Virus record (IMG/VR): IMGVR_UViG_3300042197_004373
Location: 1-31,888 of that record
Reading direction: 5' to 3' (one strand)
From: a virus
DNA length: 31,888 nt
Shown: piece by piece, positions 1 to 31,888 of the stretch
Layout: each line of letters opens with the position of its first letter
Position numbering within the stretch: the stretch's first letter is position 1
Notes under the pieces: generated by a model
Databases searched by the model: none
What the model was told of the DNA's origin: nothing
The model's input: only the letters and a program-made list of their open reading frames with translations
Position numbers and translations under genes: made by a program

Positions 1-208
1 CTTCGAGCCGTGCCCAACGGTCCTGGGTGGTCTTCATGACTATCTGCGCTTCTTCTGCCGTCTCCAACCGTTCCTGCCACCAGTAGTGGCTCCGGGCACC
101 AGGCAGGATCGTCACACAGGCCACCAAACGCCGCTCCAGCACATCTTGTGCCAGCCGTTCGGCGACATCCAGGTCTGGCGCGGTGGCGAGCACGACGATG
201 ATGGTCAC
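1..208 (-). CDS. cutA: CutA-like protein, C-terminus beyond the window edge
   Basis: The reading frame starts at a GTG (208-206) that overlaps the stop of the upstream GIY-YIG gene as GTGA, and stays open to the left edge, giving 69 residues. The visible part follows the CutA family closely: an N-terminal strand, then [20 protein letters not shown], then [18 protein letters not shown] (about residues 32-49) and an [14 protein letters not shown] helix. CutA proteins are small trimeric cytosolic ferredoxin-like-fold proteins linked to divalent metal tolerance and, structurally, to PII signalling proteins; their biochemical role is uncertain. The family is widespread in cellular life and unexpected in a phage. 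Translation is probably coupled to the GIY-YIG gene. The remaining C-terminal residues lie outside the window. Confidence 0.85.
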
Positions 209-549
209 GCCGCTTTCCTCTCACGAGTATCAGTATTTAGGTTTGGTCGCAGTTCACGGATCAAGGCACGCTCGAGTTGGTGCGCTTCAGTCTTGCCACG
301 CACCACGGCCACGATGCCATAGGCGAACGCACCCGGACCACGATCACGGAGTGCTTCATACAGGGCCCAGCTCTTGTCTTCGGTGCGGCTACGATACAGA
401 TGTTTGTTCATGCGTACCCGCACCGATTTCAGCACGGTTGACTCAGTCTTGGCAGTGACGCCGATATAAAAGTCCGTGCCGGACTGGATCTTGTACACGA
501 TGTGTGTGCGATCTGTTCGCTTTTTACGGGGTGTTTTTTTAGTGTCCAT
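205..549 (-). CDS. Small GIY-YIG domain protein
   Basis: The 114-residue protein has a basic N-terminus ([14 protein letters not shown]) followed by a compact GIY-YIG-like domain: [20 protein letters not shown] at about residues 16-35, a conserved Arg/His region (RVRMNKHLY), and an ending with an ELERAL-type helix and [11 protein letters not shown], where the Glu and Asn match the usual catalytic positions. It lacks the NUMOD DNA-binding repeats seen in the homing endonuclease at 1333-2007, so it may be a stand-alone nuclease or a non-homing family member. The ATG lies only about 7 bases from the -10 element of the promoter at 556-584, so the mRNA could be nearly leaderless. It is coupled to cutA by a GTGA overlap. 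Confidence 0.75.
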
Positions 550-555
550 ACTAGT

Positions 556-584
556 ATTGTACCAAAAATGCCATTTTTGGTCAA
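556..584 (-). promoter_or_regulatory. Sigma70-like promoter with palindromic spacer
   Basis: On the minus strand the -35 is TTGACC (584-579), the spacer is 17 bases, and the -10 is TACAAT (561-556), followed by ACTAGTATG. The spacer is almost filled by a perfect palindrome (561-581). Transcription would begin at about 549, the first base of the GIY-YIG ORF. Both hexamers are close to the bacterial sigma70 consensus. Confidence 0.6.
561..581. repeat. Perfect 21-base palindrome, candidate operator
   Basis: ACCAAAAATG, one central base, then CATTTTTGGT: two perfect 10-base arms. It lies between the -35 and -10 elements of the promoter at 556-584, a common place for a dimeric repressor to bind. 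It has no following T-run in a terminator-like position on either strand, so an operator is more likely than a terminator. Confidence 0.55.
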
Positions 585-603
585 CCGCCGCTGGATCGCT
601 ATG

Positions 604-621
604 TTAGCAAGCACTTACTAA
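604..621. repeat. Imperfect palindrome in the leader between two promoters
   Basis: On the minus strand TTAGTAAG-TG-CTTGCTAA reads as two 8-base arms with a single mismatch. It sits in the non-coding gap (550-679) between the tandem promoters at 655-683 and 556-584. It is AT-rich and has no U-run, so a protein-binding site is as likely as an RNA hairpin. No gene was found in this gap. Confidence 0.3.
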
Positions 622-654
622 TGATTTTTGTTGCAGATCACTGCACTGAATTCT

Positions 655-683
655 AGCATATAGGAGACGCATTTATTGGTCAA
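655..683 (-). promoter_or_regulatory. Sigma70-like promoter, upstream member of tandem pair
   Basis: TTGACC (683-678), a 17-base spacer and TATGCT (660-655) followed by AG, read on the minus strand. The -35 overlaps the stop codon of the gene at 680-1060. The only genes downstream are the GIY-YIG protein and cutA, which also have the closer promoter at 556-584. The -10 plus next bases (TATGCTAGAA) share the CTAG ending of the sites at 19524 and 17254. Confidence 0.45.
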
Positions 684-1060
684 TCTATGCTCGCCAGCCA
701 CTGTTTGAGATCTCCATACATGGTGGCCATCATGGCTTCTCGGCTGCCGAAAAAAACCATGCGCCGGCGTTTGCGTTTCATGCTGACCTCGATGTAGTAG
801 GGCCATTCCAGTTTGCGATCCAGATCCACTATGAGCCGTTTGGTAAAGACAGTGTGATCTCGATCTCGGAGATCCAGTTCCCAGCTCTCCAAACGCAGGA
901 CATCATGCATGATCTGGTAACCCAGATCGGTCAAGCGCATGCCACCATCTCTGCGGATATTGGCCCACCAGGTGCGCATAGCGGACTCTATGCTCTGCTG
1001 ATATTCCATGGGAATCTGCGGCATCAGCCGCTGGACGATTTCAAGTCTGCGATCCGGCAT
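680..1060 (-). CDS. Conserved phage protein of unknown function
   Basis: This protein of 126 residues has no recognised catalytic motif. It has a helical N-terminal half (PQIPMEYQQSIESAMRTWW), a central GMRLTDLGYQIMHDVL segment and a C-terminal part rich in Lys/Arg and aromatic residues (SMKRKRRRMVFFGSREAMM) that ends in GDLKQWLASID. The pattern of a small alpha/beta fold with a basic strand resembles uncharacterised proteins of marine T4-like phages, but this is recall, not a search. The first ATG overlaps the upstream gene by 20 bases. A later in-frame ATG at residue 12 exists but has no better ribosome binding site. The promoter at 655-683 begins at its stop codon. Confidence 0.7.
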   Translation of the reverse strand: MPDRRLEIVQRLMPQIPMEYQQSIESAMRTWWANIRRDGGMRLTDLGYQIMHDVLRLESWELDLRDRDHTVFTKRLIVDLDRKLEWPYYIEVSMKRKRRRMVFFGSREAMMATMYGDLKQWLASID

Positions 1061-1346
1061 CGGGGTACACTTGATCCCCTTGCGTGAGCAGTACCACGGT
1101 GAATTTGTCGGTACGGAACTGTGTGTTGAGTTTGCGTGCTAGATTGCGTGCGTGGCCCGCATTGGAGAACGACACTTTCTTGTACTTGGGTCCGGGGTAT
1201 TGCACCAGGAGATTGGCAGTTTTGAGATTGATAGGGCAACCATCAAAAAACACAGCATAAATGCCATCTGCCTTCAGCACTTGTTCAGTTTTATATGTTA
1301 TCTTGTTTGTTACTTCAACAAGAACCGTTGGTTTAGGACGACTCAT
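1041..1346 (-). CDS. Conserved phage protein of unknown function
   Basis: The start at 1346 is chosen because AAGGAA stands seven bases upstream and because the longer frame would begin deep inside the homing endonuclease gene. The product is 101 residues: MSRPKPTVLVEVTNK, a short beta-rich N-terminal half with YAVFFDGCPI and VQYPGPKYKKVSFSN, then a helix (AGHARNLARKLNTQF) and a final strand FTVVLLTQGD. The layout suggests a small alpha/beta fold. No catalytic residues or known domain were recognised. The gene follows the homing endonuclease with a 14-base overlap, and it may be the interrupted-neighbour gene next to which that element settled. Confidence 0.65.
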   Translation of the reverse strand: MSRPKPTVLVEVTNKITYKTEQVLKADGIYAVFFDGCPINLKTANLLVQYPGPKYKKVSFSNAGHARNLARKLNTQFRTDKFTVVLLTQGDQVYPDAGSQT

Positions 1347-2007
1347 TGAATGTTCCTTTTTTACAACGATCACCGTGCCAACGATTATAGTTTGATGTTA
1401 CTGTTCCTGTTTTTCCACAATGAGGACAAGACCATTTAAATTTGGGATCTCTGCTCCAGTGATTATCCCCAGACTTGCAGATTCTCATAAGTTCTTTTGT
1501 GGCGTCTGTCAATTTGGTTCCAAATTTAGGGTGGTTAGCCCCAAATTTTCCATACAGGCCATTTTGGGGGCCTACACGTTTAGATTTTTCGATTGATTCT
1601 ATCGAATGTCTTTTGCCATAGAAATTATTTTTTTCGCCGAGGTGTTTACCTGTGTGCGCGATTTTCTTTTTCAATCTTGTTTCCTGAGAATCATTTTTTC
1701 CGGCAGTAGTGAATTTGCCATCACCGTTATGGAGATTGAAACTCATTGGATTATTTTTTGCATCTAAGGAATGCAGGATTTGAAATTCTAGCAGTCGCAT
1801 GGCCGCAGGCTCTCCGACAGCAATAATTTCTCTTGTCCAATCTGTTGGATTCTGATTGTACATTTCTAGCACGATTTTACTAGATGCAATGTAACCATCA
1901 TTGACATGAGATTTTTTTGCTGTGCGTGATCCAATATACCATTTCATAGTTGGAATGTGGATCCATTTATAAACGTATGCCTGAATTTCCATACGTTTAT
2001 TTATCAT
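1333..2007 (-). CDS. GIY-YIG homing endonuclease with NUMOD3 repeats and zinc-finger-like tail
   Basis: This 224-residue protein is a free-standing homing endonuclease of the T4 Seg type. The GIY-YIG core covers about residues 8-95 (AYVYKWIHIPTMKWYIGSRT, then a conserved Arg/Glu region and FNLHNG). A chain of NUMOD3-type DNA-binding repeats follows (GKHLGEKNNFYGKRHS, GPQNGLYGKFGANHPKFG, SGDNHWSR), and a C-terminal CPHCGK...HGDRC motif looks like a zinc finger. Such enzymes cut an allele lacking the gene and copy themselves there by repair. The gene is visibly richer in A and T than its neighbours and has no clear Shine-Dalgarno sequence, both in keeping with recent arrival. It overlaps the next gene by 14 bases. 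Confidence 0.9.
   Translation of the reverse strand: MINKRMEIQAYVYKWIHIPTMKWYIGSRTAKKSHVNDGYIASSKIVLEMYNQNPTDWTREIIAVGEPAAMRLLEFQILHSLDAKNNPMSFNLHNGDGKFTTAGKNDSQETRLKKKIAHTGKHLGEKNNFYGKRHSIESIEKSKRVGPQNGLYGKFGANHPKFGTKLTDATKELMRICKSGDNHWSRDPKFKWSCPHCGKTGTVTSNYNRWHGDRCKKGTFNESS
1333..2007 (-). mobile_element. Selfish homing endonuclease element
   Basis: The endonuclease gene sits between two small phage genes as a self-contained insertion, without flanking repeats or an intron. Its AT-rich composition contrasts with the surrounding sequence. The likely target is the DNA around the insertion, in related phages that lack it. Confidence 0.6.
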
Positions 2008-2020
2008 AATCTATGTAGTT

Positions 2021-2221
2021 TTAAAATGCACCGCCGTCGATCTCCACCGTGGTAGTGCTGTCGGTCTGCGTGGTCTGGCTCGCCATGTGCAAAGCCAACA
2101 GCAGTTTGGCCAAGTCGGCCTGCAGATCTCTGGCTTCGGCCATGGTCATCACAAAGTCTCTCTGGCTCCGATGTTCCGCACTGCGCACGCGATCAATAAA
2201 TCTGTTGATATGAAGGCTCAT
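2021..2221 (-). CDS. Small conserved phage protein
   Basis: The start at 2221 is favoured over the longer frame from 2266 because a strong AGGAGG stands nine bases upstream of it. The 66-residue product (MSLHINRFIDRVRSAEHRSQ...) is mostly helical, with a central RDFVMTMAEARDLQADLAKLLLAL stretch that could form a short coiled coil, and ends in TVEIDGGAF. It resembles small uncharacterised proteins common in marine T4-like phages, from memory. No function can be assigned. It overlaps the upstream gene by 29 bases. Confidence 0.7.
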   Translation of the reverse strand: MSLHINRFIDRVRSAEHRSQRDFVMTMAEARDLQADLAKLLLALHMASQTTQTDSTTTVEIDGGAF

Positions 2222-2660
2222 GAGCCATAGCCTCCTCTTGAGTGTAGAACGGACCTGCAAACTCATTGCGATTTAGCATGATCATCTTGGGACAGAACTC
2301 TGGATGCCAGGCCCGACCCTGCCGTATGAGATACCACCCAGCTGCATACCATGATTTGGATCTAGGTTCACGCGTCCACAGAGGTACCTGATGCGGCACA
2401 TTGAACACACCATTGTAAGGCACCGCACCAGTGGGATATCCCAGCACAGTGTTGCTTTTGTTTGGGGTCTGAGATCTAGGTAGATTTTGGAAATCTATGC
2501 TGACCTTGTTGCGGATGGTCCGTAGTGTCTTGAACTTCTGTTGGCTTCCATTGATGACCACGGTAAAACCATCGGCTGCGGCTTCGATGTTGCCGATCTT
2601 GCGATCATCCTGTTGCAGGATCCAGTATTGGTTTGGTATCACTGTTTTGGCTACTATCAT
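2193..2660 (-). CDS. Conserved T4-like phage protein of unknown function
   Basis: The start at 2660 has an excellent AAGGAG six bases upstream, even though it lies 56 bases inside the end of the RNase H gene. The 155-residue protein begins with VIPNQYWILQQDDRKIGNIE, then a beta-rich part, a Pro/Ser-rich linker at about residues 60-75 (LPRSQTPNKSN) and a conserved-looking aromatic part (PLWTREPRSKSWYAAGWYLI, then FCPKMIMLNRNEFAGPF). I recognise this layout as one kept among marine T4-like phages but know no function. Its place directly after the exonuclease suggests co-expression with replication genes. Confidence 0.75.
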   Translation of the reverse strand: MIVAKTVIPNQYWILQQDDRKIGNIEAAADGFTVVINGSQQKFKTLRTIRNKVSIDFQNLPRSQTPNKSNTVLGYPTGAVPYNGVFNVPHQVPLWTREPRSKSWYAAGWYLIRQGRAWHPEFCPKMIMLNRNEFAGPFYTQEEAMAHEPSYQQIY

Positions 2661-3654
2661 CTAACACTCCTTGATAAGTTTGATTCAACCAGGCAGCATA
2701 CTGTTCCGCGGATTCAGATGCCTTGGTCAGCTCATACTTCCCACAGAAACGCATGAATCTCACCCCCACCTGACCGATGTCTCGATGGCTGATCTGATCA
2801 CGGATCGCCTCATCTACATAGGCCTTCACAGAGTCTGGCTGTGCCCTGAGATCGATCAGGCTACGGTTGCGATTGTAGTCATCCAGCACACGGTGTTCCT
2901 GACCATTGTGATCGATCCATCGTTGCAACATCAGGTTGTTCCAGGCATATCCTCGGCTGGTCCTGTCTTGGAAAGCCTCCTCCAGCCCTACTTTGTTCTT
3001 GGTACCACGAGTCCTTACCCCCGGGTAGGCAGAAAACACATTGTCAGATGCATCACCACGCATGCATTTTTCAAACAACAACCATTCCGGATCTGGAATT
3101 TTTTTATACTCTTTGGTTTTTTTATCTACTACTGCGCGTCCCTTGGCATCAAGTATGCCCTGTGCTGTGATCAGTTCATCAGTGATCCCATTGTACTGAT
3201 CCACGTTGCCCGCGATTAACTGCACGAAATCTGTGTCGCTTGAAACTATGGTATGATGGTCTTGGGGATGTAATGCGATCCAGCGAGCTATGATATCGTC
3301 TGCTTCTGCCGCCTCGTGTCGGATCACTGAGCAGTTGGTCTGTTCAGCCAAGTATTTAGTAAAGGCATCATAAGTTTCCCAGAACACACGATCCTCTTCC
3401 TGTTCTGATTCTGTCTGTGCGGCCCGCGCCGCAGCACGATTCTTTTTATATGGTTCGTAATAGTCCTTGCGCCATGATCGTCCCTCCAGCGCGAATACCA
3501 CATGGTCAGCTTCAAACCTGCGTGCCACCTTGTTCACAGCGCTCAGGGTGATGTGCAGGGCGTAGCCTACCTTTTCCCAGGTATCTGCGGCACGGAAAGC
3601 TACATGGCGTGCTCGGAAAAACATGTTGGCAGTGTCTATCAGTACATATCGCAT
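2605..3654 (-). CDS. rnh: T4-type RNase H / 5'-3' exonuclease
   Basis: This 349-residue protein belongs to the PIN-like flap endonuclease/5'-3' exonuclease family. Its acidic metal-binding residues are in the expected order: LIDTANMFF (Asp7), HEAAEADDII (Glu/Asp at about 114-120), SSDTDFVQL (140-142) and GDASDNV (201-204), followed by the helix-hairpin-helix-like segment PGVRTRGTKNKVG. The basic patch WRKDYYEPYKKNR at 61-73 matches the family's arch-side motif. In T4 this enzyme removes RNA primers from Okazaki fragments, working with the clamp and polymerase found at the other end of this window. T4 RNase H is 305 residues; the extra length is mostly a polar C-terminal tail, which also overlaps the next gene by 56 bases. 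Confidence 0.92.
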   Translation of the reverse strand: MRYVLIDTANMFFRARHVAFRAADTWEKVGYALHITLSAVNKVARRFEADHVVFALEGRSWRKDYYEPYKKNRAAARAAQTESEQEEDRVFWETYDAFTKYLAEQTNCSVIRHEAAEADDIIARWIALHPQDHHTIVSSDTDFVQLIAGNVDQYNGITDELITAQGILDAKGRAVVDKKTKEYKKIPDPEWLLFEKCMRGDASDNVFSAYPGVRTRGTKNKVGLEEAFQDRTSRGYAWNNLMLQRWIDHNGQEHRVLDDYNRNRSLIDLRAQPDSVKAYVDEAIRDQISHRDIGQVGVRFMRFCGKYELTKASESAEQYAAWLNQTYQGVLDDSSQNSDTKPILDPATG

Positions 3655-3656
3655 GG

Positions 3657-4364
3657 TTATATCATCCGGTTATCGATACAGTATTGTAACACAAAACGGC
3701 TCCAGGCCGCATGAGCTGCCGCACCAAAATGCCAGGAATTGGGTGCTACTGTATGAAAACCGTGGTGTTTGAGCCACTGATCATAGGTACTGTTCCGATC
3801 GTAGGGTCCGATATAACTGGCTCCCCACTCTCGTCGGTTCGATTTCAATTTGAAATCGAACCATGAGTTACCATTGAAAAAAACATGTGTTATGCCCAAG
3901 TCTTGGAGCTCCCGATGGAACCTCCAGATATCATCGTGAGCCTGGACCTGTCGTTGATTCCAATCGATATTGGCCACAAACTCGCGATAGCGTGTTTCAT
4001 GCGATTCCGGTATTGCGTCCTGCCCTGAAGCATTGACCTGATAATATGTGCCATCTATGAGCCATTCTTCGCGTTCCCAGGTGCTCCATTGTATGATCAT
4101 GATGTGATCTCTGCGGCCAACGTGAGCTTCAGCCCAGGCCCGTGCGGTGCGGATGATACGGCTGTTGCTGCTGGCTGATTCCGCATCGCATTTGAACGTG
4201 GCTTTGATAGTATCAGCCAGCACGCGCCCCCAGCTCACTGCCAAATTGGCGGGATGAGCTACGCGGCCAAGATAAACCAGCAGTGGATCATCTTCTGCGA
4301 AGGCATGCTGATTCGCAGCCTCTGCTGCCGCGGTGTGGCTATCGCCGTTGACATACAAGATCAT
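3657..4364 (-). CDS. SGNH/GDSL-like hydrolase family protein
   Basis: The product (235 residues) opens with YVNGDSHTAA, matching the GDS block that carries the nucleophilic Ser in SGNH hydrolases. Further on, ASSNSRIIRTARAW resembles the Gly/Asn block (Asn at about 66), and HFGAAAHAAWSRFV near the C-terminus resembles the block with the catalytic His. Proteins of this type (some called DUF6071, from memory) occur in marine phages, where esterase or O-acetyl-transfer activity on glycans is suspected but not shown. It overlaps the cytidylyltransferase gene by ATGA, so the pair is probably translated together. A second SGNH-like gene lies at 8457-9281. Confidence 0.7.
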   Translation of the reverse strand: MILYVNGDSHTAAAEAANQHAFAEDDPLLVYLGRVAHPANLAVSWGRVLADTIKATFKCDAESASSNSRIIRTARAWAEAHVGRRDHIMIIQWSTWEREEWLIDGTYYQVNASGQDAIPESHETRYREFVANIDWNQRQVQAHDDIWRFHRELQDLGITHVFFNGNSWFDFKLKSNRREWGASYIGPYDRNSTYDQWLKHHGFHTVAPNSWHFGAAAHAAWSRFVLQYCIDNRMI

Positions 4365-4882
4365 CGGTGGCTGAGTGTAGGGCTATCGTCACTACCTACT
4401 GGAGCAGCTCGGGCGAGCATGGCCTTGGTCTCTTCTGCGGCAGCCACTCGTTGTCTCAGACCACTGCTACTAAAACTGTGATCCCGGGCATTGTAAATGA
4501 TATCGATGCCGCGTTTTTCGCACTCGGCCAAGCCGCTGAAGTTGGTTCCTTGATACTCTATGCCCAGAACACGCACATCGACGGGAAGGATCAACAAGAG
4601 ATCTCTGAGATCTTGCTCTGTGCTGTAAACCACAATCTCGTCTACATAACGGCAAGCGGCCAGTTGGATCTGCCGCTCTACTATGGTCTGCACCGGATGA
4701 TTCTTTGTATCTGGTCGATCCAGCGTAGGATCTGTTTGTAACGCGGCGATGAGATAATCGCAATGATTTTTTGCTTCGGCCAGCATGGCTATGTGACCTG
4801 CATGGAAGAGGTCGAAGGTGCTGAACGTGATGCCCACTGTCTTGCCCTGCTGTTTGAGATCTTTGATGTGATTGAATATCAT
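4361..4882 (-). CDS. Cytidylyltransferase-like nucleotidyltransferase
   Basis: This 173-residue protein has the hallmark motifs of the TagD/RfaE-C nucleotidyltransferase family: GITFSTFDLFHAGH at residues 17-30 (the HxGH ATP/CTP-binding motif), and HSFSSSGLRQRV at 135-146 (the C-terminal (I)STSxLR motif). A middle PVQTIVERQIQLAACRYVDE matches the family's RxxLL/VDEV region. Relatives transfer CMP or AMP to phosphorylated glycerol or heptose to make CDP-glycerol or ADP-heptose; the substrate here is unknown. It starts with an ATGA overlap after a MazG-like gene and feeds by ATGA into the SGNH gene. In this window it fits the nucleotide-sugar supply theme. Confidence 0.88.
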   Translation of the reverse strand: MIFNHIKDLKQQGKTVGITFSTFDLFHAGHIAMLAEAKNHCDYLIAALQTDPTLDRPDTKNHPVQTIVERQIQLAACRYVDEIVVYSTEQDLRDLLLILPVDVRVLGIEYQGTNFSGLAECEKRGIDIIYNARDHSFSSSGLRQRVAAAEETKAMLARAAPVGSDDSPTLSHR

Positions 4883-5151
4883 TGGAAAATATCACTATAT
4901 TGCCGCAGTTTGTGGACTTTGTTTTGTTTCGCTATCTCGATCTGTGTGGGATCTACCAATCTATGATCCACCATTAGATCTATCATGCACAAGAGATCTC
5001 CAATTTCCGTCTCGAGTTTTGCTCTGTGACTCATTCCATCTCTGTGGAGGGCATCTATACCGAATCGGAAAACTTTGGATATTTCCTGGATCACTTCGGC
5101 GGCTTCTTCTTGGGTGATCACTAGAACTTCTCTCTGCTGTTCCGTTATCAT
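4879..5151 (-). CDS. MazG-like nucleotide pyrophosphohydrolase
   Basis: The start at 5151 forms an ATGA overlap with the upstream stop and gives 90 residues (MITEQQREVLVITQEEAAEV...). The all-alpha NTP-PPase signature is visible: EEAAEVIQEISKVFRFG supplies the first ExxE metal-binding helix and ETEIGDLLCMIDLMVD the second ExxD. Such enzymes hydrolyse (d)NTPs to monophosphates, and in phages they are suspected to tune nucleotide pools or alarmones. This is the shorter of two MazG-like proteins; the other is at 9334-9717. Confidence 0.82.
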   Translation of the reverse strand: MITEQQREVLVITQEEAAEVIQEISKVFRFGIDALHRDGMSHRAKLETEIGDLLCMIDLMVDHRLVDPTQIEIAKQNKVHKLRQYSDIFQ

Positions 5152-5534
5152 GAGTGTTCGGTGCGCCCGCCTCCAAGATCTCGGCTTCGGATAAACCGTG
5201 TCTGCGGGTTCATTGCTTCTTCCTGCTCCCAGGTTTCCATCACTACATGGCGGCACACATTCTGGAACCAGCGATCCACGATGTCCGCATCTGTATCAGT
5301 TTCTTTCATCATGTATCCTGCCCGCACCAGCCTCGTGACGAAAATGGAGTTCCAGTCCAGTTCGAAACTGCCCTGATGCAGATTTTCTGGATCTACCTCC
5401 ATACCAAGGATGGCCACATAAGGCTCACCTTTTTCCGTGGCCAGCTCTTTGGCAGATTTTTTTACCTTTTCGGGTTTTTCTTTAGATTCTGTGGGTCGAG
5501 CAGGTTTTTTTTTGAATCTATCAAACAGTCCCAT
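5148..5534 (-). CDS. Conserved T4-like phage protein with basic N-terminus
   Basis: The start at 5534 has AAAGGAG six bases upstream. The 128-residue protein has a Lys-rich N-terminal 35 residues (GLFDRFKKKPARP, then EKVKKSAKELATEKG) and a folded part beginning PYVAILGMEVDPENLHQGSFELDW, then FVTRLVRAGYM, DADIVDRWFQNVCRHVV and a helical end. I recognise this as a protein kept in marine T4-like phages, without a known role. It overlaps both neighbours, consistent with tight co-translation. Confidence 0.75.
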   Translation of the reverse strand: MGLFDRFKKKPARPTESKEKPEKVKKSAKELATEKGEPYVAILGMEVDPENLHQGSFELDWNSIFVTRLVRAGYMMKETDTDADIVDRWFQNVCRHVVMETWEQEEAMNPQTRFIRSRDLGGGRTEHS

Positions 5535-5796
5535 TGGTTACTCCTTTCAACAGCATGATCACACCTTCGTCTCTATGTAGCCAGCGTCGGTCTACTACAG
5601 GATCCCCAGGACCAGTCCACACGGCCGATGCCTCAATGGCAAGACCCCACACCCAGCGCTGGCTACGATAACAGCGCCGAGGCCACAAGCTCCAACTGTA
5701 CTCAAATCGTGCCCGGCGCTCAAAATCATCTTGCGTAGCCAACATCCACATTATGTCAGTGCTGATCGCTGCCTGTGGCCACATCAGGTGCCCCAT
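5521..5796 (-). CDS. Small conserved phage protein, unknown function
   Basis: The 91-residue frame is rich in Trp, Tyr and Arg: FEYSWSLWPRRCYRSQRWVWGL, then GPGDPVVDRRWLHRDEGVIMLLKG. The Trp-Arg-rich strand plus a C-terminal short helix ending LLKG resembles small marine-phage proteins I have seen, so I take it as real. The start is uncertain: the first ATG (5796), the ATG at 5784 (TGATG with the tiny upstream ORF) and one at 5751 are all possible. It overlaps the next gene, whose ribosome binding site lies in its last codons. Confidence 0.6.
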   Translation of the reverse strand: MGHLMWPQAAISTDIMWMLATQDDFERRARFEYSWSLWPRRCYRSQRWVWGLAIEASAVWTGPGDPVVDRRWLHRDEGVIMLLKGVTNGTV

Positions 5797-5846
5797 GTTG
5801 TTATGAGGTTATATCCAGCATCTTTGATTTTTTGTTCGTATAGCAT
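5784..5846 (-). CDS. 20-residue ORF resembling the tail of an endonuclease
   Basis: Between queE and the gene at 5521-5796 there is a short frame encoding MLYEQKIKDAGYNLITTWGT, ending in TGATG with the next possible start. The pattern (basic helix, AGYN, then hydrophobic-I-T-x-W) resembles the C-terminal strand of Vsr-like and other phage endonucleases. It may be a remnant of such a gene, a tiny coupled ORF, or chance. No good ribosome binding site is seen. Confidence 0.3.
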   Translation of the reverse strand: MLYEQKIKDAGYNLITTWGT

Positions 5847-5856
5847 GGTTTGCCTA

Positions 5857-6750
5857 TTATGTTCCCCACTCGTTCTTGTAAATATCGACCTGAAGTCTGG
5901 GGCTGTAGCGCCACCCTCTTTCGAGTGCTAGATTTGCCACTTCCTGCACATTGAGATTGTACACCTGTGGAACACCGCCCGCGGGCATGAGATATATGGG
6001 ACCACCAAATCCGGCATCTCTATATTCTGCCACAGCACGTTCTGCATCCTCCACATCCTGCCGTGTGGCCACCACGAACTTGAGATAGGTCGAACCCACC
6101 AGTTCATATTCTTTCACAACCTTGGGCTGAATCGCATTCTCCCAGCTCTCTCCCGAGCAGGGCAGTTTGGGGCTAACAGAAAAAGTGAGCCGATCATAAT
6201 CACGACCCATGCGGGTGAAATCTTCAAACAGATAATCACGCACCTGGCTGTACAAGAACTGGCTGCCATTGGTCTCGATGGTGACATCACGCAAGCCCTT
6301 CTTCCTTAGTAGATCCAGCAAGGTAGGATACAGTTGCTGATAGCCCAGCAAAGGTTCGCCACCGGTGATGATGAAATGTATCTGGTCGCTGAAGTCTTGA
6401 TTCCAGGTTCCATTGGGTAACAAATCATTGATTCGATCCGCGATAGTATAAACATCTTCCTGTTGGTTGAATCGTTTGAACTCGGGATAGATAGATGCGT
6501 AGGTATCGCAACCTGTTGTGACCAAGGGTAAATCCTTGAATTCTTGATAACGGCCCGGATCCTTCTCTACCATCTGGATGATTTCTGTCACTTCGGGATT
6601 ATGACCTTCGATCCGCTCGTCTCTGGATCGTCCAAACTTGCGGCAGCGGAAGTTGCAACCAAACGTGCGAAAGAATATCGAGGGCACGCCGGCCCACTTG
6701 CCTTCGCCCTGAAGGCTGTAAAATATTTCAGTATAGGTTATTTTTTCCAT
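5857..6750 (-). CDS. queE: QueE-like 7-carboxy-7-deazaguanine synthase (radical SAM)
   Basis: The 297-residue product starts MEKITYTEIFYSLQGEG; the SLQGEGKWAGVPSIFFRTFGCN block (about 12-33) is the QueE signature. QueE turns 6-carboxy-tetrahydropterin into 7-carboxy-7-deazaguanine using S-adenosylmethionine and a 4Fe-4S cluster. The SAM-binding FIITGGEPLLG is at 127-136. The cluster motif is unusual: Cys32-x3-Cys36 is present, but the third Cys of the normal CX3CX2C seems to be Cys81 in GCDTYAS, matching the WCDT of cellular enzymes after an insertion of about 42 residues. The length (cellular forms about 210-245) fits that. The start at 6750 lies eight bases after the glycosylase stop, without a clear Shine-Dalgarno. 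FolE, QueD-like and DpdA partners are in the window; QueC is not. Confidence 0.88.
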   Translation of the reverse strand: MEKITYTEIFYSLQGEGKWAGVPSIFFRTFGCNFRCRKFGRSRDERIEGHNPEVTEIIQMVEKDPGRYQEFKDLPLVTTGCDTYASIYPEFKRFNQQEDVYTIADRINDLLPNGTWNQDFSDQIHFIITGGEPLLGYQQLYPTLLDLLRKKGLRDVTIETNGSQFLYSQVRDYLFEDFTRMGRDYDRLTFSVSPKLPCSGESWENAIQPKVVKEYELVGSTYLKFVVATRQDVEDAERAVAEYRDAGFGGPIYLMPAGGVPQVYNLNVQEVANLALERGWRYSPRLQVDIYKNEWGT

Positions 6751-6758
6751 GAGATTAT

Positions 6759-7190
6759 TTAGGCGGTAATGAAAATTTCTTCCTGCAAATATCGTTTCAA
6801 TTCTTTGTCTGTGGGTTTGATGGTATAATTGCCTTTGAAAAAGATTTCGTATGAATCTGACCCATACTTGCCGATACCATACAACATTGTAGCATCTTGC
6901 TGATCCCAAGTCAAGAAATCTTCAGTCATCCTTTGAAGGCGTTTGCACCGCACATTGACCATGCCCAGAGGCCAGATCACATCCTTGATGTCCTGCTCCT
7001 GGGCGCGCCGGAAAAACAAAGCATTGGGCCAATGAGACAGGAATAAGGGCAGCACCGTTTTCACAGGTTTGCGACCAGTCTGGTTCAGCATGATCACGGC
7101 CACCATGTGCTGCCAGATCAGTTCTGATCGAGTGATTCCGGGCAACTGCTGTTGCACCATGAGATCATCACGCAAGGGCTTAATTGTCAT
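6759..7190 (-). CDS. MBD4-like HhH-GPD DNA glycosylase
   Basis: The 143-residue protein aligns well, by eye, with the glycosylase domain of eukaryotic MBD4. It has LIWQHMVAVIMLNQTGRKPV (24-43, like the MBD4 helix with LNRTSGK), PLGMVNVRCKRLQRMTEDFL (74-93), the helix-hairpin-helix LYGIGKYGSDSYEIF (103-117), and KPTDKELKRYL, where Asp128 matches the catalytic Asp of MBD4 (PEDHKLNKY). There is no C-terminal Cys cluster, unlike Nth and MutY. MBD4 removes T or U from mismatches with G, especially at deaminated modified cytosine. Here it could remove deaminated or otherwise altered bases from phage or host DNA; the substrate is inferred. It is ATGA-coupled to the radical SAM gene and sits eight bases before queE. 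Confidence 0.85.
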   Translation of the reverse strand: MTIKPLRDDLMVQQQLPGITRSELIWQHMVAVIMLNQTGRKPVKTVLPLFLSHWPNALFFRRAQEQDIKDVIWPLGMVNVRCKRLQRMTEDFLTWDQQDATMLYGIGKYGSDSYEIFFKGNYTIKPTDKELKRYLQEEIFITA

Positions 7191-8464
7191 ATTAGGCTCA
7201 TAGAATAGTTTATCTCTTTGAACTGTTTGACTAGATCTGCGTAAAGAGGATGTGTTGGATTGTAAATATTTTTCCGATCAAATTCTTCTTGTGACCAGGT
7301 ACCCCAATTCCACATTTTTTGCCAATTGATATGTTTGATATCCAGTTCTTTGCATAAAGTCACAAACATGGGAATCTCTTGGTAGTTATCCAACTGTACC
7401 ACATAATCTGCAAAGAGTTGGCATCTTGGTGCATACTGATCAATTTGTTGGCGCAACCACCGCACATTTTCCAGCAATTGGTTCCATTTACCGCCGACAC
7501 GAACTTTGTGATAGGTGTCAGCGGTGGCAGCATCAAAACTCACACGCATTTGACTGATCGTTGGCAATAGCGAGAGCACTAAATCAGATTTTTTTTTCAG
7601 ATAGCTGCCATTGGTCTGGATATGATGCGATATCATGGATTTTTTGTCCGAGGATGCTATGTATTGTAAAAGATCCAGATACACATCACTGATAAAAGGT
7701 TCTCCTCCACACCACCGTATGCAAACTGGATGCTCTGTGATTTGATCAATGATCATGTGTTTGATAAGCCCAACTAGACGATTGTTAACAGCCCGCATCA
7801 CATGATTTTTGTTGTTGTTGATCAATTCAGTTCGGCAACTGGGGCATCGGAAGTTGCAAGTAGCATCAAAATCCAAAATTATGTGAGAAGGTATACGATC
7901 TATATACAGTTCCGGACGCCTGTATAATCGAGCAGGTTGAATCTCTGGACCTTGAGACTGGTATTCATCAGTGGGTATGGGAGAAAAAAAACCACAGATA
8001 TGATTGTTACAATATGTGTATCTTCCTTCAAGGATCTCTTGGCGAATACTCAGACACAAGTCATTGTTAAGCAAGTCGTAAATGCTGGTCGTTTGCTGCA
8101 GATTACCCACAAATTTTGGTATCCAGCTTGGACTGTGGCAAATGAACACATCACCATTTGCATTTATACCCATGGTGTTCCAAGGTACTCGGCAGTGCGA
8201 GCCTGTGTATTTTTTATCAAAAAATATCTGCCTTTGGCGGCGCTGATTGGCCAAAGCCAATTGATCTCCTTGCAAAACTTGTGTTTGATAGTTTTCTGCC
8301 ATCATCCGGACAAAGTCTTTGACTTCTATCGCGATAGCCGGATTGGAACCAAGATCACCATTGATGATTTCTTCATAGCTGGGCCAGTCTGGCCCAGCGA
8401 ATCGCTGATAATCTTTCCTGCCTATCATGGTTTTCAATTGTTTTTGTTGCTCAAAATCAATCAT
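7187..8464 (-). CDS. Radical SAM protein with N-terminal SPASM-like domain
   Basis: The 425-residue protein has the radical SAM cluster motif FDATCNFRCPSC (Cys203, 207, 210), the SAM-binding RWCGGEPFIS (251-259), and core strands such as SHHIQTNGSYL and MRVSFDAATADTYHKVR. In front of the core, residues 90-160 look like a SPASM domain that normally follows it: CRVPWNTMGINANGDVFICHS, then GNLQQTTSIYDLLNND and YCNNHICGF (Cys91, 109, 152, 157 as candidate auxiliary-cluster ligands). SPASM enzymes modify peptides, sugars or other substrates; none can be named here. It lies between an SGNH hydrolase (overlap of 8 bases) and the MBD4-like glycosylase (ATGA). Confidence 0.85.
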   Translation of the reverse strand: MIDFEQQKQLKTMIGRKDYQRFAGPDWPSYEEIINGDLGSNPAIAIEVKDFVRMMAENYQTQVLQGDQLALANQRRQRQIFFDKKYTGSHCRVPWNTMGINANGDVFICHSPSWIPKFVGNLQQTTSIYDLLNNDLCLSIRQEILEGRYTYCNNHICGFFSPIPTDEYQSQGPEIQPARLYRRPELYIDRIPSHIILDFDATCNFRCPSCRTELINNNKNHVMRAVNNRLVGLIKHMIIDQITEHPVCIRWCGGEPFISDVYLDLLQYIASSDKKSMISHHIQTNGSYLKKKSDLVLSLLPTISQMRVSFDAATADTYHKVRVGGKWNQLLENVRWLRQQIDQYAPRCQLFADYVVQLDNYQEIPMFVTLCKELDIKHINWQKMWNWGTWSQEEFDRKNIYNPTHPLYADLVKQFKEINYSMSLI

Positions 8465-9281
8465 TGGTGATACCTAATGCCTTGGCGTACCGATGTTGCC
8501 ATAAGGCACTGGCGGCTAGATGTGCCTCTTCCAATGGATGCAGTAATTCAGTCACAGGGAACTGATTATGATGACTCCATTCCAAAAAAGTAAGACCTTC
8601 AAAAGTTTCAAGAGTGGGCCTGATCTCACTCTGCAATGTTTGTATATACCGGGGAACTTGTGTTTTTTCATAATCCTGAGCTATCTCCTCCTGGATATAC
8701 ATGGGCAGAGTAGGTATCTGCTCTTCAGTATCGATCATTGGCCAATCGGGATCTTTGTATGCATCATAATGATCCAATCTATTACCACAAAAGATTGCCA
8801 ACATGGATCGATCCATAAAGGTCTGGATGGAATTGACACCGTATTTTTTCATCCAACATTGCGCGGCGTAGATAGCTTGCAAACTCCTGAACTTGTTCCA
8901 GATATCGCTACGTCCAATGTGATCATTATAAAATGCTATCAACTGCTGGGCCTGCTGTAGACCAACTAAATTCTCTATTTTGCTTGGTACACAAGTAGGT
9001 CCCAATGCGATCCATTGAGACAGATCTGTAAGATAAAAATCCCATCGCATAGACCATGTCCAATTGATCACTGCCAATGTGTCCTGCGTGGAATGATCGC
9101 TGAAATAACTGTAAATCTGCTGCGCTATATGTTCATTGCCACAGCCGGCCAGTGCTTTTGTTTCATATTTGCAACCCAATGATTGAGCTACCAAACCGGG
9201 CCAAGCTCGATGACCGTCATGGTTATCACACAGTTCATTGCCATAAACAAAACTGTCACCAAATCCCACAATCTTTGTCAC
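8457..9281 (-). CDS. SGNH/GDSL-type hydrolase
   Basis: The gene starts with GTG at 9281, with AGGAG six bases upstream. The 274-residue product begins TKIVGFGDSFVYGNEL, the classical GDS block with Ser at about residue 10, then LAGCGNEHIAQQIYSYF (Gly/Asn block) and HPLEEAHLAASALW near the C-terminus (possible His block). No signal peptide or membrane segment is seen, so it would act in the cytoplasm or on virion parts. Such enzymes remove or add acyl groups; together with the nearby sugar genes, de- or re-acetylation of a glycan is plausible but inferred. It differs in sequence from the SGNH-like protein at 3657-4364. Confidence 0.78.
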   Translation of the reverse strand: MTKIVGFGDSFVYGNELCDNHDGHRAWPGLVAQSLGCKYETKALAGCGNEHIAQQIYSYFSDHSTQDTLAVINWTWSMRWDFYLTDLSQWIALGPTCVPSKIENLVGLQQAQQLIAFYNDHIGRSDIWNKFRSLQAIYAAQCWMKKYGVNSIQTFMDRSMLAIFCGNRLDHYDAYKDPDWPMIDTEEQIPTLPMYIQEEIAQDYEKTQVPRYIQTLQSEIRPTLETFEGLTFLEWSHHNQFPVTELLHPLEEAHLAASALWQHRYAKALGITND

Positions 9282-9333
9282 TCTGACTCCTGGAAAACAG
9301 GATCCAACGGTGATCGGTACTTTTTGTTGGTGT

Positions 9334-9717
9334 TCACTTAGTGATAGAAGAACGTCTTACAAAGTCTTGCAGCCTGGGTGGTTCCCAGTTCGCAGGTTTA
9401 AGTACCTTGCCGTCTTCTCGCTTGGTCACGCGACCTGTGCGCGGATCTACTTTGTCAAAATTGCTTCGCATGACCTCTTTCCAGGCGCCATCAACATCCA
9501 CACCAAGGCTGTGCAAGGCGCCGGCTGTGACTACCAAGAGGTCAATCAAAGCATCTAGCTGTTCCACAGTGTCTCGGTCCTCCAGTGCATCCTGTAGTTC
9601 CTGCACTTCTTCCGTGATGAGATTGCAGTACATTTGGTACTGCGATTCCGCATATTCATCCGTGATCTGTCCGCAAGCCCGCATGAATTTGCGTTGATCG
9701 TTCAATATATCACTCAT
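9334..9717 (-). CDS. MazG-like NTP pyrophosphohydrolase
   Basis: The start at 9717 forms an ATGA overlap with the phosphoribosyltransferase stop and gives 127 residues (MSDILNDQRKFMRACGQ...). The metal-binding helices are NLITEEVQELQDAL and EQLDALIDLLVVTAGALHSLG, the EExxE and D-x2-D pattern of MazG/HisE-type all-alpha pyrophosphatases. The C-terminal VMRSNFDKVDPRTGRVTKREDGKVLKPANWEPP is typical of phage and bacterial proteins annotated as phosphoribosyl-ATP pyrophosphohydrolase-like. It probably cleaves a non-canonical or excess (d)NTP. Coupling to a phosphoribosyltransferase supports a nucleotide role. Confidence 0.85.
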   Translation of the reverse strand: MSDILNDQRKFMRACGQITDEYAESQYQMYCNLITEEVQELQDALEDRDTVEQLDALIDLLVVTAGALHSLGVDVDGAWKEVMRSNFDKVDPRTGRVTKREDGKVLKPANWEPPRLQDFVRRSSITK

Positions 9718-10211
9718 TGATGTTGCTCCTCTGGATTCCAGCGCCTCCACCATTCCTCCCAGGGAAATACGATCCACTGGGGATCAGAGGCCTTGTTGAT
9801 GTTTTCTGCTGAGTAATCAGGAGTATGGATGCTGTTACTGCTTTCGTTGTCATACAGCACTGCCACACGAACATTATTGCCCCAACGCTCTGCGATGTCC
9901 CAATCCTTGCGGATCCAGTTAAAAGTGGCACCGCTATCGTTGATGTCGTCGACGATCAAGATGTTTTTGAGACCGGCAGCATCTTCCTGCATCCACAAAT
10001 TGCTTTCGCAATCTTCATTGCCATCTCTCAAGCTCACTTTGAGTGCGTGCATGGGCACATCTAGATACTGGCTGATGAGATTGGCTGGTGTGAGTCCACC
10101 TCTGGTAATACCCACCACATAATCCGGTACCCAGCGATCGTGCCACATCTGGCGCACTAGCTCTTGCACTTGGCGCTGCACATCGTTCCAACTCACATAG
10201 ATTTTTTTCAT
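9714..10211 (-). CDS. Purine-type phosphoribosyltransferase
   Basis: The 165-residue protein has the type I PRTase fold: WVPDYVVGITRGGLTPANLIS (27-47, the substrate flexible-loop region and PPi loop) and NILIVDDINDSGATFN (the PRPP-binding motif, with two acidic residues). Its length and the WIVFPWEEWW ending fit bacterial xanthine/hypoxanthine (Gpt-like) phosphoribosyltransferases. It would join a purine-like base to PRPP to make a nucleotide. In a phage with 7-deazaguanine genes an unusual base substrate is conceivable, but this is speculation. It is ATGA-coupled to both the epimerase before it and the MazG-like gene after it. Confidence 0.85.
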   Translation of the reverse strand: MKKIYVSWNDVQRQVQELVRQMWHDRWVPDYVVGITRGGLTPANLISQYLDVPMHALKVSLRDGNEDCESNLWMQEDAAGLKNILIVDDINDSGATFNWIRKDWDIAERWGNNVRVAVLYDNESSNSIHTPDYSAENINKASDPQWIVFPWEEWWRRWNPEEQHQ

Positions 10212-11185
10212 GCGGCCTTATCTAGAGTTCCAGATTGTACCATATCAGCGATCCAATCATAGGTTTGTCGGAGTCCCAGTTCGAGATTGTCAGCAGGTGC
10301 CCAACCGATTGTGCTTTGGATCAATTCATTGTGGCTGTTGCGCCCCATCACGCCCTGTGGACCGGGTATGTTCTTTATTGTAACAGGTTTAGCAGCGATA
10401 GTCGATATCAGTTGGACCAGATCGTTTATAGAGATCATCCTCTCCGAACCCAGATTCAAGGGATGATCGCAATTGGAGGCCTGGATACGATGGATGCCTT
10501 CGATGCATTCGTCGATATAAAGAAAGCTGCGAGTTTGGTTGCCCGGACCCCATACCTCTACTGTACCGGTGCTCTCTGCTACTTTCCTGCACAGCGCAGC
10601 CGGAGCTTTTTCTTTGCCGTTGTTCCAGGAACCTAGAGGACCGAAAACATTGTGCAATCTTGCTATCCTCACACGAAGACCATAGTTGCGACCGAAACTC
10701 ATCCACAGGCGTTCTGAAAAAAGTTTCTCCCAGCCATACTCTGAATCAGGTTCAGCAGGATAAGCAGATGCTTCGCTAAGGAGTGGATTATCAGGATCCA
10801 GCTGATTGTAGGCCGGATACATGCAGGCTGACGAAGTGTAGAACACATTCAGCACACCTTTTTTCACCATTTCTTCCGCGATGTTGAGATTGATCATGGC
10901 ACTATTGTGCATGATGTCGGCATCGTTTTCACCGGTGAAGATATAGCCGGCACCACCCATGTCCGCGGCCAGCTGGTAAACTGTGTCGATATCAGCGGCG
11001 ATAAGTTTCCTTACATTAGCCTGCTCACGCAGATCCATTACATGGAACTCATCGGCATCTGTGTCGCGGTATTCGTGCTGTTTGATATCAGCACCAATCA
11101 CGTAATGACCTTGCTTTTTCAAACTGCTCACAAGGTGTCCACCGATGAATCCTCCTGCTCCGCAAACCAATATTTTTTTGTTCAT
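10208..11185 (-). CDS. GDP-mannose 3,5-epimerase-like SDR enzyme
   Basis: This 325-residue extended short-chain dehydrogenase has the NAD-binding GAGGFIGGHL (9-18) and the catalytic YxxxK (Tyr150, Lys154 in EYGWEK). Beyond the generic family it matches GDP-mannose 3,5-epimerase closely: QLAADMGGAGYI (71-82), SSACMYP with Cys121 at the acid/base position, RLHNVFGPLGSW, GKEKAPAALCRK (with the second acid/base Lys) and NQTRSFLYIDECIEGI. The plant enzyme turns GDP-mannose into GDP-L-galactose; bacterial and phage relatives may act on related GDP-sugars. It is ATGA-coupled to the methyltransferase and to the PRTase. It likely supplies a sugar for the glycosyltransferases nearby. Confidence 0.87.
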   Translation of the reverse strand: MNKKILVCGAGGFIGGHLVSSLKKQGHYVIGADIKQHEYRDTDADEFHVMDLREQANVRKLIAADIDTVYQLAADMGGAGYIFTGENDADIMHNSAMINLNIAEEMVKKGVLNVFYTSSACMYPAYNQLDPDNPLLSEASAYPAEPDSEYGWEKLFSERLWMSFGRNYGLRVRIARLHNVFGPLGSWNNGKEKAPAALCRKVAESTGTVEVWGPGNQTRSFLYIDECIEGIHRIQASNCDHPLNLGSERMISINDLVQLISTIAAKPVTIKNIPGPQGVMGRNSHNELIQSTIGWAPADNLELGLRQTYDWIADMVQSGTLDKAA

Positions 11186-11880
11186 TTTTCGTCCTTGATA
11201 TAAAGTGGCTGCACCTGCGAAATTTCGGATCTCAGTGTGAGATTCGGTAATGCAGTGCGGCTACCCACAAACACCGCCCTGGTATTTAAGTGTGTTTGTT
11301 TACCCCAATCTAAAGGAAATTCAGGATGATTGGGTTGAGTGGTTGTTATATAGCCATGTCCCCAGTAACGCTTGAGGCGTCCGAGTATCCAAGATCGGCT
11401 AGGGCGGCAAGCTCGGCCCACAGTGCTCTGATCATTCACGGCCGGATCACTGACGAGATACAGGGTCTCATCCTGATCCGTGTTTACAAACAGCTCTAGC
11501 ATGATCTGTCCGGTGCAGATCTTGGCCAACATGGCTAGAACTCGATCTGGATCACCCACATGATACAGCAAACCATAACAGTAAACAAGGTCAAATGAGC
11601 CCAGCCTCGCAAGATCGGCTTCTTGCTCGAGATCGATCTGTTGCACCGGCACTCCGGGCCATCGCCTGCGGATCTCTACCACGTTGTCGGCCCGGCCATC
11701 GCTAGAGATCACATCGCAGCCTCGGTCCAGGAAAAAACCTGTGTGCAATCCTATGCCCGCACCTACTTCCAGCACACGCCGTCCGGGCCCGATATCAAGA
11801 CCCAATGAATCAAGATGCTCCTGCCGGGCCAGATTGATCGCCTGCGCGTTGGGTGCTAAAAAACAATCAAACTGGCTCAT
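11182..11880 (-). CDS. Class I SAM-dependent methyltransferase
   Basis: The start at 11880 (MSQFDCFLAPN) is preferred because it lies just after the upstream stop with AAGGAC ten bases before it; an ATG at 11904 would overlap. The 232-residue protein has motif I RVLEVGAGIGLHTGFFL (about residues 35-51), an acidic motif II (VISSDGRADNVVEI) and FDLVYCYGLLYHVGDPDRVL as motifs IV-V. The C-terminal half (AVNDQSTVGRACRPSRSWIL..., GHGYITTTQPNHPEFPLDW) is typical of methyltransferases in glycan clusters. The substrate is probably a sugar or glycan. It is ATGA-coupled to the epimerase. Confidence 0.82.
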   Translation of the reverse strand: MSQFDCFLAPNAQAINLARQEHLDSLGLDIGPGRRVLEVGAGIGLHTGFFLDRGCDVISSDGRADNVVEIRRRWPGVPVQQIDLEQEADLARLGSFDLVYCYGLLYHVGDPDRVLAMLAKICTGQIMLELFVNTDQDETLYLVSDPAVNDQSTVGRACRPSRSWILGRLKRYWGHGYITTTQPNHPEFPLDWGKQTHLNTRAVFVGSRTALPNLTLRSEISQVQPLYIKDEK

Positions 11881-11884
11881 TCTA

Positions 11885-12670
11885 TCAAGTCCTTGAAAAA
11901 TCAAACCAAGCCCAGGTGCACATGGGCGCTTCTCCGCTGTCTAGCAACTGCTGCCATGGTTGCTGAGTAGGTATGTTGATGTGCTCGGACTTCCGTACTT
12001 TGGCCCGATCATCGGCAGTTTCTTTGTGGGTATCGAGTTTGCCTTTATAATCTAAAGCCCGGCAGATGTCCACATGAACGATCTGATAGCGTGATCCCCA
12101 TGAATAGGTATGATAGTGTCGCCGCATCAAGCTCATCATGAGGTTATCGCACTGGGCCGCGTGCCCCACGCAGAATGCGAGATCTTCGTGCACGAAATCC
12201 GGATTGAACGGAGTCTGCAGCACATAGGCGTCGCAGAAATCGCCTTTGAGCCAATTCATCGCCTCAATGCCAAACAACGGCTGGTCTTCCGTGCCGTCGG
12301 CCCTGAGATTGAACCTGGTGCATACCATGGCCTTGTGAGGATGGCCCCGTGCGAAAAAATCTCGGTCTATGTTGGGCCAATATAGACCTTGTAGATATGT
12401 GTCCAGATTGATAATGATGATCACGCTGTTGGCCTCGATGTGTTGATTGGCATGATCGATCACATCGCGGAACTCCATGCGCCGGTTCAGCAACATGGTC
12501 TCGATCCTGGGATCTGATGGCAGATCCTCGGCATGATCGGCGTGTTCGAGAAAAATTTTGTATCCATCAATCCATGTGTGTGCGAAGTTTTTTTTCATGC
12601 ACAGTGCATACTCCTCGCGCCTCCCACCATGGTTGTCTCGATAATAATTGAAGTACAGATATTTTTTCAC
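11885..12670 (-). CDS. Putative glycosyltransferase (GT-A-like)
   Basis: A GTG at 12670 overlapping the upstream stop as GTGA gives 261 residues and is preferred to the ATG at 12694, which lies deeper in the upstream gene. The protein starts VKKYLYFNYYRDNHGGRREE, continues with a helix, an NRRMEFRDVIDHANQHIE segment, and a hydrophobic strand ending in a possible metal/nucleotide site (VIIIINLDTYL). The layout recalls glycosyltransferase-like proteins of marine phages and bacteria in which the strand ends in NSDIYF-type acidic residues. The donor and acceptor are unknown. It sits between FkbM and another methyltransferase, in the centre of the glycan block. Confidence 0.6.
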   Translation of the reverse strand: MKKYLYFNYYRDNHGGRREEYALCMKKNFAHTWIDGYKIFLEHADHAEDLPSDPRIETMLLNRRMEFRDVIDHANQHIEANSVIIIINLDTYLQGLYWPNIDRDFFARGHPHKAMVCTRFNLRADGTEDQPLFGIEAMNWLKGDFCDAYVLQTPFNPDFVHEDLAFCVGHAAQCDNLMMSLMRRHYHTYSWGSRYQIVHVDICRALDYKGKLDTHKETADDRAKVRKSEHINIPTQQPWQQLLDSGEAPMCTWAWFDFSRT

Positions 12671-13347
12671 AACAGACTCGGATCTATGAACCAATCATCG
12701 TGTCCACTGAGTTCAGGCACGATATGGTGATATCCGTTGGCCAGCATGATGTTTTTGATTTGCTGCCGCCGGGGTTCGAGATAGTTATGTTCTATGCTGA
12801 AGATGGCCGCCCGATGCCGATCAAAATCAAAAGCCCCTAGTATGGCATGTTCGGAGCCTTCGGTGTCCATGCTCATGTAATCTAAACGATCTGGCGCCTG
12901 ATGCTGATCTAGCAGGTCATTGAGGCTCACTGTTTGCACAAGGTAAGTGGCACCTGTGCTGGCCTGGCGTCGTGCTGTGTGCATCTCATTGCTGTCAAAG
13001 AATTCAGTAAGCCCACTGAGACCCAGCTCGGTCAAGGTCTCTTTGAACTCCAGATGCTGACCGCTGACCTCATGCACTGCCCGTAGGTCGATCGAACAGG
13101 TTCGGTTCTGCAACAATGCCGCATGGAAGACGCGGCCGGGTTCGCATACTATGCCTCGCCAGCCTAGTTCCTGCTCTAAAACCGCGGTATTGCTGTATTG
13201 CACTCCATACATCACACCAAATTCAACGAAATATCCCCCATGTTTGTGGCCAGTCAGCGCCATTACCATGATGTCTTGGCCAAGCTGGCTATGGGTAGCG
13301 CCCGTATATGTTGATGCGAATTCAAGAATTCGTTTGGTCACGTCCAT
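12667..13347 (-). CDS. FkbM family methyltransferase
   Basis: The 226-residue protein matches FkbM-type methyltransferases: HSQLGQDIMVMALTG (about 19-33), GGYFVEFGVMYGVQYSNTAVLEQELGWRGIVCEP (37-70, the SAM-binding motif I and following acidic residue), and LDYMSMDTEGSEHAIL (about 155-170), where the Asp-Thr-Glu-Gly signature is clear. It ends GYHHIVPELSGHDDWFIDPSLL. FkbM enzymes methylate hydroxyl groups, often of sugars in capsules, lipopolysaccharide or secondary metabolites. It abuts the nucleotide-sugar dehydrogenase without a gap. Confidence 0.9.
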   Translation of the reverse strand: MDVTKRILEFASTYTGATHSQLGQDIMVMALTGHKHGGYFVEFGVMYGVQYSNTAVLEQELGWRGIVCEPGRVFHAALLQNRTCSIDLRAVHEVSGQHLEFKETLTELGLSGLTEFFDSNEMHTARRQASTGATYLVQTVSLNDLLDQHQAPDRLDYMSMDTEGSEHAILGAFDFDRHRAAIFSIEHNYLEPRRQQIKNIMLANGYHHIVPELSGHDDWFIDPSLL

Positions 13348-14496
13348 CTATATTTCTACCTCCCAAACTGCTTCGGTTATGTCTTGTTTGGATTTGAATT
13401 CTAAAAAAGGCTGGTATTGCATTTCTAACTCGCGACAAAAATTGCCGTCTAACATATCTGATGGTTGGATGAAAACCCGATAGCCCATCGCCAGCAAATA
13501 TTCACAAAATTTCAGCTGCTGGCTTTCCTCCAAGATGTCAGTACCGGGCTTGTAGGTGATACTGGGCATATAGAAGGGCAGACCCTGATGGTTGGCTCGG
13601 ATCGACTGCTCTGCCAAAAACCTGGTATGATCTTGATTGAACTGATCCACGATCTGGCCTAGGGCAAAATTAGATCCCACGCTTGCAGCGTAATGAGCGA
13701 ACGCTCGATTATCCCGAGGCAGACAAGGACCACCATAACCAAAGCCATACCGCATATAATGCGCGCCCACCCTGGTGTCTGTACCGATAGCCGACAAGGC
13801 CGGTTCCACATCACGGTCAAGACCGCTGCGGATCAGCACTTCACCCACCATGTTGGCATAGGAGATCTTGGTAGTGAGATAACAGTTCACAGCAATTTTC
13901 ACAATCTCGGCTGCTGTGAGGCTCATGGCATGCACGTTGGGTGTGACAGTCTGTATGTCATTGTAAAGCAGGCGATAACATCCTACATCAGTAGCCTCCT
14001 CGGCGCCAATCAATACCATGTCGGCCTGCTCAAGATCTCGGATGATAGAACCTTGGGCTATGAATTCTGGATTGTAAAGGACCCTGATGCCACGATCTCG
14101 CAGACGATCCTGCATGCGTTGACAATCACCGGGATTTGTGGTACATCCTATTACCAGGAACTTGTGGACCAGATCAAAGTCGCACTCACCAATGTCATCC
14201 GCCACTCGTTGCACCGCTGATATGTCATAGCTACCGTCCGGCAAGCTGGGAGTGGCCACCATCACATAGATGATGTCGCTGCTGGCAATGACCGATCTGG
14301 TGTCTGTGGTGAACGTGATATCACAATCTTTGAGCATGGCAGCCACACCCGGCTCGGCTGTGTGTATCTCTCGGCGTTGCAGGCCAGCGACGTAATTGCT
14401 GCGTATGTCCGAGCCCATGACCTTGTGCCCAGCTCGATCCAACAGCAGGGCGAAACAGATCCCTAACCTACCAACTCCTATCACACCTATGTTCAT
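13348..14496 (-). CDS. UDP-glucose/GDP-mannose 6-dehydrogenase family protein
   Basis: The 382-residue protein starts MNIGVIGVGRLGICFALLLD, an N-terminal NAD-binding Rossmann motif. AAEIVKIAVNCYL (195-207) carries the conserved Lys200 and Asn204, and GFGYGGPCLPRDNRAF (251-266) carries the catalytic Cys258. TPSLPDGSYDIS and YNPEFIAQGS are further family signatures. Such enzymes oxidise a nucleotide sugar at C6 in two NAD-dependent steps, for example UDP-glucose to UDP-glucuronate. The C-terminal UDP-binding domain (GLPFYMPSITYKPGTDILEES) is somewhat shortened, so which sugar is used cannot be told. It provides an acidic sugar to the neighbouring glycosyltransferases. Confidence 0.9.
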   Translation of the reverse strand: MNIGVIGVGRLGICFALLLDRAGHKVMGSDIRSNYVAGLQRREIHTAEPGVAAMLKDCDITFTTDTRSVIASSDIIYVMVATPSLPDGSYDISAVQRVADDIGECDFDLVHKFLVIGCTTNPGDCQRMQDRLRDRGIRVLYNPEFIAQGSIIRDLEQADMVLIGAEEATDVGCYRLLYNDIQTVTPNVHAMSLTAAEIVKIAVNCYLTTKISYANMVGEVLIRSGLDRDVEPALSAIGTDTRVGAHYMRYGFGYGGPCLPRDNRAFAHYAASVGSNFALGQIVDQFNQDHTRFLAEQSIRANHQGLPFYMPSITYKPGTDILEESQQLKFCEYLLAMGYRVFIQPSDMLDGNFCRELEMQYQPFLEFKSKQDITEAVWEVEI

Positions 14497-15279
14497 CTAT
14501 GCTCCTCTGCGGTGTGCCGTGGCCATGAGATGCCAACCCAGATGCCGTTCCAGTACAGAGAACATCTGTTTGGGCATGTGCTGGAACCAAGGCTGCAACA
14601 CATATTCTTTGCGTTTGTAGGCTTCGATCTCGTAGGGAAAGATGTGATCTTGCTCTATGGTTGCTATGTCAAAGCCAGAGCCTATGAGATCCACCAATGC
14701 TTCTCGGGTGTAGGTATGTACCACAGGACAGCCCCATTGGGCTTCGGGTTGATCCAGTCCAGCCTCGATCATGTAGTTTTTCCAGCTGTCGCGGGCATAC
14801 ACCATGATCTTCAAGGTGCCGCCTGGCCGCAGATAATCACACACCTGTGCAATAACTCGGCCGGGATCGGGGGTGTGATGTATCACTCCCCAAGAGTAGA
14901 TCATGTCATATTGGTTTTTTGGTAAAAAGTCGGAAAGCTCTTCGGCATTGCCTTGATAGAAATGACCTTGCAATCCATACACATCAAATCTCTGCTGTGT
15001 GAGAGCGAGGCTCTCACCACTGAGCTCTACTCCCGTATACTTCGCGCCAAATCGGGCAAAGTTTACCGCGGCCGTGCCAATGCCGCAACCTATCTCCAGC
15101 ACGCTCATTCCGCGCCAGCGGCTGAACTCACTGAAGTTCAAGATGTGGGGCTCGGCCTGGAACTTTCTCAACTCAACCTGATCAAAGTATTCTCTTGATC
15201 CCAAAGAGTGATCGCTGTGCCTCACATTGCAGGGCTGCCGATCCCAGTATTGTTTCACTGTCTCGATCAGCTCAGTCAT
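14497..15279 (-). CDS. Class I SAM-dependent methyltransferase
   Basis: A product of 260 residues with a complete methyltransferase core: motif I MSVLEIGCGIGTAAVNFARFG (about 58-78), YTGVELSGESL as motif II, YDMIYSWGVIHHTPDPGRVIAQV as motifs IV-V, and LRPGGTLKIMVYARDS as post-motif. The N-terminal VKQYWDRQPCNVRHS and the C-terminal extension resemble UbiE-like methyltransferases found in carbohydrate clusters and in marine phages. The acceptor is likely a sugar or small molecule. Its stop directly abuts the start of the dehydrogenase gene, and its start overlaps the GT2 stop (ATGA). Confidence 0.87.
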   Translation of the reverse strand: MTELIETVKQYWDRQPCNVRHSDHSLGSREYFDQVELRKFQAEPHILNFSEFSRWRGMSVLEIGCGIGTAAVNFARFGAKYTGVELSGESLALTQQRFDVYGLQGHFYQGNAEELSDFLPKNQYDMIYSWGVIHHTPDPGRVIAQVCDYLRPGGTLKIMVYARDSWKNYMIEAGLDQPEAQWGCPVVHTYTREALVDLIGSGFDIATIEQDHIFPYEIEAYKRKEYVLQPWFQHMPKQMFSVLERHLGWHLMATAHRRGA

Positions 15280-16082
15280 TTGAACACTGTGAGCTGGCGA
15301 TTGGGATCATACTCTGCGCTGGTCATCTTGGCCCAGGGGTCCTGGATGCCAGCGACCACACCACGGAACCAAGGCATATCATGACCCTGTTGTTCCAGCA
15401 GGTCGCAGATCCGGGCCGCGTCCGTCATGCGCCGATTGCGCCAGTTCATGTGATTGAAATCTCTGGGATCTTCGGGACGGCCCTCCAGCATGGGACGGTT
15501 CTTCCAGGTGTCGTCTCCGTTGTTGCCGGTAAGATCGAATCGGTCGTGTGTTACTGTGACGTCAATGTTGTGCATGATGTCCAGCAAGTAGGCTATCTGG
15601 CTCACCCAAGAGTCAGTGAGCTGATGTGCCGACACATAACCAAACAGATCGTACCAGGCCCTGGGCACTATTGGGAATATGGCATAGGGATGCTGCTTGT
15701 GTGTGGGTATCCTCAGCACCCGGAAGGCTTTGACTTCACGGATGCGCTGATCCCAGTCCGCGCTCTCCATGATAGCGTCATCGCCCCAGAAAAACAACCA
15801 CTGACCTTGGCTGTGACCGGCCAGATGATTGATGTACTCATTGAGCCTGATATAGCCCAGTCGTTCAAAACCAAAACAGGTGTATTGTGATCCTGCCTCA
15901 TCGATCATGCCGGCCACATGATCTTGGAACCATTGGAACGATGCGGCATCGTCGTGGTCAAAAGCCAAGAGGATTTCTATGCTGGTGGGATCACGGGCTT
16001 GTTCCATGACGCTCTGGATACTGGTCTGCAGTGCCGTGGTCCTGCCTCGGGTGGGCAACAGGATCGATATATCAACCTTCAT
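15276..16082 (-). CDS. Glycosyltransferase family 2-like protein
   Basis: The start at 16082 (MKVDISILLPTRGRTTALQ) is chosen because it begins exactly at the family's first strand; the longer frame would add 34 unrelated residues that overlap the QueD-like gene. The 268-residue protein has the GT-A hallmarks: ILLPTRGR for the nucleotide-binding start, LLAFDHDDAASF (acidic residues at about 38-41) and FFWGDDAIMESADWD as the metal-binding DxD-like region. It would transfer a sugar from a nucleotide donor in the cytoplasm; donor and acceptor are unknown. It overlaps the QueD-like gene by 11 bases. Confidence 0.85.
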   Translation of the reverse strand: MKVDISILLPTRGRTTALQTSIQSVMEQARDPTSIEILLAFDHDDAASFQWFQDHVAGMIDEAGSQYTCFGFERLGYIRLNEYINHLAGHSQGQWLFFWGDDAIMESADWDQRIREVKAFRVLRIPTHKQHPYAIFPIVPRAWYDLFGYVSAHQLTDSWVSQIAYLLDIMHNIDVTVTHDRFDLTGNNGDDTWKNRPMLEGRPEDPRDFNHMNWRNRRMTDAARICDLLEQQGHDMPWFRGVVAGIQDPWAKMTSAEYDPNRQLTVFK

Positions 16083-16605
16083 AGATCGCGGAGTTGCCTT
16101 CGTGCTCAAACACTTCTGCCGACCGTAGCCGCACCCCTTGCCCCACTGGATATCGTGGTGCGTATTCCAGGATCTGATCTCCATGTATGAAATGCCAGGT
16201 CTCGTCGGCCTGGAAAGTTTTCAGTATATCCGCCATCACATGATAGGCCAGTTCCGCGAACTTTTCGCAGCCTACCGCTTCTACTAGCCTTATATCACAC
16301 ACACCGCCTTGATCCTGGAGCCCCAGCTCGGCCATTTTTAAAAACAAATCGAGATGAGGATCATCTTTGGCTATCACGAGGGTGTGATCAAACATGTGTT
16401 CGGCCCAGTCCTTGAAAGCCTTCAGTCCACCAAAATCCATCACCCAGTTTCGGTCATCGAGGGTGTTTGATTCGAACATCAAACGGATACCGATCGAGTA
16501 GCCATGTAGCAGGCTGCAATGGCTGTGGGTGCTACGCCATTGACGGAAACAACACGAAAGACCTCGATCATTGCCATAAGTTTTTGTTGAAACATAAGTT
16601 GCCAT
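16072..16605 (-). CDS. queD: QueD/6-pyruvoyl-tetrahydropterin synthase-like protein
   Basis: AGGAG stands six bases before the ATG at 16605 (an ATG at 16608 is the alternative), giving 177 residues. QueD makes 6-carboxy-tetrahydropterin from dihydroneopterin triphosphate, the step between FolE and QueE. Family marks are CFRQWRSTHSHCSLLHGYSIGIRL (19-42), with Cys30 and His34 at the catalytic Cys and first HxH position, NWVMDFGGLKAF (53-64) and FDHTL (72-76). The usual HGH zinc motif reads HGY here (Tyr36), while two extra His (27, 29) lie upstream, so zinc binding may be rearranged. A central insertion (LDLFLKMAELGLQDQGG) is longer than in bacterial QueD. It follows the HIT gene after 73 bases. 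Confidence 0.82.
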   Translation of the reverse strand: MATYVSTKTYGNDRGLSCCFRQWRSTHSHCSLLHGYSIGIRLMFESNTLDDRNWVMDFGGLKAFKDWAEHMFDHTLVIAKDDPHLDLFLKMAELGLQDQGGVCDIRLVEAVGCEKFAELAYHVMADILKTFQADETWHFIHGDQILEYAPRYPVGQGVRLRSAEVFEHEGNSAIYEG

Positions 16606-16635
16606 CATTGTCTCCTGTAGTAGCAAGACACGCAG

Positions 16636-16643
16636 AATTTATA
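16636..16643 (-). promoter_or_regulatory. Possible T4-type late promoter element
   Basis: The 73-base gap between the HIT gene and queD holds TATAAATT on the minus strand, one base from the T4 late-promoter element TATAAATA. It lies about 30 bases upstream of the QueD-like start, a suitable distance. T4-like late promoters have only this -10-like element, so a chance match is possible. Nothing else was recognised in the gap. Confidence 0.3.
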
Positions 16644-16678
16644 GAGCGGGATGAGCGTCGGAAAGGCCGCTGGAAACA

Positions 16679-17104
16679 TTATTTATCTGTAGGGTTTTTA
16701 TAGCCAGTTTTCTTGTAGTTCGCCTGTCCTGGTATCACGCCACGCACACCACCTACGGGATCCTCCGAATCTCCCGTGCGACGAGGAATAAGGTGCACAT
16801 GCGGATACCGAACAGTCTGGCCAGCTTCCGCGTTGCGATTCATGCCTACATTGAATCCCGCACATTCACCGCGCCGGATCATGGCCTCGCCCATGAGATA
16901 GGCCATGCGGAAAGCTTCTGCGATGTTGCCGGGAGCATCTCGTTCAGGCACGAACAGCAGATGACCCGGGGTCACAGGATAACGATCTTGGTAAACCTTG
17001 ACATCGCCTAGATCCATGTGCATGTCCTGCCAGGGTGCCACACCATCTATCAAGGCCTCTTTGAGGCTGTAATGTGTGAGATACTGGGGAGCCGGTTCTG
17101 GCAT
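16679..17104 (-). CDS. HIT (histidine triad) family protein
   Basis: The ATG at 17104 overlaps the lipoprotein stop (TGATG) and gives 141 residues. The histidine triad itself is RYPHVHLIPRRTGD at about 109-122 (HVHLIP), preceded by the family's DRYPVTPGHLLFVPE (40-54) and GFNVGMNRNAEAGQ (83-96). HIT enzymes are nucleotide hydrolases or transferases acting on nucleoside-phosphoramidates or dinucleotides. HIT and QueD-like genes lie side by side here, which may point to a shared role in nucleotide modification, but this is inference. A possible promoter (17254-17282) lies inside the gene before it. Confidence 0.88.
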   Translation of the reverse strand: MPEPAPQYLTHYSLKEALIDGVAPWQDMHMDLGDVKVYQDRYPVTPGHLLFVPERDAPGNIAEAFRMAYLMGEAMIRRGECAGFNVGMNRNAEAGQTVRYPHVHLIPRRTGDSEDPVGGVRGVIPGQANYKKTGYKNPTDK

Positions 17105-19494
17105 CAAAAATCCTTGCGATAGTTCAACTGCATGCAATAACTGCCAAGATCATTCATTGCTCCAGAAAGACTCCATGACTGATCTTGATAGCGCCAGCGC
17201 CGCTGGAACCCGGCAAATGCCACTGGTTTGTTCCTGATCGCAGTGCTGTATCTAGTGTACTGTACTTGTCCCTGTTGGTCAACTCCTGTGGGCAAGTTCA
17301 TGCTTAGAGAACCAGATATGATGGTAGGTTGGATGCCACCGTACAAGCTCCAATCTCGGTCTTGCCATCCTGCCATGGTACTCACACTCCACAAAGGGGT
17401 GATGCGATCAATCAATCCGGTCTGGAAACGCGTGGTGGTCTGCATCACGCTACCTTGCACGAAAGCACCGTTTGACCAATGCCGTCCTAGGGTGGTATCC
17501 ACCATCACGCTGTCTTGGATAGCGCCAAACACTCCTGAAAAACTCATCCAGGGACTGCCTGGCATGCGTGCTACGCCCAGATTGATGTCCCAATCTTGCG
17601 TGATGCCCATCCTGCGTGTGCTCACCGAGCTAGCGAATCGATCTGAGGTGCGTCCGGTCACACTGAATCCCAGGTTCTGCACAGTGGCATCGCCCACCAT
17701 GCGGCTGCTCCAGTTCTGCTGGGGATCGGTTGTGCTCAATATATGATTCGCTGTGAGACTCTGGGCTGGTTGGCGCATCACAGAAAGATCTACCCGGAAA
17801 TCTCGGTTTAGATCATCCGTTGCGGTGATGCTTTGTAAATCTTTTCGGTCAAATCCAGGCACCGAGATATGTCCTAGCAATGATTGCCGTCGACCGTTGA
17901 TGGATAAGGCCAAGTCACCCACGGGTGACCATACGCGTTCAAGATCGATCACTGGTACACCTTCGATGAAGCCACTGGCGGTCCGCGCCAATACCTCGTT
18001 GGCTTCCGCAGAACTTAACCAGGGCCAGACCTGCTGCAGGGACGATATCGTGGCCGGCGCTGTTGCAGTGCCCATGCGTCCTATCAGGCTGGCATACACT
18101 GCTATACGAGCTTCACCATCTCGCTCGTATTCCACTCCACTTACCAGGTATCTGGTGTTGTCAGGTCCAGCCACTATGGCGATGGGTTGATTATTACCTG
18201 CACCCGCTGTCATGCTTTTAATCTGCTGGGCGAAATTATCAAACACCTGCACATAAGATTCTACAAACTTCCCTTCTCGGGTGGCCAGCAACACCGAGGT
18301 GCTAGATTGTCCAGTATAATCGGTGGTGCTCATGAAGATGTCCAGCAGGCCATCGTTGTTGACGTCTATCAGCGCGGGATTGTAGGTCACCGTTTTGCCA
18401 TGTTCGAATTTGGCCAACACTGAATCGGTGACATCTGTAAATGAACCGCCACCGTCATTCCTAAGGAACTGCACTTCGGTCCAACCATGTACGTTGCCGT
18501 TTTTCGGCATAGTGGAAAACACCACCACATCTGGTCGTCCGTCAGAGTTAAAATCCATTGCTATGTTGCGAACAGCATGTGGACTCTGTGCTGTCCTGTC
18601 CACGATGCCATCCCACTTTGGCAGGAAAAACCTGTCTGTGGGCAACACCGCTATCTGTTCCATGAACAGTTCGCCATTGGCGATGCGAGGTCGGAAAAGG
18701 ATGGTATCTGAATTGGAACCACCTTGTCCGGGCCCGTCAGTCATGACCACTGTCACAGTACCGTCCGACATGTAATCAGCGGCGCTGAGTCCTGCGCCGA
18801 CCGCGCTGCCAAGCACGCAACAGGCCGGAGAACGGTATACAGTGAAATTACCGGTGCTTGATCCCAATAACAATGCCGATCCGGTCTTGAGGATATCTTT
18901 GATCCCATCACCGTTGAAATCTGCTACTACACTATCATGGCTGTGTAGAACAGCGCCAAAATCTATGGTGGTGCGCCGGAACTGGCTCACCCCACCAACT
19001 GTAGCGACCGTATTTTCTAGCATCACGCTGGGACCGTTGTGGTTGGGTGTGTCCGTGAAAGTGGCCAGGAACACATCATCGAATCCGGATCCATTGAAAT
19101 CACCGAAGTTGATTCGGAAGCCTCCTGTGTACACATTGTCCCCAGAGGCAAACCACGACGCTGTCTCATTGGCGAATCGACCAGTGTTGAAGCCAAATAC
19201 CTGCACCTGGCTGTTGACCCAGTTCTGTCCGGTATAATCAAAGGCCACATTCGACCATAACACTTCGTCGCTGCCGTTGCCATTGAGGTCACGTGTGTAT
19301 ATCTCTGTCAGCGGAGTACGATACTGGGATGGCTGATGATGCGGTTGGAAGGAGTTGACGCGTACCGGTGCATGGTATGGCACATCAGGTCTCACTACCG
19401 AACCCAATGTGGCAGACGGCCCTCCACCGCCACCGCCACAGCCTGTGATGCTCAGTGCCACTGCGATAGCCAAACCGGTTCTATGGAATTGCAT
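17104..19494 (-). CDS. FG-GAP repeat lipoprotein with beta-rich C-terminal domain
   Basis: This 796-residue protein begins with a signal peptide and lipobox (residues 1-19, ...SITGC, Cys19), then a Gly stretch. FG-GAP/VCBS-like repeats with calcium-site Asp follow: DLNGNGSDEVLW (69-80), DFNGSGFDDVFLA, DFNGDGIKDIL, DFNSDGRPDVVVFS and DVNNDGLLDIFM. They point to a beta-propeller like that of integrin-type or adhesion proteins. The last 200 or so residues are beta-rich (TTLGRHWSNGAFVQGS..., LSMNLPTGVDQQGQVQYTRY) and end NYRKDF, like the closing strand of outer-membrane or autotransporter domains. An exported lipoprotein is unusual for a phage. It has its own promoter (19524-19552) and strong AGGAG, and would decorate the infected cell. 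Confidence 0.8.
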   Translation of the reverse strand: MQFHRTGLAIAVALSITGCGGGGGGPSATLGSVVRPDVPYHAPVRVNSFQPHHQPSQYRTPLTEIYTRDLNGNGSDEVLWSNVAFDYTGQNWVNSQVQVFGFNTGRFANETASWFASGDNVYTGGFRINFGDFNGSGFDDVFLATFTDTPNHNGPSVMLENTVATVGGVSQFRRTTIDFGAVLHSHDSVVADFNGDGIKDILKTGSALLLGSSTGNFTVYRSPACCVLGSAVGAGLSAADYMSDGTVTVVMTDGPGQGGSNSDTILFRPRIANGELFMEQIAVLPTDRFFLPKWDGIVDRTAQSPHAVRNIAMDFNSDGRPDVVVFSTMPKNGNVHGWTEVQFLRNDGGGSFTDVTDSVLAKFEHGKTVTYNPALIDVNNDGLLDIFMSTTDYTGQSSTSVLLATREGKFVESYVQVFDNFAQQIKSMTAGAGNNQPIAIVAGPDNTRYLVSGVEYERDGEARIAVYASLIGRMGTATAPATISSLQQVWPWLSSAEANEVLARTASGFIEGVPVIDLERVWSPVGDLALSINGRRQSLLGHISVPGFDRKDLQSITATDDLNRDFRVDLSVMRQPAQSLTANHILSTTDPQQNWSSRMVGDATVQNLGFSVTGRTSDRFASSVSTRRMGITQDWDINLGVARMPGSPWMSFSGVFGAIQDSVMVDTTLGRHWSNGAFVQGSVMQTTTRFQTGLIDRITPLWSVSTMAGWQDRDWSLYGGIQPTIISGSLSMNLPTGVDQQGQVQYTRYSTAIRNKPVAFAGFQRRWRYQDQSWSLSGAMNDLGSYCMQLNYRKDF
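17254..17282 (-). promoter_or_regulatory. Candidate sigma70-like promoter inside the lipoprotein gene
   Basis: TTGACC (17282-17277), a 17-base spacer and TACACT (17259-17254) followed by AGAT, on the minus strand. The -10 ending CTAG matches the sites at 19524 and 655. It lies in the last 180 bases of the lipoprotein gene and would drive the HIT and QueD-like genes. A coding-region location makes chance more likely. Confidence 0.35.
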
Positions 19495-19523
19495 GATCGC
19501 TCCTAGATCATTGAGATGATACT

Positions 19524-19552
19524 AGTTTACTTGATCTGGAATTTCTGGTCAA
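19524..19552 (-). promoter_or_regulatory. Sigma70-like promoter of the lipoprotein gene
   Basis: In the 64-base gap between folE and the lipoprotein gene the minus strand reads TTGACC (19552-19547), a 17-base spacer and TAAACT (19529-19524), then AGT. Transcription would start about 20-25 bases before the lipoprotein ATG, leaving room for its AGGAG. The -35 lies in a short palindrome CTGGT-TG-ACCAG. Confidence 0.55.
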
Positions 19553-19558
19553 CCAGGA

Positions 19559-20296
19559 CTATCGGGGTGCGAAATCCTGTTGCAATTTGATATTGTCCAT
19601 GAATTCTTTTTTCACACCCGGATCCGCCAGGAACGCACCCCGCAACACTGTGGTCTGGGTGAGGCTAGAATGGGCCATGATGCCGCGATTTTCACAGCAT
19701 CCATGTTGCGCCTGGATATACACACCCACATCTTCGCTACCTGTGACCTTCATGATCTCGCGCGCGATGTCGTTGCAGAGTTCTTCCTGCAAGGTCCCAC
19801 GCCGGCTGCACCATTGTGCGATGCGTGTGTACTTGCTGAGGCCTATGAGCTTTTCTGCAGCCAGAATGCCAATATAAGCAACGCCAACAACGGGTTGGTG
19901 ATGATGAGAACACATACTACGAATTTCACTGCGAACCACAAGCATGCCCTCATAGCGGTCCTCGCTGTGATTAGGAAACGCTGTGCAATCGGGCGCTGGA
20001 TCATATCTACCTCCCATTATCTCGTTAAAGTACATCTTGGCCAATCGGCGTGCTGTGCCTTGGCTGTTGGGATCGGTCTCGCGATCGATCAGGAGCCGAT
20101 CGAGCACCAGTTCAAATGCTTCCGTGGCTTCATCGATCAAGACCTTCTTCGCCTCCGGGTACACATAGTCCGAGATGTTGTCTCCGGCCCAGAATCTCTT
20201 GCCTTGTGACTTCATATTAGCACGTATGGCATCGCTGAGATAGGTTCCTTTGTGGTCGTCTTTTGGTTGTGCGTGTTCGTTAAATTTTGTGATCAT
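19559..20296 (-). CDS. folE: GTP cyclohydrolase I
   Basis: The 245-residue protein carries the FolE core: QGTARRLAKMYFNEIMGGRY (79-98), SEIRSMCSHHHQPVVGVAYIG with Cys129 and His131/132 as zinc/catalytic residues (123-143), KLIGLSKYTRIAQWCSRRGTLQEEL (149-173) and IQAQHGCCENRGIMA with Cys200 as the third zinc ligand. FolE turns GTP into dihydroneopterin triphosphate, the first step to folate and to 7-deazaguanines. With QueD-like, QueE and DpdA proteins in the same window, the second use is more likely. GGAG stands eight bases before the ATG. The N-terminal 50 residues (NEHAQPKDDHKGTYLSDAI...) are longer than in some bacterial forms. Confidence 0.95.
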   Translation of the reverse strand: MITKFNEHAQPKDDHKGTYLSDAIRANMKSQGKRFWAGDNISDYVYPEAKKVLIDEATEAFELVLDRLLIDRETDPNSQGTARRLAKMYFNEIMGGRYDPAPDCTAFPNHSEDRYEGMLVVRSEIRSMCSHHHQPVVGVAYIGILAAEKLIGLSKYTRIAQWCSRRGTLQEELCNDIAREIMKVTGSEDVGVYIQAQHGCCENRGIMAHSSLTQTTVLRGAFLADPGVKKEFMDNIKLQQDFAPR

Positions 20297-20329
20297 TGAT
20301 GTTCTCCGAGTTAGGGCGGTGGATCGCCG

Positions 20330-20908
20330 TCATGCTATAATCCGGATCTCCCTTAGATCCGGATAAGGGTGGTATTTAGGTGTTTCATCTACAGTGGACA
20401 ACAATTCTAGTCCCCGTTCAGCTTCTTCTGGGGTAGGCCGATAGTGATAGCCTACTCGAAAAACCTGTTGCTGTTGCCAGGGCGTGATGGCGAGATTTCT
20501 TCCATCGTATCTTTGCTGCAACATCACACCATAGGCCTCGGCATCATCAAGCAGTATAGCACCCCCACGACCTATCTGTAAAGGCTTTCCGTGGCCAAAA
20601 CTAACACATTGCATCATGCCCGTGCGATACATATCTCGTTCTAATCTGCGAGCGGAATCCCAGATCCGGCTGCCATGGAACCGATATTCGCCGGTCCAAT
20701 CCTCTGGCACCAGACGATATTCGATACCCAATTTGTGCATGGTCATGGGCACTGAAAGATAGGTAAAAGCCGTGAAAGCAAGATTGGCGGGCTGTTCGTA
20801 TCGGAGGCACAGTTCTATCGCATGGGTACAGCAATCGGTCATTACTACATAGGGTGCGCCGGTATAAACAGATAGAGCAGATTCAAATTTTGCGATCTTA
20901 TCGAACAT
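20330..20908 (-). CDS. Short DegT/DnrJ/EryC1-like aminotransferase
   Basis: The start at 20908 (MFDKIAKFESALSVYTGAPY) is chosen because the longer frame runs through the end of galE; the ATG at 20923 is the alternative. The 192-residue protein shows the large-domain signatures of sugar aminotransferases: VVMTDCCTHAIELCLR, NLAFTAFTYLSVPMTMHKLG, WDSARRL (a DxA-like PLP contact) and CVSFGHGKPLQIGRGGAILLDD, with Lys at the PLP position. Full-length DegT enzymes are about 370 residues; the C-terminal small domain is missing here. It could work with a partner subunit or have a non-standard role. The gene is next to GalE-like epimerase in the sugar block. Confidence 0.78.
   Translation of the reverse strand: MFDKIAKFESALSVYTGAPYVVMTDCCTHAIELCLRYEQPANLAFTAFTYLSVPMTMHKLGIEYRLVPEDWTGEYRFHGSRIWDSARRLERDMYRTGMMQCVSFGHGKPLQIGRGGAILLDDAEAYGVMLQQRYDGRNLAITPWQQQQVFRVGYHYRPTPEEAERGLELLSTVDETPKYHPYPDLREIRIIA
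20340..20364 (-). other. Perfect 10-base-pair stem-loop at the end of the aminotransferase gene
   Basis: Arms ATCCGGATCT (20340-20349) and AGATCCGGAT (20355-20364) are exact inverted copies around a five-base loop. They lie in the last codons of the aminotransferase gene, just before folE. There is no T-run after the stem on the minus strand, so a terminator is not clear; an RNA-processing or attenuating hairpin is as likely. Confidence 0.5.
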
Positions 20909-21857
20909 ACCATTGCCAGGCATGCTGGATGATCTCGCGGAGATTGAAACGAGGCACCCATCCTGTGATGAGATTGAATCGTTCGCTGTTGGCTGTGAGC
21001 ACAGCCGGATCACCTGCCCGCCTGATGCCGGCTGCACATCGCAGTTCGCGGCCGGTAACGGATTCTGCCGTGGTGATTATCTCGCGATTGGATGCCCCTA
21101 CTGATGTGCCAAGATTGTACACTCCACTGGGCACCACATCATAGATAGCCATATGATGTGCCAGTGCAATATCTTCCACATGCACATAGTCTCTCACGCA
21201 GGTGCCATCTGCTGTGGCATAATCCGTACCGTGCAGTGTGAAATCTGTGCTGTCTCTCAGGCTTTCCAGCACACGGGCGATGATATGGGTGGCCGCAGGA
21301 CCTTGTCCGTGCCTGTTCTGGCTGTCTGCACCGCAGGCATTGAAATAACGGAACGCTACATAGTCCAGACCATAGGCCCGGTGATAGGCGGCCAGCATGT
21401 GTTCTATCATGAGCTTGCTCTCGCCGTAAGGACTGACAGGCAAAGGTGGATCAGACTCTTGGCAAGGTGTGATCACTGGTTCACCGTACACAGCAGCCGA
21501 ACTTGAAAAAATCACCCGGGTGCGAGGCACAGCCTTGACCACATAGTCCAGAAGGATCTTGGTCTTGACGAAGTTGTTGCGATAATACAGCTCTGGATCG
21601 GTAACCGATGGACCCACCAAACTGGTACCAGCACAATGGATCACGGCCGCGGGTTTGTGCTCCCGGATCAGTTCTAGGCTGGAACTGCTGCTGAAATCCT
21701 CTTGATAGAATCGATTGGGCACCGATCTCAAGTGCTTGGGCAGGGCCTTCATGTCCACTCCGATGATCGGAATGTCCTGATCTCGTAATACCAGCATGGT
21801 CTCACCACCGATGTAACCGGCGGCACCCGTGACTATCACAGTTCGAGGTTTGGTCAT
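20898..21857 (-). CDS. galE: UDP-glucose 4-epimerase-like (GalE) SDR enzyme
   Basis: The 319-residue protein begins PRTVIVTGAAGYIGGETML, the NAD-binding site, and has the active-site triad SSSAAVYG and YGESK (Tyr/Lys). RYFNACGADSQNRHGQGP, HGTDYATADGTCVRDYVHV and the GVYNLGTSVGASNREII region are specific to GalE. GalE interconverts UDP-glucose and UDP-galactose (or the N-acetyl forms). Its product could supply the glycosyltransferases here. It overlaps the GT-B gene stop by one base (TGATG) and the aminotransferase start by 11 bases. Confidence 0.92.
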   Translation of the reverse strand: MTKPRTVIVTGAAGYIGGETMLVLRDQDIPIIGVDMKALPKHLRSVPNRFYQEDFSSSSSLELIREHKPAAVIHCAGTSLVGPSVTDPELYYRNNFVKTKILLDYVVKAVPRTRVIFSSSAAVYGEPVITPCQESDPPLPVSPYGESKLMIEHMLAAYHRAYGLDYVAFRYFNACGADSQNRHGQGPAATHIIARVLESLRDSTDFTLHGTDYATADGTCVRDYVHVEDIALAHHMAIYDVVPSGVYNLGTSVGASNREIITTAESVTGRELRCAAGIRRAGDPAVLTANSERFNLITGWVPRFNLREIIQHAWQWYVR

Positions 21858-23044
21858 CAGTACTTGGCTCCTGCCACATGATCGCGATAGCGTGGACCTT
21901 CACGACTCCATTCACCCCCGCGTCCGGTGATGATGTCCACGATGCGATCTATGGTGCCATCGTTCCAGTCCGAGATCCGTCCCTGGCGAGGATGGGCATC
22001 ATCCAGCAGGTATTCCAGTTTGACGAAGGCGTCATCTATTGACCAAGGAACATAGAGCCTGTCAGGGTCATTGGCAAAAGTTTCAGGGAAAGACCTATAA
22101 GCAGGATATAAAACATTGCACCCAAGAGCGTCTGCTTCCGACACTGTGTTGGAAACCCAATCTTGGAGGGCGCAATTAAAGAGCACGCGAGTATCATTGA
22201 GCAGAGAGTAGTAATCATTTTTCTTCAAGTCCTCATAGATGGTGAGTTTTCCTGCAGCCTGCATGACCCTGGCGCGATCGAGATACTGGGGGTTGTTGCT
22301 CCGTAACAGCGCTCCAGAGAACACAGCGAACTCGATGTCTCGGTGGCGACCTTGGGATCGATACCGCTCGATCAGATCCATGTAGAAGTCGGGCTGCTTT
22401 TCTTGGTCGAATCTGGCTGCAAAGGCCACGCGCCGGGTGCGATCACCAAACGGTCTGATCCAATCAGCCCCGCCGATGCGCTCTAGCACCTCCCCCTTGC
22501 CAAATGCCAGACCAGAGATGTTGTAGATAGGAGCGGTCCAGCCCGCGATACGCATGTGCGCCACCATCTCTTCGTTGGTGGCCAGCACTGTGAGCCCAGG
22601 TATCTGGTTCACCATGCGCTCATAGGTACTCATCCATCCGGCCATGTCCCACACATGAACGAAATCATCGGGATCGATGGCCTGCGCGAGGCAGCGCACG
22701 AATATCCTGGGCCGGAGATCGGCAGGCACTTGATTGATGATATAAGGAAGGCTCTCGATGCCGGGCTGGAACATGTCCTCGAAGTAGATCACATCTTCGG
22801 CTGTGACATCGCCGTTACGCATCATCTGCACCAGATTCATCATCTGGCTCATGGAAAAATAACTACGGCCGTGTGCGTCTAGCACCTGACCCACTGAGAT
22901 CGATTGTGTGTTGTCGATTGTGTTGCCAGGCACATACACAACATCAAGCCCTCGGCGCTCAAACACACGGCGGTTCCATTCTGTGAGTTGGAGAGTGTAG
23001 CGTGCTTCATACGACTCCAACCCCATATAGAAAAGTCGGCGCAT
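21857..23044 (-). CDS. GT-B-like glycosyltransferase
   Basis: The 395-residue protein has the two-domain layout of GT-B glycosyltransferases. The N-terminal half (MRRLFYMGLESYEARYTLQL..., DVIYFEDMFQPGIESLPYII) is an acceptor-side Rossmann domain. A linker follows, then RRVAFAARFDQEKQPDFYMDLIERY starts the nucleotide-sugar domain; DYYSLLNDTRVLFNCALQDWVSNTVSEADALGCNVLYP is the family-1/4 C-terminal segment with Glu and Ala/Gly of the donor site. Similar enzymes are known in marine T4-like phages, where DNA-base or structural glycosylation is possible. The target is unknown. It is TGATG-coupled on both sides. Confidence 0.82.
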   Translation of the reverse strand: MRRLFYMGLESYEARYTLQLTEWNRRVFERRGLDVVYVPGNTIDNTQSISVGQVLDAHGRSYFSMSQMMNLVQMMRNGDVTAEDVIYFEDMFQPGIESLPYIINQVPADLRPRIFVRCLAQAIDPDDFVHVWDMAGWMSTYERMVNQIPGLTVLATNEEMVAHMRIAGWTAPIYNISGLAFGKGEVLERIGGADWIRPFGDRTRRVAFAARFDQEKQPDFYMDLIERYRSQGRHRDIEFAVFSGALLRSNNPQYLDRARVMQAAGKLTIYEDLKKNDYYSLLNDTRVLFNCALQDWVSNTVSEADALGCNVLYPAYRSFPETFANDPDRLYVPWSIDDAFVKLEYLLDDAHPRQGRISDWNDGTIDRIVDIITGRGGEWSREGPRYRDHVAGAKY

Positions 23045-23256
23045 CAGCGGCTCCTACGGCTGTCTATGGCCCACATGTCCTTGGCGAATTTGCCTTGTAA
23101 GTGTTTGTTGAACTGCTGATAGGCATAGCTCTTCCAATTGTAGAGATCGCCTTCGTTGAATTTGTAACCAAAGTCCTGACAGAATCGTAGGAACTGCTCC
23201 AGGTCCTCGAATACAGCAGTTACTCGAGGATTGTGCCGGATGGCTGGCTTGGCCAT
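23044..23256 (-). CDS. Small conserved phage protein
   Basis: A 70-residue frame: MAKPAIRHNPRVTAVFEDLEQ, then FLRFCQDFGYKFNEGDLYNWKSYAYQQFNKHLQGKFAKDMW. The aromatic helix-loop pattern recalls a small protein kept in marine T4-like phages. Function is unknown. It is coupled by TGATG to the glycosyltransferase and separated by ten bases from the gene before it, with a short Shine-Dalgarno (GGAG) in front. Confidence 0.75.
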   Translation of the reverse strand: MAKPAIRHNPRVTAVFEDLEQFLRFCQDFGYKFNEGDLYNWKSYAYQQFNKHLQGKFAKDMWAIDSRRSR

Positions 23257-23266
23257 GTGTGTCTCC

Positions 23267-23779
23267 TTATACTGAGATGCGTTGTGGTTGATGGGTTTCG
23301 TAGTGGATCACACATCCATTCTCACCGTCTTCTGACACTTCGATCCACACGGTGCGATCAGGATAACGATCTGCTATCTGTATATATAGGTCGTCCGCGA
23401 TCATCTCGCAACTTTTGAAGTCTAGTTGGAGCGTAGGGGCCGATGCCAGTCCAGTTCTATCTTGATTATCGGAAACGGACCGATCACGCAGGCCATCGGA
23501 GCTTCGGGCCTTGGTGTACAGCGACACAAGCCAGCGCTTGAACTGGATGAACTCGATGTCGCGGTCGTTGTGGAACACATCGATCCACACCCGGAAATGG
23601 AAAATGTGGCGATGAGGATAACCAAGGAACGAAACATCATATTCATCTCCGGTAGCAAGTGCGGGATCTGTCAAAGCCGCAGGATATTTATGGATGCCTT
23701 CTAGCCTGAACGTGACCCAGATCTTTCTATCTGCCGCTGCCACGATGCGGTCTGCTTGTGCTCTTTCGTCTTGATTCAT
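23267..23779 (-). CDS. Conserved phage protein, possibly T-fold-like
   Basis: The 170-residue protein begins NQDERAQADRIVAAADRKIWVTFRLEGIHKYPAA, then GYPHRHIFHFRVWIDVFHNDRDIEFIQFKRWLVSLY, and ends with LQLDFKSCEMIADDLYIQIADRYPDRTVWIEVSEDGENGCVIHYE. The strand-strand-helix-strand repetition with a His-rich PHRHIFHF turn looks like the T-fold of pterin synthases, and the end resembles the QueD C-terminal helix and strand. Cys-x3-HGH is absent, so I do not call it QueD. It is kept, from memory, in marine T4-like phages. It is ATGA-coupled to the gene before it. Confidence 0.65.
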   Translation of the reverse strand: MNQDERAQADRIVAAADRKIWVTFRLEGIHKYPAALTDPALATGDEYDVSFLGYPHRHIFHFRVWIDVFHNDRDIEFIQFKRWLVSLYTKARSSDGLRDRSVSDNQDRTGLASAPTLQLDFKSCEMIADDLYIQIADRYPDRTVWIEVSEDGENGCVIHYETHQPQRISV

Positions 23780-24090
23780 GATTGCCTCATCGATTCCATG
23801 GTTATGATCTTGCCCAGTTCTGCGTTGAAATCCTGTTCGTCAGTGATGATATAGTTGCGGGTGTCGGTACGATCGGTGCGTTTGTCATATACACGGAAAC
23901 TCACGACCGATCCGCCGATCATTTTCTTTATAGTGATGCGGAGACCGTCCTCCCAGGCTTCATCCGGGGCCAGGATGCTCAGGCCAGTAGAGGCTTTGGC
24001 CTGGATCTGGTTTCTGAACTCGTCTGGATTGTCTTTGTTTGCCCAGGCCCAGCACCACTTCTTGAAGAACCACTGATCAAACCATTTCAT
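23776..24090 (-). CDS. Conserved T4-like phage protein
   Basis: The start at 24090 overlaps the nth stop as ATGA; the longer frame is not used. The 104-residue protein begins MKWFDQWFFKKWCWAWAN and goes on with a polar helix, IQAKASTGLSILAPDEAW, then ITIKKMIGGSVVSFRVYDKRTDRTDTRNYIITDEQDFNAELGKIITMESMRQ. The beta-rich core followed by a helix recalls a protein kept in marine T4-like phages. Its function is unknown. It shares the coupled run with nth and the T-fold-like gene. Confidence 0.72.
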   Translation of the reverse strand: MKWFDQWFFKKWCWAWANKDNPDEFRNQIQAKASTGLSILAPDEAWEDGLRITIKKMIGGSVVSFRVYDKRTDRTDTRNYIITDEQDFNAELGKIITMESMRQS

Positions 24091-24728
24091 TGCTGCACCT
24101 TTTGATTGTGATAATCGCATATGTCCACTAGCATACACTGATCGCACAGAGGATTGCGAGCCCGGCAGGTGTATTTTCCATGGCCGATCAACCATTCGTG
24201 CGCACCCCAGCGATATTGGTCCGGTGTATCCCTTTCCAGTATCTCCGCGGTCTTGTGTTCTGCCCGGGTGTTCGAGATACCCAGCCTGTTGGCGATGCGA
24301 TGCACATGGGTGTCTACGGCGATGGCAGGTTCGTTGAACACGAAACGCATCATTATGTCCGTGCTCTTGCGTCCTACGCCTGCCAACTGCATCAACTGTT
24401 CGCGATCGTTGGGGACGATGCCGCCATGCCTTTCTAGCAGTTGTTCACTCATCAGCCGGAGATTCCGAGCCTTGTTGTTGTACATGCCGGCCGGGCGTAT
24501 CAGTCTTTTGAGTTCATCAATATCTAGTACAAGGATCTCTTCTGGAGTTTCCGCCTTGGCGAACAGATTGCGGCAGGCTTCTGCGGTCCTTTCATCTCGG
24601 GTCTGGGCGCTCAGAGTCACCCCCACCAGGCTCTTGAATGCGTTGTCGTAGATCTTTTCACGAGGAGGATGGTTTGGTTCGGGATCTCGGGCATGGAATC
24701 TTTCATAGACCGTGACTATTTTATTCAT
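24087..24728 (-). CDS. nth: Endonuclease III
   Basis: A complete 213-residue Nth: LVGVTLSAQTRDERTAEAC (34-52), helix-hairpin-helix LAGVGRKSTDIMM with Lys121, VDTHVHRIANRLG with Asp139, and the 4Fe-4S loop CRARNPLCDQCMLVDIC (Cys188, 195, 198, 204). It is a bifunctional DNA glycosylase/AP lyase that removes oxidised pyrimidines. Most T4-like phages rely on the smaller DenV, so a cellular-type Nth is notable. It shares this window with an MBD4-like glycosylase (6759-7190), making two base-excision enzymes in a phage that probably carries a modified base. It is ATGA-coupled on both sides. Confidence 0.95.
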   Translation of the reverse strand: MNKIVTVYERFHARDPEPNHPPREKIYDNAFKSLVGVTLSAQTRDERTAEACRNLFAKAETPEEILVLDIDELKRLIRPAGMYNNKARNLRLMSEQLLERHGGIVPNDREQLMQLAGVGRKSTDIMMRFVFNEPAIAVDTHVHRIANRLGISNTRAEHKTAEILERDTPDQYRWGAHEWLIGHGKYTCRARNPLCDQCMLVDICDYHNQKVQQ

Positions 24729-25093
24729 TCTCGACTTCTTGTCATTAACGCTAGGCGTTCTTGCTCTGGCATTTCGTAGTCACGCTGAGCACGATCCGGT
24801 TGTCGCAGTTGTTCTAACCGTGGGCGATCTGGATATTGTTTCTGCACAGTCTTGATCACCAACCAGGTCACGAATGCCATGCTGACGATGGCCATGTGTC
24901 CAAACACATTGTATCCCAGATACCATATCTCGCCCGCATACAAGGAAAACGCCAGGGCCCAAAAACAGGCCAGCATGATGCTGGCGATGTATTTGATCTG
25001 CATGGGAGCATTTCTCATACCATTGAAGTTGGGATCCAATAGTTGATAAAAGGTCCTAAACATCAATCGTAAAAATTTGTATAGTCCGTACAT
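24725..25093 (-). CDS. Small two-helix membrane protein
   Basis: The 122-residue protein has two hydrophobic helices: residues about 34-52 (YIASIMLACFWALAFSLYA) and 66-82 (HMAIVSMAFVTWLVIKT). A basic, aromatic N-terminus (MYGLYKFLRLMFRTFYQLLD) and a polar, charged C-terminus (PDRPRLEQLRQPDRAQRDYEM) flank them. It probably sits in the host inner membrane. Such short membrane proteins in marine T4-like phages have no known role. It is ATGA-coupled to nth and separated by 19 bases from the small ORF before it. Confidence 0.7.
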   Translation of the reverse strand: MYGLYKFLRLMFRTFYQLLDPNFNGMRNAPMQIKYIASIMLACFWALAFSLYAGEIWYLGYNVFGHMAIVSMAFVTWLVIKTVQKQYPDRPRLEQLRQPDRAQRDYEMPEQERLALMTRSRE

Positions 25094-25112
25094 GATTATC
25101 CTTTCAATGACA

Positions 25113-25238
25113 TTCAGAATCGTAATACTGGCAAAACCAAAAATGCCATGCGAGATGTTGGTCCCTCACAGACCATAGGCCTGCTGTGATAAGTGCAGTG
25201 ATGCCGCATATGATGGCGGCGGCTATCCATGCTTTCAT
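25113..25238 (-). CDS. Very small membrane protein
   Basis: A 41-residue frame starts with an ATGA overlap on the end of the gene at 25235-25819: MKAWIAAAIICGITALITAG, then LWSVRDQHLAWHFLVLPVLRF. The first 20 residues form one hydrophobic helix. The overlap fits the packing of the whole window, and without this gene the gap (25094-25234) would be one of the largest. It may be a holin-like or regulatory membrane peptide; nothing more can be said. Confidence 0.55.
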
Positions 25239-25819
25239 GTGGCTCTCCAGTAGTCATCACCATCCGGATACTGGCTGTCCAGGACCTCTTCTCGGTCTAC
25301 TTTGGATGTCGCCGGGATGACCTCATCCTCGCTGTAGTCGCTCCAACCAGTGAAACGGTCACGCCCCATGAGGTCTCGCAGTTCATGCACCCACACACCG
25401 GGATTGGTGGCAGCAAAGTCTCGGTCATCGATCTTGACGCAGGTGTTGTAGTTCCAGAGTTTGATGTAGGGGATAGGCACCTTGATGATGGGGATGAACC
25501 GGTCTCGATCACAAAGGCCGCCGTCGTTGAACTCCTCCACATATTCAAAAGGTATGTCCAGGCTGCACCAGAATCCGCGATCCAGGTAAGTAGAGATCAC
25601 AGACTCCCATGCGGTATGATCGGCAGAGGTGGTGGGTCGATAACTGTCATTGGCACCAAAGAAGATGTGTTCCACGGGCCTTGGTGTGTCCAGTTGCCGA
25701 TCGATCTCCGCCTGCGGGTGATAGCCAATCACGAACAGGGTGTGCTTGAGCAAGGCCGGTGTATGTTCTACTTCATGCCCCCAGAAAAATTCTGCGTCGG
25801 CGTGTCCTGTTCTATTCAT
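25235..25819 (-). CDS. Conserved phage protein next to dpdA
   Basis: The 194-residue protein has HADAEFFWGHEVEHTPALLKHTLFVIG near the N-terminus, then EHIFFGANDSYRP, a helix, GFWCSLDIPFEYVEEFNDGG, PIIKVPIPYIKLWNYNTCVKIDD, FAATNPGVWVHELRDLMGRD and a polar C-terminus. The regular strand/helix alternation suggests an alpha/beta or barrel fold. I recall it from marine T4-like phages but know no function. It overlaps the DpdA stop by eight bases, so it may assist base insertion or recognition. This is a guess from position. Confidence 0.7.
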   Translation of the reverse strand: MNRTGHADAEFFWGHEVEHTPALLKHTLFVIGYHPQAEIDRQLDTPRPVEHIFFGANDSYRPTTSADHTAWESVISTYLDRGFWCSLDIPFEYVEEFNDGGLCDRDRFIPIIKVPIPYIKLWNYNTCVKIDDRDFAATNPGVWVHELRDLMGRDRFTGWSDYSEDEVIPATSKVDREEVLDSQYPDGDDYWRAT

Positions 25820-27341
25820 CTATCTCCTCCAGTTGGTCCAATTTGCTTTGGTCAAACTCTTCGTCCACTTCGATCTCTTCGTCCATATCAAAAAGGCTGT
25901 TGAATTGGCTGTGCGCGTTCACGGCCCGTCGTCCGGTAAAACCCCGTGTGCCCACTACCCTTTCCCATACTTTAGCATGATCATCGATGATAGCCAATGA
26001 TTTCGAGCGATCTTTGGCCGCAAACACCCGATCCATGATGCGACGCACATCAAAATCTGGATCGTTAGGGTGCACCATCATTTCGGGTGAGATGCCCTGA
26101 TCGTACTGTCGATTGGCCCTCTGCACCGCCTCGATGTGCATCCATACATTGTGTCCCATCATGAGAGCATAACTAAACGAATCCCAAGAAGTAGCACCTT
26201 CCTTGCCGATCTTGTTCTTGTCACCGGGTCGGTAAACACACACATCTTTGATCTTCAGTCTCGCAGAAATAGGTGAATCCTCAAACTGACTATGGATACC
26301 ATCTTGGATTACCGCATCTCGGAATGACCGATTGTCTGTGGCATACTTTTTATCATCCGCTGTTGAACTCATTTGGTAACTCCATTTAGATCTGTTTTCG
26401 GTCAGGATCGAGTGGTAGATCTGGCCGTTGGCCGTGGCCAGGAATGGCGATGCGCAATCGAATGACACAGTGAATCTGGGATTGGCATACTGCCTCACGG
26501 CCCGTTGTATGTCTGTGAGCAGCACTGCCCATTCCAGCCGGCTCGTGCCCAGGAAGTGCATCCAATCATGCACGCCTGGCTCCAGCAGACCATCGTGTAT
26601 GAGATGCACCAGGCGTCGCAGCACCAGATGCACATCGCACATGTTCTGGCCTCCCATGCCCCAGCCATTGAAATGGCGGTCGGGATATCGGCCAGGATCC
26701 GAATATGCCTTCATGAGATCGTACCAATGGTCCGCTTCGCCATGATTGCCGCCCTGCAGCACATTGAGTATCCGGGTTTCGCCATAGCGATTGGCGATCC
26801 AGAATTCGTTGTTGTATCGGGTGGCATTCACGGCATCATCGTAACTGAAGATACCACAGGCCTGTGCTGCCACCGGATCGCGGAAAGTCCAGGTAGGTAT
26901 GTCCATAGTCATACCGTATGTGGCTATGCCCATCTGCCATTTGAGAACTTTTTCTCTTTGTGCTTCAGCCTTTTTGTCTGTGAAATCTGCCCAGCGTCCG
27001 GGCCATACACCTTTGGCGATCTGGAATCCACCGGAGTCTGCCAACATGATGGTCGAAGCATCTCGGTTCCTTACCATATCTTCTTTTGGGTCAGATTTCG
27101 TGAGATCCAAGTTGGCGTGTCCAGCTGAATACAGGCTCCAACGATAAGAGAACAGACCTTGTTGTGGATTTAGCCAGTTCATCTGTTCCATATTGGGTAT
27201 GCTTGTAGGCATACGGTTTTGTGCCACATATGTGGTGTGTCTCTGCCGCCCTATGTAAGATGCATAGAAGCTAGAAATAGCCGGAAGGAATATGGCATAG
27301 TCCTGTTGATGTGCTGTAAGATCATGTTGATCAGTGATCAT
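25812..27341 (-). CDS. dpdA: DpdA-like 7-deazaguanine DNA transglycosylase
   Basis: The 509-residue protein belongs to the tRNA-guanine transglycosylase superfamily. Its active-site motifs are IMLADSGGFQIAKG (98-111, Asp102 as general base), LNVLQGGNHGE (192-202), GWGMGGQNM (226-234), HFLGTSRLEW (262-271) and VSFDCASPFLATANG, with Asp295 as nucleophile. No tRNA-type zinc cluster is apparent. Bacterial TGT is about 375 residues; the extra C-terminus is rich in charge and ends in an acidic tail (FDMDEEIEVDEEFDQ...). DpdA enzymes swap guanine in DNA for a 7-deazaguanine base. The base would come from FolE, QueD-like and QueE in this window. It overlaps the partner gene at 25235 by eight bases. 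Confidence 0.88.
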   Translation of the reverse strand: MITDQHDLTAHQQDYAIFLPAISSFYASYIGRQRHTTYVAQNRMPTSIPNMEQMNWLNPQQGLFSYRWSLYSAGHANLDLTKSDPKEDMVRNRDASTIMLADSGGFQIAKGVWPGRWADFTDKKAEAQREKVLKWQMGIATYGMTMDIPTWTFRDPVAAQACGIFSYDDAVNATRYNNEFWIANRYGETRILNVLQGGNHGEADHWYDLMKAYSDPGRYPDRHFNGWGMGGQNMCDVHLVLRRLVHLIHDGLLEPGVHDWMHFLGTSRLEWAVLLTDIQRAVRQYANPRFTVSFDCASPFLATANGQIYHSILTENRSKWSYQMSSTADDKKYATDNRSFRDAVIQDGIHSQFEDSPISARLKIKDVCVYRPGDKNKIGKEGATSWDSFSYALMMGHNVWMHIEAVQRANRQYDQGISPEMMVHPNDPDFDVRRIMDRVFAAKDRSKSLAIIDDHAKVWERVVGTRGFTGRRAVNAHSQFNSLFDMDEEIEVDEEFDQSKLDQLEEIDE

Positions 27342-27342
27342 A

Positions 27343-28071
27343 TTATAAAGTATCGATGTTAAACTGTTGAAAATCTGCTGATTCTATCATATCGAAATCT
27401 CTTCGGTAATAACGTTCTAAGGCGTTTCTAAGATATGGCCGGGATCTTATACGCTCATGTAAAAAATCACAGATCACCCGGTGATTTTCATTATCTGCAC
27501 CACGGTTACGAGCACAATGGTCAGGCACATTCAACGGTATAGATTTAAATTTTTCTATGAAATTACTTTGTAAAGATTCATCGACATAAAAGTAGGTGCG
27601 ATTCTCACACTCAAAATGGTCAACAAACCAGCTCTGCTCTTGTGTATGATCATCAAAAGCGATCTGTTCAAAAAGCAAACGTTCAGTGACATCGTTGTAT
27701 GCGGCTATGAACTGATTACCAGTCATGACTGGTGACATGAAATTGGGCTTACCTACGATGTAATTTCCTTGGTAGCCTTGATTGTATTTAGATCTGTCAA
27801 ACCAATGACTGTTGAACACATAACTAGATAGATACTGAGCTATCCCCGCTACCCATCTATCTACAGGATCTCTCAATATCACTATCAGTTCGTCTATGGA
27901 TTGTTTGGGACACTGATCAATCTTGCCACGCATCCATCCGTTATGTGACAGGACCTGGCTCGTCCAACTGCTGGCATTTTTTGGAATAAGGCAATAGAAC
28001 ATCAGCCAGTCAGTGGCTGGATGCCAATAACCTCCGTGATCAAACTGCTGCAACGTTGGCATCAAGCTCAT
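27343..28071 (-). CDS. Sulfotransferase-like protein
   Basis: The 242-residue protein matches the PAPS-binding motifs of carbohydrate sulfotransferases: FYCLIPKNASSWTSQVL (about 25-41, the 5'-phosphosulfate loop with Lys) and ELIVILRDPVDRWVAGIAQYL (61-81, the 3'-phosphate site with Arg/Ser-like positions). The rest is helical and aromatic. It would move sulfate from PAPS to a hydroxyl group, probably of a sugar. The gene looks richer in A and T than its neighbours, lacks a good Shine-Dalgarno, and sits between replication and modification genes, suggesting acquisition. It fits with the glycan block. Confidence 0.78.
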   Translation of the reverse strand: MSLMPTLQQFDHGGYWHPATDWLMFYCLIPKNASSWTSQVLSHNGWMRGKIDQCPKQSIDELIVILRDPVDRWVAGIAQYLSSYVFNSHWFDRSKYNQGYQGNYIVGKPNFMSPVMTGNQFIAAYNDVTERLLFEQIAFDDHTQEQSWFVDHFECENRTYFYVDESLQSNFIEKFKSIPLNVPDHCARNRGADNENHRVICDFLHERIRSRPYLRNALERYYRRDFDMIESADFQQFNIDTL

Positions 28072-28087
28072 AGGATAACAAACGCTA

Positions 28088-28819
28088 TCATTTGGCCTGT
28101 GCAGGCAAGATGTAGTTGTATTCGGCGATGCCCGAATTCACCGTGATCTGGGCAGCGCCATCATCTGATATGCGTATGGTCTTGTCTCCCGTGAGATCCA
28201 TGATAGCTATGACCTGCTTTACCGGCCAGGCCCAGGATCGTTTGAGTTCACCGGTGACCCCAGGATGGAACACAAACTCGCCGGCGTGTGTTGAATGGTC
28301 TCCAAACACAAACTTGAGATCCCCGGCGTCAGTCTTGGTCTGGAATGTGGATTCTTCTGCGTTGGCCTGCGCCTGCATCTTGAGACGTTGGATACCAGCC
28401 ACTGTGGGCTCAAACTCTATGTTCCAGTTGGCACCACGAAACTTGGCGGTTTTGAGTTTTTCTGCCACGATCTCAGAGGTCATGAATCTGTAGTCGTTCT
28501 TGAAGTCTCCCGCTGCATTCTTGAAGTGCAAGCCTACCGGCGCTGGTTCACCGTTACGATCCTGGCGTTTCACAGTGATTTCTGCTGACTCTCGATATTC
28601 TGCCAGGTTCAGCAGGATCTTGAGTTTGACCAGATTAGGCATGCCAAACGTGCCAACGAAATCGGCCACTGGTGTGAGGAATCGGCCCTGCACTACCACC
28701 GAACGGTCTTCGGCAATGCCATCAATCACGGTTTCTTTGGCCGTGCCAGTGATCTTGACGAGATCGATACAGCCAAGATCGTGTGTGTGTTCTACTAGGT
28801 CAAGCAAATGGTCTCTCAT
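28088..28819 (-). CDS. 45: Sliding clamp (gp45 type)
   Basis: The 243-residue protein resembles the T4-like sliding clamps of marine phages: VVQGRFLTPVADFVGTFGMPNLVKLKILLNL (about 41-71), an alternating strand pattern, FVFHPGVTGELKRSWAWPVKQVIAIMDL and a C-terminal GDKTIRISDDGAAQITVNSGIAEYNYILPA. T4 gp45 is 228 residues. It forms a trimeric ring that tethers the polymerase to DNA and supports late transcription. It lies close to the DNA polymerase, the expected T4-like arrangement, apart from one methyltransferase gene. The leader holds a good GGAG and a TATATA-like element. Confidence 0.85.
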   Translation of the reverse strand: MRDHLLDLVEHTHDLGCIDLVKITGTAKETVIDGIAEDRSVVVQGRFLTPVADFVGTFGMPNLVKLKILLNLAEYRESAEITVKRQDRNGEPAPVGLHFKNAAGDFKNDYRFMTSEIVAEKLKTAKFRGANWNIEFEPTVAGIQRLKMQAQANAEESTFQTKTDAGDLKFVFGDHSTHAGEFVFHPGVTGELKRSWAWPVKQVIAIMDLTGDKTIRISDDGAAQITVNSGIAEYNYILPAQAK

Positions 28820-28857
28820 GGGTTTCTCCGTTGGTTGATACTACTATATAGATCTTT
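28820..28857 (-). promoter_or_regulatory. Leader of the clamp gene with AT-rich -10-like element
   Basis: The gap before the clamp gene reads GATCTATATAGTAGTATC on the minus strand, with GGAG seven bases before the ATG. TATATA/TATAGT could be a -10, with TTGTCG about 18 bases upstream inside the methyltransferase gene as a weak -35. Middle or early control of gp45 is known in T4; the element here is only a candidate. Confidence 0.3.
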
Positions 28858-29802
28858 TCAGTGATTCGCGACAATTTTGGCCAGGCTCTGTCCTCCGCGT
28901 AAGCTGGCAAGAATCCCGGGTTTGCGCATCTCTAACCATGTATTGGCATGATCAATGAGATAATGTTGGGTGATTTCAAAGCCCAGGCTTTCACAAAGGG
29001 TACGCAGCATGCTGCCAGGTGTGTAGCACATGAATGATCTTTCGGCTAGCTCTACTCCGCCCCAGAGGTCGCAATCATTGAAGGTAAAAGCCAGCACACC
29101 CCCTGGCTTGAGCTTGCGATAAATCTCGGCAAGATAGAGTCGTATGATCTCAAAAGGTTTGTAATGGAAGAAGTTTACTGCCACACAAAATCCAAACTGT
29201 CCGTCTGGAATATCTCTCAGCACCCTACCTTCGGTATCATTCTCTCGCAGTACATAGGACCGGAGTCTGCGCTGGTATTCAGGAGTAAACTGACTTATGG
29301 CGGGTTCTAGGAGGCTGGAACGGATGTCGGCGAGGTACAAAGGATCGGCACCTACCATCCATTGCAACCATTCTCCTGCAGCAGGTCGGATCACTAACGC
29401 AGCATGATGCCAGTGGCTGTGCAGGGCCATGCGGGCTGTGAGATACTGTTCGACTTCTGGTCTTAAGATGGGTTGTCTGTCGAAGATATGCTGATCTGAG
29501 TCGTTGACCATGCCTTCGTCGTGCAGGCGGTAACTGGAGGAGAAATAACTGGGTTGCATGGCCTCAATCAACTGCTGGATTTCTTCACGAGTATGGGACA
29601 CATGATTGCAGAACTGATCAAAGAGTTGTTTGATCGCCAGATAATCCTGCTCTAGATCTGCGATGCAGCCTGGCAACTGCGGTTGCCCCTCTTTGACCGT
29701 ACGCACCAGTTCTCCCAATTCACGCTGGCATATGGATGTGGAATCAGGTCGTGGCTGTTGGTCTATGTTGTTGAGCAGGCGCACTAGATCACTGAGTTTC
29801 AT
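28858..29802 (-). CDS. SAM-dependent methyltransferase-like protein
   Basis: The 314-residue protein has a helical N-terminal 120 residues, then a degenerate methyltransferase domain: VIRPAAGEWLQWMVGADPLYLADI at the motif I-II place (the usual glycine-rich ExGxGxG is weak), FGFCVAVNFFHYKPFEIIRLYLAEIYRKLKPGGVLAFTFNDCD as motifs IV-VI, and a C-terminal cap (FMCYTPGSMLRTLCESLGFEI). It resembles proteins of marine T4-like phages. The target could be a protein or DNA; DNA methylation motifs such as DPPY are not seen. ATGA-coupling with the DNA polymerase links it to replication. Confidence 0.68.
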   Translation of the reverse strand: MKLSDLVRLLNNIDQQPRPDSTSICQRELGELVRTVKEGQPQLPGCIADLEQDYLAIKQLFDQFCNHVSHTREEIQQLIEAMQPSYFSSSYRLHDEGMVNDSDQHIFDRQPILRPEVEQYLTARMALHSHWHHAALVIRPAAGEWLQWMVGADPLYLADIRSSLLEPAISQFTPEYQRRLRSYVLRENDTEGRVLRDIPDGQFGFCVAVNFFHYKPFEIIRLYLAEIYRKLKPGGVLAFTFNDCDLWGGVELAERSFMCYTPGSMLRTLCESLGFEITQHYLIDHANTWLEMRKPGILASLRGGQSLAKIVANH

Positions 29803-31888
29803 TGGAAGTCAAACAGATTCTGGAAGGTGTTTTCTGTGTTTGTGCTGGAGGCTAGATCCCAATCCAACACGCCAAGGAGATTATCAATCTTTTGGTCCAC
29901 CACTGTGGCCTCCATGTCCGCGTCATCAAATGGTAGTTCACGGAACCATTGTGGAAGATGCAGCTCGTCTGTAGGATATGCGATAGAAGTCCATCCGAGG
30001 GCGTTTGATTTCAATTTGCACACGATGGCCTTCATGCCGTCCACGATCTGCATTGAGTAGTTGTCGGAGTTCATGCGGCGCATGGTGTTCCAGTTCATGC
30101 CCGCTCTCACGTGCCCGGGCATGTTGGCACGACCTTCTCTTTCTTCTTTTTTCTGGTACATAGTGAGGTTATTGATGCGTTTGGGACTGCCTTTTTCCCA
30201 TCCCGGTCGCTCCGCGAAGCTATATTTAAACTCTCTGATTTTTTCTACCACTGCATCTCTAGTGACCCCAGTCAAGACATCATCCAGCACTTCACCGAGG
30301 AAGTCCTGGATAACGCGAGGGGTATCTGACCTCTTGAGATCCAATCCCATGGCCTTGACTTTGCCCGCACTGCCGTTCACATCCATGCGCCGCCCTTCTC
30401 TGTCGATGATCATTACGGCATAGCGTTTCTTGGTGATAAACAGACCCCGAGAACCCACCAATTCTCGACCACCACGTATCACCTCACCCATCTCTCTTGG
30501 CACATGGAACGCACGTTCCATGAAACCTGGAAAACTCTGGTTTACCTGATCAGCGATCGAATCATACAGAGCGATGCAGATTTCTTTCGACCATTCCATC
30601 CGGCCCGACTCCACTTCTGCACGCAGGATAGGCCATGCACTGAAGTAACAACTGTCAGTGTCACCATAGATGATGGCATCTCCCACATGGTCATATCGGC
30701 CTGTGATGCATTCATTCACATGTGCATCCATATGTTGGGCGATAGCCCGACCCGTGAGCGTGGTTGACTGGCCGATCCTCTTGTCAAAAAATCTACAACC
30801 AGGATTCAAGATAGCTCCATACAAGCTGTTGAGATTGATCTTCTTGACCAGCTGTCTTTTATCCCAGTATTCCTCATCTTCACGAGTGGTGCACTCTTTG
30901 AACCGGGCCTGCATCTCTTTTCGTTCAGCGTACCATCGTTTTAAGAGACCCGGGATCACAGCCTCTGTCTCATAAGTGAATATGGTACCGTTGGCCGAGA
31001 TCATCCAGGGCTGATTGCTATCAAAGATCATGCGCCACACTTCCGCGGCCGAATGCACAGATTCAGCCCCGTCCTGCCAGTCTATGGTGATCTCTGTGCC
31101 ACGTTGCTGTTCCATCACGGCTGTGTATTCCAAGGTTCCAAACAGGCCTTCCCAGGCCGCAGCAAAGCTGGCACCGCCTCTCTGTTTGTCTTGTATATAA
31201 CGATCGGTCATCGTGGGTCGCAGTTGGCCAACGATGGTCTCGGGCCCCATGTTGAGCGCCCGGATGGTCGACGGATACAGGCTGTTGATGTCTATAGATC
31301 CCACCCAGTCATGCATGCCTTTCTTGGGATAGGCCACATAGGCCCCTGCGGCCTGTGTATCCTCGTCGGTAAGACGCTCCTTCCTCACAGGCACCACCAT
31401 GCCACGCTCGTGTGCTTCGTTGATGATGGCCTGTTCTGTCACTGCCACAGCACCCATGGTGGTGGGCAACAGCACAGTGTTCTCATGGGCCAGGGTGTTG
31501 GCCAGATCCAGGAATCTCAGCTTGCGATCGATGTCGGCCAATCCTCGCACGTCCTGCCGGTTGTATTCGATAAAGGTCTTCCAGTTCTGGTTGTAGAGCT
31601 GATCCAGCGTGCCTTCGAACCGGGTCTTGCCACCCAATTCTTCGTATTCCAGGATGGCATCTAGGCTATAACTGTGCCGTTCTTCATAGGTGTATTTCCT
31701 ATAGAGCTGCATGTAGTCTAGGTGCACACGACCTATGAGATCGAAAGTGATATTCTCTGCGCCGAAACGCTCAAAGGTGCGCTGCTTGGGCAACTGGTCC
31801 CACAGGCAGAAACGCCTGGTATCGTCTCGGCTGAGCACACGCGTGGTGCGTTGGATGGTATAAGGTATGTCATAACCTTCGGAGTTCC
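29799..31888 (-). CDS. 43: Family B DNA polymerase (gp43 type), 5' end outside the window
   Basis: The frame is open to the right edge: residues before the GTG at 31838 read NSEGYDIPYTIQRTTR, matching the ExoII region (T4 WNIEGFDVPY), so that GTG is not the start. Exonuclease motif III is YNRQDV. Polymerase motifs are DINSLYPSTI (A), KINLNSLYGAI (B) and YGDTDSCYF (C), and the C-terminus ends NLFDFQ, a possible clamp-binding peptide. About 695 residues are visible; T4 gp43 has 898, so the N-terminal domain and ExoI are missing from the window. It is the replicative polymerase working with the clamp and RNase H of this window. Confidence 0.97.
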   Translation of the reverse strand, partial: NSEGYDIPYTIQRTTRVLSRDDTRRFCLWDQLPKQRTFERFGAENITFDLIGRVHLDYMQLYRKYTYEERHSYSLDAILEYEELGGKTRFEGTLDQLYNQNWKTFIEYNRQDVRGLADIDRKLRFLDLANTLAHENTVLLPTTMGAVAVTEQAIINEAHERGMVVPVRKERLTDEDTQAAGAYVAYPKKGMHDWVGSIDINSLYPSTIRALNMGPETIVGQLRPTMTDRYIQDKQRGGASFAAAWEGLFGTLEYTAVMEQQRGTEITIDWQDGAESVHSAAEVWRMIFDSNQPWMISANGTIFTYETEAVIPGLLKRWYAERKEMQARFKECTTREDEEYWDKRQLVKKINLNSLYGAILNPGCRFFDKRIGQSTTLTGRAIAQHMDAHVNECITGRYDHVGDAIIYGDTDSCYFSAWPILRAEVESGRMEWSKEICIALYDSIADQVNQSFPGFMERAFHVPREMGEVIRGGRELVGSRGLFITKKRYAVMIIDREGRRMDVNGSAGKVKAMGLDLKRSDTPRVIQDFLGEVLDDVLTGVTRDAVVEKIREFKYSFAERPGWEKGSPKRINNLTMYQKKEEREGRANMPGHVRAGMNWNTMRRMNSDNYSMQIVDGMKAIVCKLKSNALGWTSIAYPTDELHLPQWFRELPFDDADMEATVVDQKIDNLLGVLDWDLASSTNTENTFQNLFDFQ

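Follow-up and report, generated by a model that had tools for sequence, protein, structure and literature searches.

A conserved family of MBD4-like DNA glycosylases in phages and its base-modification neighbourhoods

Why does a phage carry a relative of MBD4, which the literature knows from animals and plants as the enzyme acting on deaminated 5-methylcytosine, and why does the gene lie directly beside one for 7-deazaguanine synthesis? The question is raised by a 31,888-base virus record (IMG/VR IMGVR_UViG_3300042197_004373), which we call the window and in which nearly all likely genes lie on the minus strand. The original prediction read the open reading frame at 6759–7190 (ATG start, stop codon included in the coordinates) as a mismatch glycosylase, coupled to and co-transcribed with queE, that would either guard modified DNA or attack host DNA. 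The gene and its two direct neighbours are the following.

7187–8464, minus strand: radical SAM/SPASM protein, upstream of the glycosylase (Pfam Radical_SAM and SPASM)
6759–7190, minus strand: MBD4-like glycosylase, 143 amino acids (phmmer, AlphaFold2 model, dN/dS)
5857–6750, minus strand: queE, 7-carboxy-7-deazaguanine synthase-like radical SAM protein, 8 nt downstream (phrog_2076, 2.8e-47)

The start of the glycosylase gene overlaps the radical SAM/SPASM gene by 4 nt (ATGA), and its stop is followed after 8 nt by the queE start, TAA ATAATCTC ATG. Several NCBIfam QueE models also match this latter gene below their cut-offs, the best with 9.2e-15. Judged from the spacing, co-transcription of the glycosylase with queE is plausible; a scan of the operon for promoters and terminators gave sites no more numerous than in shuffled sequence. 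The gene is under purifying selection, with a dN/dS of about 0.044 against a 91% identical relative (L001). Because of this value, and because relatives are found on at least 587 IMG/VR stretches (E ≤ 1e-3), we do not regard the reading frame as a product of chance.

To which glycosylase type does the protein belong? A phmmer search against all PDB sequences matched the MBD4 glycosylase domain with E = 1.1e-17 over residues 26–134. Fifteen distinct MBD4 sequences were found and only MBD4 was highly significant, the best other HhH-GPD match being endonuclease III with E = 0.85. The Pfam HhH-GPD model scored 20.9 bits, below its cut-off of 26.2, and no PHROGs family matched the protein. An AlphaFold2 model computed with only 29 sequences of the window's own clade was poor (pLDDT 70.7). 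When marine, Bradleyvirinae-type and GTDB relatives were joined, giving 49 phage, metagenome and MAG sequences, the mean pLDDT rose to 93.6. Foldseek placed MBD4 at ranks 1 to 16 for this model (TM about 0.80), with MUTYH, endonuclease III and Mig behind and far weaker E-values for MutY and endonuclease III. VIA gave the same order: its top 16 were all MBD4 (Z 17.4–18.2, the best aligning 129 residues at 1.8 Å rmsd), followed by MUTYH as the next family (Z 13.8, 4.5 Å). The MBD4-type domain of the original prediction is thus recovered by sequence and by predicted structure, and the model falls into no other HhH-GPD class. From alignment and model, we conclude that the product of 6759–7190 has the fold and active site of an MBD4 glycosylase.

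The shared fold extends to human and mouse MBD4 (MED1) and to plant MBD4L (Z 18, 1.8 Å). In common with MBD4, the phage protein has the helix-hairpin-helix GIGKYG(N/S)DSY, the catalytic aspartate and the Val/Gln/Tyr pocket, and both are devoid of the iron-sulfur cluster and the lyase lysine. The phage protein is a glycosylase domain only, 143 amino acids long, and shares the absence of a methyl-CpG-binding domain with plant MBD4L (PMC6728418). Mig of Methanothermobacter (PDB 1kea), a small glycosylase of the same HhH-GPD superfamily that acts on mispaired thymine, is more distant (about 16% identity, Z 13.2, 4.6 Å) and, unlike the phage protein, has an iron-sulfur-type cysteine motif. Endonuclease III (Nth) is likewise a superfamily member and, like the phage protein, has Gln at the intercalating position, but it possesses a lysine nucleophile and an iron-sulfur cluster, both of which the phage protein lacks. 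We rejected an Nth identity on the missing lysine, the missing [4Fe-4S] cysteines and an nth model score of 13.2 bits at a cut-off of 211.7. Membership of the UDG superfamily (PF03167) was rejected as well, the glycosylase fold being HhH-GPD. The window does encode an ordinary endonuclease III elsewhere.

24087–24728, minus strand: second HhH-GPD gene, endonuclease III with iron-sulfur cysteines and lyase Lys (TIGR01083 1.4e-55, PF00730 1e-24)

When this protein was used as a phmmer query, only the MBD4-like protein was matched in three large relatives (G009, G022 and G023) and nothing in a fourth (G006), so that the endonuclease III copy seems to be a rare extra in the lineage.

For the active site we aligned 122 distinct proteins of the phage family with human MBD4, whose reference sequence is identical to PDB 4dk9. 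The key positions in the window are these.

7152–7154, minus strand: codon of Gln13, equivalent to human Q449 (Gln in 118 of 122; human role from PMC12073362)
7080–7082, minus strand: codon of Gln37, which stands in place of the human arginine finger R468 (alignment of 122)
6849–6884, minus strand: helix-hairpin-helix LYGIGKYGSDSY, residues 103–114 (alignment)
6807–6809, minus strand: codon of the catalytic Asp128, equivalent to human D560 (Asp in 121 of 122, the remaining row gapped)

Human MBD4 reads the flipped thymine with V448, Q449 and Y540, uses D560 to activate the water and contacts the 5' phosphate through K562 (PMC12073362). The equivalents of Q449, Y540, D543 and D560 are kept in 118 to 121 of the 122 phage proteins. 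Val12, equivalent to V448, is Val in 106, and most Bradleyvirinae-type members have Phe there. The helix-hairpin-helix reads LYGIGKYGSDSY in the phage protein and LHGIGKYGNDSY in human MBD4. Within it Tyr109, the counterpart of Y540 (Tyr in 120 of 122), occupies the position of the lyase lysine, which is lost in monofunctional enzymes (PMC8307549); with Tyr at this place a monofunctional enzyme is to be expected. The whole protein contains a single cysteine and therefore no iron-sulfur loop. The claims that the MBD4 helix-hairpin-helix and Asp128 are kept and that the iron-sulfur loop is missing thereby held up in the alignment.

The same cannot be said for the word mismatch. R468 is the arginine finger of human MBD4, which pinches the phosphate and bonds to the estranged guanine, and the human R468Q and R468L variants have nearly lost their T:G activity (PMC12073362). 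At this position the phage proteins carry Gln (93), Leu (24), Cys (4) or Met (1), and Arg in none of the 122, in contrast to both T:G enzymes that we checked, MBD4 and Mig, the latter having Arg in the matching LLRRTT motif. Further differences from MBD4 are a shorter C-terminal tail and the K562 position, which is mostly Glu (Glu in 106, Lys in 12). By alignment, then, the phage family has kept pocket and catalytic residues and lacks the mismatch sensor. Since R468 is replaced by Gln or Leu, T:G specificity is not to be assumed. In the original reading the enzyme would, like the human one, genuinely act on T:G (and U:G) mismatches and correct thymine misincorporated across from G or 7-deazaguanine when the phage replicates, which would agree with the overall MBD4 fold and the pyrimidine pocket. 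Gln also works at the plug position in MutY, and the intercalating residues of HhH enzymes vary (PMC12073362). Set against the human variants and the complete absence of Arg, we nevertheless consider this reading doubtful.

We turn to the neighbouring genes. Besides queE, two further genes of the window belong to 7-deazaguanine chemistry.

19559–20296, minus strand: folE, GTP cyclohydrolase I (PF01227, 2.1e-38)
25812–27341, minus strand: TGT/DpdA-like protein (its translation shows the motifs ADSGGFQ and FDC)

GTP cyclohydrolase I provides the first 7-deazaguanine step. DpdA, QueE and FolE are 7-deazaguanine DNA modification genes of phages (PMC6884629), and the window shares FolE, QueE and a TGT/DpdA-like protein with these systems. 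The TGT/DpdA-like protein has no Pfam or PHROG match; PA5oct, MIJ3, Phosso and other jumbo phages contain unannotated homologues. For QueC we make no claim: the PF06508 matches were weak, and one near queE resembles, by sequence, an NAD-synthase-type ATPase. A phage family B DNA polymerase and a 5'-3' exonuclease are likewise encoded in the window. At 9714–10211 and 9334–9777 (minus strand) lie phosphoribosyltransferase and PRA-PH-like pyrophosphohydrolase genes, which many relatives likewise have close to queE, folE and the glycosylase. Long runs of genes at 10208–16184 and 20330–23044 (minus strand) resemble sugar-nucleotide enzymes, glycosyltransferases and methyltransferases. The 796-residue protein at 17104–19494 (minus strand) has a lipoprotein-like start (signal-like, Cys, poly-Gly) and, by eye, repeats resembling FG-GAP/VCBS, which is odd for a phage.

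How tight is the bond between glycosylase and queE? Among records of the window's clade QueE is present in 18 of 21 and a DpdA-like protein in 17 of 21; for the marine clade the DpdA-like count is 7 of 8. Of 80 window-clade loci, 45 have queE and 27 have folE inside the fetched flank, always on the same strand. In 19 larger records with both genes, which are related, include near-duplicates and so provide no strict test, queE and glycosylase lie within 2 kb of each other in 9 and within 20 kb in 16, at an expectation from uniform placement of 0.6 and 5.0. The two genes can be as close as 8 nt and as far apart as 129 kb (in G009). As a control we took 11 records, each 80 kb or longer, that had been retrieved by the window's DNA polymerase and not by the glycosylase: queE and the DpdA-like gene were found in 11 of 11 each, the glycosylase in 6. 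The 7-deazaguanine genes are hence the constant element and the glycosylase an optional neighbour; the 7-deazaguanine pathway does not need it, and it is absent from five of these eleven relatives. Additionally, phages outside the window's lineage carry the glycosylase without queE or a DpdA-like gene. A specific queE–glycosylase unit was therefore rejected as a general rule. Of the proposed coupling, the 8-nt adjacency and the frequent proximity stand; as worded, it is overstated.

The glycosylase is carried by many aquatic large-genome phages and a few unrelated ones. Around cyanophage S-TIM54 there is a marine group of 50 loci, and 13 loci make up a group of Bradleyvirinae type. A search of 50,697 phage records gave just 8 with a match, for which the annotations read hypothetical, endonuclease III or ENDO3c, and our literature search found no published description of phage MBD4-like proteins. 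No relatives were found on plasmids. Six MAG contigs carry one. A chromosomal origin in Marinisomatota was rejected, none being found among 245 genomes: the sole strong match (G034) comes from a phage contig of 335 kb (G034:C57), which has phage polB, clamp and DpdA-like genes. An MBD4-like gene at L089:6001–6390, in a MAG of Ca. Actinomarina, has flanking genes that look cellular (CbiM, a Cys/Met-metabolism enzyme, MgtE and prolyl oligopeptidase) and clusters with phage sequences in the tree; flanks and grouping together suggest a transfer from phage into the bacterium. The placement of human MBD4 in this tree is not fixed because of long branches.

In other lineages we find other modification genes. 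In the Bradleyvirinae carriers AXL1, DoCa6, YB23 and Donnerlittchen the genes that come after the glycosylase encode a nucleotide pyrophosphohydrolase, a thymidylate synthase (TS)-like enzyme, dCMP deaminase and DHFR. The TS-like proteins of all four, and that of S-TIM54, have Asp at the position of E. coli TS N177, as does T4 dCMP hydroxymethylase. In the TS family N177D marks dCMP-specific enzymes. From this residue we predict the Bradleyvirinae and S-TIM54 proteins to be dCMP (hydroxy)methylase-like, which suggests modified cytosine in these phages; S-TIM54 has ThyX in addition. Such genes of Bradleyvirinae and S-TIM54, at L085:16400–17338 and L250:3898–4740, are annotated as thymidylate synthase or ThyA and carry N177D. 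In one further locus (L153) a T4-type DNA alpha-glucosyltransferase gene (E 1.5e-30 to the T4 enzyme) overlaps the glycosylase gene, and in another (L152) a 5-hmdU DNA kinase helical domain (32.7 bits, cut-off 25) lies 3.7 kb away. Judged by their predicted enzymes, the TS-like settings and these two loci are ones of C5-modified pyrimidines. T and 5-hydroxymethyluracil (5hmU), which deamination or synthesis would yield in such settings, are known substrates of MBD4 when opposite G (PMC12073362). No readable modification gene was seen among the neighbours in L150 and L249, and a search of four large records from the two main clades found no dCMP hydroxymethylase, glucosyltransferase or hmU kinase. 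With no C5 methyltransferase in 33 IMG/VR records either, repair driven by 5-methylcytosine finds no support in the window's lineage. Of the 64 phage records that have the TS-like gene itself, most lack the glycosylase; given this and the five of eleven queE-bearing relatives without it, modified DNA does not require the glycosylase. The expected association with base-modification genes is present and broader than queE, as a descriptive result for the records examined across lineages.

Could the protein simply stand in for a general uracil-DNA glycosylase, with no special link to modification and with neighbours that merely mark a nucleotide-metabolism region? PF03167 UDG was detected in none of 26 records (the window and 25 others), the neighbours include ordinary nucleotide genes (phosphoribosyltransferase, PRA-PH and exonuclease), and the apparently cellular Actinomarina copy sits among cellular genes. 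The host, however, normally supplies UDG, so that the need for a mere stand-in is not obvious, and several unrelated modification cassettes adjoin the glycosylase gene. We keep this reading as a possible one, at low confidence.

An offensive role, in which bases would be excised from un- or differently modified DNA of the host or a rival phage, feeding nucleotides to the phage or excluding competitors, is very improbable. Two articles on bacterial restriction and antiviral glycosylases indicate that such enzymes can serve as weapons (PMC10273834, PMC11078745), and a 5'-3' exonuclease gene lies near the glycosylase in many loci. Fold and pocket nevertheless match a repair enzyme specific to pyrimidines that are damaged or mispaired, of which host DNA contains few, and the 143 residues come without a toxic partner or recognition domain. 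For the suggested attack on host DNA we found no supporting evidence.

With a probability of about 0.6, we favour an accessory, monofunctional MBD4-type glycosylase that limits damage from pyrimidine deamination in phages whose DNA is modified and which have no UDG of their own. The substrate and role that we infer for this accessory enzyme are as follows. A pyrimidine would be flipped out of the helix into the pocket of Val12, Gln13 and Tyr109, where Asp128 would activate a water and cut the glycosidic bond. The resulting abasic site could pass to an AP endonuclease or to an endonuclease III-type lyase such as the window encodes. The likeliest substrates would be U and 5-hydroxymethyluracil, formed by deamination of C and 5hmC respectively, and possibly T derived from 5-methylcytosine; U and 5hmU opposite G appear the safest guess and T:G doubtful. 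The modification pathway would be that of 7-deazaguanine here (FolE, QueE, DpdA-like) and of C5-modified pyrimidines in other lineages. 7-Deazaguanine leaves the Watson-Crick face unchanged, and action opposite this base is for that reason possible. The modified base in 7-deazaguanine phages is a purine, and the link to pyrimidine deamination is therefore indirect. That the enzyme guards the modified phage genome is what the gene context points to.

One may also speculate about a distinct MBD4-fold class that dropped R468 because the estranged partner or the target base is itself modified, and that polices hypermodified phage genomes. Such an enzyme might act opposite 7-deazaguanine and remove bases that are deaminated or misplaced, or it might clear what deamination makes of 5hmC and its derivatives, and it could be a modification-linked repair enzyme acquired separately by phages of different base chemistries. 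We hold this to be rather unlikely.

In summary, the MBD4-like character of the protein was recognized correctly from the outset, and its assignment as a mismatch enzyme coupled to queE was overstated. With the arginine finger naturally lost, the family offers a ready test of the role of this residue. That the family is found on aquatic phage contigs by the hundred, in phages with various types of base-modification genes, suggests an advantage of self-encoded pyrimidine repair for phages whose DNA is altered. The MBD4-like family is conserved in phages and of interest for the repair of modified genomes.
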